Part shown: piece by piece, positions 1-64,000 of the stretch
How the letters are laid out: each line of letters begins with the position of its first letter
Numbering within the stretch: the stretch's first letter is position 1
Source of the DNA: Micromonospora sp. CPCC 205371
GTDB lineage: Bacteria; Actinomycetota; Actinomycetes; Mycobacteriales; Micromonosporaceae
DNA length: 64,000 bases
Assembly: GCF_026130045.1 (NCBI RefSeq)
Contig: NZ_JAIBNX010000013.1
Coordinates: forward strand, 5,805-69,804
Reading direction: 5' to 3'
Made by a program: the position numbers and the translations under genes
Notes under the pieces: model-generated
What the model saw: only the letters and a program-made list of their open reading frames with translations
What the model was told of the DNA's origin: nothing
The model's database searches: none

Positions 1-116
1 GTCACGATCGTAAGAAGACAGCCGGCGCGCGTCTTACCTGATCCCTTCTATTCGGTGGCGCTTGTTCGGTTGCGTTTGGGGTGCCGGAACACACCTTCGA
101 TAAGGAGTGGAGGTCT

Positions 117-236
117 ATGCCGACCAGAACTACCGGCAGCAGGCTGTGGTCCCCGGCGGCTGAGGGCTTTGAAGAGCTCTGGTCAGTTAGCTGGCTAGGG
201 ACCGGCCGGCCGCAGTTGGAACGGCGTGCACGATGA
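117..236 (+). CDS. Possible 39-aa small ORF with a strong ribosome binding site
   Basis: An ATG preceded by two good Shine-Dalgarno motifs (AAGGAGTGGAGG, a few bases upstream) opens a 39-codon frame ending in TGA. A second short frame of about 30 codons (MMKTVTYLATLGRAPG...) starts on the overlapping ATGATGA. I recognise neither product. They may be a leader peptide pair or the relic of a decayed gene. The rest of bases 1-425 holds a weak GTAAGA/TCTTAC inverted repeat near base 10 that could be the terminator of a gene lying to the left, and nothing else I can support. Confidence 0.25.
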   Translation: MPTRTTGSRLWSPAAEGFEELWSVSWLGTGRPQLERRAR

Positions 237-425
237 TGAAGACGGTCACGTATTTGGCGACGCTGGGTCGAGCGCCGGGCGACGTTCTGTTACGAGGCCG
301 AGTCGGAGGACCACGTCATGGGTAGATGAAAAGATGCCCCGCGTCACCGACCCGCCCGGTGAACTGGGTCTTGTGGGTGACGGGGAAGATCGCCGACGTC
401 GGCGATGTTTCGGAGCCGCGGGCGG

Positions 426-1007
426 ATGACGATCGACCGCATGCAGAAAGCACCCGTTGTCTTTGTCCTCGCTCCCGCGCTCACAACCGTCTACGGCCTG
501 GTCCGGCTACTGGACGGCCTGGATGGGCAGTACGGTCCCGGTTTCCTCTGGACCCTGGGGCATTTCGCCTTCCTCGTTGCCCTGTTCCTCTTCGGGCTCG
601 TGGTGCTCGCCGGGCGCCGGATGATCGGCGGTGGCGTGGTGGCCACGACTGCCGCTGTCGCCGGTGTGGCCGGTCTGGTCTGTTCGATCGCTCAGATTGG
701 CATCGACATCGTGGTGGGGCTTGCGGCCGCCGACAAGGCCGCGATGCGGCAGATGTTCGGTGATGTGCAGGATGTGCCCGGTGTCGCGGTCGCCGTCTAC
801 GGGCCGGGGCCGGCGCTGTTCTATGTCGGGTTACTTGCGCTGGTCGTTCATCTTGCAGTGGTGCGGGCCGTCGCGGTGTGGGCTCCGGTGGCCCTGCTGC
901 TCGGCATCGGGGTCGCTGCGACCAGTCATGATCTGCTGCCGGTCGCCGGCCTGCTGATTCTGCTCGCGCTGGTACCCCTCGCCCGGCGGGCTCCCGCGTA
1001 CGCATGA
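426..1007 (+). CDS. Integral membrane protein of unknown function
   Basis: The 193-aa product is almost wholly hydrophobic, with about five or six predicted membrane helices (for example VVFVLAPALTTVYGLV near the N-terminus and LLGIGVAATSHDLLPVAGLL near the end). No family is recognised. I chose the ATG at 426 (MTIDRMQKAP) because it begins just before the first helix; an in-frame start at 405 would add seven polar residues. The stop codon overlaps the start of the histidine kinase gene by 4 nt, so it is probably the first gene of a three-gene operon and may be the sensed partner or an accessory of that two-component system. Confidence 0.72.
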   Translation: MTIDRMQKAPVVFVLAPALTTVYGLVRLLDGLDGQYGPGFLWTLGHFAFLVALFLFGLVVLAGRRMIGGGVVATTAAVAGVAGLVCSIAQIGIDIVVGLAAADKAAMRQMFGDVQDVPGVAVAVYGPGPALFYVGLLALVVHLAVVRAVAVWAPVALLLGIGVAATSHDLLPVAGLLILLALVPLARRAPAYA

Positions 1008-2122
1008 CAGCATGGCGCACCGTGTGGTTGGGTCGGTGGGCGCGCTCGCCGTGGTCGGATGTCGTGCTGGCGGTTTGTGCCGCGGTGGCTCAGCTCTGGC
1101 CGTTGATGTCCCGGGACGGTCCGTGGCACTGGTGGGGGTATGTCGCCGCCGCCGGTTCCGCATTGCCGCTGGTGGCGAGGCGGAGAGCGGCGTTGCCTGT
1201 GCTGCTGGTCAGTTACGCCTTCAGCGCTTCGTACGATCTGGTGGACGCCGTCGCGTCGCAGCCGCTCTGGTATGGGCCGCTCATCGCCCTCTACACGGTG
1301 TCCGCCCGGTCCGGGCGGTGGGTGCGGTGGGGTGCGCTCGTCGTCATCCTCGGCGGCGGGCTGCTCACGGTCGGGTCGTCGGATACCGCGCTTCGGGGTG
1401 TCGTCGTTTCCGTGACCGCGTACGCCTTGGGGAGGGCAGCGGCGGGTAGCAGGGCGCACACCGCCATCCTGGCGGAGCGTGCCGCGCGGCTTGAGCGGGA
1501 GCGGGTTCTGGAAGCCGAACGCGCTGCCGAGCGGGAGCGTGCCCGGATCGCCCGCGAAATGCACGACATTCTGGCGCACGCTGTGAGTCTCATGGTAGTG
1601 CAGGCGGAGGCGGGGCCGGTGGTGGTGCGTGCTGATCCGGAGCGGGCCGTCGCCACGTTCGACGCTATCGCCGCCGCCGGCCGGGATGCGATGGATCAGC
1701 TTCGTCGCATGCTTGTGGTGCTCCGGGAGGAGGGTTCGGGTGCTCGGCAGGCGGCCGTCGAGGATCTGCCCGAGCTGGTGCGGCAGGCGGCGGGGGCCGG
1801 TTTGGAGGTGGGCTACGAGGTGGCGGGCGAGCCCCGGCCGCTGCCGCCCGCCTTCGGGGTGGCCGTCTACCGGATCATCCAGGAGGCGCTCACGAACGTC
1901 GTCAAGCACGCTGGTGCGTCCCGCGCCGACGTGCGGCTGAGCTGGCAGGAGCAGGAGTTGGCGATCGAGATTCGGGACAACGGCCGGGGCGCCGGGGCCG
2001 GGCTGCCGTCCGGCGGTAACGGCCTGATCGGCATCCGGGAGCGCGCTGCCGCGTGCGGCGGGACCGCATCGGCCGGTTCGGGGCCTGCCGGCTTCACGGT
2101 ACGCGCGCGGCTGCCGCTGTGA
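1004..2122 (+). CDS. NarL-family sensor histidine kinase
   Basis: 372-aa membrane histidine kinase of the HisKA_3 type. The first ~145 residues form four to six membrane helices with short loops and no recognisable extracellular sensor, so it may sense membrane or intramembrane signals. A coiled linker rich in Arg/Glu leads to the phosphoacceptor box RIAREMHDILAHAVS (His at about residue 187), followed by a HATPase_c domain with the N box (EALTNVVKHA) and G boxes (DNGRGAG, GNGLIGIRER). It overlaps the preceding membrane protein and the following response regulator by 4 nt each, so the three are co-translated. The signal is unknown. Confidence 0.94.
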   Translation: MTAWRTVWLGRWARSPWSDVVLAVCAAVAQLWPLMSRDGPWHWWGYVAAAGSALPLVARRRAALPVLLVSYAFSASYDLVDAVASQPLWYGPLIALYTVSARSGRWVRWGALVVILGGGLLTVGSSDTALRGVVVSVTAYALGRAAAGSRAHTAILAERAARLERERVLEAERAAERERARIAREMHDILAHAVSLMVVQAEAGPVVVRADPERAVATFDAIAAAGRDAMDQLRRMLVVLREEGSGARQAAVEDLPELVRQAAGAGLEVGYEVAGEPRPLPPAFGVAVYRIIQEALTNVVKHAGASRADVRLSWQEQELAIEIRDNGRGAGAGLPSGGNGLIGIRERAAACGGTASAGSGPAGFTVRARLPL

Positions 2123-2775
2123 CCCGGGTAGTGGTCGCAGACGACCAGGAACTGGTGCGCGCCGGCTTCGCGATGATCCTGGACGCGCAGGCCGACATCG
2201 AGGTGGTCGCCGAGGCGGGTGACGGCTTCCAGGCGGTCGCCGCCGTACGGGATCATCGCCCCGACGTGGCGTTGCTCGACATCCGGATGCCGGGCATGGA
2301 CGGCATCGAAGCCGCCCGGATCATCGGCGCCGAGACCGACTGCCGGGTCGTCATGCTGACCACCTTCGACCAGGACGACCACGTGTTCGACGCGCTGCGG
2401 GCCGGCGCCAGCGGCTTCCTGCTCAAGGATGTGCGGCGCGATGACCTCGTGCACGCCGTCCGCGTGGTGACAAAGGGGGAATCGTTGCTCGCACCGTCGG
2501 TGACCCGGCGGCTGGTGGAGCAGTTCACCACGGGCGGCGCAGCCCGCCCGCTGCCCGCGGAGCGGCTGTCCACGCTGACCAGCCGCGAGCGCGAGACGCT
2601 GCGGATGCTCGCGGAGGGAATGTCCAATCCGGAGATTGCCGCCGCCATGGTGGTCAGCACGCACACTGCGAAGACGCACGTCAGCAACGTGCTCACCAAG
2701 CTCGGCCTGCGCGATCGGGTGCAGGCCGTGATCGCGGCGTACGAGACCGGCCTGGTCGTGCCCGGGCAGAAGTAG
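2119..2775 (+). CDS. LuxR/NarL-family response regulator
   Basis: 218-aa response regulator. The receiver domain has the acidic pair VVADDQE, the phosphoacceptor Asp in LLDIRMPG and a conserved Lys in FLLKD. It is followed by a LuxR-type helix-turn-helix (LTSRERETLRMLAEGMSNPEIA... to about residue 205). I place the start at the GTG at 2119, inside the GTGA overlap with the kinase stop; the frame is open further upstream but that part is the kinase tail read out of frame. It is the cognate regulator of the preceding kinase; target genes are not evident. Confidence 0.95.
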   Translation: MTRVVVADDQELVRAGFAMILDAQADIEVVAEAGDGFQAVAAVRDHRPDVALLDIRMPGMDGIEAARIIGAETDCRVVMLTTFDQDDHVFDALRAGASGFLLKDVRRDDLVHAVRVVTKGESLLAPSVTRRLVEQFTTGGAARPLPAERLSTLTSRERETLRMLAEGMSNPEIAAAMVVSTHTAKTHVSNVLTKLGLRDRVQAVIAAYETGLVVPGQK

Positions 2776-2849
2776 CCCGGGCAGTCGTCAGGCGAATTCG
2801 CGGTGCTGCAGCTTCGCGCGCCGGCCGCCCGCGTGATGCCACATGATGC

Positions 2850-3168
2850 CCTCGTGTAACGACCTCGTCGAGATCACCTCAGTGACGTTCGCCAGCGAAA
2901 AGAGCCAGGTACAGCTGCGGATCACCGACAGCAAGAACCACCCTGGCACGACGAGGTCACCGTGGAAGAGGTGGACGCGCACCACGCAAGGATGCAGCAG
3001 CGGGTGACGGCCACCGCCGAGGTCATAGTCGAGGCACTGACCCGGCACGGCCTACAGCTACGCACCAAGGACGACCAGGTCGCCACAGTCTCCAAAGTCG
3101 CGGAACGCGCCGGGGGACGGTGTTCGTGGTTCGCCCACCTCGCCAGCGAACGCCCTAAACGTCGATGA
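2850..3168 (+). pseudogene. Decayed gene remnant
   Basis: Two stretches have coding-like composition but lie in different frames: CNDLVEITSVTFASEKSQ... up to about 2950, then HDEVTVEEVDAHHARMQQ... ending SERPKRR at 3168. Neither has a convincing start or ribosome binding site. I see no recognisable domain. This looks like the frame-broken residue of one gene rather than two small genes. The surrounding gap 2776-3420 otherwise shows nothing I can support. Confidence 0.25.
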
Positions 3169-3420
3169 ACGTCGTTGGTCAGGGCGGTGTTACCGGCTGC
3201 CGAGGGCCGACGAACTCCCTAGGTCAACTCCTTGGCGTTGGTTTTTCGCTGGAGTCCGAGGCCCACACGGCGGCCGCCTTGAAGACGTACAGAAACTTTG
3301 AACCACTTCCGTTCGGCAACTGCCTGTGCTCCGTCGGGAGATGCGCGACAGTGGTTCATGATCGGTCAGTCTGGCCGGCCACCGAGGCTAAATGTCGGTG
3401 GCCGGGGGCAGGATGCTCGC

Positions 3421-3954
3421 ATGACTGTTCTACTGCTCGGTGACAGCAACCTCGTCCTGCTCCAGAACCAGCACCCGGACCTGATGCAGCTCGCCTTCGG
3501 TGCCGATGTCGAGTCTCGGGCTGTTGGTGGCGCCTGGTCGGGGTCCCTGCGCGGCCAGGTCGGCGATCGGAATCCGGCGGCGTATGACGCGGTCGTGCTG
3601 TCGATCGGGAGTAGCGATAGCCATCCCGACTACTCGAGCTCCCCAGACCTCTTCCGAGCGAACGTGACCCGAGAGCTGGAACGCGGGGGTAGGTGGGTCG
3701 CCCTCGTGCCGCCGGGCGTGGCTCGCGCGCACGGGCCGTTCGACACCGGCGAGGTCAACGCCCTGATCAAGGAGTACGCCGCGGTGCTGGCCGAGCTGGT
3801 CACGACGCATGGCGGTACGGCGATCGAGGTGCGGGCGGTGACCGACCGGCTCGGGCCGGCCGCGTTCGACCCCGACGGCAGGCACCTGTCGCGCGCGACC
3901 TACGAGGCCCTGGTACCGCAGATCGCCGCAGCGCTCGACACCATGTCCCGGTGA
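3421..3954 (+). CDS. SGNH/GDSL-like hydrolase
   Basis: 177-aa protein with a compact SGNH fold signature. GDSN at residues 7-10 is block I with the probable nucleophilic Ser. VVLSIGSSDSHPD occupies the position of block III (GxND in most members; here GSSD). DPDGRHLS near residue 153 is block V and carries the Asp and His of the triad. No signal peptide is visible, so it is probably cytoplasmic. The substrate cannot be told; families of this type deacylate or de-esterify sugars, lipids or small metabolites. The ATG at 3421 was chosen because the GDSN block follows at once; the frame is open upstream but shows no family features. It stands alone between weakly coding regions. Confidence 0.83.
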   Translation: MTVLLLGDSNLVLLQNQHPDLMQLAFGADVESRAVGGAWSGSLRGQVGDRNPAAYDAVVLSIGSSDSHPDYSSSPDLFRANVTRELERGGRWVALVPPGVARAHGPFDTGEVNALIKEYAAVLAELVTTHGGTAIEVRAVTDRLGPAAFDPDGRHLSRATYEALVPQIAAALDTMSR

Positions 3955-4264
3955 CCGGTCAGCCGGCCCGATAACGTCCCGCCGGCACACGACGACCGGC
4001 CCCTGCTCGGGAACGCCGAGCCACGGACCTTCGGCCGCGTGTGAAGGAGCCGAACGTTGTCCGGCAACGTCGTCTGCGCGCAGAGTGTCGATTTCGATGC
4101 TCAACTCCAGGATGACCTGGGCGTAGGTGTTGACCCTCTCGGTCAGTTCGGTGTTGTCGGCCCGGTGGTCTCGGCGCCGTGCAACACGACAGGGATATGG
4201 GCCCGACGTGGCCCGTGCCGTGTGATGCGTCGCTGTTCGTGTTTGGACGCTCGCCGGATCCGGG
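3955..4264 (+). other. Intergenic stretch, no gene seen
   Basis: About 310 bases between the SGNH hydrolase and the end of the convergently oriented MFS gene. Short open frames exist on both strands but none has a ribosome binding site or family signature, and I see no clear terminator hairpin. Confidence 0.4.
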
Positions 4265-5476
4265 CTACTTCTCCGTCGAATCGCTCATGTGGCGGATTTC
4301 GCGGTTGAACTGGGTGGCTAGGGCGATGAGTGCGGTTGTCCCGGCGAATGTTCCGAACGTTGCGCTGCGGCCGGCCCACTGGAACATGGCGCCGCCGGCG
4401 AGTGGGCCCAGCGGCGCTACGCACCCGGCCACGAGCATGGCCGCGCTGATCACGCGGCCCTGTAGGTGCGGCGGTGTCACGCCTATCTGGGCCGCGACCA
4501 GCATCGCGTTCGCGGGGGTCGCCACAAAATAGACCACGCCGAGCAGCGCACCCACCAGGTGGATCTGCGGTAGGACCGCCATCAGCGTTAGGCAGCCGAC
4601 GCTGGTCCAGCCGAAGCACACGATCAGTCCAGTGGGGGAGACTCGGCGGTGAATGCGGGGTGCTGCCCAGGCGCCGAGCAGGCCACCAACGCCCGCGATG
4701 GCCAGGGCCGCTCCCACGTGCAGGGCCGGCGTGTCCTGCGCCGCCGCGGCGGCGACGATCACCAGGCCGAGCCCGGCGAAGACGAACTGGAACGCCGCGG
4801 CGACCAGCAGCGTGGCGCGCAGGAAGCGGCTGGACCACAGGTACCGCAGCTCGACGATCACCTGCGTCCATAGCGGCGCTGACTTGTCCCGTGCGCCGTC
4901 GCCCAGCCGGCCGCGGACCAGCGTGGCGGTGACCGCGGTGACCGCATAGGCCACCGCTTGGGCGCCTACCGGAGCCACAGGGCCGAGCCCGTAGAGCCAG
5001 CCGCCCAGCGGCTGCCCGCCAAGGCCGGCGATGTGGCCGCGGGCCTCGTTCTGGGCCAGCGCGTGCGGTAGTTGCTCGGCTGGCACCACTTTGCGTACCG
5101 CGATCGTCTGGGCCGGCTCCGCGCACACCTGGCACGCGGCGCCGATCATGGCCGTGGCCACCAGGTGCGCCAGCGTCAGCCGCTCCAGAAATACCGCCGC
5201 AACCAGCGTGCCGGTGACCACCGCGCGTACCAACTCGGGCCAGATCAGCAGCGGCCGAAGCGGCCACCGGTCCGCGAGCGCACCACCGGGCAGCCGCAAC
5301 AGCGTGCCGGTGGCCATCCCCGCGAACGCCACCACGCCGGCAGCCGCGGCCGAGCCGGTGGCGAACAACGCCAAGAATGGATAGGCGATCGCCGCCACAC
5401 TGCCGCCCAGCGCCGCCGCGACCTGCCCCGACCACAGGAGCACAAAGTCGCGGTTGCGCCGCAGCGGCGTGGACAT
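4265..5476 (-). CDS. MFS transporter (EntS/MFS_3-like exporter)
   Basis: 403-aa protein with about 12 membrane helices, opening LRRNRDFVLLWSGQVAAALGGSVAAIAYPFLAL, the typical first helix of the MFS_3 (enterobactin exporter-like) branch. The loop between helices 2 and 3 carries GGALADRWPLRPLL, a form of the MFS motif A (GxLaDrxGrkxxl). These proteins export siderophores, antibiotics or other small molecules by proton antiport. No biosynthetic neighbour indicates a substrate. The start at 5476 lies directly before the first helix. It is transcribed alone. Confidence 0.9.
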   Translation of the reverse strand: MSTPLRRNRDFVLLWSGQVAAALGGSVAAIAYPFLALFATGSAAAAGVVAFAGMATGTLLRLPGGALADRWPLRPLLIWPELVRAVVTGTLVAAVFLERLTLAHLVATAMIGAACQVCAEPAQTIAVRKVVPAEQLPHALAQNEARGHIAGLGGQPLGGWLYGLGPVAPVGAQAVAYAVTAVTATLVRGRLGDGARDKSAPLWTQVIVELRYLWSSRFLRATLLVAAAFQFVFAGLGLVIVAAAAAQDTPALHVGAALAIAGVGGLLGAWAAPRIHRRVSPTGLIVCFGWTSVGCLTLMAVLPQIHLVGALLGVVYFVATPANAMLVAAQIGVTPPHLQGRVISAAMLVAGCVAPLGPLAGGAMFQWAGRSATFGTFAGTTALIALATQFNREIRHMSDSTEK

Positions 5477-5787
5477 GATCCGAACCTATCCACGCGGTGA
5501 TGGCGTCCAACCCCTACCGCGTTTCGCCCAGCGCGTAGCCAACCGTATCCAGATCCGCCTATCCAACCGCGCGACAACTACGGACGGTCCGGGCCAGCCC
5601 ACCACCGGCGCACATCTGAGGCCGACCGCCTTCAGGATTGCCTGTCGTGCAGGTGGGCGAGTGCCCGGCAGTGGCCTGGCGCCGTCGTCCCGTGCGGCGA
5701 GGTCTGACCAGCCCAGAGCCTATAGCAGTCCCACGGGGTGTCAGACGGCCACGGCGCGTTCAGCCCGAGTTCCTCGACGGACTTGGG
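5477..5787 (-). other. Intergenic stretch, no gene seen
   Basis: About 310 bases between the 3' end of the carboxylesterase gene and the MFS start, both on the minus strand. It should contain the MFS promoter and the esterase terminator, but no strong hairpin or consensus promoter stands out. Confidence 0.4.
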
Positions 5788-7371
5788 TCAGCGGGGGAGA
5801 CCGCTCCAGAGGTCGCAGCGGTGGTCGGCCGCGTACGGTGTCGGGGCTATGCCGCTGGTCGACAGTTCGGTCACGGTGCCTGTGGACCCGAACTCGGCCC
5901 AGGGCGGCTGGCCCATGCGGCTCGGTTCGCCGGTGCGAGCGAACGCCGACCAGTAGCCGATGATCGTTGCCGACAGCCGCTCCTGCTCGGAGGTGAGCGT
6001 GGGGTAGGGGTCCCAGGCGGTGTTGAGGTCCCACAGGTAGGGCAGGTCCAGGCCATGGTAGGAGCCCATGGGGAAACCGGGGAAGCCGTCGGCGACCTGT
6101 CCGCTGTCTTCGGCAAACTCGTACACGTAAACCGGCTGATGGACGGCGGCGGCCTCGGCGGTGCGCAACACCGGGCATGCGCCGATGAACCCGCCCCAGT
6201 CGGTGAGGACGGCCGCCAGCGCGAGCGCCGGGCTGTCGTGGTGGGCGACCGGATACGCGGCGAGGACGGCGCCCGCCTGGTCACCGAATGTCTCGATCAT
6301 CATCGCGCGGTACCGCTCAGCGGTCAGCGCGCCTTCATCCGAGACGAACGCCCGCATCTCGTCGCGCACGCCACCGATCAGCAGCGGCACGCGCGCGGCG
6401 GATCCGTTGCCCAACGCCTCACCTGGCTGCTGTGGCAGCACCCACGTCCCCGCTACCGGGTTCCAGGGCCGGTCGCTCACCCGGCCGGTGAGCTCCCAGC
6501 CGACGCCCGAGAGCACTGCGAGCAGCTCAGCCGGACTGCGCTCGCGCAGGCACCGGGCGACATCGGCGGCCGTGGCGCAGCCGAGTTCCTCGGTGGCGCG
6601 GGCACCGAACGCCTGTGCCACGTCCAGGGTGGGCACCTGGTTCTCACAGGCGCCGCTCTGCGCGATGGCCCGCTGGAACAGGCCACGCGAGATCGGCGAC
6701 GCGAGCTGGGCGCATACCGCGCGGGCGCCGGCGGACTGGCCGGCCAGCGTCACGTTGTGCGGGTCGCCGCCGAAGCGGGCGGCGTTGTCGCGCACCCAGC
6801 GTAGGGCGGCGGCCTGGTCCATCAGTCCGTAGTTACCGCCGCTGGTGTCGAGCGCCGGCGAGGAGAGGAAGCCCAGTGCGCCGAGGCGGTAGTTCACCGT
6901 GACGACCATTAGACGCCCGGAGGTGGCGAGCCGTGCGCCGTCGTACTCCCGCGCCGCGCCGGAGACGAAGCCGCCGCCGTGTAGCCACACCAACACCGGC
7001 AACCGCTCCCGGGGCCGCACATCCCGGGGAACGGTGACGCCGAGGTAGAGGCAGTCCTCCGCACCGAGGATTCCCTGCATCCCTCGCTGGGGGCAGGGAG
7101 TGCTCTGTGTCGTGGCGTCGCGGACGCCGGCCCAGGGCCGCGGACGGACAGGCGGTCGCCACCGGTGCTCTCCGACTGGGGGCGCCGCGTACGGGATGGC
7201 CGAGTAGGAAACGTGGTCGTCGGCGACGTTGCCGCGCAGCCACCCGGAGTCGACCCTGACCACGCCCGGGTCCGGTGGATGGGAGCCGGCCGGCGCCGGG
7301 AGAGCGACGAGGGCCGTCGCCGCGACTGCGGCGGACGCGATCAGGGACCGGGCCAGAGTGCGAATCGCCAT
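5788..7371 (-). CDS. Secreted type B carboxylesterase/lipase
   Basis: 527-aa member of the carboxylesterase type B (COesterase) family, the usual length. A Sec signal peptide (Arg-containing start, hydrophobic ASAAVAATALVALPAPAGS) ends near residue 30, so it is exported. Visible features are the oxyanion-hole region LVWLHGGGFVSGA, the nucleophile elbow LAGQSAGA (Gln in place of the commoner Glu before Ser), EDCLYLGV with its conserved Cys, a likely acidic triad member in GGVRDEMRAFV, and the His in YHGLDLPYLW. It probably hydrolyses carboxylic esters outside the cell; the natural substrate is unknown. It is monocistronic. Confidence 0.93.
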   Translation of the reverse strand: MAIRTLARSLIASAAVAATALVALPAPAGSHPPDPGVVRVDSGWLRGNVADDHVSYSAIPYAAPPVGEHRWRPPVRPRPWAGVRDATTQSTPCPQRGMQGILGAEDCLYLGVTVPRDVRPRERLPVLVWLHGGGFVSGAAREYDGARLATSGRLMVVTVNYRLGALGFLSSPALDTSGGNYGLMDQAAALRWVRDNAARFGGDPHNVTLAGQSAGARAVCAQLASPISRGLFQRAIAQSGACENQVPTLDVAQAFGARATEELGCATAADVARCLRERSPAELLAVLSGVGWELTGRVSDRPWNPVAGTWVLPQQPGEALGNGSAARVPLLIGGVRDEMRAFVSDEGALTAERYRAMMIETFGDQAGAVLAAYPVAHHDSPALALAAVLTDWGGFIGACPVLRTAEAAAVHQPVYVYEFAEDSGQVADGFPGFPMGSYHGLDLPYLWDLNTAWDPYPTLTSEQERLSATIIGYWSAFARTGEPSRMGQPPWAEFGSTGTVTELSTSGIAPTPYAADHRCDLWSGLPR

Positions 7372-7622
7372 GTCACCAAGTCTTGGCGGCCAGGGTTCTC
7401 GGCACGTCCGCGTACCGGCGTAACCTCCGCTACGTCAGCACGCGTACGCGCCGCCGGCACCAGCGGCACAAGGGCACCGCCAACGCTGAGCCCCGGCTCG
7501 ACCGCGCCAGCGCCGAGCGGCGTTGTTTCCCGCGATCGACGTGCACTGCTCCAGCACCCGCACGGACCGTCTCCTGCTCGGCGCGGAGTCGCGGCTGACG
7601 CCTCCGTGGCCACCCGGCGCAC

Positions 7623-9428
7623 TCATGACGCCGCACGCACGATCAGATCGTGCATGCGACGCCGGGTGAGCTCCATGCGGATGCGCCGGTCGCTGCGGGG
7701 ATCGGTCGTGGTGGGCGCGATGGGCTCGCTGAGGACGATGACCATCGTGGGTTTGCAGCGGAACACTCGCCCCATCCCGGTTGGCGGGGTGAAACGGATG
7801 GACAGCGGCACGACCGGTACGCGGGCCTGCGCGGCGAGATGGAACGCGCCCCGCTTGAAGTCGCGCAGGCTCGTGTCGTACGGCTTCAGCTCTCCCTCGG
7901 GGAAGAAGTGCACGATTCGTCCCTTGGCGAGGAAGAGCTCCATCTCGGAGAAGAAGGCTGGCAGCCCCGCCGGCGTGGACGGTACCGCGACACCACCCAG
8001 CAACCTCACCAGCCCCCCGTACCAGCGGTTCTGGAGATTTATCGGTGCCGAGGTGAAGACGACCCTGCGCGGAAACAAGGCGAGGGCGACGAGTGCGCTG
8101 TCGAGCATATGCACGTGGTTGCATACCGTGAGTGCGCCGCCGGCTCGCGGAAGCCGGCGCCGGCCTTCGATGCGGACCCCGAGGATTACGCGCGTCCAGA
8201 GGAAGAGCGCCGGAACCGCTATCACGTAATAGAAGGCGGTCGACAACAGCCTGTAGAGCCAGCCGGCGTATCCGGCCGGTGCCTCCGGCGCGCGATCTGC
8301 CCGCGCATAGACCCTCTCGATCGCCTTGATGCTCCGGTCGAGCGCGTAGAGCTTCCCGTACCGGGCGTAGGTGTCCGACAGGGTATCGAGGGCCGCTGGA
8401 TGGTCGATCCAGCCGTCGATCCGTTCGGCGAGCGATGACGGGTCACCGGAACGGAACAGGTTCCACGGCCCGAGCGCGAACTGGCCGGTCGCGCTTCGCC
8501 GGCTATCGGAGATGACCGGTACGAGCCCGCAGGAGAACGCCTCCATGCAGGAAAGCCCTTCGATTTCGACATCGGACGCGTGCACGTAGAGGTCACACCT
8601 ACGGATGAGTCCAATGAGCTCTTTTTGCGAGTAGTAGCCGAACTGTGCCGGATTCGGGAGCCTCGAGGCCATCCGGCGCAGGCGCATCTCCCATGGGCCG
8701 TGGCCCGCGAACTGCAACTGGATGCGTGCGGCGTGGCGCGATCGCTGGACGGCCCGGATCAGAACATCCTGCCGCTTCTCCGGGGAGAAACGGCCCACCA
8801 TGAGTATCCGGAACGGCTCATCGGCCTCTCGTGCTCGGGCAGGTCCCGGCTGGAAGCTACTGTCCACGCCGTTGGAGATGACGTGGAGCCGAGCCCGGTA
8901 GCCATGCCGGCGCAACTGCGCCGCGATGAACGTGGATGGACAGTGGATGTCGGCGAAACGTCCGTAGAACGCGAGGCGCAGCAGGATGTACACCACATGC
9001 GCGGCCGGGGGGAACCAGCCCAGACCAATGTTGTAGGTGATGTTTTCAGGCTGAATGTGGAATGCGGCGATGGCGGGCACCCCGAGCTGGCGTGCGATCC
9101 GCTCCGCGGCACGACCCAGCGGCCACGGTTGGTAGATGTGGACGACGTCGGCACCCTTGATCGCCGTGACCAGCACCTCTTGGACGGGCTTGGCGAACAG
9201 GGTGCTCTGGCGATGGGCGAGTCGGCTCGCGATCGGCACCACGAGTTCCGGAACGTAGAACATCTCGGGGCCCTCCGGCCCCTGCCCGGCCGTGCCGCCC
9301 GGTTCGCCGTACGAGACGACGCGCACCGTGTGCCCCCGCGAGACGAGAGCGGCGGCGAACCGCGTCGCCGACATGGTCGTGCCGTTGTTGTTGACATTGA
9401 ACGTGTCGGTGACCAGTGTGATGATCAT
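7623..9428 (-). CDS. GT4 glycosyltransferase fused to PlsC-like acyltransferase
   Basis: 601-aa bifunctional protein. Residues 1 to about 375 are a GT-B glycosyltransferase of family 4: an N-terminal donor-independent half beginning MIITLVTDTFNVNNNGTTMSA and a C-terminal half with FRILMVGRFSPEKRQDVLI and an E-x7-E-type region (DVEIEGLSCMEAF). After a hydrophobic segment (FYYVIAVPALFLWTRV, ~395-412) comes a 1-acylglycerol-3-phosphate acyltransferase domain with the HX4D catalytic motif (NHVHMLDS), and the FPEGEL motif. The two activities acting on one membrane product suggest synthesis of an acylated glycolipid such as a phosphatidylinositol-mannoside-like or diacyl-sugar lipid; that is inference. 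It is single-gene and divergent from the fibronectin protein. Confidence 0.92.
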   Translation of the reverse strand: MIITLVTDTFNVNNNGTTMSATRFAAALVSRGHTVRVVSYGEPGGTAGQGPEGPEMFYVPELVVPIASRLAHRQSTLFAKPVQEVLVTAIKGADVVHIYQPWPLGRAAERIARQLGVPAIAAFHIQPENITYNIGLGWFPPAAHVVYILLRLAFYGRFADIHCPSTFIAAQLRRHGYRARLHVISNGVDSSFQPGPARAREADEPFRILMVGRFSPEKRQDVLIRAVQRSRHAARIQLQFAGHGPWEMRLRRMASRLPNPAQFGYYSQKELIGLIRRCDLYVHASDVEIEGLSCMEAFSCGLVPVISDSRRSATGQFALGPWNLFRSGDPSSLAERIDGWIDHPAALDTLSDTYARYGKLYALDRSIKAIERVYARADRAPEAPAGYAGWLYRLLSTAFYYVIAVPALFLWTRVILGVRIEGRRRLPRAGGALTVCNHVHMLDSALVALALFPRRVVFTSAPINLQNRWYGGLVRLLGGVAVPSTPAGLPAFFSEMELFLAKGRIVHFFPEGELKPYDTSLRDFKRGAFHLAAQARVPVVPLSIRFTPPTGMGRVFRCKPTMVIVLSEPIAPTTTDPRSDRRIRMELTRRRMHDLIVRAAS

Positions 9429-9824
9429 CGTCGCGCCGCTGCTCTCCCGGGCGTGAATTCGAGGGTCCGGCTGTGGCTGTGCTCGGTGTCTTCGTGCACG
9501 ACGAACATGCGGACATCCTGACCCAACGAATGATCAGCAAGCTATCAAGCAGGTACTGGCGGGGTCAATCCTGCCGTAGACCGGACGGTAGATTGCTCTG
9601 ACCCGCGGGTGTGATCTCGATGGCGCGCCTGATCCGTGCGGCAGGCGCGCAAGAGGGCGCATGAGCTACCGGGCCTGGCGCACGTGCGCCCACCCCAAAC
9701 GCCGTTCGTGATCAGTGCCGGTTTCGGCCAGGTGGGAGCTCTTGTAGCCGCATGGTCGGTGGCCCAAGCTTTGTGTACCCCGGTGCGGGGCCTGGTGCTC
9801 CGTTCCTGAAGGGCGGGTACGCAA
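9429..9824 (+). other. Divergent intergenic region
   Basis: About 395 bases separate the minus-strand glycosyltransferase-acyltransferase gene from the plus-strand fibronectin gene, so promoters of both must lie here. I see no strong operator-like palindrome and no gene. Confidence 0.45.
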
Positions 9825-12800
9825 ATGAGAACAGTCTCGGGCCTGGCAGGCCCCCGGTCCGCGCGCCGTCTGCTCTCCGCGTTCCTCATCTCCGCGCTGG
9901 CGTCAGCGCTGACGGTCGTGCCGCGGCAGGCCCCCGCCGCCGCGGTGCCGGTCGGAGGCGTGTCAGCCGATGCCATGAACGCCATGTTCACCGACTACGG
10001 AGACGCGGGCGGCCACTGGACCGGTGGCGATAACACGGCATCGGTGGTGCTGCCGGACGGCCGAGTGGTGTGGCTGTTCGCGGACACGTTCCTGGGCACC
10101 GTCAACGCCGACCACACCCGTCCACTGAACTCACCGATGGTGAACAACACCATCGTGGTCCAAAGTGGCACGTCGCTCACGACCACATTGCACGGTGGCA
10201 CCGCGCAGGCGCCCGAGGCGCTGGTGAAGCCGACGCAGGAGGGGGAGTTCCTCTGGGCAGCCGACGGCACCGTGGAGAACGGCTCGTTGAAGGTCATGTA
10301 CAACCGGCTGCGCAAGACCGGCGAAGGCGTGCTCGACTTCGAGATGACCGGGGTTACGCTGGCCACCTTCGCATTGCCGGCCTTGACGTTGAGCTCGGTG
10401 GTGGATCTGCCGTTCGGCTCCGACATCAGCTGGGGCGCCGGGATCTTCCCCGACGGCGCGTACACGTACATCTACGGCATCTCGTCCGGCACCGGCTTCA
10501 TGAAGTTCGCGCACCTCGCCCGCGTGCCGGCCGGTGGGCTGTCCGGGCAATGGCAGTTTTGGACCGGCAGCACCTGGTCCACCGATCCCCAGTCGGCGAC
10601 CCGGCTGCTGAGCGGAGTCGGCGGGGGCGGCGTACAGAAGATCGGTTCTCAGTACGTATGGGTTAGCCATGAGAACAACCTGATGTTCGACTCCCAGATC
10701 GTGGCATACACATCGAACTCGCCGACCGGACCGTTCTCCGGTCCGACGCATCTGTTCACCGCGCCGGAGATGCAGCAGCCGGGCGTCATCATGTACGACG
10801 CCCGGGTGCACCCCGAGTTGGCCCGCAGCGGCAAGCTACTGGTCTCCTACAACCTCAACAGCCTGGAGCCGAACGGGACGTACGCGGACGTCCGGCAGGG
10901 ACGGCCCCGGTTCATAGAGATCGACTGGCCGCGACCCGCTCCTGGACCCGGCGTGCCCGCCGCGCCGGAGGGGCTCACGGTGACCGTGAACGGCGATCTC
11001 GCCGTGCTGCGCTGGCAGCCCGTGCCGGGTGCCACGTCGTACTGGCTGCACCAGCGTGACGTCACCGGCGGGCAGACGCACTTCGCTCGGGTGCCGACGT
11101 CGACGACCGCGACGCAGAAGGAAGCCGCGTTCCTGTTCGATGGGCACACCTACGAGTACAAGGTGACCGCGGCGAACGCCGCCGGAGCCGGCCCATTCTC
11201 GGCCACCGTGACCGCCACTGTGGACGTCCCGCCACCAGCGGCACCGAGCGGCGTCACCGCCACGGCTAACACGACGGGCGGCGTGACGGTCGCGTGGAGT
11301 GCCGTTCCCAACGTCTGGGGATACGCCGTGCACCGGCGGGACCTGACCGCTGGCGAGACCGAGTTCACCCAGGACGGCCAAGTCGACTCGTTGAGCACCC
11401 AGCTCGTGGCGGAGGATCTCCTACACGGCCACGAGTACGAGTTCGTCGTGACTGCGAAGAATGGCGGCGGCGACTCACCGCGTTCCGCCGCTGCACGCGC
11501 GACGGCACGCTACTCGCCACCCGCCCAAGTCACCGGGCTGGCCGCGACCCCCAAGGCCGACGGCTCGATCGAGCTGACGTGGGCAGAGGTCGCACCGGGA
11601 CTGTGGTACCAGGTGTACCAACGCGACGTGACAGCCGGCGACCCGGAATTCACGCAGCTGCCCCTGCCGGCCACCTCCACCACCCTAACCGCTGGCTACC
11701 TGCTCCACGGCCACGAGTACGAGTACAAGGTGGCCGCCATCAACGCGGGCGGCGAAGGGCCGGCGTCCGCCAGCGTCCGGGCGACCTCGAAGCTCGCACC
11801 GCCCGCCGCACCGACCGCACTGACGGCCACGGCGGCCGCCGCCGGCACGATTACGCTGGCCTGGACGGCATCCCACCCGGATATGGGGCATCTGGTTCAC
11901 ACGCCCGGCGTGACCGCCCCCGGGGGGGCGAGGTGGAATTCACCGCCTGGGAGTGGCCGGTGGTCGAGTGCTGCCAGGCGACGGCGGGACTCCTGACGCA
12001 CGATCACGAGTACGAGTTCAAGATCGTCGCCATCAACGCGGGAGGCGAGTCCGCGCCATCGAACCTTGTGCGGCAGACCGCCACGCTGCCGCAGACCGCC
12101 GCGCCAACCAACCTCCAAGCCGCACCGGGCGACCGGTCGGTCACTCTAACGTGGACCAGCCCCGACCCGGACGCCTGGCACTGGGTTTATCAAAGAGACG
12201 TTACCGCCGGGGAGGCCGGGTTCACACGGCTCGGTCTACCCGTGACCAGCTGCTGCACCTTCACGGCAACCGAGCTGACCAACGGCCACGCGTACCAGTT
12301 CCGGGTCGCGGCGATCGGCGCGGAGGGGGAGCCTGACAGCGCCCAGTCGAACACGGCATCCGCGACGCCGGCCGGCCAACCACCGGACGCGCCGAGCGAC
12401 CTCGTCGCCACACCGGGCAACGCCCAGGTATCTCTACAGTGGGCCGGCAGCACGACGCCTGGCGCCTGGTACTGGATCTACTCGCGGGACGTCACAGCTG
12501 GCCAGGCCTGGGTGAAGCTGGAGCTGCCCGTCACGACCTGCTGCACGTTCACCAGTACCGGTCTGGTCAACGGGCATACCTACGAGTTCAAGGTGGCCGC
12601 CATCGGCGCCGGCGGTCCGGATAGCCCACCGACCAATGTCGCGAGCGCTACACCCGTCGCACCGGCACCGGCCGCCCCGTCCAATCTGCGTGCGACCGCC
12701 GGAAGCGGGCAGGCGGTGCTGACCTGGACGGCCAGTTCGACGCCTGGCGCCTGGTACTGGGTCTACTCGCGGGACGTCACAGCTGGCCAGGCCTGGGTGA

Positions 12801-14443
12801 AGCTGGAGCTGCCCGTCACGACCTGCTGCACGTTCACCAGTACCGGTCTGGTCAACGGGCACACCTACGAGTTCAAGGTGGCCGCCATCGGCGCTGCTGG
12901 CGCGCCGGACAGCGCACCGTCCAACGTGGCCAGGGCGGTGCCGACCGCGCCGCGTCCCGGCCCTCCCACAAACCTGCAGGCGGTCGCCGGCAACGCGAAG
13001 GTCACCCTCACCTGGACCGCCAGCAGCACCGTCGGCGCGTGGTACTGGGTGTACATGCGGGACACGACCGCGGGCCAGACGTGGCAGAAGCTGGACCTGC
13101 CTGTCACCACGTGCTGCACGTTCACCAGCACGGGTCTGGTCAACGGCCATCGGTACGACTTCAAGGTGGTCGCCATCGGCTCCGGCGGCGGTCCGGACAG
13201 CTACGCGTCCAATGTGGTCAGCGCCCGGCCGGTGGCGCCGACGCCAGGCGCACCGTCCAACCTGCGCGCCACCGCCGGCAACGCCAAGGTGACGCTCACC
13301 TGGAACGCCAGCAGCACCGCTGGAGCCTGGTACTGGGTCTACTCGCGGAACGTCTCCGCTGGACAGTCGTGGCAGAAGAGCCGCTACCCGGTCAGTAGTT
13401 GCTGCACCTATGTCGCCGGCTACCTCACCAACGGCAACACCTACGAGTTCAAGGTGGCCGCGATCGGGTCCGGTGGAGCGCCCGACAGCGCATCGTCCAA
13501 TGTGGTGAGCGCCCGCCCGGTCGCGCCCACGCCGGCACCGCCGACCAACGTAAAGGCCGCGATCACTTCGTACGGCGTCGTGCTCACCTGGAATGCCAGC
13601 AGCACGCCCGGAGCCTGGTACTGGGTTGAGCGGCGCAACACCTCAGTGAACGAGGGCTGGAAGCGGTACCAATATCCGGTCTCCACCTGCTGCTCCTTCG
13701 TGGCCACCATGCTGAGCCACGGTATCCAGGAGTTCCGGCTGCGCTCCATCGGCTCCGGTGGCGCACCCGACAGCGCACCGTCCAATGTAGCCTCCGTCAA
13801 CTACTCTCCGCCGGCAGTTCCCACCGGCCTACACCTCAAGCTGACGACGTATCAGGGCAGCCGCGCCGTCAGCCTTTCCTGGAACCCTGGCAGGCAGGGC
13901 ACCACCTTCGTGATCCAGGCACGCAACCGCACGAAGAACGGTTCCTGGTACACCATCGCTGAGCGAGGCATCAACTGGTACACCTGGCCATGTGCCGGCA
14001 CCGATCTGTTCGAGTTCCGCGTGTACGCGGAGAACACCGTCGGGGCGAGCTGGTACTCCAAAAACGTGATGATGCTGGGCCCCAACGAGGGCTGGCAGCG
14101 GTACACCCCGCCGCAAAAGTTCCTCTGGGACAAGTACTCGCCCTGGTACCACGCGGGTAGCACCACCGAGGAGTGCCCGGTGCAACAGGAGTTCTGCTAC
14201 CGGTGGGTCCAGTTCTGGTCCAAGGGTGGCGAGTCCTACTGGCGTCACGGCACCAACGGACAGTTGGAGCGCTCGTTCCTCTCCGCTGCCACCTATTTCC
14301 GGTACAAGAGCTGTATCGCAAGCTGCTCCACGCCAGGCTCGTGGAACTGGGCCATCCTGCGGCCGTCGTGCCGCCCGAAGCAACAGTTCGGAAAGATCAT
14401 GGGAGTCGAGCCGTACCTCTGCTTCGTCTTCCACTGGTTGTGA
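9825..14443 (+). CDS. Giant secreted propeller plus fibronectin III protein, frameshifted
   Basis: A signal peptide (RRLLSAFLISALASALTVV, cut near APAAA) precedes a ~340-residue DUF4185/DUF5005-like domain with propeller-like features such as VVWLFADTFLG and ISWGAGIFPDGAYTYIYG. About ten fibronectin type III repeats follow (~95 aa each, 10.96-13.80 kb), then a Cys- and Trp-rich C-terminal domain. From the fourth repeat onward most repeats carry a Cys-Cys pair (TTCCTF). The frame breaks at about 11917-11930 in a C5G7 run: the 5' frame stops at 11996, while the downstream frame continues GGEVEFTAWEWP, exactly where the fourth repeat should go on. Reading through needs one extra base or a -1 shift. 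Whole product about 1,539 aa. Likely an extracellular carbohydrate-binding or sugar-active protein; the ligand is unknown. Confidence 0.85.
12454..12894 (+). repeat. Near-identical 156-bp duplication within fibronectin repeats
   Basis: Bases 12454-12609 and 12739-12894 differ at only two positions that I can find (ATCTAC versus GTCTAC, and GGGCAT versus GGGCAC), whereas the other repeats of this gene are clearly diverged. The unit is offset by 285 bp, one fibronectin repeat. This indicates recent duplication or gene conversion between the sixth and seventh repeats. Confidence 0.9.
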
Positions 14444-14643
14444 GCTGACACGGCGTGATCGTGTGGATCTTCGGTAGAGTGTTCCAGCGCCGCTGTCCTG
14501 AACCCCCATGGCGTCCGCCTCCCCAGGTCAACGGAGAACGCCCAAAGGGAGGCCGGGCGTACGCACGCAGTCGTCTATAAAGCGCCGTAGTCGGCCTCCA
14601 CCCAGCGCGGTAGGCCAACCGTGGCGCCTTCCCAGTCGCGATA

Positions 14644-15870
14644 TCAGTTGCTGCTGTCGCCCGGGCTGGTGTTGCGCCTGGTAGCGGCTCGTAGGGCGCC
14701 GCGCCAGCCCTGGTAGCCGCCGGCGCGTTCGAAGGAGCGGGCCACGACGATGTCGGTGGAGGAGTGGGCGACGATGGACAGCACGATGGTGAGGGCCACG
14801 AGGTGGAACACTTCGTCGGCGGCGGGGATGGCGGCCTCCAGGACTAGCAGGCCGTAGACCACCGAGGCGAATCCCTTGGGCCCGAACCACATCGCCGCTA
14901 CCTGTTCCCGTGTGGACAGTCCGGAGCGCAGGAACGATACCCAAAGCGCGAGCGGTCGGGCGACCACAATGGCCAGGATGGCGAAGACCCACCCGGTCCA
15001 CGGGATCTCGCCGAGGAATTCCAGCGAGATGAGCGCACCGAACACCAACAGCGCGGCCAGTTTCAGCAGTTCGGCAACGAGCTCCCCGAAGTGTTCGAAC
15101 GCTTCCCGCTGCCGAGGCCCGAAGGTGGCGACGGTAACACCGGCCGCGAACGCGGCAAGGAAGAGGTTTCCGTGGGTGACCTTACCCAGGGCAAGCACGA
15201 GCAGGCCGATTGCGACCGCGTTGAGGGGCTCGTAGGCGGTGGAGGCGGCGAAGAAGCGAGACTTTTCCAGCCGCAGCGCCAGCCATGGCACGGCTACCCC
15301 GATGACCAAGCCGACGACCAGCTCCGTGCCCAGCTCGCTCAGATGCAGACTGTCATGAGCGGCGATGGCGAGGAACAGCACCACGAACGGCAGCGCGAGG
15401 CCGTCGTTGACACCCGACTCGACGTTGAGCAGGTGCCGTAGCCGGGCGGGCACCTTGTCGTTGCCCACGAGGGCGGCGGCGAAGACCGGGTCGGTGGGGG
15501 CGAGGACCGCGCCGATGAGCAGGGCCTCTGGCCAGTCCAGTCCGGCTACGTACCGGGCCAGCAGGGCGGTGACGATCAAGGTGAGAGGCAGGCCCCAGCC
15601 CAGCGCTCGGCCGGGCAACCGCCATGCGGTGCGTAGGTCTGGCCAGCCGACGCGCATGCCGTCGGTGAACAGCACCGCGAACAGCGCCAGCTCGGCCAGT
15701 GTGGCCACGATCGGGGACTCGGGGGTCACGTCCAGTACGCCGGAGGTTTCCGGGCCGAGGGCGAAGCCGGCGGCCAGGAACAGCACGGCGGTGGACAGGA
15801 CGGTGCGATGGGCCAGGCTGGACAGCAGCACCGCGGCCAGCAGCACGAGCGCGAAGCACAGCAACAGCAT
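14644..15870 (-). CDS. Na+/H+ antiporter, CPA1 family
   Basis: 408-aa cation:proton antiporter with about 12 membrane helices. The core helix TDPVFAAALVGNDKVPARLRHLLNVESGVNDGLALPFV carries the NhaP-type ion-binding signature (the ND pair in SGVNDG) and the VLAPTDP motif. It exchanges cytoplasmic Na+ or K+ for external protons. I set the start at 15870 because GGAGGG lies 5 nt upstream and helix 1 (MLLLCFALVLLAAVLL) begins there; the frame is open for 36 more codons but that part overlaps the conserved leader element at 15908-15933. It begins the cation-homeostasis region and is transcribed alone. Confidence 0.93.
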   Translation of the reverse strand: MLLLCFALVLLAAVLLSSLAHRTVLSTAVLFLAAGFALGPETSGVLDVTPESPIVATLAELALFAVLFTDGMRVGWPDLRTAWRLPGRALGWGLPLTLIVTALLARYVAGLDWPEALLIGAVLAPTDPVFAAALVGNDKVPARLRHLLNVESGVNDGLALPFVVLFLAIAAHDSLHLSELGTELVVGLVIGVAVPWLALRLEKSRFFAASTAYEPLNAVAIGLLVLALGKVTHGNLFLAAFAAGVTVATFGPRQREAFEHFGELVAELLKLAALLVFGALISLEFLGEIPWTGWVFAILAIVVARPLALWVSFLRSGLSTREQVAAMWFGPKGFASVVYGLLVLEAAIPAADEVFHLVALTIVLSIVAHSSTDIVVARSFERAGGYQGWRGALRAATRRNTSPGDSSN

Positions 15871-15907
15871 CCGGACCCTCCAGGCGCAGGCACAGTGGTG
15901 GTAGGGG

Positions 15908-15933
15908 TGCCGACCAGACTTCCCGGCGCGCCT
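15908..15933 (-). promoter_or_regulatory. Conserved 26-nt leader element, copy A
   Basis: On the minus strand this reads AGGCGCGCCGGGAAG followed by TCTGGTCGGCA. It lies about 38 bp upstream of the antiporter start codon. The same element occurs upstream of three other minus-strand genes (17177, 18704, 26878). A TATGCT hexamer lies about 15 bp upstream. It is the only copy lacking GTG inside the element (GCG instead). Confidence 0.7.
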
Positions 15934-16026
15934 GAAGAGTGCCCGCAGAGCATATCTGGCGATCTTCCGAGTGCGCACCGGCCACGATGAACTCGCGATC
16001 CTGATACAGGGAACTGGCTGACCGGC

Positions 16027-17142
16027 TCACCCGCACGAGCGCGTCGCGTTGAGGATCGTTTGCGCGGCGGTGTGGTCGCCGAGCCGTCGGGTCAGATACA
16101 CGAAGGTTTGGCGCAGGGACGGGTTCACCGCGACCAGGTTTCCGCCGATCGCGGCGATGCCCCACTGGTTGTCGGCTTCGATGGTGACGCCGAGTCCGCG
16201 CCGTATCGGTCGGTCGAGCACCAGGTCGTAGCCGTGCACGTGAGCGGTGGTCATGGCGGCGGTGAGGTCCGAGTCGAGCGGGCCCGATCCGGCCGCCAGG
16301 CTGGCATACAGGTGCGCGAGGGCGGGTGCGGTGGCGTGGATGTTCACGGCCGGCATCGACGCCCTGCGGCACCAGGGGGAGTTCAGCACGTGGGGGTCAA
16401 GGCAGCCGTTGGGGTTGTTGAGGGCACGCTGCCGCACCGTGAACGGTTGTCCCACGGTCAGCTCGTACCACTGCGGGCTGCTGTACTCCACGTCGGCTGT
16501 GCGGGCGGCCTGGGTTGGGGTCAAGCCGAGCGCGATGTCCAGGTTATGTGGCCGGGCGATCTGGTCGCGTAGGTATACGCCGAGGGGCCTTCCATCGACA
16601 CGGCGGACGATCTCGCCGAGAAGGTGGCCGAAGGTCAGCGCGTGTTCGCCCACGGCGGTGCCGGGTTGCCATTCCAGGACCGCGGCGGCCAGGTCGTGTG
16701 CGAGCACGTCCCAACGTGGGAGCGAGTGCGCGGGGCGCGGGATGGGAAAGGCCGGCAGGCCGGCGCTGTGGGTCAGGATGTGGCGGACCAGGACTTGATC
16801 TTTACCGCCGGTGGCGAAGGAAGGCCAGTAGCGGACCACCGGTGCGTCTACGTCGATCACGCCCTGGGACGCCAACATCAGGACCGCGACGGCGGCGACC
16901 GGCTTGCCAGCGCAGAACAGGGGCGTCAGCGTGTCCGGCGCCCAGGGTCGGCTGCGGGCGGCGTCCTGCCAGCCGCCGCGTAGGTCAAGCACGAGTTGGC
17001 CGTCTCGGATGACGGCGACCGCTGCCCCTGTCTCCCGCTCGTCGTCGAGAAGCTGCCCGAACGCTTCACAGACGGTGGTGAAGCGCCGATCTACCCAGCC
17101 GGTGACCGGTGCACGGCTCGCTACGGGCCCCACCTGTGGCAT
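16027..17142 (-). CDS. Beta-lactamase-fold hydrolase homologue with altered catalytic residues
   Basis: 371-aa protein of the class C beta-lactamase/EstB esterase family. Landmarks: a first motif at LFCAGKPVAAVAVLMLASQG, where the family has SxxK with the nucleophilic Ser; HILTHSAGLPAFP, a family signature; GEHALTFGHLLGEIVRRVDG, where the family usually has GYHALTFG with the catalytic Tyr; and a C-terminal NLVAVNPS region. Here Ser is replaced by Cys (codon TGC) and Tyr by Glu; the Lys is kept. No signal peptide. It may be an inactive or changed enzyme. The GGAGGG 10 nt upstream supports the start at 17142, and the transcript carries leader element copy B. Its place between two antiporters is unexplained. 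Confidence 0.86.
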   Translation of the reverse strand: MPQVGPVASRAPVTGWVDRRFTTVCEAFGQLLDDERETGAAVAVIRDGQLVLDLRGGWQDAARSRPWAPDTLTPLFCAGKPVAAVAVLMLASQGVIDVDAPVVRYWPSFATGGKDQVLVRHILTHSAGLPAFPIPRPAHSLPRWDVLAHDLAAAVLEWQPGTAVGEHALTFGHLLGEIVRRVDGRPLGVYLRDQIARPHNLDIALGLTPTQAARTADVEYSSPQWYELTVGQPFTVRQRALNNPNGCLDPHVLNSPWCRRASMPAVNIHATAPALAHLYASLAAGSGPLDSDLTAAMTTAHVHGYDLVLDRPIRRGLGVTIEADNQWGIAAIGGNLVAVNPSLRQTFVYLTRRLGDHTAAQTILNATRSCG

Positions 17143-17176
17143 GTCGCTCGTATCCCTCCGCGTTGGGGTTAGGACA

Positions 17177-17202
17177 TGCCGACCAGGCTTCCCGGCGCAC
17201 CT
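17177..17202 (-). promoter_or_regulatory. Conserved 26-nt leader element, copy B
   Basis: Minus-strand AGGTGCGCCGGGAAG then CCTGGTCGGCA, about 35 bp upstream of the hydrolase homologue. A TAGGCT -10-like hexamer ends 6 nt before the element, so the transcript would begin at or next to its first A. Confidence 0.75.
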
Positions 17203-17317
17203 ACTGGCAGCCTACCGTCACTGATCGTGACCACGGTCTCGGCCGTCGGAGAATGTCGGACGACTGCTTGGCCGCGCGGTCGGCCATGTCCGTTGTCCTT
17301 GTCCACGACGATGAGCC

Positions 17318-18616
17318 TCAGGCGAGGGCGAAGTAGCGCAGCCACAGGTATGGCACGGCGAGTGCGACCGTGACGACGGTGACCACGAGGCCGTACTTGG
17401 TGAACTGCCAGAACGTGATCGGCTTGCCGGCGCGCTCGGCGATGCCCAACACCACTACGTTGGCCGAGGCACCCACCGCCGTAGCGTTGCCGCCAAGATC
17501 CGCGCCGAGCGCGAGGGCCCACCACAGCACCTGGGACTGGCTGCCGCCGCCGTTGGAGTTGACCATCTCGGCGACCACCGGGCTCATGGTGGCCACGTAC
17601 GGAATGTTGTCCACGATCGCCGACAGGAATGCGGAGCCCCACAGCAACACCATCGAGGCGAAGAACAGCCGCCCCTCGGTGGCGTCGGTGGCGGCGCGGG
17701 AGATCTCCTCGATCACTCCGGTGGCTACCAGGGAGCCGACCATGACGAACAGGCCGGCGAAGAACACCAGGGTAGGCCATTCCACGTCCCGGGCGATCTC
17801 GCTGGCGTTGAGGCGGGACAGGGCGAGCAGTGCGAGCCCGCCGACCATCGCGACCACCGAGGGTTCGAGGTGCAGCACGGTGTGCAGGACGAATGCGGCG
17901 GTGACCACCGCGAGGACGGCCATGCTGATGACGAGCAGTCGGCCGTCGCGGATGGCGTCCCGCTCGCGCAGCGCTGCTATCTCGGCGGCGCGTTCCGGGT
18001 CGTACCGGAATGCGGACCGAAACAGGATGCGGCACAGGAGGACGAAAACCACCATCAGCAGTACCACGAACGGGGCAAGGTGGATCAGGAAGTCGTTGTA
18101 CGACAGCCCGGCCCGGCTGGCGATGATGATATTGGGCGGGTCGCCTACGAGGGTTGCGGTGCCGCCGATGTTGGAGGCCAGGACCTCGGCGATCAGGAAC
18201 GGCGCGGCCGGAACCCCGAGACGTTCGCAGACCAGGAACGTGACCGGTGCGATCAGCAGCACGGTGGTGACGTTGTCGAGCATCGCGGAGGCGACCGCCG
18301 TGACGAGCACGAGCAGCACCATGACGCGGAACGGGCGACCTTTGGCGCGTTTGGTCGCCCAGATCGCCAGGTACTCGAAGGCGCCGGTGCGTTTGATTAC
18401 CGCGACGATGAGCATCATCCCGACCAGTAGGAAGATGACGTTCCAGTCGATGCCGGCCTCTTCAGAGAAGAACGCGTGTTCGGCATCGGTGGCACCGATC
18501 AGCAGCATCACCGCTGCGCCACCCAGCGCGGCGGCGACCCGGTGCACCTTCTCGGTAGCAATGAGCACGTAGGCGGCGGCGAAAACCGCGACTGCGGCCC
18601 AAGCGGTGGCGCTCAT
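17318..18616 (-). CDS. NhaD/ArsB-type ion permease
   Basis: 432-aa permease of the ion transporter superfamily (ArsB/NhaD/SLC13 related), with about 11-12 helices. Typical stretches are GIDWNVIFLLVGMMLIVAVIKRTGAFEYLAIW, ASAMLDNVTTVLLIAPVTF and GGTATLVGDPPNIIIASRAGLS (the DPPN loop), repeated in the second half as SAIVDNIPYVATMSPVV and LGGNATAVGASANVV. Members exchange Na+ for H+ or extrude arsenite; with its neighbours, Na+/H+ antiport is the better guess. The start MSATAW at 18616 is reached by coupling: a 16-codon upstream ORF with a good ribosome binding site ends in TGA overlapping this ATG. Leader element copy C lies further upstream. Confidence 0.9.
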   Translation of the reverse strand: MSATAWAAVAVFAAAYVLIATEKVHRVAAALGGAAVMLLIGATDAEHAFFSEEAGIDWNVIFLLVGMMLIVAVIKRTGAFEYLAIWATKRAKGRPFRVMVLLVLVTAVASAMLDNVTTVLLIAPVTFLVCERLGVPAAPFLIAEVLASNIGGTATLVGDPPNIIIASRAGLSYNDFLIHLAPFVVLLMVVFVLLCRILFRSAFRYDPERAAEIAALRERDAIRDGRLLVISMAVLAVVTAAFVLHTVLHLEPSVVAMVGGLALLALSRLNASEIARDVEWPTLVFFAGLFVMVGSLVATGVIEEISRAATDATEGRLFFASMVLLWGSAFLSAIVDNIPYVATMSPVVAEMVNSNGGGSQSQVLWWALALGADLGGNATAVGASANVVVLGIAERAGKPITFWQFTKYGLVVTVVTVALAVPYLWLRYFALA

Positions 18617-18663
18617 CGAGCCATCCGGGCGCAAGACACGGCGGCCATGGTGGTGGCGGGCAT
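18613..18663 (-). CDS. Upstream leader ORF coupled to the permease gene
   Basis: A 16-residue frame, MPATTMAAVSCARMAR, starts with ATG 9 nt after GGAGG and ends in TGA that overlaps the permease ATG (ATGA). The permease itself has only a poor Shine-Dalgarno sequence, so translation of the short frame probably delivers ribosomes to it. Because it lies between leader element C and the permease, it could serve as a read-out of leader control. The peptide is not recognised. Confidence 0.6.
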   Translation of the reverse strand: MPATTMAAVSCARMAR

Positions 18664-18703
18664 AGAGTAGTCCTCCGGTCGGTCGTCGTGCTTGTGTTAC
18701 GAC

Positions 18704-18728
18704 GCCGACCAGGCTTCCCGGCACACCT
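18704..18728 (-). promoter_or_regulatory. Conserved leader element, copy C
   Basis: Minus-strand AGGTGTGCCGGGAAG then CCTGGTCGGC, with TAGGAT ending 7 nt before it. A GTG inside the element opens the short frame MCREAWSAS, which stops immediately after it. The permease leader ORF follows about 40 nt downstream. Confidence 0.75.
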
Positions 18729-18760
18729 GGCGATCATCCTACCTGACCAGTGGCGGCCTC

Positions 18761-19435
18761 CTAGTCGGCCTCGGCGAACCGTTCCAGGTCGCTGATCGAG
18801 CCGACCACGAGGATGTGATCTCCGTACATCAGCACGGTGTCGGCGGTGGCGTACCCGAACCGGGCGTCGCTGCCCTCCGCCTCGCTTTTGACCGCGACCA
18901 CGGTGACGCCGTACTTGCTGCGCAGCCGGGACTCCCGCAGCGGCATGCCGACGATGTCCCGGGGCGGCTTCGCCTTGATGATCGCGAAGTCCTGGTCGAC
19001 CTCGACGTAGTCGAGCATCCGTCCGGACAGCAGGTGCGCGACCCGTTCGCCCATGTCCTGCTCGGGCAGCACGACGTGGTGGGCGCCGACCCGGCGCAGG
19101 ATGTCGGCGTGCCGTGGGTTGAGTGCTTTGGCCCAGATATCGGTTATGCCCAGGTCAGTCAAGAGGGCGGTGGTGAGGATGCTGGCCTGGATGTCGGTGC
19201 CGATCGCCATGACGGCGCGCCGGAACTCGGGCACGCCGAGCTGCCGCAGGGCTTCGATGTCGGTGCAGTCGGCGGTGGCCACGTTGGCGAGTTGGCCGGC
19301 CAGCTCACGCACCACCTTGTTGCTGCTGTCGATGCCCAGCACCTCGGTGCCGCGGCTGACCAGCTCCATCGCTAGGGCGCTGCCGAACCGGCCGAGGCCG
19401 AGCACGACCACAGGCTCGTTGTGGATGTTAGCCAA
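18761..19435 (-). CDS. Trk/Ktr K+ uptake regulatory NAD-binding subunit
   Basis: 224-aa peripheral protein with an RCK_N Rossmann domain (VVVLGLGRFGSALAMELVSRGTEVLGID, dinucleotide-binding GxGxxG) and an RCK_C domain in the last ~80 residues. It forms the gating ring of a TrkH/KtrB channel and responds to ADP/ATP, NAD(H) or c-di-AMP in relatives. The single RCK_N/RCK_C arrangement and length match KtrA or CglK-type proteins rather than the duplicated TrkA. Its start overlaps the 3' end of the channel gene by 8 nt, so the two are translated together. Confidence 0.94.
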   Translation of the reverse strand: MANIHNEPVVVLGLGRFGSALAMELVSRGTEVLGIDSSNKVVRELAGQLANVATADCTDIEALRQLGVPEFRRAVMAIGTDIQASILTTALLTDLGITDIWAKALNPRHADILRRVGAHHVVLPEQDMGERVAHLLSGRMLDYVEVDQDFAIIKAKPPRDIVGMPLRESRLRSKYGVTVVAVKSEAEGSDARFGYATADTVLMYGDHILVVGSISDLERFAEAD

Positions 19436-20795
19436 CGATCGTCCTCTCCTCGGGCCGCTCGAACCGGCGGCCCCGCTCCCGCACTGCCAGCGCGGACGCC
19501 ACGGTCAAGGGACCGACGCGGCCGATGAACATCAACCCCACCAACAGCAGTACCGCCGGGGGTGGCAGGTCGGCGGTGATGCCGGTGGACAGCCCGACGG
19601 TACCGAACGCGGAGATAGCTTCGAACAGCACACGATCGAGGCTGTGTTTGGTGAGGCCGAGCAGCACGAAGGTGGATACCGCCACCGCTCCGATGCCCAG
19701 CAGGGCGATCGCGAGGGCTTGGCGCTGGTTGCTGGCCGGTATCCGGCGCCGGCCGACGATCACGCTGGTCTCGCCGCGCATCTCGGACCAGATCACGAAG
19801 GCGAGCAGCCCGAACGTGGTCACCTTGATGCCGCCGGCGGTGCCGGCGCTGCCCCCGCCGATGAACATCAGGAGGTCGGTGGCGAACAGGCTCTCCGGTC
19901 GCATCGCGCCCACGTCCACGCTGTTGAACCCGGCGGTGCGGGTCATCGCCGAGTGGAAGAACCCGGCCAGCAGCTTTTCCGGCCCGTGCAGCGGTCCGAA
20001 CGTGCCGGGGTTGGCGCGCTCGACGACCGTGAACACGATCGTGCCGACCGTGAGGAGCACCGCGGTGAGCAGCACGGTTAGCCGCGTCAGCACCGACCAG
20101 GTCTTCGGGCGGCGCCACGCGCGAGCCAGCTCGAACACCACCGGGAAGCCCAACCCGCCGATGATCACCGCAACCGCCACGGTCAGGCTGATCACAGGAT
20201 CATCCGCGTAGGCCATCAGGCTGTCGACGTTGAGGGAGAAACCGGCGTTGTTGAACGCCGAGATGGCGTGGAAGACCCCGTGGTAGATGGCCTGGCCGAC
20301 CGACTTGTCGTAGGCGGTGGCGAACCAGATCGTGAGGATGGCCGCGACCACCCCCTCTACGGCCAGGCTGAAGACCACGATGTTGCGCACCACGCGCCGG
20401 ATGTCGGTCAGTTGCAGCGCCTTGGTTTCAGCCTGTGCTAGCAGCCGGCTGCGCAGCGCCAGCCGCCTCGACCACAGCACCGTGAACAGGGTGGCCAGGG
20501 TCATGATGCCCAGCCCACCGGCCTGGATCAGGGCGAGGATGACCAGCTCGCCGAACACCGACCAGTGCCCGCCGGTGTCCACGGTGACCAAGCCGGTCAC
20601 GCAGACCGCCGATGTGGCGGTGAACAGCGCGTCCGCGAGGTGGGCCCGCTGTCCGGTTTCGGTGGCCACCGGCAGGGACAGCAGTAGCGTGCCGGCGAGG
20701 ACTGCGGTGGCGAACCCACCCACGATCGTACGGGTGGGGTGCTGGAAGCGGTCGGATGTGCGCCGCCACGACTGCGCCGGAGGCCACCGGAGCAT
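19428..20795 (-). CDS. TrkH/KtrB-type K+ channel subunit
   Basis: 455-aa membrane protein of the TrkH family with repeated membrane-pore-membrane units. Pore segments with the selectivity glycines are visible: TATSAVCVTGLVTVDTG, HAISAFNNAGFSLN, AMTRTAGFNSVDVGAM and EAISAFGTVGLSTGIT. It imports K+ (often Na+-coupled in Ktr) and is gated by the RCK protein encoded next to it. The start at 20795 gives a short cytoplasmic lead (about 22 residues) before helix 1. The pair forms the first of three K+ uptake systems in this window. Confidence 0.95.
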   Translation of the reverse strand: MLRWPPAQSWRRTSDRFQHPTRTIVGGFATAVLAGTLLLSLPVATETGQRAHLADALFTATSAVCVTGLVTVDTGGHWSVFGELVILALIQAGGLGIMTLATLFTVLWSRRLALRSRLLAQAETKALQLTDIRRVVRNIVVFSLAVEGVVAAILTIWFATAYDKSVGQAIYHGVFHAISAFNNAGFSLNVDSLMAYADDPVISLTVAVAVIIGGLGFPVVFELARAWRRPKTWSVLTRLTVLLTAVLLTVGTIVFTVVERANPGTFGPLHGPEKLLAGFFHSAMTRTAGFNSVDVGAMRPESLFATDLLMFIGGGSAGTAGGIKVTTFGLLAFVIWSEMRGETSVIVGRRRIPASNQRQALAIALLGIGAVAVSTFVLLGLTKHSLDRVLFEAISAFGTVGLSTGITADLPPPAVLLLVGLMFIGRVGPLTVASALAVRERGRRFERPEERTIVG

Positions 20796-20882
20796 CGAAC
20801 CTCCGCACCCGTCTTGAGCAGATGATCTCGTCCCGGCACACAGTACGTGGTCAGCGCGGCCGGCGGGGTTCGCGCCGGAGGC

Positions 20883-22268
20883 CTAGGCGGCGAGGCGGCG
20901 CAGCGCTCGCGGTACGAGCAGGATCAGCCACAGGCCGGCGCAGCACGCGCCGAGGGCGAGGTCGGCCGGTTGCGCGCCCTGCCACGTTTGGACGATCCAG
21001 TACGTGGGCAGCGGCACGAACATCCAGCTGGCGGCGCCGGTCAACCACCATGCGGCGAGCGGGGCGTAGGCGGGTAGGCCGAGGGCTTTGGTGGCGGCGA
21101 TGCCTTCGACCCGGTTGTCGGTGGTGGCGAGCACGGCGAGGGTGAAGGCCGGGGCGAGGGGGACGGCGAGCAGGCAGGACGGCCACGCGGTGGCCGGCAC
21201 GAGTGCGGACAGCGGTGCCGCAATGGCCAGCCCGGCGGCGGCGAACGCGGTGACCAGGCCGAGCCGGTAGGCCAGGTACCGGCGCACGCCGAGAGGGCTG
21301 ACGCGGATCGTGTGCAGGGCGCCGTCGTCGCGGTCGTCGAGCACGAGCAGCGCGCCGATCATGCCGGCGACGATTGGGACGTGCAGCACGACCGCCAGCA
21401 GCGCGATGACGGGAAGGTAGCCGGTCAGGTCGATGCCGTGAACCCGGTCGATCCATCCGGTGAGCGGTGGTATCGCGAGGCGCAGCAGCAGGCCGAGCAG
21501 CAGCGGGCTGGCCGCGATCGGCCACACGATCGCCTCGCGGGAGATGTTGCGCAGGTCGGCCCGCGCGTAGGAGGGCCGGCCACCGGAGGCAACCGCCCGT
21601 CGCGGCGGTGATGGTGTGCCAGTCCCGGTACCGGTGGCCGTGCGTACCGCGTGCCCGACCGCGGGGACGGCCCACGCGGCGAGGTATCCGAGCAGCAGCG
21701 GGGGCGGATACGGAGCATTCCCGCGCAGGAGGGCGAGCGCACCGGTCGTGGGTATCGCGTACCAGAGTGGATGCGGCAGCAGACCGGCCGCGGCGGCCAA
21801 GGGCACCGCCAGCAGCGGCGCGAGCAGCCACGGCGCGGTGGTCAAGAATCCCATGAGGGTACGCCGCCGGTGAGCGACGGTCAGCCCGGCGGCCATCAGC
21901 ATCAATGCGGTGAGGGCGACGGCGGCGAGTCGGACCCCGATCCGACCGCCGGAGGCGATCACGATCGGGACGGCGGCCACCACGATGAGGGTCCACAGTG
22001 GCGTGATCCGGGTGGCGGCGATGGCGGCGGGTCGGACCGGACTCACCATGAGGACGGCGGTGACGCCGGTGGCGCGGTCGGCGACGACCAAGGCCCCGGC
22101 GATGAATACACCAACGGCGGTGACCTCGACGAACAGCAGGTACGGCGCCGCGAGCGGGGCCACGGCTGCCAAAACGGTCCACGGTACGGCCAGGCCGAGC
22201 ACGAGGTGCGGGATGCGGTGCCGGGCCTGCACCCGCCACTGCAGACCTAGCAGCGCGAGCGTGGTCAC
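20883..22268 (-). CDS. ABC transporter permease
   Basis: 461-aa protein with two halves, each with about six membrane helices, separated by a polar Gly/Thr/Pro-rich linker (TGTGTGTPSPPRRAVASGG). This duplicated layout resembles actinobacterial fluoroquinolone-type export permeases. No nucleotide-binding motif is present; the ATPase is the adjacent upstream gene, whose stop overlaps this start by 4 nt. A TetR repressor gene is divergent from the pair. The exported substrate is unknown, probably a toxic compound or lipid. Confidence 0.86.
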   Translation of the reverse strand: MTTLALLGLQWRVQARHRIPHLVLGLAVPWTVLAAVAPLAAPYLLFVEVTAVGVFIAGALVVADRATGVTAVLMVSPVRPAAIAATRITPLWTLIVVAAVPIVIASGGRIGVRLAAVALTALMLMAAGLTVAHRRRTLMGFLTTAPWLLAPLLAVPLAAAAGLLPHPLWYAIPTTGALALLRGNAPYPPPLLLGYLAAWAVPAVGHAVRTATGTGTGTPSPPRRAVASGGRPSYARADLRNISREAIVWPIAASPLLLGLLLRLAIPPLTGWIDRVHGIDLTGYLPVIALLAVVLHVPIVAGMIGALLVLDDRDDGALHTIRVSPLGVRRYLAYRLGLVTAFAAAGLAIAAPLSALVPATAWPSCLLAVPLAPAFTLAVLATTDNRVEGIAATKALGLPAYAPLAAWWLTGAASWMFVPLPTYWIVQTWQGAQPADLALGACCAGLWLILLVPRALRRLAA

Positions 22269-23119
22269 AGCGGGCCGCCGGCCACCGCGATGAACACGTC
22301 GGCCAGGGTGGCTTCGCTGGAATGGATGGTCTGCACCGTGCCGGTGGCCAACAGGTCGCGCAGCCCTGGGTCGCCCGTACCCGGGAAGGTGGCGCGCGCC
22401 GGGGCGCCGCCCGCCGTGTACTCGACGGTGACCGTCGGTGTGCCGTGGGCCAGCCGCAGCGCCCGCGGTGCGTCAACGGCGACCAGCCGGCCGGCGTGCA
22501 TGAAGGCGACGCGGTCACACAGATGGTCGGCGGTGGCCATGTCGTGGGTGGTCAGGAAGACGGTACGGCCGGCGGCGGCCTGCCCGGCGATGATTGCCCT
22601 AACCTGCGCGGCGTGGCTGGGGTCAAGGCCGGAGGTGGGCTCGTCGAGGAACAGCAGGTCCGGCTCGTGCAGGATGGCCCGCGCGAGGTTGAGCCGGACC
22701 TGCATGCCCTTGGACAGGTCGGCCGCGCGCCGGTCGGCCACGTCGGCGAGCCCCACCGCGTCCAGGGCCCGGGCGACGGCGGGCATCGCGCGGTGGTGGA
22801 GGCCGGCGAACGCGGCCAGGTTCTCCCGGCAGGTCAGCTTCGGGTAGTGCGCCGGCTGCTCGAAGCCGACCCCGATACGCCGGTACAGGTCGGCGCCCCA
22901 TTCCTGTACCGGGCGGCCCAGCACCACCAACTCGCCCTGGAATTTTCGAAGCTGCCCGGTCAACGCCTTCTGGGTGGTGGACTTGCCGGCCCCGTTCGGG
23001 CCGAGGAAACCGAACACCTCGCCGGCGGAGATGGCGAAGTCGATGCCAGCCACCGCGTCGCTGGCCGCGCGGGGGTAGCGGACCCGTAATCCGGACGCTC
23101 GCACCACCACATCTCGCAC
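22265..23119 (-). CDS. ABC transporter ATP-binding protein
   Basis: 284-aa ABC ATPase. Walker A is [17 protein letters not shown], the signature is the slightly degenerate DLSKGMQVRLNLARAI, Walker B is [13 protein letters not shown], and the H loop is FLTTHDM. It energises the permease encoded immediately downstream. The intergenic region to the divergent TetR gene carries a palindrome overlapping its likely promoter, so expression is probably repressed until an inducer binds TetR. Confidence 0.93.
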   Translation of the reverse strand: MRDVVVRASGLRVRYPRAASDAVAGIDFAISAGEVFGFLGPNGAGKSTTQKALTGQLRKFQGELVVLGRPVQEWGADLYRRIGVGFEQPAHYPKLTCRENLAAFAGLHHRAMPAVARALDAVGLADVADRRAADLSKGMQVRLNLARAILHEPDLLFLDEPTSGLDPSHAAQVRAIIAGQAAAGRTVFLTTHDMATADHLCDRVAFMHAGRLVAVDAPRALRLAHGTPTVTVEYTAGGAPARATFPGTGDPGLRDLLATGTVQTIHSSEATLADVFIAVAGGPL

Positions 23120-23130
23120 GCTATGAAGAG

Positions 23131-23145
23131 TTGCACGCGATGCAA
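23131..23145. promoter_or_regulatory. Probable TetR operator
   Basis: TTGCA-CGCGA-TGCAA is a perfect 5-bp inverted repeat with a 5-bp spacer, set between the divergent ABC and tetR genes. On the minus strand a TTGACG -35-like hexamer lies just upstream, so a bound repressor would block the ABC operon promoter. Only 52 bp separate the two start codons. Confidence 0.6.
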
Positions 23146-23171
23146 GTTTACGTCAACTGTAGGATGGCGGC

Positions 23172-23774
23172 GTGGTCGAGGCGGAGATGGGTCTGCGGGA
23201 GCGCAAGAAGCAGCGGACCCGACAGACGTTGGCGGACGCGGCCCTGCGGCTGTTCATGGAGCGCGGCTACCAACACACCACCGTGGCCGATATCGCCGCC
23301 GCGGCGGATGTGTCGACCCGTACCTTCTTCAGCTACTTCCCCGCCAAGGAGGACGTGGTTTTCGCTGACACGGATGAGCGCATCGCGGCGATGCGTGAGG
23401 CGTTGGCCGGCCTGCCCGCCGGTACCCCGCCGGCACGGGCGGCGCACCGCATGGTGGAGCGGGTGTTCGCCGCCGGCGGCGCTCTGTTCGGCCCGGACCG
23501 CGCCGCGCGGGCCGCCCTCGTGGTCAGCAGTCCTGAGCTACGCGCCAAAGCCCTGGAACGCCTCCTGGCCGCCCAGCAGCAGTTCGCCGGCTGGCTGCGC
23601 ACCGCGTACCCAGACATGGACCCGGTGCGGGCGGCGGCCGTCGCCGGCGCGCTCATTGGCGGCCTGGTCGGCGCGGCGCTGGCCAGCTTCGAGCGCGGCG
23701 ACCCTGTGGACCGGCTCCGCAGCGCACTGGACGGAGCGGTCACGCTGCTCGAAGAAGGCGTTCGCGCCAGCTGA
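23172..23774 (+). CDS. TetR-family transcriptional regulator
   Basis: 200-aa regulator. The N-terminal helix-turn-helix RERKKQRTRQTLADAALRLFMERGYQHTTVADIAAAADVSTRTFFSYFPAKEDVVF is a textbook TetR_N domain of the AcrR type. The C-terminal ligand domain is not assignable. The start is GTG at 23172 (VVEAEMG); a TAGGAT hexamer ends just 6 nt upstream, so the mRNA may be leaderless. It most likely represses the divergent ABC exporter and itself. Confidence 0.93.
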   Translation: MVEAEMGLRERKKQRTRQTLADAALRLFMERGYQHTTVADIAAAADVSTRTFFSYFPAKEDVVFADTDERIAAMREALAGLPAGTPPARAAHRMVERVFAAGGALFGPDRAARAALVVSSPELRAKALERLLAAQQQFAGWLRTAYPDMDPVRAAAVAGALIGGLVGAALASFERGDPVDRLRSALDGAVTLLEEGVRAS

Positions 23775-23832
23775 CCCGCCCTGGCCGCGGCGGTCACCGG
23801 CCATCGGTGGTCATAGGTCTTACCCTACCGAT

Positions 23833-25887
23833 GTGGTTCGCCCAACCGCCGTGCTCAAACGGCTCCTGGTCGGCCGGCCGATGCGTTCGGACCGGCTGCA
23901 CCACACGCTGCTGCCCAAGCGGATCGCGCTGCCGGTGTTCGCCTCGGACCCGATGTCCAGCGTGGCGTACGCGCCAGCGGAGATCCTGCTGACCTTGTCG
24001 ATCGGCGGCCTGGCCGCCTACGCCTACGCGCCGTGGGTGGCGCTGGTCGTGGTGCTGGTACTGCTGACCGTGGTGGCCAGCTACCGGCAGAACGTGCGCG
24101 CCTACCCCTCCGGCGGCGGCGACTACGAGGTCGCCACCGTCAACCTCGGCGGCCGGTTCGGCCTGGTCGTCGGCAGCGCCCTGCTGGTCGACTACGTCCT
24201 CACCGTGGCCGTATCGGTGGCCTCGGGCATCAACAACCTCGGCTCGGCAATCCCGTTCGTGGCAGAGCACCGCGTTGGCCTCGCGGTCACCGTGGTCGCG
24301 ATCCTGACCGCCATAAACCTGCGCGGCGTCCGCGAGTCAGGGGCGGCCTTCGCCATCCCCACCTACCTGTTCATCACCGTCATCCTCGGGATGATCGTCT
24401 GGGGCTTCACACGGATGGTCGTGCTCGGCGAGACGGTCCGCGCCGAAAGCGCCGGGTTCGAGCTGCGCGCCGAACACTCCGTGCTCGGGTTCGCCTTCGT
24501 GTTCCTGCTGGTGCGCGCGTTCTCCTCCGGCTGCGCCGCGCTGACCGGTGTGGAGGCCATCGCCAACGGGGTACCGGCGTTCAAACCACCCAAGAGCCAG
24601 AACGCGGCGACCACGCTGCTGATCCTCGGCGTGATCGCGGTGACCATGTTCATGGGCATCATCCTGCTGGCCAACCGCACCGGGCTGATCTACGCCGAGG
24701 ACCCGGCCAGCCAACTAGTCGGCGCACCCGCCGACTACCAGCAGAAGACCGTGACCGCCCAACTCGCCGACGCCGTGTTCAGCGGCAACACGGTCGCCCT
24801 GGTGCTGGTCACCGCGGTCACCGCGCTGATCCTGTTCCTGGCCGCCAACACCGCCTACAACGGCTTCCCCGTGCTCGGCTCCATCCTGGCCCAGGACCGC
24901 TACCTGCCCCGTCAACTGCACACCCGCGGCGATCGGCTCGCGTTCTCCAACGGCATCTTCTTCCTCGCCGTGTTCGCTACGATCCTGATCGTCGGATTCC
25001 GGGCGAGCGAGACCCGGCTGATCCAGCTCTACATCGTCGGGGTGTTCGTCTCCTTCACCCTTTCCCAGACCGGAATGCTGCGGCACTGGAACCGGCTGCT
25101 GCGCACCGAGCGCGACCCGGAAAACCGCCGCCGCATGCACCGGGCCAGAGCCATCAACGGATTCGGCGCCTTCATGACCGGCGCGGTGCTCATCCTCGTG
25201 CTGGCCACCAAGTTCACCCACGGCGCATGGATCTCCATTGCAGCGATGGCCGTCATCTACCTCATCATGGTCGCGATCCGGCGGCACTACACCACCGTGG
25301 CCCGCGAACTTGCCCCGGCCGAGGAGCGCCCCGTGCTGCCGGCCCGCAACCACGCGGTAGTGCTGGTCAGCAAGGTCCACCAGCCGACCCTGCGGGCGGT
25401 GGCGTACGCCCGCGCGACCCGACCAGACACCCTCACCGCCGTGACGGTCAACGTCGACGACAAGGACACCCAACAGATCCAAGCCGAGTGGGAGCGCCGG
25501 CAGGTGCCGGCGCCGCTCACGGTGATCGAATCCCCGTACCGGGAGATCACCGGACCGATCATCGACTACGTCAAGTCGGTACGCCGCAAGTCACCCCGCG
25601 ACGTGGTCACCGTCTTCATCCCCGAGTACGTCGTCGGACACTGGTGGGAAAACCTCCTGCACAACCAGAGCGCGCTGCGTATCAAAGGCCGGCTGCTTTT
25701 CGAACCCGGCGTGATGGTCACCAGCGTGCCCTGGCAGCTGGCCTCCAGCAGCACCCGAGACCTGGCCCGCTACGACCGCGAGCTGGCCCGCGGACCGGCA
25801 CGCGGACCCCGCGCGCACGCCGTCTCGGGCGAGCCCCAGAGCAGCCACCCCACCACGACTGAGGACGAGCCGCCCGAGCGGAGGTGA
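23833..25887 (+). CDS. KimA-like K+ importer, APC superfamily
   Basis: 684-aa protein with 12 membrane helices and a ~190-residue cytoplasmic C-terminal domain with a Usp-like fold. Stretches match Bacillus KimA (YdaO) closely in memory: GSALLVDYVLTVAVSVASG, RAFSSGCAALTGVEAIANGVPAFK, PRQLHTRGDRLAFSNG, FTLSQTGM, and LHNQSALRIKGRLLF near the end. KimA is a K+/H+ symporter of high affinity, inhibited by c-di-AMP in Bacillus. I set the start at GTG 23833 (VVRPTAVLKRLL); TACCCT lies 6 nt upstream and no Shine-Dalgarno is present, so it may be leaderless. A small membrane protein follows after 5 nt. Confidence 0.9.
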   Translation: MVRPTAVLKRLLVGRPMRSDRLHHTLLPKRIALPVFASDPMSSVAYAPAEILLTLSIGGLAAYAYAPWVALVVVLVLLTVVASYRQNVRAYPSGGGDYEVATVNLGGRFGLVVGSALLVDYVLTVAVSVASGINNLGSAIPFVAEHRVGLAVTVVAILTAINLRGVRESGAAFAIPTYLFITVILGMIVWGFTRMVVLGETVRAESAGFELRAEHSVLGFAFVFLLVRAFSSGCAALTGVEAIANGVPAFKPPKSQNAATTLLILGVIAVTMFMGIILLANRTGLIYAEDPASQLVGAPADYQQKTVTAQLADAVFSGNTVALVLVTAVTALILFLAANTAYNGFPVLGSILAQDRYLPRQLHTRGDRLAFSNGIFFLAVFATILIVGFRASETRLIQLYIVGVFVSFTLSQTGMLRHWNRLLRTERDPENRRRMHRARAINGFGAFMTGAVLILVLATKFTHGAWISIAAMAVIYLIMVAIRRHYTTVARELAPAEERPVLPARNHAVVLVSKVHQPTLRAVAYARATRPDTLTAVTVNVDDKDTQQIQAEWERRQVPAPLTVIESPYREITGPIIDYVKSVRRKSPRDVVTVFIPEYVVGHWWENLLHNQSALRIKGRLLFEPGVMVTSVPWQLASSSTRDLARYDRELARGPARGPRAHAVSGEPQSSHPTTTEDEPPERR

Positions 25888-25892
25888 GAAGG

Positions 25893-26321
25893 GTGAGCGA
25901 GCCGACCACGCCACTGGACAGCCGCAACCCGCTCGAACTGGCTGCCGCATCCGCCGCATTGATCACCGCCACCACGGTCGCCGCGGCACTGTTCCCGGCC
26001 GCCGACACCTCCGCCCGTCTTGTGGTGATGGCCATCGCCGTCGGCGGCTGCGCGGCGCTGACCCGGGCCCGCACCGCCCTGTCTACTGCCGGCCTGGGAT
26101 ACCTGCTGTTCACCGGATTCCTTGTCAACACCCAGGGCGAACTCACCTGGGATGGCACCACCAGCTCGTGGCGGCTTGCGACGATCACAACCGCCACCGG
26201 GCTCGGGCAACTGTGCCGTTGGATCCAGGCGGCCAGAATCGAGGCCGCCGTCGACGCCGAACTACGGCAACTGCTCGATGAAGCGGCATCGGGTAGGGGA
26301 AACGGGCACCATCCCGCGTGA
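25893..26321 (+). CDS. Small membrane protein linked to K+ transport, copy 1
   Basis: 142-aa protein with about four predicted helices. Its middle, GLGYLLFTGFLVNTQGELTWDGTTSSWR, is nearly identical to the 92-aa protein at the head of the kdp operon (GLGCLLFTGFLVNRYGELTWDGTTSVWR). It begins at GTG 25893, with GGAGG 8 nt upstream inside the end of the KimA-like gene, so the two are co-transcribed. I know no function for this family. Its double association with K+ importers suggests an accessory or regulatory subunit. Confidence 0.78.
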   Translation: MSEPTTPLDSRNPLELAAASAALITATTVAAALFPAADTSARLVVMAIAVGGCAALTRARTALSTAGLGYLLFTGFLVNTQGELTWDGTTSSWRLATITTATGLGQLCRWIQAARIEAAVDAELRQLLDEAASGRGNGHHPA

Positions 26322-26369
26322 TCCACGCCGCGGCAGGCAGATGCGGCTTCGGGTGTCGAGCCAGTCGGA

Positions 26370-26699
26370 TCAGGCGAACTGCGCGGCGCCCCAGTAGTGG
26401 GAGCGCACCTCAAGCGCGTGGGGCTCGGCGAGCATGTTGCCGACCAGCGGCGAGAAGTTGGGGGCGCTGGTGATGGTCGGCATGGTATGCGGCACCCAGA
26501 TTGCTTCACCGTCGAGCTCGGCCTGCTCCAGGTCAACCAAGCGGGTGGACTTGCGGATCAGCCCGTAGGTGACCGCGGCGGCTCCGCCTGGGGCGTTCAT
26601 GTCGGTCGGGTACTGGTAGACCGCGGTGATCTTCCCGACCGGCTGGTAGTCGCTGTCGCGCAGCTCGCGGCCGATCAGGTCGTCGACGGGTAGAGACAT
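26370..26699 (-). CDS. PRC-barrel domain protein
   Basis: 109-aa protein. The first ~75 residues, DLIGRELRDSDYQPVGKITAVYQYPTD, resemble the PRC-barrel fold, which binds RNA, protein or photosynthetic reaction centre in different families. The ATG has GGAGGTGCGAC directly upstream. A leader of about 200 nt lies before it and begins with leader element copy D. Its stop faces the stop of the preceding membrane protein across 48 bases, with no obvious terminator. Confidence 0.75.
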   Translation of the reverse strand: MSLPVDDLIGRELRDSDYQPVGKITAVYQYPTDMNAPGGAAAVTYGLIRKSTRLVDLEQAELDGEAIWVPHTMPTITSAPNFSPLVGNMLAEPHALEVRSHYWGAAQFA

Positions 26700-26877
26700 G
26701 TCGCACCTCCAGCATCAGGCTGTGGTGCACGGTGCCCGGCCCGGTGGCGACGCGGGATCCGTCGCCTTCTCGTCCCAGCGCGCGTGCCCAGCGTGGTTTC
26801 CGGCTGGGCATGGGAGAGCGGCGCTAGAGCGACGAAGGATCATCGGTGGCCTCATGATCGGGAACTCGTGCTTGTAA

Positions 26878-26903
26878 TGCCGACCAGACTTCCCGGCGCA
26901 CCT
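26878..26903 (-). promoter_or_regulatory. Conserved 26-nt leader element, copy D
   Basis: Minus-strand AGGTGCGCCGGGAAG then TCTGGTCGGCA, with TATCCT ending 7 nt before it. It lies about 180 bp upstream of the PRC-barrel start, the longest leader of the four. A GTG within the element opens a 23-codon frame (MRREVWSALQARVPDHEATD...) ending in TAG. The intervening 26700-26877 has no other gene I can support. Confidence 0.75.
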
Positions 26904-27040
26904 ACCGCTCAGGATACGGAACGTTAAGGCGGAACGCACGGCCAGCAATCGACAACTCTCGCCGCCGGGCGGGTTGCCGGCCGCCGTTGCGGTGCCGGCC
27001 TCGTGCGGTACAGTACGTTCAGTATCTTCTTAACGCCGCC

Positions 27041-27592
27041 GTGAGGTGCGTGGTGTCCGGGGTGTCGCCGCAGGAGCGCGAGTTCGTCGAGCGGATCGGG
27101 CTGTTCATGGAGCAGCTCGGCGGCACTCGGATGATGGGTCGCATCTACGGGTGGCTGACGATCTGCCCGGCCGAGCATCAGTCGATCACCGAGCTGGCCG
27201 AGGTGCTGCAGGTCAGCAAGGCCTCGATCAGCACGGTCATCCGGCAGCTGGAGCAGGGTCAGATCGTGGAGAGGGCGCCGGTGTCCGGTACCCGCCAGCA
27301 CCACTACCGGCTCCGGCCCGGCGGATGGGCCCAGGTGATGCGGGCGCGGGCCGTACTCGGCCGCGTTGGGGTCGACGCGGCCGAGTACGGCTTGGCGGTG
27401 ATCGATGATGACCGTGGTGGCCGGCGTGAGCGGCTGGAGGAGCTGCGGGACTACTTCACGTTCGTGACATCCGAGTTCGGTGACGAGATGGTGCGCCGGT
27501 GGGAGGCGTACCGCAAGCGACGCCGTGACGCGCACGTTGACGGGCCGGCGCAGGCCGCGGCCCGCAGGACGGACTCCGACCCGCCCCGCTGA
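27041..27592 (+). CDS. MarR/GbsR-like transcriptional regulator
   Basis: 183-aa regulator with a winged helix-turn-helix: MGRIYGWLTICPAEHQSITELAEVLQVSKASISTVIRQLEQGQIVERAPVSGTRQHHYRL. The pattern (GGTRMMGRIYGWLTIC) is that of the GbsR/MarR type often found before ABC exporters in actinomycetes. Several GTG codons are possible starts (27041, 27050, 27053, 27062); I give the first after the TATCTT promoter-like hexamer near 27022. The ABC ATPase and permease genes follow in the same direction after 58 bp, so it probably controls them. Confidence 0.85.
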   Translation: MRCVVSGVSPQEREFVERIGLFMEQLGGTRMMGRIYGWLTICPAEHQSITELAEVLQVSKASISTVIRQLEQGQIVERAPVSGTRQHHYRLRPGGWAQVMRARAVLGRVGVDAAEYGLAVIDDDRGGRRERLEELRDYFTFVTSEFGDEMVRRWEAYRKRRRDAHVDGPAQAAARRTDSDPPR

Positions 27593-27650
27593 GCGCACAC
27601 TCAGCGGTTCGTCGTAGTCCAACCCTGCCCTCATTTATAGAGGAGTGTCA

Positions 27651-28564
<914 letters not shown>

Positions 28565-28568
<4 letters not shown>

Positions 28569-30217
28569 GCACCACGACCGCCACCCGGCCTGCGGCCACC
28601 CGCGTCTCCGGCCGAACCCGGCCACTCGCCGGCACCGGTACGCTGCTGCGGTTCAACCTGCGCCAAGACCGCATCCGGCTGCCACTGTGGATCGGCGGGA
28701 TCGCGCTGGTGCAGATCAGCGGTCCGTCCAGCTACGAAGGCATCTACCCCGGCGCGGCCGAACGGCAGGAACAGGCCACCGTGGTCGGTGACAACCCGGC
28801 GATGAAGGCGTTGACCGGGCCCGGACACGGGCTCGACGACTACACCTACGGCGCCATGATGACCAACGAGTACCTCGGCTTCATGGTGATCGCGGTGGCG
28901 CTGATGAGCGTGTTCATGGTGGTGCGGCACACCCGCACCGAGGAGGAGACCGGCCGCGCGGAGCTGGTCCGGGCCGGCGTCGTCGGCCGATACGCGCAGC
29001 TGACGGCCGCGGTGTTGGCCGCCGCCCTCGCGAACCTCGTCCTCGGTCTGCTGATCGCGGCCGGCATGGCCGGCCAGGGAATCGAGAGCATCGACTGGAC
29101 CGGCTCGCTGCTGTTCGGCGCCGCGTACGCCGCCGTCGGTCTGTTCTTCGCCGGCGTCGCCGCGGTCACCGCGCAGATCACCGAACACGCCCGCGCCGCG
29201 TCCGGGATGGCCGGCGCGCTCATCGGCGTCGCCTACGCGATCCGCGCGGCCGGCGACATGGCCGACAGCGGGCTGTCCTGGCTGTCGCCGATCGGTTGGG
29301 CGCAGGCCACCGCCGCCTACGTGGATGACAACTGGTGGCCGCTCGGGCTCGCCGCAATGGTCACCGCCGCGCTGGTGGCGACCGCGTTCGCCCTCAGCGA
29401 CCGCCGCGACATCGGCGCCGGGCTGCGCGACGGGCGCGGCGGCGCGGCCACCGCGACCCCATTCCTGGGCACGCCCGCGGGGTTCGCCTGGCGGCTGCAC
29501 CGCGCGAGCGTGGTCTGGTGGGGCATCGCCGTGTTCGCCTTCGGGTTTATGTACGGTTCAGTCATCCAGGTCATCGAGGACTACGCCGACAACGACGTCG
29601 TGCAGCAGATGATCGAGCAGATCGGCGGCGCCTCCATAACGGAGTCGTGGCTGTCGATGATCATCTCGATCCTCGCCATCGTCTGCACGATCTTCGCCGT
29701 CATCGCGGCCCTGCGGCCGCGCCGAGAAGAGACCTCCGGCCGTGCCGAGCCGGTGCTGGCCACCGCGCTGTCCCGCACCCGCTGGGTGGCCACGCACCTC
29801 GGAATCGCCCTGGGTGGCGGGGCGGTCGTGCTGCTGCTGTCCGGCCTCGGCCTGGGCCTGGGCGCCGTCGCCGCCACAGGTGACGCTGGCTATCTCGGCC
29901 AGGTCGTGGGCGCGACGCTCGGGTACGCCCCGGCCCTGTGGCTGACCACCGCGCTGGCCGTCGCGGTGTTCGGCCTCGTGCCACGCGCGGCCGGCCTGTC
30001 CTGGGCACTGCTGGTCTACGCCATGCTGATCGTCTACCTCGGCGGCCTGCTCGACCTGCCCGGCTGGATGTTCAACCTGTCCCCGTACACCCACATCCCC
30101 GCCATGCCGGCGGACAGCTTTACCGCCCTACCCCTGGTGATCCTCACCGCGATCGCCGCGGCGCTCATCGCGATCGGTCTCGCCGGCTTCCGCCGCCGCG
30201 ACCTGGAAGCCACATAG
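28565..30217 (+). CDS. ABC-2 type permease, polyketide-antibiotic exporter type
   Basis: 550-aa permease with about 12 helices in two homologous halves (each opening with a TxFR/WWG-like segment: [20 protein letters not shown] and [24 protein letters not shown]). Conserved family stretches include [23 protein letters not shown] and [21 protein letters not shown]. Such pairs export polyketides, peptides or drugs. It pairs with the preceding ATPase; a terminator-like hairpin lies about 65 bp after its stop. Confidence 0.9.
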
Positions 30218-30282
30218 GACACCCCGCACGCGCCGGCGGTGCCGTTGTCCCGGCTCCGCCGGCACGCGTATCACAAGGGGAC

Positions 30283-30306
30283 GCCCGGCCAACGCCCTGG
30301 CCGGGC
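30283..30306. terminator. Bidirectional terminator-like hairpin
   Basis: GCCCGGCCA-ACGCCC-TGGCCGGGC is a perfect 9-bp stem with a 6-nt loop between the ends of the convergent ABC permease and kdpE genes. It lacks a U tract, which is common in high-GC actinobacteria. Confidence 0.65.
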
Positions 30307-30407
30307 GGCGGCGGGTTAGCGACCGAGGTCGCGGTGGTTGAGCCGCCAGGCGCCGGACGCGCCTCCTGACCCGGCCGCTGGTCCGGAAGGGACGAACGAG
30401 GTGGGGC

Positions 30408-31130
30408 TTACCGTACGGTGCCCTTCGGTGGAGCGGCGACCTGATCCGCGGTGAGCTGCAGGCGGTAGCCCATGCCGGGCTCGGTGAGCAGGTGTTGTGG
30501 CCGGGCTGGGTCGTCTTCGAGCTTGCGGCGCAGTTGGGCCAGGTACTGGCGTAGGTAGTGCGTCTCGTTGGTGTAGGTGGGGCCCCACACCTGCGCCAGC
30601 AGGTGGCGTTGGCTGATCAGTTTGCCGGGGTTGCGGGCGAGGATGTCCAGCAGCTGCCACTCGATGGGTGTGAGCCGTACCTGGGTGCCGTCGGCGGCGT
30701 GGACGATCCGGTCGGCGACGTTGACGGTGTGCTGGCCGATGCGCAGCGCGGGTGGACTGGCGTCGGCCGGCGCGACGCGGCGGGTCGCGGCGCGAATCCG
30801 GGCGAGCAGTTCGTCGACGCCGAAGGGTTTGGTGACGTAGTCGTCGGCTCCGGCGTCGAGCGCGTCGACCTTGTCGGCGCTGCCGCTGCGCCCGGACAGC
30901 ACGATGATCGGCGTGGTGGTCCAGCCGCGCAAGTCGCGGATCACATCGACGCCGTCCATGTCCGGCAGCCCGAGGTCGAGCACCACCAGGTCTGGTTTCC
31001 CGGCGGCGGCGATGCGCAGGGCGTCGGCGCCGTCAGGGGCCACGTCGACGTCGTACCCGCGGGCGCGCAGGTTGATCCGCAGCGCGCGCAGGATTTGCGG
31101 ATCGTCGTCAACGACCAGGATGCGGGTCAT
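30408..31130 (-). CDS. kdpE: KdpE response regulator
   Basis: 240-aa OmpR/PhoB-type regulator. Receiver: VVDDDPQILRALR, phosphoacceptor Asp in LVVLDLGLPDMDG, Lys in DDYVTKPF. The C-terminal winged helix contains RLTPIEWQLLDILARNPGKLISQRHLLAQVWGPTYTNETHYLRQYLAQLRRKLE, the usual KdpE form. Phosphorylated by KdpD, it activates the kdp promoter under K+ limitation. Its start overlaps the kdpD stop by 4 nt. It is the last gene of the operon. Confidence 0.96.
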   Translation of the reverse strand: MTRILVVDDDPQILRALRINLRARGYDVDVAPDGADALRIAAAGKPDLVVLDLGLPDMDGVDVIRDLRGWTTTPIIVLSGRSGSADKVDALDAGADDYVTKPFGVDELLARIRAATRRVAPADASPPALRIGQHTVNVADRIVHAADGTQVRLTPIEWQLLDILARNPGKLISQRHLLAQVWGPTYTNETHYLRQYLAQLRRKLEDDPARPQHLLTEPGMGYRLQLTADQVAAPPKGTVR

Positions 31131-33757
31131 TCCGTTCCCTTCGCGGTGCGTGGCCGGCGGTGGATGCGTTCGACGATGGCGCGTTCTGCCAGCGCGCCTG
31201 CCTGGGCCTCACTGGCGGCGACCGGAGCGTCGGCCGCGGGCAACGCGAGCACCATGGTCAGCCCGCCACCGGGGGTGGTTTCCGGTGCCAGGGTGCCGCC
31301 CATGGCCTCGGCTAGGCCCCGGGACAGGGCCAGCCCGAGTCCGACGCCGGTGCCGTTGTCCCGGTCGCCGAGGCGTTGGAATGGCTGGAACACGCGCTCG
31401 CGGTGGTCGTCGGGGATACCGGGGCCATGGTCGATGACCCGCAGCTCGACTTGCCGGTCGTGGTCGCTGGCGGTGATGATCGGCGGCTGGTCCGGTGGGC
31501 TGAACCGCAGCGCGTTGCGGATGATGTTGACCAGGACCCGCTGCAGCAGGCCGGGGTCGGCGGTGACGGTCGGAAGGTCGTCCGGGATGCTGACGGTGAC
31601 GGTCCGGCCGGTGTCGCCGATCTCGTCCAGGGCCGCCGGGACGGCGTCTTCCAGGCCGACCGCGGTGGCGGTCACGCCGAGGGCGCCGGCCTGCAGGCGG
31701 CTCATGTCCAGCAGGTTCTCTATGAGCCGGTAGAGCCGCTCGTGTGACTCGGCGGCGGTGGCCAGTAACTCTTCCTTGTCCTCGTCGGAGAAGTCGACGT
31801 CGTGGCTGCGCAGGCTGGCGACCGCGGCCATGGCGGACGCGAGGGGGGTGCGCAGGTCGTGGCTGACCGCGGCGAGCAGGGCGGTGCGCATCTTGTCGGC
31901 GGCTTCCAGCGGCCGGGCCTTGGCGGCCTCGGCAGCCAGACGTTCCTGCCGCAGCGCGAGGGCCGCCTGGGCCGCGGACGCCTCCACGATGCGCCGGTCG
32001 GCGGCCGGCAGCGCTCGGCCGCACAGCACGAGGGCCAGCTCGTCATCGACCGCAACGGTGGTGTCGCCTTCGCCTGGCGCCCGGCATGGCGGGTCGCCGA
32101 CGGTGGCGGCGATTTGCCAGGCGGCCGGGTCTTCCTGCCGCTCCGGCCCACCGACCGCGCCGGGAGCGCGCTCCAACAGGGTCACCGACTTCAGACCGAA
32201 CGTCTCGCGTAGCCGTTCCAACAGCGCGGCCAGTGGGCGGGCGCCGCGCAGCACACTGCCGGCCACGGTGGCGAGGGTGGACGCGTCCGCGCTGGCGGCG
32301 GCCGCTTCCCGGGTACGCCGGGCGGCCAGGTCGACGACGGCGGCTACCGCCACCGCCACCAGCAGGAACACCACGACGGCGAGGACATCTTCCCGATCGT
32401 GGATGATGAGCGTGTGGTACGGCTCGGTGAAGAAGAAGTTGAGCAGCAGGAACCCGATGACCGCGGCGACCACGGCCGGCCACATGCCACCGACCAGGGC
32501 GACGGCGACCACCGCGGCGAGCACGAGCAGCATGTCGCTGGCCAGACCGAGCTCGTCACGCAGTAGCCGTAGCAGGAGGGTGAGCAGCGGAAGCCCGATC
32601 ACGGCGAGGCCGAAGCCGGCCAGGCGGCGCCGCCGCGGCAACGGGCTCGCGCCAGCGGTGAGGCGCAGCCGGCCTCGCCCGACCTGTTCGTGGGTGACCA
32701 GGTGGACGTCGATCGGGCCGGACAGGTTGGTGGTGGTCACACCGACCCCGGCGGAAAGGATCTGCGAGAGGCGGCTGCGGCGGGAGGCGCCGAGCACGAG
32801 CTGGGTGGCGTTCACCCCCTGAGCGAAGTCGATCAGCCCGGAGGGGACGTTGTCGCCGGTGACCTGGTGGTAGGTGCCACCGAGGCTCTCGACCAGCACC
32901 CGCTGCTTGGCCAGTAGGGCTGGGTCGGCGCCGGCCAGCCCGTCGGAGCGGGCCACATGGACCGCGAGCAGGTCGGCGCCTTTGGTGCGCGCGGCGATCC
33001 GGGCGGCCCGGCGGATCAGGGTCTCGCCCTCCGAGCCGCCGGTCAGGGCGACCACCACCCGTTCGCGGGCCTCCCAGGTGCCGCCGATGCGGTGTTCTTC
33101 CCGATACCTGTCGAGTTGTTCGTCGACCTTGTCGGCCAGCCACAGCAGCGCCAGCTCCCGTAGCGCGGTGAGGTTGCCGACCCGGAAGTAGTTGCCCAGT
33201 GCCGCGTCGATCTTCGCTGGCGGGTAGACGTTGCCGTGCGCCATCCGGCGGCGCAGCGCCTCTGGGGTCATGTCGACCAGCTCGACCTGGTCGGCCTGGC
33301 GCACGAACGCGTCCGGCACGGTCTCCCGCTGAGTGATCCCGGTGATCTGCTCCACGACGTCGTTCAACGACTCCAGGTGCTGGATGTTGACCGTGGACAG
33401 CACGGTGATGCCGGCGTCCAGCAGTTCCTGGATGTCCTGCCAGCGTTTGGCGTTGCGGGAGCCTGGCACGTTGGTGTGGGCCAACTCGTCGACCAGCGCG
33501 ACCTGCGGCCGGCGGGCCAGGACAGCGTCGACGTCCATCTCGGTGAAGGCGGCGCCCCGGTAGGTCAACGTCTGGCGGGGCACCACCTCCAGCTCGCCGA
33601 TCAGGTTCTGGGTGTGCGTGCGGCCGTGCGTTTCCACGAACCCGACGACCACGTCGGTGCCCCGCCCGTGGCGGCGGTGGGCCTCCTCCAGCATGGTGTA
33701 GGTCTTCCCGACCCCAGGCGCGGCGCCGAGGTAGATGCGCAGCTGGCCGCGTGCCAT
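31127..33757 (-). CDS. kdpD: KdpD sensor histidine kinase
   Basis: 876 aa, the normal length. N-terminal KdpD domain with Walker A-like GAAPGVGKTYTMLEEAHRR and FVETHGR; a Usp domain near residues 250-370 (VVVALTGGSEGETLIRRAARIA), which binds c-di-AMP in some relatives; four closely spaced helices of a DUF4118 region (~385-490); a GAF-like part; HisKA with the phospho-His in AVSHDLRTPLASAMAAVASL; HATPase_c with NIIRNALRFS, DHGPGIP and GVGLGLALSRGL. It senses K+ and turgor and phosphorylates KdpE. GGGAGG lies 9 nt before the ATG. Confidence 0.96.
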   Translation of the reverse strand: MARGQLRIYLGAAPGVGKTYTMLEEAHRRHGRGTDVVVGFVETHGRTHTQNLIGELEVVPRQTLTYRGAAFTEMDVDAVLARRPQVALVDELAHTNVPGSRNAKRWQDIQELLDAGITVLSTVNIQHLESLNDVVEQITGITQRETVPDAFVRQADQVELVDMTPEALRRRMAHGNVYPPAKIDAALGNYFRVGNLTALRELALLWLADKVDEQLDRYREEHRIGGTWEARERVVVALTGGSEGETLIRRAARIAARTKGADLLAVHVARSDGLAGADPALLAKQRVLVESLGGTYHQVTGDNVPSGLIDFAQGVNATQLVLGASRRSRLSQILSAGVGVTTTNLSGPIDVHLVTHEQVGRGRLRLTAGASPLPRRRRLAGFGLAVIGLPLLTLLLRLLRDELGLASDMLLVLAAVVAVALVGGMWPAVVAAVIGFLLLNFFFTEPYHTLIIHDREDVLAVVVFLLVAVAVAAVVDLAARRTREAAAASADASTLATVAGSVLRGARPLAALLERLRETFGLKSVTLLERAPGAVGGPERQEDPAAWQIAATVGDPPCRAPGEGDTTVAVDDELALVLCGRALPAADRRIVEASAAQAALALRQERLAAEAAKARPLEAADKMRTALLAAVSHDLRTPLASAMAAVASLRSHDVDFSDEDKEELLATAAESHERLYRLIENLLDMSRLQAGALGVTATAVGLEDAVPAALDEIGDTGRTVTVSIPDDLPTVTADPGLLQRVLVNIIRNALRFSPPDQPPIITASDHDRQVELRVIDHGPGIPDDHRERVFQPFQRLGDRDNGTGVGLGLALSRGLAEAMGGTLAPETTPGGGLTMVLALPAADAPVAASEAQAGALAERAIVERIHRRPRTAKGTE

Positions 33758-33781
33758 GTCTGTGATCCTCCCGCTTGTGTG

Positions 33782-34657
33782 TTACCGCGGGAAGTCGCGG
33801 TCGAGGGCCAGGTTGAGTTCCAGCACGTTGACGCCGGGTTCGCCGAGGAATCCCAGCGCCCGGTCGTCCGTGTAGTGGGTGATCAGCCGTTGGACGGTGG
33901 CCAGGTCGGTGCCGCGTTCCCGGGCGATGCGCGGCGCCTGGAGTTCGGCGTAGGCGACGCTGATGTGCGGGTCGAGGCCGGAGCCGCTGGCGGTGACCGC
34001 GTCGGACGGCACGGTGGGCTTCGTCGGGGCGCCTCCGCGAATCGGGGTGATCACCCCGCCTTCGGCCACGTAGTCCACGCCCGGCTGAGCACTTTCCACG
34101 GGCACGCCTTCGTAGCTGGCCAGGAAGGGGGTGCCGGTCTGGTTGACGCTCACGACGCGGGTGATCGGACCGGTCAGCCCGTCCCGGTAAAAGACGGCGA
34201 GCACCGCGCCGACACCATCGTCGGTGCAGTAGGGGCGGCGCCCGTCCACGCCTTCCAACTCGCCGACCGCCCTGCTGCGCGCGCACACCTGGGTGAGCAG
34301 GCTTGATGACGCGTCGTCGGGGTTGTCGGAGAGCGTGTCGACGACGCTTTCCGGGCCGAGGTTGGACGCCGACGTGGCCGTCGGATCGTAGCCGTCGCCG
34401 GCCGCGGACGGCCGGGACTGGAAATACCAGCGGATCGGGTTGCCGTCACGGTCGACGAAGGCTTGGCCGATCAGCCGGCTGCCGACCCGCTCGCCTGCGG
34501 CGTTGCTCACCAGCGAGCCTTCGGCGCGGTCGTCGAGGCCGGGAAGCTGCGCCACCGCGACCATGATCAGCGGGTACGCCAGCCCCACCAGCACGGTGAA
34601 GACCAGCAGCGCGCGCAGCGCCGCGACGTGTTGGGCGAGCCAGGACGGTAGACGCAT
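33782..34657 (-). CDS. kdpC: KdpC subunit of K+-transporting ATPase, enlarged
   Basis: 291-aa subunit that bridges KdpA and KdpB. A single N-terminal helix (ALLVFTVLVGLAYPLIMVAVAQL) is followed by LIGQAF, FQSRPSAAGDGYDP, SNLGPES, and a C-terminal part DAVTASGSGLDPHIS...GEPGVNVLELNLALDRDFPR, all conserved in the family. About 100 residues between SNLGPES and PSDAVTASGSG are extra compared with the ~190-aa E. coli protein, including two Cys (VCARSR and PYCTDD). The start ATG lies 2 nt after the kdpB stop. Confidence 0.93.
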   Translation of the reverse strand: MRLPSWLAQHVAALRALLVFTVLVGLAYPLIMVAVAQLPGLDDRAEGSLVSNAAGERVGSRLIGQAFVDRDGNPIRWYFQSRPSAAGDGYDPTATSASNLGPESVVDTLSDNPDDASSSLLTQVCARSRAVGELEGVDGRRPYCTDDGVGAVLAVFYRDGLTGPITRVVSVNQTGTPFLASYEGVPVESAQPGVDYVAEGGVITPIRGGAPTKPTVPSDAVTASGSGLDPHISVAYAELQAPRIARERGTDLATVQRLITHYTDDRALGFLGEPGVNVLELNLALDRDFPR

Positions 34658-34659
34658 GA

Positions 34660-36855
34660 TCAGATCCCCGGGATGAACTGGACGAGCAGGTCGATGAGCT
34701 TGATGCCGGCGAACGGGATGACGACGCCGCCCAGGCCGTAGACCCACAGGTTGCGGGTCAGTAGTTGGGAGGCGCTGGCGGGCCGGTACCGGACGCCGCG
34801 CAGGGCGAGCGGGATCAGCGCGATGATGACCAGGGCATTGAAGATGACCGCGGACAGGATCGCAGACGCCGGGCTGGCCAGCCGCATGACGTTCATGGCG
34901 TCCAGCGACGGGTAGATTCCCGCGAAGATCGCCGGGATGATCGCGAAGTACTTGGCGATGTCGTTGGCGATCGAGAACGTGGTCAGCGCCCCGCGGGTGA
35001 TCAGCAGTTGCTTGCCGATCTGGACGATCTCGATGAGCTTGGTGGGGTCGGAGTCGAGGTCGACCATGTTGCCGGCCTCTTTTGCGGCGGAGGTGCCGGT
35101 GTTCATCGCGACGCCGACGTCGGCCTGGGCGAGGGCGGGGGCGTCGTTGGTACCGTCGCCGGTCATCGCCACCAGGCGGCCGCCCTCCTGCTCTCGCCGG
35201 ATCAGGGCCATCTTGTCTTCGGGCTTGGCCTCGGCGAGGAAGTCGTCGACGCCGGCCTCGTCGGCGATGGCCTTGGCGGTGAGCGGGTTGTCGCCGGTGA
35301 TCATGACGGTGCGGATGCCCATCCGGCGCATCTCGTCGAACCGGGCCCGCATGCCCTCCTTGACGATGTCCTTCAGATGCACCACGCCGAGGGCGCGGGC
35401 GGGCTGGCCATCGGTGTGCTCGGCGACCACGAGGGGAGTGCCGCCGGTGGCGGAGATGGCGTCCACCGCCGGGCCGACATCCGAGGTGGGGTGGCCGCCG
35501 TTGTCGCGTACCCACTTCATCACCGCCGCGGCGGCGCCCTTGCGGATCTTCCGGCCGTCGATGTCCACTCCGGACATCCTTGTTTCGGCGGTGAACGGGA
35601 CGAAGTGGGCGTGCGGCATGACCCCTTCATCGCGGGCGCGCAGCCCGTACTGGTTCTTGGCGAGGACGACGATCGAGCGGCCCTCCGGTGTCTCGTCGGC
35701 GAGACTGGACAGTTGTGCCGCGTCCGCGACCATGCGGGCGTCGACGCCGTCCACGGGCAGGAACTCGGTGGCCTGCCGGTTTCCCAGGGTGATGGTGCCG
35801 GTCTTGTCCAGCAGCAGCGTGTTGACGTCGCCGGCGGCCTCCACGGCCCGGCCGGACATCGCGAGAACGTTGCGCTGGACGAGGCGGTCCATACCGGCGA
35901 TGCCGATCGCGGACAGCAGCGCTCCGATCGTGGTCGGGATGAGGCACACCAACAACGACACCAGGACGATGCCGGTGACGCCGTCGGCGCCGATGGCGGC
36001 GGTGTCCGGGGCGGCGGCGTTGTAGTTCTTGGCGTAGATCGCCATCGGCTGCAGCGTCACGACCGACAGCAGGAAGATGATCGTGAGCGCGGCGAGCAGG
36101 ATGTTCAGCGCGATCTCGTTCGGTGTCTTCTGCCGGGCGGCGCCTTCGACCAGGGCGATCATCCGGTCGATGAAGCTCTCGCCCGGCTTCTGGGTGATCT
36201 TGACGACGATGCGGTCGGAGAGCACCCGGGTGCCACCGGTCACCGCGGACCGGTCGCCGCCGGATTCGCGGATCACCGGGGCGGACTCGCCGGTGATGGC
36301 CGACTCGTCCACGCTGGCGATGCCCTCGACCACGTCGCCGTCGCCGGGGATGACGTCGCCGGCCTCGCAGACGACGATGTCGCCTTGGCGCAGTTCCGGC
36401 GCGGCCACCGACTCCTCGGTGTACGCGCCGGCGGCGGCGCCCTCGGTCCAGCCGACCAGGCGGCGGGCCATGGTGTCGGGGCGGGCCTTGGGCCGGCGTG
36501 CTGCCCGCGCCTTGCCCCGGCCCTCCGCGACCGCCTCGGCCAGGTTCGCGAACACGACGGTCAGCCACAGCCAGACGGTGATCAGCCAGGCGAACACGCT
36601 CGGCTCGGCAACGGCCAGGATGGTGGTGAAGACCGCGCCGATTTCGACGATCAGCATGACGGGGTTGCGCCACAGGGTCCGCGGGTCGAGCTTGCGTAGC
36701 GCGTCCGGCGTCGAGCGCCACAACTGCTTCGGGTCCAGCAGGCCGCCACCCACGTGGGGTTCGCGTTTCTTCGGCGCCGCAATCTGCTCTGTCAGGGTGG
36801 ACAACCTGTCCTCCGTGTCGTCCATTGGGGTCGTGCTGTTTTCGTGGGATGTCAC
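34660..36855 (-). CDS. kdpB: KdpB catalytic P-type ATPase subunit
   Basis: 731-aa P-type ATPase. Visible motifs: actuator [13 protein letters not shown], phosphorylation site [14 protein letters not shown] with the catalytic Asp, nucleotide-binding region from KNQYGL on, and hinge [31 protein letters not shown] followed by [22 protein letters not shown]. It hydrolyses ATP to drive K+ uptake through KdpA. I chose the GTG at 36855, which overlaps the kdpA stop by 4 nt (GTGA); an ATG at 36825 would remove ten residues. The first ~70 residues before the first helix are low in conservation. Confidence 0.96.
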
Positions 36856-38510
36856 GACAGGCCCTCCGCCAGCGGGCCTAGGGCGAGGACCGGCAGGAAC
36901 GTCAGGGCGACGAGGATGACGGTGACGCCGACAAGCATCCCGACGAACAGCGGCCGGTGGGTCGGCAGCGTGCCCGCCGACTCGGGCACCGGCTGTTGGC
37001 GGGCCAGGGAGCCGGCCAGGCCGAGCACGAGGATGATCGGCACGAACCGGCCTAGCAGCATCGCGATGCCTAGGGCGGTGTCCCACCACGCGGTGTTGAC
37101 GGTCAGGCCGGCGAACGCCGAACCGTTGTTGTTGGACGCGGACGCGAACGCGTACACGACCTCGGAGAAGCCGTGCGGGCCTACGTTCAACGCGGTCTCG
37201 TGGTTCTTGGTCGCCATCGCCGTCGCCGTCCCGATCAGCACCAGCGCGGGCGTGGTCAGGAAGTACAGCGACGCGAACTTGATCTCCCGGGTGCCAATCT
37301 TCTTGCCCAGGTATTCCGGGGTGCGGCCGACCATCAGCCCGGCCACGAACACCGTCACCACCGCGAGCACCAACATGCCGTACAGGCCAGCCCCGACTCC
37401 GCCTGGCGCGACCTCGCCGAGCAACATGTTGATGATCGGCATCATCCCGCCCAACGCGGTGTAGGAATCGTGGAACGAGTCCACCGACCCAGTCGACGTC
37501 AGCGTGGTGGCGGCGGCGAAGGTCGCCGAGTTTGGCACACCGAACCGGGTCTCCTTGCCCTCCAGGGCGGCGCCGACCGCTTGCGGGACGGTGCCGCCGT
37601 GCGCGCTCTCGAACCCGATCGTCAGGCTGATGCTCGCCAGGGCGATCACCGCCATCGCGGCCAGGATCGCGTAGCCCTGGCGGTTCTGCCCGACCATCCG
37701 GCCGAACACCCGCGGCAGGCTGAACGGGATCACCAGCAGCAGCACGATCTCGAACCAGTTCGTCCAGGAGGTGGGGTTTTCGAACGGGTGCGCGCTGTTG
37801 GCGTTGTAGAAGCCGCCGCCATTCGTGCCCAGATCCTTGATCGCCTCCTGGGAGGCGACCGGACCGCCGGTGATGTGCTGAACGGCGCCGCCCAGCGTGG
37901 TCACATCGGTGCCGCCGGACAGGTTCTGCACCACCCCGCCGGCGATCAGCACAACCGCGGCGATGACGCTTATCGGCAGGAGCACGCGCAGCGTGATCCG
38001 GGTCAGGTCCACCCAGAAGTTGCCCAACTGGTCGGTCCGCTTGCGGGCGAAGCCGCGCACCAGCGCCACCGCGACCGCGATACCGACCGCGGCGGAGACG
38101 AAATTCTGCACCGCCAGCCCGGCCATCTGCACCAGATGGCCCATCGTGGACTCGCCGGAGTACCACTGCCAGTTCGTGTTGGTCACGAAGCTGACCGCGG
38201 TGTTCCAGGCCCCGTGGGTCATCACACCGGGAAAGCCCAGCGACAGTGGCAGCAGATCCTGGAGGCGCAGAAACGCGTACAGGAACAGGATGCCCACCGC
38301 CGAGAAGGCCAGCAGGCTACGCGCGTACACCCCCCAGGACTGCTCGCCGCGCGGGTTGACCCCCACCAACCGATAGATGGCCAACTCCACCCGCGAGTGC
38401 GTGGTGCCGGTGACCACCCGGTACAGGTAGTCGCCCACGAACCGGTACGCCACCGCCAAGGCAGCCACCAACGAAAGCAGGAACAGGACGCCCGCGGCCG
38501 TGCTGCTCAT
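36852..38510 (-). CDS. kdpA: KdpA K+-binding, translocating subunit
   Basis: 552-aa membrane subunit with ten helices and TrkH-like pore units. Family stretches: [99 protein letters not shown], and [15 protein letters not shown]. It holds the K+ selectivity filter of the Kdp complex. Its ATG overlaps the kdpF stop by 1 nt (TGATG). Confidence 0.97.
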
Positions 38511-38599
38511 CAGAACCGCTCCGGAAACAGCAGGGCCGCGACCATGAACACGACCAGGCCAACCGCGATGATCAAGCCGATCAGGTTGACCGCGTTCAC
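38510..38599 (-). CDS. kdpF: KdpF small membrane subunit
   Basis: 29-aa peptide starting at GTG: one hydrophobic helix ([19 protein letters not shown]) ending in FPERF, the conserved KdpF terminus. KdpF stabilises the KdpABC complex. The start overlaps the stop of a 27-codon upstream ORF by 3 nt, and the stop overlaps kdpA by 1 nt, so the whole set is translationally coupled. Confidence 0.92.
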
Positions 38600-38679
38600 A
38601 ACCGCTCAGCGCCCTTCACGACCGCGGCCAGGACCGCGAACAGTCCCACCGTCAACAGCACTAGGGCTACGTCAGCCAC
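38596..38679 (-). CDS. 27-aa membrane peptide upstream of kdpF
   Basis: A GTG start with GGAG 7 nt upstream opens [20 protein letters not shown], a single helix followed by KGAERL. The pattern (one helix, short charged tail) resembles KdpF, but it is a separate ORF. The stop overlaps the kdpF GTG; its start lies inside the end of the preceding ORF (38667). I believe similar peptides precede kdpF in other actinomycetes, from memory, so it is probably a real accessory peptide of the Kdp complex. Its function is unknown. Confidence 0.75.
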
Positions 38680-38945
38680 CGTGCGACTCCTTCTCGATTC
38701 GTACGCGGTTGCCAAGATCCACCGCGCACGGCGCCGATCCCGACCGCCGCGGCCAAGACGATCGCCCGCCATACGCTGGTTGTACCGTCCCAGGTCAGCT
38801 CCCCGTACCGGTTCACCAGAAACCCGGTGAACAGCAGACAGCCCAGCCCGGCTGTGACGAGGCTCGCCAGTACACCGGTCACAATCGCTGCGATCCGGAA
38901 CCGGATGCGCCCCACGCTGCCTGGCGCAGACACCTGCCGCACCAC
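38667..38945 (-). CDS. Small membrane protein linked to K+ transport, copy 2
   Basis: 92-aa protein, first gene of the kdp operon. Helices: RIAAIVTGVLASLVTAGLGCLLFTGFLV and AIVLAAAVGIGAV. The core GLGCLLFTGFLVNRYGELTWDGTTSVWR is shared with the 142-aa protein behind the KimA-like gene (25893); this copy lacks the first ~45 residues and the C-terminal tail of that one. The start is GTG 38945 with AGGAG 4 nt upstream. Co-translation with kdpF-A-B-C-D-E is suggested by overlaps throughout. Function unknown. Confidence 0.8.
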   Translation of the reverse strand: MVRQVSAPGSVGRIRFRIAAIVTGVLASLVTAGLGCLLFTGFLVNRYGELTWDGTTSVWRAIVLAAAVGIGAVRGGSWQPRTNREGVARWLT

Positions 38946-38963
38946 CTACTCCTGACCTGGCCC

Positions 38964-38986
38964 GGCGCGGTCGCATTGACCGCGCC
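38964..38986 (-). promoter_or_regulatory. Leader hairpin of the kdp operon
   Basis: GGCGCGGTC-GCATT-GACCGCGCC forms a perfect 9-bp stem with a 5-nt loop, about 20 bp upstream of the first ORF of the kdp operon. It lies in the 5' leader or at the promoter. An AT-rich patch (AATATTTA, near 39054) further upstream may hold the KdpE-bound promoter. Which role the hairpin plays is not clear. Confidence 0.5.
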
Positions 38987-39143
38987 GAGCAATGACACCG
39001 CAGGCCAGGACCGCTGGACAGGGTTCTTGACGGAATTCCTACGGCCAGGCGGCCAATATTTACGCGCTCTTGACGCGGCCGGACCTACAGCAGGGTCGCC
39101 AGCACCAGCGGGTCGCTCGGGCCGCCCTGGAAGTATGACCATC

Positions 39144-39671
39144 ATGGCGGTCGACCCAGAGCAGCACGCGGTACAGATCCGACAGGTGGAGGAAGAGGCT
39201 CGGCGGGAGGCGGAACGCATCCGGCAGGCAGCACAGGAGCCGGAGCAGCAGCGGGAGTGGATCCGGCAGAACAACGTGATCTACGGCGGGCTGATCGCAA
39301 TCGGCCTGGTCCTGGTACAGCCGTTCCTCACCGCGACGACCCTCGACCGGTCGGCGAAGATCTGTGTGATCGCATTCTCGGTGGCGATCCCGCTGCTCGC
39401 CGCCCTGGTCCTGGTCAACCGACAGGAGAGCTTCCGGCGTCGGGCGACCGATTCACTCATGGTGCGGGTAACCCAGTCGATCGCGCAGATGCTCGCGTTC
39501 GTCGGCGTGGTCGCTGGTTTCTGGCACATCACATGGCTCGCCGGGGTGGGGTTCCTAGTCAGCGGCTTCGCGGCGATGATGGTCCATTCGGCGGGCTACA
39601 TCCGCCTGGAGCGGGCCGCCACGCCCGCCGAACCTGCTGCCCAGCCGAAGCCCGCGGACGACGCGGAGTAG
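39144..39671 (+). CDS. Membrane protein with coiled-coil N-terminus
   Basis: 175-aa protein. Residues ~5-40 (HAVQIRQVEEEARREAERIRQAAQEPEQQ...) are strongly charged and coiled-coil-like; four hydrophobic segments follow (GGLIAIGLVLVQPFL, VIAFSVAIPLLAALVLV, IAQMLAFVGVVAGFWHI, AGVGFLVSGFAAMM), then a Pro/Ala tail. No family recognised. Two ATGs are possible (39135, 39144); only 39144 leaves normal spacing after GGAAG. It is divergent from the kdp operon, sharing a ~200-bp promoter region. Confidence 0.72.
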   Translation: MAVDPEQHAVQIRQVEEEARREAERIRQAAQEPEQQREWIRQNNVIYGGLIAIGLVLVQPFLTATTLDRSAKICVIAFSVAIPLLAALVLVNRQESFRRRATDSLMVRVTQSIAQMLAFVGVVAGFWHITWLAGVGFLVSGFAAMMVHSAGYIRLERAATPAEPAAQPKPADDAE

Positions 39672-39816
39672 GTCACCGCCGTGTAGGTCAGGCCTGTCTC
39701 GAGGATCTCGACCGCGACTCGGCACTCATTGCTCGACGTCGTTCCAACTGCGTGCCCCCATAAATCGCCGCCGCGAACGCGTCGATGGCATCATGCTGAG
39801 CCATGCGTGTGTTGCC

Positions 39817-39848
39817 ATGGCGCCATAGTGATGCCATCATGGCGCCAT
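39817..39848. promoter_or_regulatory. Paired ATGGCGCCAT palindromes, likely autoregulatory operator
   Basis: The perfect 10-bp palindrome ATGGCGCCAT occurs at 39817-39826 and again at 39839-39848, 22 bp apart, two helical turns. The second copy contains the start codon of the RHH gene. ATGGCATCAT and ATGCCATCAT half-sites lie beside them. This is the expected geometry for cooperative binding by ribbon-helix-helix dimers. A 38-codon minus-strand frame (MAQHDAIDAFAAAIYG..., 39688-39804) faces away from it; I cannot confirm it as a gene. Confidence 0.65.
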
Positions 39849-40368
39849 GGACTTGAGGCCCTACATCGAACAGCTGCGCACCGAGTTCGCGGTGGCCGCG
39901 GAGGGGGCCGACCCTGAGGGTCGGGCGCTGGCCGAGCGGCTCGTCACGCAGTTGGAGGCGGCGACCCGCCTGACGTTGCTCGACGCGCTGTCCGACGCCG
40001 CCGATGAGATCACCCGCGAGCTCGCACCCGGGTCGGTTCACGTGCGGCTACGCGGGCGAGAGCCCTCCTTCGTGGTGACGCTGCCTGGCCCACCGCTGGA
40101 CGACGAGCAGGCCACTGGTCCGGCCGGACCACCAGCACTAGTGGCGGCGCCGGACGGCGACGAGGGCGGCACCTCCCGGATCAACCTGCGCCTGCCGGAC
40201 CACCTCAAGGCCAGCATCGAGCAGGCCGCCGGCCGGGCCGGACTGTCGGTCAACGCCTGGCTCGTACGCGCCGCCGCCGCGGCTGTCGAGGCCGGCGATC
40301 CGCAGCGCCTGCCGCCGCGTCGGGGTGGGCCGACCTCCGGCCAGCACTTCACCGGCTGGGCGCGCTAG
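39847..40368 (+). CDS. RHH (HicB/CopG-like) regulator of the DUF4097-DrrAB operon
   Basis: 173-aa protein. The C-terminal ~45 residues, SRINLRLPDHLKASIEQAAGRAGLSVNAWLVRAAAAAVE, form a ribbon-helix-helix DNA-binding domain as in HicB-type antitoxins. The N-terminal half (DLRPYIEQLRTEFAVAAEG...) is a helix-rich region of unknown role; no HicA toxin gene is near. The start codon sits inside a palindrome, so the mRNA is probably leaderless or nearly so and the protein should repress its own operon. It is followed by DUF4097, DrrA- and DrrB-like genes, an arrangement I recall from Streptomyces. Confidence 0.85.
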   Translation: MDLRPYIEQLRTEFAVAAEGADPEGRALAERLVTQLEAATRLTLLDALSDAADEITRELAPGSVHVRLRGREPSFVVTLPGPPLDDEQATGPAGPPALVAAPDGDEGGTSRINLRLPDHLKASIEQAAGRAGLSVNAWLVRAAAAAVEAGDPQRLPPRRGGPTSGQHFTGWAR

Positions 40369-40433
40369 CCACGCAGCCGACCGCTTCCCTCTGACCAGCA
40401 GCACCATTCACCGGCACATTTCGGGAGACCACC

Positions 40434-41279
40434 ATGCCTGTTTTCGACACGCCAGAACCGATCGCCGTCCACATCGACCTGCCGGTCGGCGACGCGTGGA
40501 TCACCGCCACCGACCGGACGGACACCGTTGTGGAGGTCCGTCCCCGCAACGCGTCGAGCAAGGCCGACGTGGGCGCCGCGGAGCAGACCGCTGTCGAGTA
40601 CTCGGCCGGTAAGTTGACGATCCGGGCACCGAAGTCGTGGCGCCGCTTCGGCCCCGGTACGGGCCCGTCGGTCGACGTCCGGGTCGAGCTGCCGGCCGGA
40701 TCGACGGTGCATGCGGAGGCGTTCTGGGCGGCGTTCCGCTGCGAAGGACGCCTCGGCGGTTGCCGGGTCAAGACCGGTGGCGCCGTCCGGCTAGACCAGA
40801 CCGGGCCGCTGGAGGTCGACGGCAGCCACAGCGATGTCGTGGTGGAGCGAGTCAGCGGCCCGGCCCGGGTCACGGCCTCATCCGGCAGCGTGCGTCTCGG
40901 CGAAGTCGACGGCACCGTCGAGATCAACAACTCGTCCGGCGACTGCTGGATCGGTCAGAGCACCGGGGACGTGCAGGCCAAGACCGCGCACAGCAACATC
41001 ACCATCGACCGGGCGTTGGCCTCGGTCATGGCGCGCAGCAACCACGGCAGCGTCCGGATCGGCGAAGTCGCGCGCGGATCGGTCAATGTGCAGACGTCCT
41101 ACGGCGGCATCGAGATCGGTGTCCGCCGTGGCACCGCGGCATGGCTAGAGGTCAGCTCCCGCCGCGGCCGGGTGCATAACGCACTGGAGTCGACCGACGG
41201 ACCGGCCCAGGACGACGACACCGTCGAGGTCCGGGCGAGCACCAACTGGGGTGACATCCTCGTCCGCCGCGCCGGCTGA
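40434..41279 (+). CDS. DUF4097 beta-strand repeat protein
   Basis: 281-aa protein. From residue ~90 on it consists of regularly spaced short strands (GPLEVDGSHSDVVVERVSGPARVTASSGSVRLGEVDGTVEINNSSGDCWIG...), the right-handed beta-solenoid pattern of DUF4097/adhesin-like proteins. No signal peptide or membrane anchor, so it is probably cytoplasmic here. It sits between the RHH regulator and the ABC exporter genes. Its role is unknown; it may take part in sensing or in docking with the exporter. Confidence 0.85.
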   Translation: MPVFDTPEPIAVHIDLPVGDAWITATDRTDTVVEVRPRNASSKADVGAAEQTAVEYSAGKLTIRAPKSWRRFGPGTGPSVDVRVELPAGSTVHAEAFWAAFRCEGRLGGCRVKTGGAVRLDQTGPLEVDGSHSDVVVERVSGPARVTASSGSVRLGEVDGTVEINNSSGDCWIGQSTGDVQAKTAHSNITIDRALASVMARSNHGSVRIGEVARGSVNVQTSYGGIEIGVRRGTAAWLEVSSRRGRVHNALESTDGPAQDDDTVEVRASTNWGDILVRRAG

Positions 41280-41311
41280 CCCCCGACCCTCTTCGACGAA
41301 ACGAGGAACCC

Positions 41312-42268
41312 ATGACCAGCCTCTCCCCGGCCGCGATCGCCGTCACCGGCCTACGCAAGTCCTACGGCGACAAGGTGGTGCTCGACGGCATCGACCTGGC
41401 GATCGCCGAAGGCACGATCTTCGCGCTGCTCGGCCCCAACGGCGCTGGCAAGACCACCACGGTGCAGATCCTGTCAACCTTGGTCAATGCCGCCAGCGGC
41501 GAGGCCCGCATCCTCGGCCGCGACGTCACCCGCGAGCCCGACGCGGTACGCGACCTGATCGGTGTCACCGGTCAATTCTCCGCAGTCGACAACCTGCTCA
41601 CCGGCCAGGAAAACCTGAACCTCATGGCCGACCTGCACCACCTGGACAAGACGGCCAGTCGCAGGCGCACCGCCGAGCTGCTCCAGCAGTTCGACCTGAC
41701 CGATGTGGCGAGCAAGCCGGCATCGACCTACTCCGGCGGCATGCGCCGCCGGCTCGACCTCGCCATGACCCTGGTCGGGAACCCGCGCGTCATCTTCCTT
41801 GACGAGCCGACCACCGGCCTCGACCCACGTAGCCGCCGCGGCATGTGGCAGATCATCCGTGATCTCGCCGCCGGTGGCGTCACCATCTTCCTCACCACGC
41901 AGTACCTGGAAGAGGCCGACCAACTCGCCGACCAGATCGCCGTCCTCGACCACGGCCGCCTGGTGGCGCAGGGCACACCCGACGAACTCAAACGCCTCGT
42001 CCCCGGCGGCCACGTCCGCCTCCAGTTCGCCGACCCTGACGAGTTCCAGTTCGCGTCCCAGGTCCTCGACGCACCAGCCCGTGACGAGTCATCCCTGGCC
42101 ATCCAGGTGCCCAACGACGGCAGCGTGCGGTCACTGCGCGCCCTGCTCGACCAGCTCGACCATGCCTCCGTGGAGGTGACCAGCCTGTCGGTGCACCGGC
42201 CCGACCTCGACGACGTCTTCCTCGCACTTACCGGCCAACCCGATCGCGAAAGGACCACCGCACGATGA
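41312..42268 (+). CDS. DrrA-type daunorubicin-resistance ABC ATPase
   Basis: 318-aa ATPase. Walker [21 protein letters not shown], signature YSGGMRRRLDLAMTL, Walker B VIFLDEPTTGLDP, H loop FLTTQYLEEADQLADQIAVLDHG, and a C-terminal extension typical of the DrrA group. It drives the DrrB-like permease encoded next. These pairs confer self-resistance or export of hydrophobic drugs and lipids. The stop overlaps the permease start by 4 nt. Confidence 0.95.
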   Translation: MTSLSPAAIAVTGLRKSYGDKVVLDGIDLAIAEGTIFALLGPNGAGKTTTVQILSTLVNAASGEARILGRDVTREPDAVRDLIGVTGQFSAVDNLLTGQENLNLMADLHHLDKTASRRRTAELLQQFDLTDVASKPASTYSGGMRRRLDLAMTLVGNPRVIFLDEPTTGLDPRSRRGMWQIIRDLAAGGVTIFLTTQYLEEADQLADQIAVLDHGRLVAQGTPDELKRLVPGGHVRLQFADPDEFQFASQVLDAPARDESSLAIQVPNDGSVRSLRALLDQLDHASVEVTSLSVHRPDLDDVFLALTGQPDRERTTAR

Positions 42269-43056
42269 CCGCCCTCACGCTCGCCGTCCGCGACTCCAAC
42301 ACCATGCTGCGGCGCAACCTGCTGCGCATGCGCCGCTACCCGTCCCTGACCGTCATGTTGGTCGGCATGCCGGTCGTCTTCCTGCTGCTGTTCGTCTACG
42401 TCTTCGGCGGCACGCTCGGCAACGGCCTCGGCGGACCGGCCGGTGGCCGCCAGGCGTACGCCAACTACGTCGTACCCGGCATCCTGCTCATGGCGATCGC
42501 CGGCACCGCGCAGGGCACAGCGATAACGGTGGCCATGGACATGACCGAAGGCATCATCGCCCGGTTCCGTACCATGGCGATCTTTCGCCCATCGGTGCTG
42601 ACCGGCCACGTCCTCGGCGCCGTCATCCAGACCATGCTCGGCCTGGCGGTTGTCGTCGGTATCGCCCTGCTCGTCGGCTTCCGTCCCAACGCCAACCTGA
42701 TCGAATGGCTCGCCGCTGCCGGCGTCCTGGCCATGACCGCTGTCGCGCTCACCTGGCTGTCCGTCGCCCTCGGCCTCGTCGCGAAGACTGTCGAGTCGGC
42801 CAGCAACCTACCAATGCCGCTGGTGCTCCTGCCGTTTCTCGGCAGCGGCTTCGTCCCTACCGAATCGATGCCCACGGCGGTGCGCTGGTTCGCCGAGTAC
42901 CAACCGTTCACACCCATCATGGAGACCCTCCGCGGCCTGCTCCTCGGCACCGGCATCGGCGGCAACGCCATCGCCGCGGCCGCCTGGTGCGCCGTCATCA
43001 CCGTGGTCAGCTTCTGGTGGGCCAAGGCGCAGTACAACCGCAACACCGCACACTGA
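42265..43056 (+). CDS. DrrB-type ABC-2 permease
   Basis: 263-aa ABC-2 membrane protein with six helices. Family stretches: YPSLTVMLVGMPVVFLLLFVYVFGGTLG, NYVVPGILLMAIAGTAQGTAITVAMDMTEGIIARFRTMAI, and LPFLGSGFVPTESMPTAVRWFAEYQPFTPIMETLRGLL. Partner of the preceding ATPase; last gene of the operon. Confidence 0.94.
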   Translation: MTALTLAVRDSNTMLRRNLLRMRRYPSLTVMLVGMPVVFLLLFVYVFGGTLGNGLGGPAGGRQAYANYVVPGILLMAIAGTAQGTAITVAMDMTEGIIARFRTMAIFRPSVLTGHVLGAVIQTMLGLAVVVGIALLVGFRPNANLIEWLAAAGVLAMTAVALTWLSVALGLVAKTVESASNLPMPLVLLPFLGSGFVPTESMPTAVRWFAEYQPFTPIMETLRGLLLGTGIGGNAIAAAAWCAVITVVSFWWAKAQYNRNTAH

Positions 43057-43216
43057 CGAGGTCCGGGTTACCTGCCAGACAAACGCTGGACGATGTGGCC
43101 TCATCCGCTATCGTTCGTAGTCCATCATGGACAGTGGTGATGCAGGCCGTGCCAGGCCTCGGGTGGGGCCAACAGCCGGACCGCCCTGTGGACCCGTCAG
43201 GCCGCGAGGGCAAACA

Positions 43217-43239
43217 GTGGCCGGCTCAGGCCGGGCCAC
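43217..43239. terminator. Terminator-like hairpin between convergent genes
   Basis: GTGGCCGGC-TCAG-GCCGGGCCAC folds into a stem of nine pairs with one bulged G and a 4-nt loop. It lies between the converging drr operon and the spermidine-synthase-like gene. A second smaller palindrome, GTCCATCATGGAC, is at 43119-43131. The 284-base gap has no gene I can support. Confidence 0.5.
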
Positions 43240-43340
43240 GGCCAGGGGTTTCGGTGTCGTGACCGTCCCGTTAACGCAGGCGGTGCCCCCGAGCGGCCGC
43301 GGCCGGGTCGGGCCCCGACGCGGCCGCACACAGCGCACGG

Positions 43341-44057
43341 CTACTTGCGTGTCGCGACGTAGACGGTGTTGGACGACGGGCGGCCCTGTAGCGAGTTGTC
43401 GAAGGACACGACGTGCGCCTGCCGGCTGTCGAAGACCTCGGCGAGCGTTGCGGTGAACTGCTGGTCCGGTGGGTCGTTGGACCACAGCGCGAACGCCCCG
43501 CCAGGGTGCAGGTGCTTGGCGAGGCTGCGTAGCCCTTCTGGCCGGTAGAACGCGGCGTGGCTGGGATGCAGGATGTGGCTTGGCGTGTGGTCGATGTCCA
43601 CCAGGATGGCGTGGAAGCGGCGCCCGGGCATGTCGGCGTCGAACCCCGTTGGGCTGGCGGACATCGCGAAGAAGTCGCCGTGGACCAGGCGGCACCGCGG
43701 GTCGCCGGTCAGGTCGGCGGCGGCCGGTAGCAGGCCGCGGCGATGCCAGGCGATCACTTCATCGAGCGCGTCCACCACGGTCAGGGACCGCACCCGAGGA
43801 TCGTGCAGCGCCGCGCGGGCGGTGTAGCCGAGGCCCAGGCCACCCACCACTATGTCCAGGTCGGTGCCCGGCAGTTCGGCCAGAGCGAGCCGGGCAAGTT
43901 CGGTCTCGCCGACCGTGAACAGGCTCGACATCAGGAACTCGTCGCCGAGTTTGACCTCGTACACCTCGGCCTGAAGCGACGGGTCCCGCCGCCGACGCAG
44001 GCTGATCGCGCCGATGGGCGTCTCGCGCCAGTCCAGTTCCTCGAAACGCGCGCTCAA
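43341..44057 (-). CDS. Spermidine synthase-like methyltransferase-fold protein
   Basis: 238-aa protein of the spermidine synthase fold. Rossmann motif IVVGGLGLGYTARAAL, acidic ligand in LTVVDALDEVIAWHRR, VHGDFFAM, and the catalytic-region DxD-like ILVDIDHTPSHILHPSHAAFY. The N-terminal beta sheet of true SpeE is partly present. The active-site differences mean the amine substrate cannot be named; it may be a methyltransferase or aminopropyltransferase homologue. It is monocistronic. Confidence 0.85.
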   Translation of the reverse strand: MSARFEELDWRETPIGAISLRRRRDPSLQAEVYEVKLGDEFLMSSLFTVGETELARLALAELPGTDLDIVVGGLGLGYTARAALHDPRVRSLTVVDALDEVIAWHRRGLLPAAADLTGDPRCRLVHGDFFAMSASPTGFDADMPGRRFHAILVDIDHTPSHILHPSHAAFYRPEGLRSLAKHLHPGGAFALWSNDPPDQQFTATLAEVFDSRQAHVVSFDNSLQGRPSSNTVYVATRK

Positions 44058-44529
44058 CCGGGCACTTCCTTTCCGTGGGTGGCAGCCGTCGTGCGTCGCG
44101 GGAGTGAAACTTTGTGGCGTCGCGGGTAGGACGTGCCCGGCGCCACGGAGCGATTCCTGGTCGCACCCACCGTGCGCCGCGAGGCTACCCTAACGTACAA
44201 GAAGAGTCGTGCCCCCTCAGGCCATCGGCCGGTCGGGCAGCGCGGCCCACCACCGCGATCTACGCAGCAGTGTGTGGCCGACCGTGTAGGACGCGACGTC
44301 AGTGTCGTCAACGTACCGCCACATAGGGACATTCACGTGCCGCACTCGCGGTGCGGAACTGACCGAGGTCGGAGCCCATCCCCGTGCGGCGGTGCAGCTC
44401 GCCGCGCGTTCGTGCCGGCACGCACCCGCGTTGCCCGCCGCACTTCCGAATATTGCGAGAGTTCCACATTGGAGGGACCAGCATACGACCGGCTTCTGGG
44501 CCTTGAAGACGCTCGCCGCGGCTAATGGC
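44058..44529 (+). other. Long intergenic stretch, no gene seen
   Basis: About 470 bases between the spermidine synthase-like start and the end of the MFS gene. Open frames exist on the plus strand (for example from 44133) but their products are Arg/Pro-rich without domain features, and lack ribosome binding sites. Confidence 0.4.
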
Positions 44530-45882
44530 TCATCCCGTCACCGTCCCAGTGCCCGAGGGGAGCGAAGAAGCGTGCGCGTGCACCCACCAGGCAAGCGGAA
44601 GTGCGATCAGCACCACCGCCTGGATCGCGAGCAACGCCGGAACAATGCCCCAACGGTCTGCCACCAGGCCGGCTCCCAGGGCGACGAGCGCGTAGAGCAA
44701 GCTGCCGAGCAGCGCCGCAAGCGAACCCATTGTCGCGCGCTCCCGGTCGGTGAACTCACGCTGCAGCAACGTCTGCTGGGCGATCGTCGACATGCCGTAG
44801 GCCGGTGACCCAAGCAGCACGGGCGAAAATACCGTCGGCTTGACCAGCGCCACGAAGTTCGCCACGTTGTCGAACAGCTCACCGAACAGCAGAGTGCGGG
44901 CCGCTCCGACCCGGCGGATCACCCAACCACTGACGCGGAAGCCGACGAAGGCTACGCCATGGCCGAAGGTGCGCCACAGGCCCAGCGCCCAGAGCGGCCA
45001 CAGCCCTGCCACGAAAACTGGCGACAACTGGGCCGCGCTTTCGCTGCTGTAGCGAAGCGCCGACACCAGAGTCATCCGGCGGAGCACTGGATTACGGCGG
45101 ATGCCGCGCTGGGCCGATCCGAGGTGCACCAGCACGCTCGATTCCAGCGGGCCATGCATCCGCGGTTCCCGGACCCGCAAGGCGACGAGCAGGCACAGCA
45201 CCTGCGGCACGACAGACAGCACGACCACCACACGCAGCGACCACGCGCCGGCGACCACGCCACCTATGGCTGCCGCCAGTGTGAGCGCGATTTGGAACAT
45301 CGAGTTCACCCGGCCCGAGTGCCGGGGGAACTCCTCCTCCCGGCCGGCCTCGAGCAACGTGTCGTAGAGCAGAGACTCGTTGTTGCCGCTCCACAGTGAG
45401 GTCGCCAATCCCTCCAGCACAACAGCCGCCAGGAGGAGGCCGTAGCCCGAAGCGCCGGCGTACCCGAGATGGGCGGCCACCATGGCGACGGCACCGGCGA
45501 TCATCGTGCCGCGTCGCCCGAGCCGGTCGGAGAGCACCCCGGTAGGGACTTCGAAGGCTGCCGAAGACAGCATCTTCACCGCCAGGAGGCTGGTGGCAGC
45601 GGCGTACGAGCCGGTGACTTGCGCGAAGTAGATGACCATAATCGGCCCGTACATGCGAAAGTCGCCGAAGAAGTTGAACCAGCTCAGCAGGCGAACATTC
45701 CGGTTGACAGTCTGATCAGCGGAGTTCGGAGCAGGCGGGGCTGACCTCGACCGTTGAGATTTCCCGCCGAACGCGGCAACGATCAGGCGTTCGACCAGGA
45801 CACGTACACGGGGCAGTGAGGAACGACGAGCGGACACGGCAGAACTCCCGGATAGGCGAACGGAGACGCCAAACAGCGCCAA
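44530..45882 (-). CDS. MFS transporter
   Basis: A single MFS domain of about 390 aa with 10-12 helices, opening NRNVRLLSWFNFFGDFRMYGPIMVIYFAQVTGSY and carrying motif A as VPTGVLSDRLGRRGTMI. The open frame (450 aa) begins at a TTG with no ribosome binding site, and the first ~60 residues are low-complexity, so the true start is probably nearer to residue 60; I cannot fix it. Substrate unknown. Confidence 0.8.
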   Translation of the reverse strand: MALFGVSVRLSGSSAVSARRSSLPRVRVLVERLIVAAFGGKSQRSRSAPPAPNSADQTVNRNVRLLSWFNFFGDFRMYGPIMVIYFAQVTGSYAAATSLLAVKMLSSAAFEVPTGVLSDRLGRRGTMIAGAVAMVAAHLGYAGASGYGLLLAAVVLEGLATSLWSGNNESLLYDTLLEAGREEEFPRHSGRVNSMFQIALTLAAAIGGVVAGAWSLRVVVVLSVVPQVLCLLVALRVREPRMHGPLESSVLVHLGSAQRGIRRNPVLRRMTLVSALRYSSESAAQLSPVFVAGLWPLWALGLWRTFGHGVAFVGFRVSGWVIRRVGAARTLLFGELFDNVANFVALVKPTVFSPVLLGSPAYGMSTIAQQTLLQREFTDRERATMGSLAALLGSLLYALVALGAGLVADRWGIVPALLAIQAVVLIALPLAWWVHAHASSLPSGTGTVTG

Positions 45883-46303
45883 GGGCCGGTGACACGTGTC
45901 ACCTCGCCCCGGCGACCGGGATGTGTGCTGACTTTGCTGCTACACGCGCGGCGTTACAAGCCTGCGACTGCGGTCACCAAGGGGCGAACGGAAGCTCCGG
46001 TCATCGTTGTAGACATCAGTGCTCCTCGATTTCCCCGGCGGACGGGATTCCGCAACAGCTTCAACTTTAGCGACCGAAGGATCTACGTGTCCGCTAAATC
46101 TCGTCGGCGATGCCTCGACGCTCGCGGCTTCGGGCTACCAACAGACTTCGCCCACGCCGTAAACGGCACTCCGAAGGTGCCCCTTCCGCGAGAGAACCTG
46201 ATCGATTCGACCATCAGTTTCTCTTGCACGAGAGGCACTTTCGTTACCTACACGCCGGCAATCGACCCATCTCGACGATCGCCATCAATCTAGCCGTGGA
46301 TGG
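45883..46303 (+). other. Intergenic stretch of lower GC, no gene seen
   Basis: About 420 bases whose base composition is visibly lower in GC than the surroundings (for example 46070-46290). Short open frames show no domain. With the two gene relics that follow, it looks like a decayed or transferred segment. Confidence 0.4.
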
Positions 46304-46640
46304 TCAACGATCCGTGATGAGGACAGTGTTCCCGTCCAGGTCGGTGGCGGTGAAGAGAAGCGCCGGCTCGGTGTCCTCGGCGGCCCCCGCGCTCTCCGCG
46401 TCCTGGGTGACGGCCGGGTGTTTGGGGCGCGGGGTGTTCATCAGGACGGCGACGATCAGCGCGCCGGCCAAGAGAATCCCCGCGGCCCAGGTGCCGGCTG
46501 TCACAAAACCTTCCAGCATCGCCTTCTTGGCGAAGGCCGGGCTCCTGCCCTGCGCGGCGTGCGAGGCCAAGTAGGCCGCGGTCGCGCTGGTGGCGATGGT
46601 GTTGAGCAGCGCGGTGCCGATCGAGCCGCGCGGATCGTTC
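46304..46640 (-). pseudogene. C-terminal fragment of a DHA2-type MFS exporter
   Basis: RGSIGTALLNTIATSATAAYLASH...FVTAGTWAAGILLAGALIVAVLMNTPRPKHP is the last two helices of a 14-helix drug exporter (IGTALLNTIxxSATAAYL is a family hallmark). Nothing upstream continues the protein; beyond about 46640 the frame runs into unrelated residues. Only ~110 of ~500 residues remain. Confidence 0.75.
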
Positions 46641-46855
46641 GCCCGGCGTCCTGACGAACACGAGACGTGGCCATCCCGATCCCCGTAACAGCGCGGTCCT
46701 GTGACGCGCGACACCGGGCACGGGTGTTACAAAACGGTGAGGACCGGCGTCTTGTGCGTGTGGCAGGGCTACGAGCGAACAGGCGGAAGTCGGGCATGAG
46801 CGAGCGCAGCGAACGACCGAGAGACACCGCCGAGCCGTTCCCTAGCGGCCGCCGG

Positions 46856-47615
46856 ATGGACTCGGCCACCGAGGCGTTCGTCGGGCACCGCAACCTGCCT
46901 CGTGCGGATCGTCACACGGCAGGCGCTGGACCGGCTGCGGGCGCTCGGTCGGCGCAAGGAGTCCTACGTCGGGCCGTGGCTTCCCGAGCCGTTGCTGACC
47001 GCGCCCGAGGTGGCCGAGGACGTCGAACTCGCCGACAGCGTCTCGATGGCGATGCTGCTTGTGTTGGAGACGCTCGCGCCGATCGAGCGGGCCGTGTTCG
47101 TACTGCGCGAGGTGTTCGACCTGGACTACGACGAGATCGCCGAAGCCGTCGACAAGACACCGACCGCGGTCCGCCAGATCGCCTACCGGGCGCGGGCGCA
47201 CGTCGCCGCTCGCCGGCCACGAGGCGTCGTCTCCCCGGCCCAGACCCGAGCCGCACTCGGGGCCTTCCAGCGCGCGGTTGAAACCGGCGACCTGCAGAGC
47301 CTGCTGGACATCCTGGCGCCGGACGTCGTCGCCCTGAGCGATGGCGGCGGAATCAAACACGCCCTGCTTCGGCCCATCGTGGGGGCCGGCAAGGTGGCTC
47401 GCTTGCTGGCCGTCGGCTGGTGGAAGCGCGACGCCGAAAGGTCGGTCGAACTGGTACAGATCAACGGCGGCCCGGGGTTGCTCGTCCGAGTCAACGGGAA
47501 GATCGACGGCGTGCTGGCGGTGCGGGTCGAGAACGGCTACATCACCGGCGCTTACCACGTGCGCAATCCCGAAAAGCTCTCGCGGGTGGAGCGGGAGACC
47601 GCCGTCAGCCGTTGA
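46856..47615 (+). pseudogene. SigJ-like ECF sigma factor with internal deletion
   Basis: The 3' part (from about 46899) encodes LVRIVTRQALDRLRALGRRKESYVGPWLPEP..., region 4 (APIERAVFVLREVFDLDYDEIAEAVDKTPTAVRQIAYRARAHV) and a C-terminal SnoaL-like domain, the normal layout of SigJ-type factors. The 5' start MDSATEAFVGHRNL lies in another frame and joins directly to LVRIV. In intact relatives, about 40 residues of region 2 (promoter melting, -10 recognition) lie between these. The deletion is not a multiple of three, so the product is broken; the GTG/ATG-started remainder lacks region 2 and is unlikely to act as a sigma factor. Confidence 0.75.
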
Positions 47616-47798
47616 GGCGCGGTGCCGTCCGCGCCGCCTCGATCGCCTGGAAGGCTGGTGGCGTGACAGTTCACAAGCTGCGAGAGGCCACGGGATGACG
47701 CAGCGCTCATCAGCACGCGAGATCGGCACGGCTCCGGCCGCGTTGTCGACGCATGGCAGGAAACTTCTCCAGCGATTGCAGGCCGGGCGGGTGGGACC

Positions 47799-48731
47799 TC
47801 ACCGTACGGGCTGGGCGATCTTCGTTTCCCACGTCGAGGGATCGGGGCGCTCGCCGGGATCAGTCAGGTATGTCTCCCAAGGCGGTCCCGCCGCGGAAAG
47901 TCGCTGGTCGCGCATCCACTTCTCGATCTGTTGGTAAGACTCGGGCAGGGTGTCGTAGGGCCCCCGGTGGACTGCCACAACCGCGCGACCCGCCGGGATG
48001 GTGAGCGCCTCGATCCCGCCACTGGGTGCCGTGGGCGGCTGCGCCGCGACGCTCACGCCGCTCTCGATGACAAGTGACCCCAGCCCTACCTCCGGGTAGC
48101 GGGCGAAAGGCGGGCCGGCGATGGCCAACCCGTGCCGCTGGACGTAGCCGAACACGGTTGGCAGGCATTCGGCGAGCGCCGTAGCGATCTCGTCGCGGGT
48201 GACTCGCCGGCGCATTACGACGGCGTGGAAGACCGGCAGGTCCTGGACGGAGATGTCGAGCGGCACAGCGGTTTTCCTCTCGGTCATGCTGATGTGGTAG
48301 AGGCTGATGCACGGCGCCGTCGACGCCATTGTCGCGGCATGCACGGCGGCGGCGCGCCGACCCGCGACGTGCAGCCCACGGGTGCGGTACCCCCGAGGGC
48401 TTTGACCGAAGTGGCGGGTGAAGATGCGGGTGAAGACCTCGTGACTGGCGAACCCGTGGTCCAGTGCCACCGCCGAGACCCTCCGGTCGGTGGAGACCAG
48501 TTCGGCCGCGGCGCGGGCCAGCCGAACCCGAACTATGTAGGCCTTCGGCGTCTCGCCCACGAGCCGCCGGAGTCGGCGGTGCAGGTCGAACCGGGACCGG
48601 TGTGCCCACATCGCCAGGACGGACAGCGAGACGTCTTCGCTCAGTCTGGAGTTGACGACAGCGAGGAGTCGAAGCAGTTCACGGGTCGGCGACGGCACAA
48701 CGAGACGGTACCGACTCAACGGCGTCACCAC
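47799..48731 (-). CDS. AraC-family regulator with GyrI-like effector domain
   Basis: 310-aa two-domain regulator. Two AraC helix-turn-helix units lie in residues ~10-120 (LSEDVSLSVLAMWAHRSRFDLHRRLRRLVGETPKAYIVRVRLARAAAEL and VSAVALDHGFASHEVFTRIFTRHFGQSPRGYR). The C-terminal ~160 residues form a GyrI-like/effector-binding domain (ISVQDLPVFHAVVMRRRVTR...IPAGRAVVAVHRGPYDTLPESYQQIEKWM), which binds small molecules in multidrug sensors such as BmrR. The start is uncertain; GTG 48731 is the first that keeps clear of the upstream gene. It may regulate the neighbouring DinB-type gene, with which it shares orientation. Confidence 0.85.
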   Translation of the reverse strand: MVTPLSRYRLVVPSPTRELLRLLAVVNSRLSEDVSLSVLAMWAHRSRFDLHRRLRRLVGETPKAYIVRVRLARAAAELVSTDRRVSAVALDHGFASHEVFTRIFTRHFGQSPRGYRTRGLHVAGRRAAAVHAATMASTAPCISLYHISMTERKTAVPLDISVQDLPVFHAVVMRRRVTRDEIATALAECLPTVFGYVQRHGLAIAGPPFARYPEVGLGSLVIESGVSVAAQPPTAPSGGIEALTIPAGRAVVAVHRGPYDTLPESYQQIEKWMRDQRLSAAGPPWETYLTDPGERPDPSTWETKIAQPVR

Positions 48732-48786
48732 TTGACGGTTCTTGCGCAGGAACCTCGGGCCGTCGGGCGACGTCACCCGTGGAAGA

Positions 48787-49539
48787 TCAGGCGTACTCCT
48801 GTTCCAGGATGGCCAGGTCGCGGTTGGCGAACTGCACGTGTGCCCACTCGTCGCTGAAAATGACTTGCAGGCACTCAACCGCCGTACGCTCGGCCGGCCG
48901 CGGGCAGCCCATCGCGGTGTTCGGCCCCCGCACCCGGTCCAGCTCCTCCTGCGTGACGTTCGCCAGATACGCGCGCAGATCAGCGATCCGCTCGGCGCGC
49001 ACGGCGAGGATCTCGCCCAGGGTGGGCGTGGCCGACTCGTCGATGCCGAGCTCGGCGCCGTTGATGAACGATGCGGGCACCCCGATCGGATGGAACGGGT
49101 TTGGGCGAAGGGCCGCCGCGTGGCCGTACCAGGCGTCCACGACGAAGATCGTGTGGCGAAGGGTTTGGGCGAGCGACCATTCGTCGTTCACTGACCTGTG
49201 GACGGCTTGCTCCGGCAGCGCACTTGCACGTCGGACCGTCGCTTGCCAAAGCTCCTCGATGACATCCACCGCGTCGCGCATCGCCTCGGGTGTGGTCGGC
49301 CGCAGTCGCAGCCGTTCGGGGTGCAGGCGATCCAGCTCGGCCTCGATCAACGGCATGACCTCTACGCCATTGACGCGCAGCCCGTCGATCGCCCCGTCGA
49401 TGTCGGCGTTGAACAGCAGCACGCCACGCATCCGGGTGCGGCTGAGATCCACCTCGCGGAAGGTCGCGCTGGCCATTGAGAGGTCGATGAACTCCGCACC
49501 CGTGTAGTCGGGCTGCTGCACGAATCGCGTCACCGGCAC
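48787..49539 (-). CDS. DinB-superfamily protein
   Basis: 250-aa protein. An N-terminal ~55 residues look pentapeptide-like (FIDLSMASATFREVDLSRTRMRGVLLFNADIDGAIDGLRVNGVEV), and the rest is a DinB_2 four-helix bundle with spaced His residues (SLAQTLRHTIFVVDAWYGH and FSDEWAHVQFANRDL) that probably bind a metal. Members include mycothiol- and bacillithiol-dependent enzymes. The same two-part layout is common in actinomycetes. Start at ATG 49539. Confidence 0.87.
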   Translation of the reverse strand: MPVTRFVQQPDYTGAEFIDLSMASATFREVDLSRTRMRGVLLFNADIDGAIDGLRVNGVEVMPLIEAELDRLHPERLRLRPTTPEAMRDAVDVIEELWQATVRRASALPEQAVHRSVNDEWSLAQTLRHTIFVVDAWYGHAAALRPNPFHPIGVPASFINGAELGIDESATPTLGEILAVRAERIADLRAYLANVTQEELDRVRGPNTAMGCPRPAERTAVECLQVIFSDEWAHVQFANRDLAILEQEYA

Positions 49540-49987
49540 ACTGTAGGAGCCCGGTACGACAAGACCACCAGATCAAAACCGCGCCTTCTCCCGCCGCACC
49601 CGCCGTGGCAGGTCACCATGGGCGTCGGACGCGAGTTCGTGCTGAACTCCACGTACTCGCCCTCGCCGCCGGCGACCGGGCCAGTTCCGCTTCGGGTGGT
49701 GCCAGATCGCGACGGGTCCGGCTGGCGGCCGGGTCCGTCGGGCGTGAAGTAGCGGAAGTCCAACCAGGCACCATCCAGGCGCGGCAACAGGCAGCCTTCG
49801 GCGAGACGGCGTAGCCGTATCCGCAGCCGACTGCTGCACCAACCGGCCGGAACAGGTAAGCGTCTCGACGACCAGTGACGACCTCGAAGCGCGGCAAGGC
49901 CGCGACGCGACGTCCTCCGTCGAGGACACGGCCGCCGTCGGTGGTCAGGTACCCGGCGAGGCGAGGAGCCAAGGCCTCGGGAGGCAT
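49530..49987 (-). pseudogene. Possible frame-broken gene beside the Zur box
   Basis: An ATG inside the Zur-like box at 49987 opens MPPEALAPRLAGYLTTDGG...VVTGRRDAYLFRPVGAAVGCGYGYAV with strong high-GC codon bias. Around 49815-49805 the bias moves to another frame, which continues LAEGCLLPRLDGAWLDFRYFTPDGPG...YVEFSTNSRPTPMVTCHGG and ends at 49530. A single-base change would join the two. I recognise no family. It could be a Zur-regulated gene divergent from rpmE2 that is broken here or in the assembly. Confidence 0.35.
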
Positions 49988-50008
49988 AATGAAAACGATA
50001 GTCATATG
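49986..50008. promoter_or_regulatory. Zur-like box upstream of rpmE2
   Basis: ATAATGAAAACGATAG followed by TCATATG is an imperfect palindrome (ATGA...TCAT) matching the actinobacterial Zur operator, with the core AATGAAAAC. Two more sites with the same core lie at 54262 and 56836. Zinc-bound Zur would repress the rpmE2 gene 43 bp downstream. Confidence 0.8.
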
Positions 50009-50051
50009 CAATGATCGTTGGCGAGTGGCACACTGACATCGAGGAGAAAGC

Positions 50052-50312
50052 ATGAAGCCTGGTACCCATCCGCAGTACGGTCCCGTGGTCTTCCGCGACC
50101 GCGGCGCTGACTTCGCGTTCCTGACCCGATCCACCGCCACCAGCGACAAGACCATCCAGTGGAGTGACGGCAACACCTACCCCGTCATCGACGTGCAGAT
50201 TTCCTCGGCCAGTCACCCGTTCTGGACTGGCCGGCAGCGCATCCTGGACAGCGCCGGCCGGGTAGAGAAGTTCCGCGCCCGCTACGCGCGCGTACAGAAG
50301 GGCGAGAAGTAG
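50052..50312 (+). CDS. rpmE2: Ribosomal protein L31 type B (zinc-independent)
   Basis: 86-aa protein: [28 protein letters not shown]...[41 protein letters not shown]. It lacks the CxxC motifs of zinc-binding L31, the mark of the type B paralogue that replaces it under zinc shortage and so frees zinc. GGAG precedes the ATG by about 6 nt. The Zur-like box upstream fits known control. A methyltransferase gene follows after 2 nt. Confidence 0.96.
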
Positions 50313-50314
50313 GG

Positions 50315-51163
50315 ATGACAGACGACGGCAGGGCCGGCGTCCGGCTGGGAGCCGTGCAGCAGACGTTGATGATCCCGCTGTATGGGCGGGCGGTCGAGAC
50401 TGGCAAGCGGCGGCCGCTGCTGAGTGACCCGCACGCGGTGCGGATCGTCGAGTCGATCGACTACGACTTCACCCAGATGAAGGCGTTCAGGGGCGGGGCG
50501 CGCGGTGCGGTGTTGCGCACGGCCATGTTCGACGAGTGGGTGCGGCGGTTTTTGACCGAGCATCCCGGCGGCACGGTGGTGGAGGTCGGCACCGGGCTGA
50601 ACACCCGGTTCGAGCGGCTGGACAACGGCAGCGTCAGCTGGTTCGACCTGGACCTGCCGGATGTGATCGAGCTGCGCCGCCGGTTCTTCACTGACACCGA
50701 CCGGCGGCGCATGCTGGCCGGCTCGGTACTTGACCCGGCGTGGGTGGAGACCGTCAAGGCCAGCCGTGGGCCGTACCTGTTCGTGGCCGAGGCCGTCCTG
50801 CTCTACTTCGAACCAGAACAGGTGGAGCAGGCGATCCGGCACATCACCACCAACTTTCCGGGCGCGTCGCTGGCGCTGGACACCGGCGGACGGGTGATGG
50901 CCGACTCGGTCAACCGCAACGACGTGATGCGCGAGATGGGTGCCCGGATGACGTGGGTGTGCGAGGACCCGGCGGAGCTGGAGCGCCTCGGACTGCGGCT
51001 GCTGGACTCGCGGACGCTCGCCCAGCCGCAGCCGGAGCTGCGCGCCCGTATGCCGCTGCGCTTTCGGGCGCTGTCGGCGGTGATGGGCGCGCTGTTCCGC
51101 CGGCAGGTGCGCAGCTACCACCTCAACCTGTTCCAGATCCCCGAGGGATCAGATGGCCGTTAG
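50315..51163 (+). CDS. LCM-family SAM-dependent methyltransferase
   Basis: 282-aa protein of the leucine carboxyl methyltransferase (PPM1/TcmP) family. SAM-binding motif TVVEVGTGLNTRFERL, then SWFDLDLPDVIELRRRFF and LFVAEAVLLYFEPEQVEQAIRHI, characteristic of this group. Bacterial members O-methylate polyketide or other carboxylates, but most have no known substrate. It begins 2 nt after rpmE2 and so shares its Zur-controlled transcript. Confidence 0.9.
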   Translation: MTDDGRAGVRLGAVQQTLMIPLYGRAVETGKRRPLLSDPHAVRIVESIDYDFTQMKAFRGGARGAVLRTAMFDEWVRRFLTEHPGGTVVEVGTGLNTRFERLDNGSVSWFDLDLPDVIELRRRFFTDTDRRRMLAGSVLDPAWVETVKASRGPYLFVAEAVLLYFEPEQVEQAIRHITTNFPGASLALDTGGRVMADSVNRNDVMREMGARMTWVCEDPAELERLGLRLLDSRTLAQPQPELRARMPLRFRALSAVMGALFRRQVRSYHLNLFQIPEGSDGR

Positions 51164-51214
51164 CGCGTGGTCGGCGGGACAGGCGGCGCAGACGGCCCGA
51201 CCGGAGCAGCCGTC

Positions 51215-51413
51215 TTAGGCGACTGCTTGAGCCTTTCGGGCGGTGACGGCGAGTCCGACGAAGGCGAGCAGCATCCAGACAGCCAGGTAGGCGAATGCGG
51301 CGTTCGGCTTCGCTTAGCGCCTTGCTGATCGGGGCGCGTAGGGCTTGCCAGGCGTCCTGGCTGAGTACGTCGATGAACTCACCGGATTCCGCGTACGGGT
51401 CGGCGGCAGTCAT
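51215..51413 (-). pseudogene. Deletion scar joining a methyltransferase start to a membrane protein end
   Basis: ATG 51413, overlapping the WD40 gene stop by 4 nt, begins [20 protein letters not shown]...SKALSEAE, which looks like the first ~37 residues of a class I methyltransferase. From about 51302 the coding signal changes frame to AAFAYLAVWMLLAFVGLAVTARKAQAVA (stop at 51215), a final membrane helix and tail of a transporter. The bodies of both genes are missing, so a deletion has fused the operon's fifth gene to a former neighbour. Confidence 0.6.
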
Positions 51414-52441
51414 TCGGCTCCCTTCGGTCGTGCCGCCGCGGTGTCGATCACGCTCAGTGTGCCGGTGCGGGTGGCGGTGAGCAGTCGCCGCTGGTCGAGC
51501 CAGGTGACGGCGGTGGCAGGGGCGTCCAGGTCGTAGCGTTGGGCCGGTTTCATCGGTTTGCCGGGCGCGCCGGTGCTGGGCTGCCACAGCGCCACGGTGG
51601 CGTCGCGTGCGCAACTGGCCAGCGTGGCACCGGTGCCGGGCTGCCAGGCTAGGCCGGTGACGGCGTCGTGGTGGCGGAGCATGCGGGGCGATGTTCCGGC
51701 GGGGCCTTTGCCGGCGAAGTCCCACACGGTGATGTCGGGGGCGCCGTTGTTGGCCAGCCAGCGGCCGGTGTCGTCGAAGATCAGGCCGGTGACTTTGTCG
51801 GGGTAGCCGGCCATCTCCAGTTCTTTGGCGTCGCGGGTGCGCCAGATGTGCACGCTGCGGTCCTGGTTGCCGGTGCAGATCCATCGGTCGTTGGCGCTGG
51901 CGGCGATGACCAAATGTGAGCCGGGATAGGGCAAGTGGCTGACCGGGTCGGTGCGGTGGCGGGCGTACCGGTAGACGCCGTTGTATGCCGAGACGGCGAT
52001 TTCGCGGCCCTGCCGCACCCAGGTCAGGTCGGTGATGGTGCTGGGCGCGGGGCCGGCCTGCCACAGCAGGGCGCCGTCGGCGGCGTGGACCGTGATCTGC
52101 CGGCCGGCGGCGACGGCGACGCGGTCGTTGCCGGCCCAGCGGGCCCGTGCGGACCAGCCGTGCGCCCGCAGCGTTTGCAGGCGGGTGTCGCGGGCGTGCC
52201 ACACGTGGTAGCCGGCGGTGCTGGTGAGGGCGAGGTGGGCGCCGTCCGGTGAAAGCGCCGCATCGAGAAGTCCTCCGTCAACGGCAAGCGAAGTGACGTG
52301 TTCTCCGGTGGTGGCGTCGAAGACGGCGCAAGAGCCTTCGGCGCCGGCGACCGCGACCAGTCGTCCCCCGACGGTCAGTGCGACCGGGACGTCGTCCACT
52401 GTGGCCTGCCAGATGGTGCTCTCGGCGATAGTGGTGGTCAT
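51410..52441 (-). CDS. WD40-like beta-propeller protein of the zinc operon
   Basis: 343-aa protein made of about seven WD40-type blades, for example [52 protein letters not shown] and [26 protein letters not shown]. No signal peptide. It starts at ATG 52441, overlapping the CobW-like gene stop by 4 nt. In related actinomycetes a WD40 gene often accompanies the zinc COG0523 gene (from memory); a scaffold role with the metallochaperone is plausible but unproven. Confidence 0.87.
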
Positions 52442-53430
52442 GCGGGGGCTCCGGTAAGGCAGGCGGTGAAACCGGCTTCGAGTTCGGCGCGGTCGAGGTT
52501 GCGGCCGATGAAGACCAGGCGGTTGGTGCGCGGCTCGTCGTCGCGCCACGGCCGGCCTTCGTCACCGTCGAAGAGCATGTGTACGCCTTGGAAGACGTAC
52601 TGGTTGGCGTCGCCGGCGAGGGCGAGGATGCCCTTGGAGCGGAAGATGTCCACGCCCTTGGTGGCCAGCAGCTCCCCGAGCCAGGTGTTGAGCTTGTCGA
52701 CGTCGACCTCGCCGGGTGTTGCGATGCCGACCGAGGTGACGGTGACATCGTGCTGGTGCTCGGTGTCGGTGAGGAACTGCGGGTCCGTTTCGAGGACACG
52801 GGACAGGTCGAACGCGCCGACGTCGAGGATGCGTTCGAGGTCGACCTTGCCGTACTGGGCGGGGACGATCTCGGCGAGGGCGTTGATCTCCCGAAGCCGG
52901 GCCTCGATGGCCACCAGATCAGCGTCGGTGACCAGGTCCGTCTTGTTCAGCACCAGGCGGTCCGCGAAGGCGACCTGTTCGACCGCTTCGTTCTCCACTC
53001 CGTCGGGCTTGACCTCGTCGAGGTGGGTGAGGATGTGCTTGGCGTCGACCAGGGTGACGATGGCGTCCAGCCGCAGCTGCTCGCGGATCTCGTCGTCGAC
53101 GAAGAACGTCTGCGCCACCGGCGCCGGGTCGGCCAGGCCGGTGGTCTCGACCAGGATGCGGTCGAAGCGGTCCCGGCGGCGCATCAGCGCGCCGAGGATG
53201 CGGATCAGGTCGCCGCGCACGGTGCAGCAGATGCAGCCGTTGTTCATCTCGAAGATCTCTTCTTCGGCGTCCAGGACGAGGGCGTCGTCGATGCCGATCT
53301 CGCCGAACTCGTTCTCGATGACGGCGATGCGCATGCCGTGCTGTTCGGTGAGGATCCGGTTGAGCAGGGTGGTCTTGCCCGAGCCGAGGAAGCCGGTGAG
53401 CACGGTGACGGGGACCCGGGTATCGGTCAC
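52438..53430 (-). CDS. COG0523/CobW-type GTPase, putative zinc metallochaperone
   Basis: 330-aa G3E GTPase. Walker [32 protein letters not shown], the metal-binding [11 protein letters not shown] (CxCC), Walker B-like VETTGLADP, and NKTDLV specificity motif, followed by a CobW_C domain with a HDVTVTSVG stretch. Zur-regulated members (YciC/ZagA/ZNG type) move zinc to client enzymes when zinc is scarce. The start is GTG 53430, overlapping the preceding ORF by 4 nt. Its place in a Zur-box operon supports the zinc role. Confidence 0.94.
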
Positions 53431-53729
53431 TGCGGTTCTCCATGGGTGTGTGGTTGGGTGAGGGTGACGCGGATGTCGTCGCCGGTGACGTCGGCTGTGG
53501 GTTTGTGGATGGTCCACCGTCTGGGCGCCTCGGTGGCCGACAGCACGGCCACGACGGTCTCCACCGGCGGGCAGCCCGGTTCGGCACAGGCCAGTTGTTG
53601 GATGACCACCGTGTCGCTGTCGTCGAGGCTCAGTACGTCGCGGACTGCCGCCTTGAGGGCGGCGGTGTCGGTGCGTCGTGTGGTGGCTGGCCGGGATAGG
53701 CGTACCGGTCCGGATATGCGGTCAGTCAT
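53427..53729 (-). CDS. Conserved small protein of the zinc operon
   Basis: 100-aa protein of unknown family. It contains a CAEPGCPP pair of Cys (residues ~48-53), the stretch [19 protein letters not shown], and a terminal HTHGEPQ, features that could bind metal. It lies between the ferredoxin-like and CobW-like genes and overlaps the latter by 4 nt. A zinc-linked role is an inference from position. Confidence 0.75.
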
Positions 53730-53789
53730 TCGGTGCCGGGCCTCCGTGCTGCGGTTGGGCGTTGTGGTGGTGCGGTCCGTCGCGGCTCG

Positions 53790-54167
53790 TCATGACGGCG
53801 TCGGCACGTTTCGGCGCGGCGGCGGGAATTGATGCAGGGTCAGCGTGGTCGGCGGCTCGGACCTGCCGGGACCGCCGGCGCGAACCCAGTCGGCGATCGC
53901 GTCGATCGCGTCCTCGTCGAGCAGCCATCCCAGCCAGACCGCAGTGCCGCCACCGCGGCGCCCGGACCGGGACGGGATGACAACGGCCACATTGGACCGT
54001 TCGCAGGGGCCCAGGCACTCACTGGTCCGGACCCGGCCCAACCCGGCGGCCCGCGTGCGTAGCCGATGTAGATGGCCGTCGTGGTCGACCGTCGGGTGCT
54101 TGCGGCGGCTGCCGCAACAGCAGCCCCGGCACAGCATCACCGTGCACAAGTCATCCGCGGGGCTCAC
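53790..54167 (-). CDS. Thioredoxin-like [2Fe-2S] ferredoxin domain protein
   Basis: 125-aa protein. Cys-rich N-terminal part CTVMLCRGCCCGSRRKHP and ECLGPCERSNVAVV give the C-x10-12-C ... C-x3-C spacing of thioredoxin-fold [2Fe-2S] ferredoxins, followed by AVWLGWLLDEDAIDAIADWV. It is first in the operon that continues to CobW-like and WD40 genes; a Zur-like box and a -35/-10 pair (TTGAGA, TATAGA) lie about 90 bp upstream. The GTG start at 54167 is the longest reasonable choice. A ferredoxin-like protein in a zinc operon is unexplained. Confidence 0.8.
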   Translation of the reverse strand: MSPADDLCTVMLCRGCCCGSRRKHPTVDHDGHLHRLRTRAAGLGRVRTSECLGPCERSNVAVVIPSRSGRRGGGTAVWLGWLLDEDAIDAIADWVRAGGPGRSEPPTTLTLHQFPPPRRNVPTPS

Positions 54168-54261
54168 CGGCGGCTGCCGACCATCAGCTGACCTTGACAG
54201 CCTCCCCGTGGACCGGGTTGGCCGGAACGTCGCCGTTGCACCATGCCCGCCAGTCTATAGG

Positions 54262-54284
54262 ATAATGAAAACCAATCTCAATTG
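54262..54284. promoter_or_regulatory. Zur-like box of the ferredoxin-CobW operon
   Basis: ATAATGAAAACCAATC followed by TCAATTG, overlapping the last codons of znuB. On the minus strand it lies between TTGAGA (-35) and TATAGA (-10), 16 bp apart, so bound Zur would block this promoter. It shares the AATGAAAACCAA core with the znuA site. Confidence 0.82.
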
Positions 54285-55111
54285 GCGTGTCGGCGTCTGA
54301 GACATGTGCGAGCCAGTACGGCAGCGGCCACCTCTGCCACGGCGAGCACGGCAACTACGGGTCCGGCCGGAAGGCCCAGGTGGTAGCTGGCCAGTAGCCC
54401 GGCCAGCCCTGCGCTGGCGCCGAGCGATCCGGCCAGGAAGAGGACCCGGGTGACCCTGGCCGACAGCAGCCGGGCGGCGGTGGCTGGGGCGATGCACAGC
54501 GTCAACGCCATGAGCACTCCGACGGTGGTCAGGCCGACCACCACGACCAGGCCGAGCCCGACGATGACGGCGGTGTCAACCAGTCCGGTGCGTACCGCGA
54601 GGGTACGGGCGTGCACGGGGTCGAACGTGGTGGCCACGAGCACCGGGAGGCACACCGCCACGGCCGCCACGACAATCACGCTGAGGGCGATCACGGCGGC
54701 TACGTCGGCGGAGCTGATGGTCAGCGGGTTACCGAACAGCACGTGTGAGAGCGCCCGCGGCTGGCTGCTCACCGACACGCCGATGACGCCGAGCGCGAAC
54801 AGGCCCTGCCCAGCCACGCCGATGGCGCTGTCCTCCGGCAGCCGAGCGCGGACCACCAGCAAGGCGACCAGCAACGCCATGACCAGAGCGGCGGTCAGCC
54901 CACCGACGAGCAGCGAGGCGCCCAGCAGCGCGGCGGCGGCGACACCGGCGAGGATCGCGTGGCCCATCGCGTCGGTGAGGTACACCAGCCGTCGGCTGGT
55001 GGCCCACACGCCGGCGACCGGAGCAGCGACGCCGACGGCGAGCGTGCCCACCGCCGCGCGCTGCATGAACGGGTACGACATCGGCTCTACCAGCCACGCG
55101 ATGCCGCTCAT
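54278..55111 (-). CDS. znuB: ZnuB zinc ABC transporter permease
   Basis: 277-aa ABC-3 family permease with about eight helices: LVYLTDAMGHAILAGVAAAALLGASLLVGG is the family's hallmark (SxxxaHavLpGva), and PVHARTLAVRTGLVDTAVIVGLGLVVVVGLTTVGVLMALTLCIAPATAARLLS is the conserved cytoplasmic-loop region. With ZnuA and ZnuC it imports Zn2+. The start is separated from the znuC stop by 37 nt; a later in-frame ATG exists at residue 11. Confidence 0.92.
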   Translation of the reverse strand: MSGIAWLVEPMSYPFMQRAAVGTLAVGVAAPVAGVWATSRRLVYLTDAMGHAILAGVAAAALLGASLLVGGLTAALVMALLVALLVVRARLPEDSAIGVAGQGLFALGVIGVSVSSQPRALSHVLFGNPLTISSADVAAVIALSVIVVAAVAVCLPVLVATTFDPVHARTLAVRTGLVDTAVIVGLGLVVVVGLTTVGVLMALTLCIAPATAARLLSARVTRVLFLAGSLGASAGLAGLLASYHLGLPAGPVVAVLAVAEVAAAVLARTCLRRRHAN

Positions 55112-55148
55112 TGGCGGCTGCCACGGTGTCGCCGTGTCGTGGGATCGG

Positions 55149-55874
55149 TCATGCCGCGCCGGCCAGCCCGAACAGCGCCGCCACTCCGCCGGGGGACAGC
55201 ACCTGATCAGCCGGTCCGTCAGCGAGGACGCTGCGGTCGATGGCTATCACACGGTTACATGCGCCGCGCGCCAGGCGTAGCTCGTGCATCGCGCAGCAGA
55301 CCGCCATCCCGGCGTCGGCAAGTTGCCGCAGCGTGCCTACCAGTGCGGCCACGCTCGCCACGTCCAGGCCGTCGCATGGCTCGTCCAGCAGCAGTACATC
55401 GGGTTCCTGAGCCAGCGCCCGCGCCAGCAGCAGCCGTTGCGCTTGACCGCCGGACAGCGCACCGACCGGCCGGGCGGCCAGCTCTGTGAGGTCCAGGCGA
55501 GCCAGCGCCCCCCCCCCCACCCTCCCGTCAGTCCGGGCCGCGCGGCGCCACCGGCGGCCAGGCGGGAGCCTGCCGGCGGTGACCGCCCGCCGAACGCTGA
55601 TCGGCATGTCCCAACGTGGCGTGGCCCGCTGCGGCACGTAGGCCACACGCACCTCGCCGCGAGGGTGCTGGCAGGCGCGCGGGTCGCGCACCACCGTTCC
55701 CTCGTGGCCGGTCAGCCCCGCCAGGGCGCGCAGCAGTGTCGACTTGCCGGCGCCGTTGCGACCGACCAGCGCGACCATCTCCCCGGCGGTCAGGGCGAGA
55801 TCGACCGCCTCGACGGCCACTGTCGGCCCGTAGCGGACCGTCAGCCGCTGGCATCGCAGGATGGCGCTACTCAC
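55149..55874 (-). CDS. znuC: ZnuC zinc ABC transporter ATPase
   Basis: 241-aa ATPase. Walker A VALVGRNGAGKSTLLRAL, Q loop VAYVPQRA, signature LSGGQAQRLLLARAL, Walker B VLLLDEPCDGLD, H loop CAMHEL. It overlaps znuA by 4 nt. A run of 11 G in the coding strand (55508-55518) encodes VGGGA at about residue 120; the frame continues correctly on both sides, but such a run is slippage-prone. Confidence 0.94.
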   Translation of the reverse strand: MSSAILRCQRLTVRYGPTVAVEAVDLALTAGEMVALVGRNGAGKSTLLRALAGLTGHEGTVVRDPRACQHPRGEVRVAYVPQRATPRWDMPISVRRAVTAGRLPPGRRWRRAARTDGRVGGGALARLDLTELAARPVGALSGGQAQRLLLARALAQEPDVLLLDEPCDGLDVASVAALVGTLRQLADAGMAVCCAMHELRLARGACNRVIAIDRSVLADGPADQVLSPGGVAALFGLAGAA

Positions 55875-56818
55875 GCGCAGTCCAGTCCGGCGTGTAGGCG
55901 CTGGCCATTGGCGCGCATCACGCTCAGATAGTCTTGGCCGGCGCCGATCGCCTCGCTTGGGTCGAACTCCAGCGCGGCGAGCAGGTCGATGCGGGCGCCG
56001 ATCGCTGCGGCCACCGTCTCGGCGAGCTTGGGCGGCAACGCCTCCTCGAAGAACACCGTGCCCACACCGGCCGCGCGGGCGACGTCGGTGATCTCGGCCA
56101 GGGTCTTGGCGTCCGGTTCGGCGTCGGGTGACAGGCCCGCGATCGGCACCTGACGCAGACCGTACCGGTCGGCCAGGTACCCGAACGCGGCGTGCGAGGT
56201 CACGATCGTCTTCTGCCGACAGCTGGCCAACTGCCCCCGCAGCGTCGCGTCCAGGCCGTCGAGGTCCCCCTGCGCGGCGGCCAGGTTAGCCCGGTACCGC
56301 TCGCCCGCCCCAGGGTCCACCGCCGCGTAGGCGTCGGTGACCGCGGCGGCCATCGCCTTCATCCGCACCGGATCTAGCCACACATGCGGGTCGTTCCCGC
56401 CGGCGAGCGGCTCCTTGCCCAGCGCCGCCGGTGCCGGCAGCAAGCCCACACCAGGCGCGGACAGCAGATCCACCCGATGCACCGACTCCGGCAGTGCGGC
56501 CACCGCACGCTCCACATCGGGCTGGAAGCCGGCGCCCAAATACAGCACGACGTCGGCGTCCGCCAACGCCGCCATCGCCTTGCCGTCCAACGCCAGGTCG
56601 TGTGGCTCTGCACCGGCCGGGGTCAGACCCGTGACCGTGACCGCGTCGCCACCGACCAGGCGGGCCAGGAACTCCACCGGGTAGAAGTTCGCCACCACTC
56701 GTACGGCCTGGTCGCCACCCTCAGCGCTCGCCCGCCCGCACGCCACCAGCGGGCCCGCGAACAGCAACACCGACAAGGCAGCGACCAGCCGGCGCACCGG
56801 CTCGGGAACTCTCACCAT
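55871..56818 (-). CDS. znuA: ZnuA zinc-binding lipoprotein
   Basis: 315-aa substrate-binding protein of the cluster 9 (metal) family. Lipoprotein signal ending FAGPLVAC. Metal-ligand regions are GAEPHDLALD (His), NDPHVWLDP (His), TSHAAFGYLADRYGL (His) and EFDPSEA-type acidic C-terminal region. There is no long His-rich loop, unlike many ZnuA proteins. It delivers zinc to ZnuBC. The start codon is only 17 nt from a Zur-like box, and TATACG between them is a likely -10, so the leader is very short. Confidence 0.93.
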   Translation of the reverse strand: MVRVPEPVRRLVAALSVLLFAGPLVACGRASAEGGDQAVRVVANFYPVEFLARLVGGDAVTVTGLTPAGAEPHDLALDGKAMAALADADVVLYLGAGFQPDVERAVAALPESVHRVDLLSAPGVGLLPAPAALGKEPLAGGNDPHVWLDPVRMKAMAAAVTDAYAAVDPGAGERYRANLAAAQGDLDGLDATLRGQLASCRQKTIVTSHAAFGYLADRYGLRQVPIAGLSPDAEPDAKTLAEITDVARAAGVGTVFFEEALPPKLAETVAAAIGARIDLLAALEFDPSEAIGAGQDYLSVMRANGQRLHAGLDCA

Positions 56819-56835
56819 GACCGGGAGCGTATACG

Positions 56836-56858
56836 AGAATGAAAACCAAATTCAACTA
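56836..56858. promoter_or_regulatory. Zur-like box of znuACB
   Basis: AGAATGAAAACCAAAT followed by TCAACTA, immediately upstream of znuA. With the sites at 49986 and 54262 it defines a shared operator with core AATGAAAAC and TCA half. The remaining gap up to 57200 holds a short His-rich frame (56936) and nothing else I can support. Confidence 0.82.
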
Positions 56859-56935
56859 GGCCTTCGTGTCGCGCGGCGGAGGCCGGACGGCGCCGGGGTG
56901 GCGCGGTCCTGCCTCCCACCTCGAAGCCCCGCTTC

Positions 56936-56983
56936 TCAGTGCTCATGCCCGGCGTGCGGGCGGTGTTCGGTCGCGGTCGTCAT
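56936..56983 (-). CDS. 15-aa His-rich peptide upstream of znuA
   Basis: ATG after GGAAGG (6-nt spacing) opens MTTATEHRPHAGHEH. Four of 15 residues are His. Such starts occur on His-rich zinc-binding proteins near zinc genes; here it stops after 15 codons, so it is a leader peptide or the remnant of such a protein. It overlaps the end of a 27-codon frame (MAYALRDAACCAHRAD..., 56980-57063) by 4 nt. Confidence 0.3.
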   Translation of the reverse strand: MTTATEHRPHAGHEH

Positions 56984-57200
56984 GGAGATCCTTCTTCCTT
57001 CTTGTGGGCGATTGCGTCCGCGCGATGTGCGCAACATGCTGCGTCCCGCAGCGCGTACGCCATCTGCCGCCCGCTACGGACCAGGCGGTGCGCAGCCGCT
57101 GGGGCGGCTTGGTCTTCAGGGGCACGGACCGCCGCCACGCTTCCCGAGGCGGCCGGCGCACCGTTGGTGAAAGGTGCGGCCGGCCGCGAGGAGCTCAGCG

Positions 57201-60200
57201 TCATCCGATCCGGTACGCGCGCAGGACGGTCTGCTCGGTGGTGTTGCCGTCCCGGTCGGTGGCGGTTGCCCGCAGTGATACGAACCCGTCACCGGGTGGA
57301 TGCCTCAACAGGGCCTGCTGGTTGCCCTGCACCGGGGCTTCCCGCCAGGTCGCGCCGTCGTCGTACGAGACGGCGATGGTCAACTGGTCCGGGTGGCCGG
57401 CCGCCGAGCCCGGCTGAGGGTTCACGGAGACCGGGAGCGGGAACGGCCGCCCGGCCGGGGCGACGTTGTGTCCGTCGAGTTCTGGACTGAACCGCACCAC
57501 CGACACGGGAAGTGCCGTCACGGTCTCCTCGCCTGCGTGTCCGGACCGGAACTCCCAGGCCAGCTTGGTGGCGGTGGCAAACGGGGCCGACTGCGCACGG
57601 TCGGCTTCGATCTCGACCCGGTACCGTGCCGGCTCCGGCGGCACCTCGATGAGGAGATTTTCGAGCGGCCGCTCGGCGGTCTGCGCACCGTCCCGGTACA
57701 CGGTCACCGTCCCCGTGTGTGGCATGCATCCGCCGTGCCCGCCCGCCGTCGCCGTACAGCGATGGGTCGACCCGGAGCAGGTTGCCGATCCGGGCCACGG
57801 GCGGCCATGACGGCGGTGCTTGCGGCAGCAGCGCCGGACCGAACGCTCCATAGTTCCACTTCTCCTGGTACGACTGACCGGGGCGGTAGGCGGCGCCGAC
57901 GGGTCCGGATTCCAGGAGGCTGACCAGCGCGCCATCGGCGCTGACCTCCTCGAACACGCGGTACCACCGCACCCCGCCATCGGCGTTGTAGTACTCGGTC
58001 CGCCGGAACGGCAGCTCGCTGGGGAGCGCCTCGATCCCACCGATTTCGCCGAATCCGGGCAGCACAACCTTGGTGGCCTTCCAACCCACCGTTCCGGGCT
58101 GTGTAGCGGCATGGTCGGCCGCCACCGTGGCGAGGTCGCGCCGCCGGACCTCGCGCGTGAACCCGCTGATCATCCGGCCGGTGACCGGCCAGGCCAGATG
58201 GTAGGAGTAAGGGCTGCCGGCGAACGTCCCGTCGGCGTTGCGTTTCGCCCATGTGCCGATCGGGGCTACCGCGAAGCCGTCCACGGCCTGGTCGCCCCCG
58301 AGTCGCGCGGTGAAGATGTCATCGAGCCGTTGCGCGCGTACACCGAAGAACGACGCCGCATCACTGGTCCCGACCCGGCCCCGGGGCTCGGCCCGCGCCG
58401 GCTCTGCCGCCCGGGCCGGCCGGGGTACCCGGGCCGGGGGGGGGGCCCTGGCATCGAGCTCCATCGAACGGTCACCGTCGACTGTCAGCCGCGGCTGGGC
58501 GAGCACCGCAGTCCAGGTGCCGGGCTCGTCGAAGACGATGCTCACCAGCGTGTACTGACCGGGTGGCACACGCAGGGTGGTGGTTGCCAGTTTGGGTACG
58601 TGCGCCTGGACCCGCCCGTCCGTGCGGTACAGGGTCGTGAGGTGGCCGGTGGTCGGTGTGCCTGCCCGGTCGGTGTGGGTCAGCGTCAGGTCGTACGCCT
58701 CGCCCTCCAGGCTGACCGCGAACGGGGTGCTCACCACGACGCCGCCGCCGGTGGCGGTGAGGCGTCCGCCGAAGTACCCCGAAAGGTCGCCGACCGCGGT
58801 ATCGGCGGTGATGGTCACGTCGGCGGTGCCGCCGACGGGCACGGTCAGCGTCGAGGCGCTGAGCTGGAACATACCGGCCGGCGCCGGCTCGCCGTCCGGC
58901 CCGGTCGCGACCGGCTCGACGGTAAGCGTGAGGTCCTCGGCGCCGTGGTTGCTGTAGGTGACGGTCTGGCTCTGCGGCTTGTCATCGTGGCGCGGCCACC
59001 GCTGGTGCGAGAAGCTAACGCTCGCCGGGCCGGCCGTGACGGGCTGGCCGATCGCGCGGGCGACGTCGATCCGCCCGGCACCCTGAGCGTACGGCCCATG
59101 CGCGGGGTCGGGGACGGCCGAACCGATCAGCGCCGCCTTCCGCTGCTCGGGCGTCCACTTAGGATGCTGCTGGGTCAGGATCGCCGCGGCCCCCGCCGCG
59201 TGTGGCGCCGCCATCGAGGTACCGGTCATCGTCATGTACGGCTCACCGGGCGTCCCGGCCTCGCTGTCTGCGCCGCGAGCGGCGACGATGTCCACTCCTG
59301 GCGCGGTCACGTCGGGCTTGAGCGCGCCGTCTACCCCGGGTCCCCGGCCGGAGAACTCGGCCAACGCGTCCCGCCGGTCCACCGCACCGACCGCCAGGGC
59401 CGCGTCCGCGGTGGCCGGCGAACTGACCGTACCGTCGCCCGCCTCGCCCTCGTTGCCAGCGGCGACCACGAACAGCACGCCGTACCGCTCGGTCAGGTCC
59501 TGCACCGCCCGCTCCAGCAGGTCCAGCCCGGGGGTGTCGGTCCCGCCAAGGCTCATGTTGACCACCGTCGCGCCCCGCTCGGCGGCCCACTGCATACCGG
59601 CCAGCACCAACGAGTCCGGGCAGCCGCGCCGCACGCAGACCTTGCCGTCGAGCAGCCGGGCGCCCGGCGCCACACCGCGGTACCGGCCGCCGGAGGCGGC
59701 GCCACTGCCGGCGATCGTCGACGCGACATGAGTGCCGTGCCCGACCAGGTCCCGGCCGTCCTCGGCGCCCTCGGTGAAGTTCTCGGACGCGACCACCCGG
59801 CCGGCGAGGTCAGGGTGGTCCGCGTCGATACCTGTGTCCAGCACCGCCACCGTCACGCCGGAGCCGTCGAGGCCGGCCTGCCAGGCGGTCGGCGCACCCA
59901 CCCGTGGCACGCTCTGGTCGAGGGAAAGCCGGCGCATGCCGTCGAGCCAGACGGCGGAGACGCCCGTCGCCAGGGTGCGTGCACCGCCGGTACCGGTGGT
60001 TGTGAGACTGTCCCAGAACTCCCCGGCGGTCGCCTTGTCGACCTTGGCCGCTACTCCGCCGACGGCGGGCAGCGCACGCACCACCTCGGCACCGGCGGTG
60101 GCCCCTCTGCTCGCGGCCCCGCTACCTGTCACGATCACGGGCAGGTCGGCGCGGCGGTCGTCATAGCCGGCTTCGCGCAGCAGCGTGACATCGAACAGCC

Positions 60201-60516
60201 GGCGGTCGAGCCGGCCCGCACCGATCAACGGGAGTGCGTCGCTCGGGATCACGACGTGGTGACCGTCGTGCGTCTGAGTCACGAACGTCATCCGCGCCCG
60301 GCCGGCGCCAGGCTTTACGGCCAGACCGCCGCCGGCGCCGACCGTCACCCGGTCGCCGGTGACCAGCGTGACCGTGTGTTTTTCGCCGGCTACCGGGACT
60401 AGGGCGGCCGATGTGACCGCTCGTTCCCGCTGCCTTGCGTGGGCGGTGGAAAGCAGGGACACGACTAGCAGTCCGGCTAGGGCGACAGTCGCCCCGGATC
60501 TTTTCATGCGCACCAT
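57201..60516 (-). CDS. Secreted subtilisin-like serine protease, frameshifted
   Basis: S8 family protease of about 1,100 aa. Signal peptide (GATVALAGLLVVSLLSTAHA), a pro-region to about residue 215, then the catalytic domain with Asp in VTVAVLDTGIDADHPDLAG, His in DLVGHGTHVAST, Asn in VVAAGNEGE and Ser in TMTGTSMAAPHAAGAAA. Long C-terminal regions with beta-sandwich features follow. GAGGAGG lies 4 nt before ATG 60516. The frame ends wrongly: near 57735-57752 (GGCGGGCGGGCACGGCGG on the coding strand) the homology moves to another frame (GGCMPHTGTVTVYRDGAQ...), which ends at 57201. A +1 shift is needed. A run of ten C (58436-58445) encodes APPPA in a region of uncertain homology. Confidence 0.85.
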
Positions 60517-60644
60517 TTGCCTCCTCAGACCGGTATCTGCCTGGAGACGCACGGCGGTAGCCGCGATGTTCCATCCCGGCGGCGATCTGCCAGCCGTGCG
60601 CGGCCGGGAGGGAACGTTCGGGTGCGGCCGGGCGTGTACAGGGC

Positions 60645-61160
60645 ATGAGGATGCGAACGGCCGAGCGGGACATCGTGGCGACCGGCCTGGACGTTGAGTC
60701 GTTCGACGAGTTCTACCGCGCGTACAGCGAGCGGATCTACCGCGCGCTGGCCCTCACCCTCGGCAACGAAACGCTGGCCAAGGAGGCGACCGACGAGGCG
60801 TTGTCCCGGGCCTACGCCCGCTGGGGCGAGGTACGCGCCCTGGACAACCCGGCCGGGTGGGCCTACCGCGTCGGGCTCAACTGGGCGACCTCGTGGTGGC
60901 GGAAGGTTCGCCGGGAACGGCCGGCTCCGGCGACCGGGAACGAACCCGTGGTCGCCGGTCCGGACCCCACCGCCGTAGCGGTCCGTACCGCCCTGGACCT
61001 GCTGCCGCTGGGCCAGCGCACGGTCGTGGTCTGCCGCGTGCTGCTCGACCTTTCCATCACCGACACCGCAGCCGTCCTGAAGGTCTCCGAGGGCACGGTC
61101 AAGAGCCGCTTGTCCCGTGGTCTGGACAGCTTGCGAGCGGCCCTCACTGAGGAGGAGTAA
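60645..61160 (+). CDS. ECF RNA polymerase sigma factor
   Basis: 171-aa sigma factor. Region 2: FDEFYRAYSERIYRALALTLGNETLAKEATDEALSRAYARWGEVRALDNPAGWAYRVGLNWATSWWRK; region 4: LDLLPLGQRTVVVCRVLLDLSITDTAAVLKVSEGTVKSRLSRGLDSLRAAL. The following gene, 3 nt away, encodes a likely membrane partner. The subtilisin gene is divergent, 128 bp away, and could be a target. Start ATG 60645 has only a weak GGG before it. Confidence 0.93.
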   Translation: MRMRTAERDIVATGLDVESFDEFYRAYSERIYRALALTLGNETLAKEATDEALSRAYARWGEVRALDNPAGWAYRVGLNWATSWWRKVRRERPAPATGNEPVVAGPDPTAVAVRTALDLLPLGQRTVVVCRVLLDLSITDTAAVLKVSEGTVKSRLSRGLDSLRAALTEEE

Positions 61161-61163
61161 ACG

Positions 61164-62270
61164 ATGACTCTCATACCCGACAACGTCGCCGAGGCGGTAC
61201 GCAACGCCGCGACGCCCAGCATTGCGTACAGCGTCGATCTCCAGTCCCTGCGCCGCCGTGCGGCCCGCCGGCGACGGCGCCACCAAGCCGCCGCCGCGGC
61301 CTGCGCCGCCGCACTGGTCGGCGTCGGCGCCGTCACGATACCGGCGGCACTGTCGAAAGAGCCGCCGGCGGGCACCCTTCCGGTGGCGCCGGCGGCGGAC
61401 GGAGTACAGGGACAGCGGCCACCGGCTCAGCGACTGCTGCTACACGGCGGCGGCCACACCTGGGAGATTCCGGGCAAGTCCAAGGCCGGAATCACCAACA
61501 GCGGCGGCCAAGCCGAGATGCGCGCCGACGGATCCGTGGTCCGCCACGCGATCCCGGGCGTCGACGGCTGGTACGGCGCGTTCGGGCTGGCGGACGGAGA
61601 ACTGGTGGTGCTGGGCCACACCGATCTGAGGCCCGGGACCGCCGGCGAAGACGGACCCGACGTGGCGGGGTTGTCGATCGAACTGAAGGTGCTGCGTGCC
61701 GACGGTTCCGTGGAGTTGACCCGCGAGGTACGTGTCAAGGGAGAAGGGGTCAGCCTGGTAGCGGCCGACAGGGGCAGCGCCTACCTGGTGCGGCCTAGCG
61801 GGCTGCTGTCGCACGACCTGGCGACCGGCAGGGAGGAGCCCATCCTGCCCGCCGCTGCCCTGACCGGAGCGGACGGCCGGTTGATCGATGTCTCCGGCAA
61901 CGCGGTCGCGGTGCTGGACGGGTGCCAGGTACGCGTCTTCGCACGGTCCACCGGACAGCAGCGCACCCAAGCGTCACTGCCGTGCACGGATGCCGCACAG
62001 GTTCGGCTGTCGCCGGACGGCCGGCTTGCCGCGGTCGCCTATCGGACCAGAGACGAACTCCGGATTACTGTCCTCGACACCGAAACCGGTGCCAGCCGGG
62101 CCACTCGAACGCTGCCCACCGTGCCCCAGCCAGCGATCGTCGAGGTCTACGGCATCGCCTGGACGGAGTCCACCTCCGTGCGCGTGGCGTGGGCATCGCT
62201 CCCTCGCGACGCGGATCGCCTGTACCAACTCGAGGAACTGCTCAAGAGCCAGACGGTCAGCGTCCAGTAG
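61164..62270 (+). CDS. Membrane-anchored beta-propeller, putative anti-sigma partner
   Basis: 368-aa protein with a short cytoplasmic N-terminus (~50 residues, Arg-rich LRRRAARRRRRHQ), one helix (AAAACAAALVGVGAVTIPAAL, ~45-65) and an outer domain of propeller-like repeats (LSPDGRLAAVAYRTRDELRITVLDTETG). No zinc-finger anti-sigma motif (HxxxCxxC) is present. Position (3 nt after the ECF gene, strong GGAGGAG) and topology suggest it senses an outer signal and controls the sigma factor, but this is inference. Confidence 0.78.
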   Translation: MTLIPDNVAEAVRNAATPSIAYSVDLQSLRRRAARRRRRHQAAAAACAAALVGVGAVTIPAALSKEPPAGTLPVAPAADGVQGQRPPAQRLLLHGGGHTWEIPGKSKAGITNSGGQAEMRADGSVVRHAIPGVDGWYGAFGLADGELVVLGHTDLRPGTAGEDGPDVAGLSIELKVLRADGSVELTREVRVKGEGVSLVAADRGSAYLVRPSGLLSHDLATGREEPILPAAALTGADGRLIDVSGNAVAVLDGCQVRVFARSTGQQRTQASLPCTDAAQVRLSPDGRLAAVAYRTRDELRITVLDTETGASRATRTLPTVPQPAIVEVYGIAWTESTSVRVAWASLPRDADRLYQLEELLKSQTVSVQ

Positions 62271-62293
62271 GCATCGACATGACGGCCGATGCC
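62270..62293. terminator. Terminator-like hairpin after the sigma operon
   Basis: GGCATCG-10 nt-CGATGCC, a perfect 7-bp stem beginning on the last base of the stop codon, between convergent genes. No U tract. Confidence 0.45.
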
Positions 62294-62383
62294 TGGCTGA
62301 CGGCCGCTCCAGGGTGGTCGGCGCACGGCACTCGGATGCCGCCTGTCGCCGAGACAGAGCAGCCGTCTACACCTTCGGGGACG

Positions 62384-63352
62384 TCACCACCAGTAGTTGT
62401 CCTGTGGCGTGTAGCGCTCCTGCAGTTGGGTGATCTCGCTGTCTGTGAGTCGGAGGTCCAGGGCCGCGACGGCGTCGTGCAGGTGGTTCGGTTTTGTGGC
62501 GCCGACGATCGGGCAGGAGACCGCTGGCTTGGACAGCAGCCAGGCGAGTGCGACCTGAGCCATCGGAACGCCGCGGGCTTCGGCGACCTTCTGGACGGCG
62601 TCCACCACCGGCTTATCGACATCGCGGTCGAATGTCCGGGCGACGTTGTCCGAGGACGAGCGTGTGGTCTGTTCGCCCCACGGCCGGGCCGCGCGGCCCT
62701 TTGCCAGCGGGGAGTACGGGGTCAGGCCGACGCCCTGGTCCTGGCACATCGGGATCATGTCCCGTTCCTCTTCGCGCTTGAGGATGTTGTACTGGTCCTG
62801 CATCGCCGAGAACGTCGTCCAGCCGCCCAGCACCGCGACGTGTTGCATCTTCGCGAACTGCCACGCCCACATCGACGACGCGCCGAGGTAGCGCACCTTA
62901 CCCGCTTGCACCAGGGCGTCGAGGGTGGCCATGGTTTCCTCGACCGGCGTCTCGGGGTCGAAGCGGTGGATGTAGTAGATGTCGATGTAGTCGGTGTCCA
63001 GTCGCCGCAGCGAGGCGTCCGCCTGCTCCAGGACGGCCTTGCGGGACAGGCCGCTGCCGCCGGGGCCGTCGTGCATCTTCCCGCTGACTTTGGTGGCCAG
63101 CACGATGTCCTCCCGGCGGGAGAACCTGGTGATCGCTCGCCCAACGAACTCTTCCGAGGTGCCGCCCTGGTAGACGTTCGCGGTGTCCCAGAACGTAACG
63201 CCCAGCTCGACAGCCTGCCGGAAGAAGGACGCGGCGGCGTCCTCGTCCAGGGTCCACTGATGCATGCCGGTGCCTGGGTTGCCGTAGCTCATGCAGCCGA
63301 GCCCGATCCGGCTGACCTTGAGGCCGGTGCGCCCCAGCCGTGTGTACTCCAC
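62384..63352 (-). CDS. Aldo/keto reductase
   Basis: 322-aa NADPH-dependent oxidoreductase. Triose-phosphate-isomerase-barrel signature: EYTRLGRTGLKVSRIGLGCMSYG, the catalytic Asp/Tyr in VTFWDTANVYQGG, Lys in LATKVSGK, His in IYYIHRFDPETPVEETM, and C-terminal cofactor site CPIVGATKPNHL. It reduces aldehydes or ketones; substrate unknown. I set the start at GTG 63352 with GGAGAGG 7 nt before it; the frame is open 18 codons further upstream without support. Confidence 0.93.
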   Translation of the reverse strand: MEYTRLGRTGLKVSRIGLGCMSYGNPGTGMHQWTLDEDAAASFFRQAVELGVTFWDTANVYQGGTSEEFVGRAITRFSRREDIVLATKVSGKMHDGPGGSGLSRKAVLEQADASLRRLDTDYIDIYYIHRFDPETPVEETMATLDALVQAGKVRYLGASSMWAWQFAKMQHVAVLGGWTTFSAMQDQYNILKREEERDMIPMCQDQGVGLTPYSPLAKGRAARPWGEQTTRSSSDNVARTFDRDVDKPVVDAVQKVAEARGVPMAQVALAWLLSKPAVSCPIVGATKPNHLHDAVAALDLRLTDSEITQLQERYTPQDNYWW

Positions 63353-63679
63353 CTGCGCACCTCTCCAACCGATGGTCGCTTGATCCGCACCCCAAGTCTC
63401 GCGCATGTGTGCCCAGGTGGCCCGGTTTCAGCCTCAACGCGGAGCGTAGGGCGGGGGTCGCGGGTCGTCGATGGCCGCGTGTTGCACGGCGCTGTCGATT
63501 CCGGACCCGCCACCCATCCTGTCCAGATCCGGACGTCGCCGGCGCCGTACATGAGGGTGGCACGCATGTGATGTGCCCCAAAAAGACTGGGTCGTCGCCG
63601 TCCGAAGACCGGCTCAAACTGCTCGCCGGCTGGGCGCGGCTACGCCATCTCGGGCGGCAGAGCCCACCCGCCACTCTGC

Positions 63680-64000
63680 TCAGCCCGGGCTGCTCTGATC
63701 CGTCGCGGTTCCCCCGGCGGCTGGCCGGTGTGCCAACGCGACCGGCCGCGAGAAGTTTCCCTGTCGGTCCCGCGTCACGTAGCCGCATGCGTGGTGGATA
63801 GCCGCGGCGGCCTCGGCCTGTTCGGCGGCTTCGGCGGTGTCACCCCATGCGCGGTGTACGTGGGCGAGCGCGGCGCGTGCATGCCCCTCCGCCAGCCGGT
63901 ACCCGGCTGGAACGGCGATCGCCAAGGCCCGTCGCGCGGCCGCGAGCGCCGCGTCCGGCGCGCCGCAGGCAAGCCGCGCCGAGGCCAGCCCCGCCAGGAG
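63680..64000 (-). CDS. C-terminal part of a TPR-type regulator, cut by the window edge
   Basis: The minus-strand frame runs from the window edge to a stop at 63680: LLAGLASARLACGAPDAALAAARRALAIA... GHARAALAHVHRAWGDTAEAAEQAEAAAAIHHACGY. These Ala-rich 34-residue units are tetratricopeptide repeats as found in the C-termini of AfsR/SARP or MalT-like LuxR regulators. The N-terminal domains are outside the window, so the type cannot be set. Region 63353-63679 upstream of the aldo/keto reductase contains nothing I can support beyond its promoter. Confidence 0.65.
   Translation of the reverse strand, partial: LLAGLASARLACGAPDAALAAARRALAIAVPAGYRLAEGHARAALAHVHRAWGDTAEAAEQAEAAAAIHHACGYVTRDRQGNFSRPVALAHRPAAGGTATDQSSPG

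Follow-up and report, generated by a model that had tools for sequence, protein, structure and literature searches.

A class C/family VIII-fold protein with cysteine and glutamate at the catalytic serine and tyrosine positions in an ion-transport cluster of Micromonospora sp. CPCC 205371

The stretch of Micromonospora sp. CPCC 205371 DNA analyzed here (64,000 nucleotides, referred to below as the window) carries a cluster of ion-transport genes encoding an NhaP-type antiporter, a CitMHS/ArsB-type transporter, and TrkA-type and TrkH-type proteins. Between the first two of these lies an ORF whose product has the fold of class C beta-lactamases and family VIII esterases. The features of this locus are, in window coordinates:

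14647..15870, NhaP-type antiporter gene, downstream of the hydrolase-fold gene
15909..15927, minus strand, copy of the leader ahead of the NhaP-type antiporter gene
16027..17142, minus strand, class C beta-lactamase/family VIII esterase-fold ORF, 371 aa, ATG start, Cys replacing the nucleophilic Ser and Glu the Tyr
16141..16164, minus strand, altered third motif W327-G-I-A-A-I-G-G334 (equivalent of KTG/H-x-G)
16624..16626, minus strand, His173 codon CAC
16645..16647, minus strand, Glu166 codon GAA in GEHALTFG (catalytic Tyr position, from alignment)
16903..16905, minus strand, Lys80 codon AAG (invariant in the family)
16912..16914, minus strand, Cys77 codon TGC in FCAGK (SxxK position, from the sequence read and alignment)
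17178..17196, minus strand, leader element GCCGGGAAGCCTGGTCGGC, about 36 nt upstream of the hydrolase-fold gene's ATG
17321..about 18634, CitMHS/ArsB-type transporter gene, upstream of the hydrolase-fold gene
18704..18722, minus strand, copy of the leader ahead of the CitMHS/ArsB-type transporter gene
26879-26897, minus strand, fourth leader copy in the window

An ORF of 1049 aa with fibronectin type III repeats also occurs nearby (11294-14443, plus strand).

A sequence-only reading of this DNA had placed the gene between two ion exchangers on one transcript with a shared leader. The flanking transport genes are present as described, but each gene has its own copy of the leader, a 19-nt element (GCCGGGAAGNCTGGTNGGC) that precedes the hydrolase-fold gene and both of its neighbors, at 36-39 nt from the start codon of the antiporter and hydrolase-fold genes and ~70 nt from the first in-frame start of the transporter. 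With at most one mismatch, the element was found in 19 of 21 relative genomes, including the window's own, compared with 1 of 21 for a reversed control. Among ten proteins encoded downstream of the element (nine from relative genomes and one from the fourth copy in the window), six were NhaA, NhaP-type or Na/Ca exchangers, while the remaining four were a CBS domain protein, an ABC ATPase, a response regulator and a protein with no family. The ORF downstream of the fourth copy (26370-26699, minus strand) encodes 109 aa without a Pfam match. The element often lies directly 3' of a -10-like TAGGNTG. An Rfam scan of window positions 8000..32000 returned no match to the element at E values up to 1, and its sequence, searched as text, was found in no paper of the literature searched. 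We consider the leader a candidate ion-responsive regulatory RNA or operator.

The protein matches the PF00144 beta-lactamase family with 206.2 bits (E 9.3e-61; curated cut-off 27 bits), and its AlphaFold model has a mean pLDDT of 95.2 (alignments of 51 rows, comprising the protein and 50 of 80 loci from named species). The best solved structural matches of this model were 8j5v (Z 51.1, rmsd 1.3 over 346 residues) and 7y3z (Z 50.8), such that the model and the structure matches agree on the three-dimensional fold of family VIII and class C enzymes, as the sequence-only reading had proposed. The family-VIII-type esterases 8j5v (EstZF172), 7y3z (FEH), 5gmx, 5gkv and 3zyt (EstA) share the fold, the Lys and the layout of the protein at Z 43-51 and 26-37% identity, and the fold is also shared with EstB (1ci8, Z 36.5) and with the AmpC-type class C beta-lactamases 5evi and 3s1y (Z 31.3). 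Narrower models were not reached, with 28.7 bits for the NCBIfam class C model (cut-off 415) and 141.1 bits for the LipL esterase/beta-lactamase model NF052353 (equivalog cut-off 650). No obvious signal peptide was seen at the N-terminus when read by eye. The gene is intact, and we read its product as a probably cytoplasmic hydrolase of the class C/family VIII fold.

The active site departs from that of these relatives at three places. Tblastn and profile alignment place Cys77 in the nucleophile column and Glu166 in the Tyr column, and alignments to the structures 7y3z, 8j5v and 5gkv concur. The aligned columns hold Ser and Tyr in all five of the esterases above (5/5), whereas the protein has Cys, Glu and an IAA third motif. 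Beside Cys77 there is no Ser able to restore an SxxK motif, and the Lys of CAGK is intact (Lys80). The remaining signatures, which had also been taken as intact, are not all so, since the third motif reads GIAAIGG compared with GMGG(I/L)GG in most of the protein's closer relatives. Esterases of families VIII.1-3 are listed with S-X-X-K, Y-X-X, and either W-X-G (VIII.1, VIII.2) or H-X-X (VIII.3) (PMC9795927, Table 1). The corresponding residues here are C77-A-G-K80, Glu166-His-Ala in place of a Y-X-X with catalytic Tyr, and I329-A-A, and the Y-A-N and K-T-G of class C beta-lactamases are replaced by EHA and IAA. Compared with EstB and AmpC, the protein thus lacks the Ser, the Tyr and the KTG/WGG box.

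To place these departures among relatives, we collected homologs from named species genomes (80 loci) and from further whole genomes, and read the active-site columns in 276 distinct rows (4 lack one or more columns, two of these lacking all; one locus, L010, is split over two rows that read Ser-Lys and Glu-His, respectively). Glu occupies the Tyr column in 194 of the 276 rows, and the Glu change is therefore a subfamily trait. Lys80 is invariant in these Glu-type sequences wherever it was read. His173 accompanies Glu in 192/194 of them and is rare with Tyr (5/79 Tyr-type rows). On a tree of 78 sequences from a set of 235 distinct ones (156 Glu, 79 Tyr), built without columns 77, 166, 173 and 329, Tyr and Glu are separated by a single change, and the Glu clade has support 95/91. 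The Glu-type sequences are a monophyletic, mostly actinobacterial subfamily, of which Glu166 is the mark. By its Glu166, Lys80 and His173, and by its position inside the Glu clade, the protein in the window belongs to this subfamily, which includes Micromonospora, Actinoplanes, Asanoa, Nocardioides, Kribbia and others. In class A enzymes, Glu166 sits on the omega loop (PMC12073871); the Glu166 described here occupies a different position, and the shared number is a coincidence.

Within the protein's own taxonomic family, a match at E <=1e-65 was found in 161 of 354 genomes, and most of these matches, although not all, were read for their residues. Beyond that family, the Glu type was found in Nocardioides, Kribbia, Intrasporangium and Humibacillus, as well as in a Streptosporangiaceae isolate, an Acidimicrobiaceae MAG and a Dehalococcoidia MAG. 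In the window's own genus it occurs in just one of six genomes; the best matches in the other five reach at most 308 bits, compared with 608, and are Tyr-type where read. The genome that holds the window has 19 PF00144 loci, with 12 Tyr and one Glu among the 13 in which the Tyr column could be read, and 15 Ser and one Cys among the 16 with a readable nucleophile column; the Glu and the Cys both belong to the gene described here.

The Cys has a much narrower distribution. The nucleophile column was read in 193 Glu-type sequences, of which 192 have Ser and one, the copy in the window, has Cys; counting the split L010, which reads Ser in its other piece, Ser77 is present in 193/194. Homologs that keep both changes had been suggested as a check, and the outcome is divided: Glu is kept in 194 distinct sequences and Cys in this copy alone. 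Nor is this a unique copy among homologs with normal Ser and Tyr, as its nearest relatives combine Ser with Glu. The closest relative found has 51% identity. On the tree, the copy in the window is basal to a group of mainly Micromonosporaceae within the Glu clade, on an end branch of 0.77 (median 0.31), and Ser and Cys are separated by two changes, one leading to this copy and the other to a group in Pseudomonas. The conservation of Ser (but for one sequence), Lys and Glu over wide divergence speaks for catalysis in the subfamily.

The third motif sets this copy further apart from the other Glu-type members. In a reading of 234 rows (180 distinct), the beta-3 strand of the Glu subfamily is mostly WGMGG(I/L)GG, compared with W327-G-I-A-A-I-G-G here, and the near-uniform Gly-Gly at positions 330 and 331 (Gly in at least 98% of Glu-type members) is replaced by Ala330 and Ala331. 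Extending the comparison to all near-invariant positions (177 sequences, 146 of them Glu-type), we found that 98% or more of the other Glu-type members agree at 36 positions, 30 of which the copy keeps. K80, E166, H173, H125, N254, N267, H269, R259 and D306 are all retained in it. The six departures at this level (S77C, L98V, W258C, W315R, G330A and G331A), three of them within the SxxK or beta-3 motif and the other three outside these, are the joint highest number in the subfamily (L267: 6/38). At lower thresholds several deep members show more departures; at 90%, the copy in the window is exceeded by six other members and equaled by one, so its overall loss of constraint is not exceptional. 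These features fit a constrained protein with a rebuilt active site and not a dead gene. Cys258 is a second unusual cysteine in this copy, at a position with Trp in 145/156 Glu-type sequences.

The genomic setting of this copy also differs from that of other Glu-type genes. A photolyase, phytoene synthase, polyprenyl synthetase and amine oxidoreductase neighborhood was found at 10 to 12 of 33 Glu-type loci, and in many Micromonosporaceae ordinary Glu-type genes adjoin a photolyase and carotenoid-type gene set (e.g. L068 7142-12098); for the other Glu-type branch, no common partner was found among the neighbors. Set against this photolyase/carotenoid setting, the ion-gene setting indicates that the copy in the window differs from the ordinary genes in its place as well as in its active site. 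The exact leader was absent near Glu-type genes from all 80 named-species loci (0/80), which rules out the ion-gene link as a trait of the subfamily. An antiporter neighbor was considered as a shared feature, and was found at 3 of 33 clustered loci, including the window, too few for a claim. In two Nocardioides, a PF00999 NhaP-type antiporter gene lies near and downstream of the Glu-type gene (L127 8634-10130, L141 7406-8893).

Cys in the same column was found in 11 distinct Pseudomonas sequences, comprising four named loci (L133, L135, L137, L145) and seven distinct sequences from genomes of the genus (L272-L277, L318). They form one clade (support 100/100), sister to Ser-type Pseudomonas paralogs, and resemble the copy in the window in having Cys with Lys, but differ from it in retaining Tyr and HxG and in their separate origin. 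A match was detected in 198 of 199 Pseudomonas genomes, mostly the Ser-type paralog at ~50% identity; the Cys type, recognized by an identity of at least 63%, gave nine matches in eight genomes, all with Cys where read, and stands in tandem with a Ser-type paralog in at least two of the genomes read (L137/L270 and L277). Omega within the Cys clade ranges over 0.055-0.146 (the 16 of 55 pairs with dS <1). This purifying selection shows that selection can keep Cys at the nucleophile position in this fold, and it adds plausibility to a possible thiol mechanism in the copy in the window.

Combining these results, we tentatively favor, at slightly below even confidence, a reading in which the copy in the window is an active thiol enzyme of a Ser-Lys-Glu subfamily of family-VIII-like hydrolases, with Cys77 in place of Ser. 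In ordinary members, Lys80 and Glu166 would stand in for the Lys-Tyr pair and move protons to and from Ser77, Glu166 acting as general base. From thiol chemistry, Cys77 would need less help to ionize, and water or some other acceptor would then resolve the acyl-thioenzyme that it forms, while the change of Gly-Gly to Ala-Ala in beta-3 could alter the pocket wall or slow deacylation. The product might then be a thioesterase, an acyltransferase or a slow hydrolase with an altered substrate, expressed alongside the ion exchangers; the reactivity of Cys77, the co-expression with the exchangers and any substrate are elements that we infer. Several observations count against such an enzyme: the Cys is found in a single copy whose best relative has 51% identity, the end branch is long, and G330A, G331A, W258C and W315R fall at near-invariant positions. 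The side chain of Glu is also shorter than that of Tyr, which counts against a Glu-based enzyme.

Because the beta-3 strand is altered too, a binding role is nearly as likely as a thiol enzyme. The protein would in this case be a pseudoenzyme that has kept the fold and the pocket, lost turnover and now binds an acyl group or a ligand; it might be a sensor or regulator linked with ion exchange. Three catalytic elements are off the family VIII pattern (Ser replaced by Cys, Tyr by Glu and HxG/MGG by IAA), other near-invariant residues are lost on a long branch, and the gene is surrounded by cation transporters that carry the same leader, all of which favor such a role; however, Cys in place of Ser is still a nucleophile, which neither Ala nor Gly would be, the residues Lys80, Glu166 and His173 are all kept, and the separate Pseudomonas Cys clade is under purifying selection.

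We consider it improbable that codon 77 reflects an error of sequencing or assembly, or that an otherwise normal Ser-Lys-Glu enzyme acquired it very recently by point mutation. The Cys was seen in a single copy, and the Ser codon TCC, used in 20 of the 146 Glu-type sequences read, is one base from TGC; yet a single miscall does not explain the change of GG to AA in the same active site, and the lineage of this copy is long and separate. Most improbable of all is a decaying gene on its way out, for which the loss of several near-invariant positions and the occurrence of the Glu type in a single genome of the genus could be cited, as the ORF has no stop or frameshift, shows the codon-position GC of a coding gene (0.73/0.52/0.84), retains 30 of 36 near-invariant positions and has its leader element 36 nt 5' of the ATG, whereas neutral drift simulated from three relatives to 50% identity (substitutions only) left zero stops in just 2, 4 and 3 of 200 runs. 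The earlier view of a gene that is not decayed is therefore upheld by the absence of stops, together with the pLDDT of 95 and the Z of 51 to family-VIII-type esterases.

Returning to the thiol enzyme, a history that may account for it, and that we regard as plausible but still short of even confidence, is that of a naturally occurring Cys-Lys-Glu enzyme with the serine-beta-lactamase fold, in which a change of Tyr to Glu in an ancestor of the mostly actinobacterial subfamily was followed by Ser to Cys in this lineage, Cys having arisen separately in Pseudomonas. No description of natural Cys or Glu variants at these positions was found in the literature searched, which was largely without subscription journals; by its fold the protein is of a known kind, and by its active site it may, on this limited search, be new. 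What Tyr and Lys do in family VIII and class C enzymes is described as controversial (PMC9795927), and a large natural subfamily with Glu in place of Tyr and an invariant Lys offers a ready experiment on the role of the second residue. The two separate natural lineages with Ser changed to Cys likewise provide a handle on the circumstances in which a thiol nucleophile is tolerated in this fold, and on the chemistry that results.
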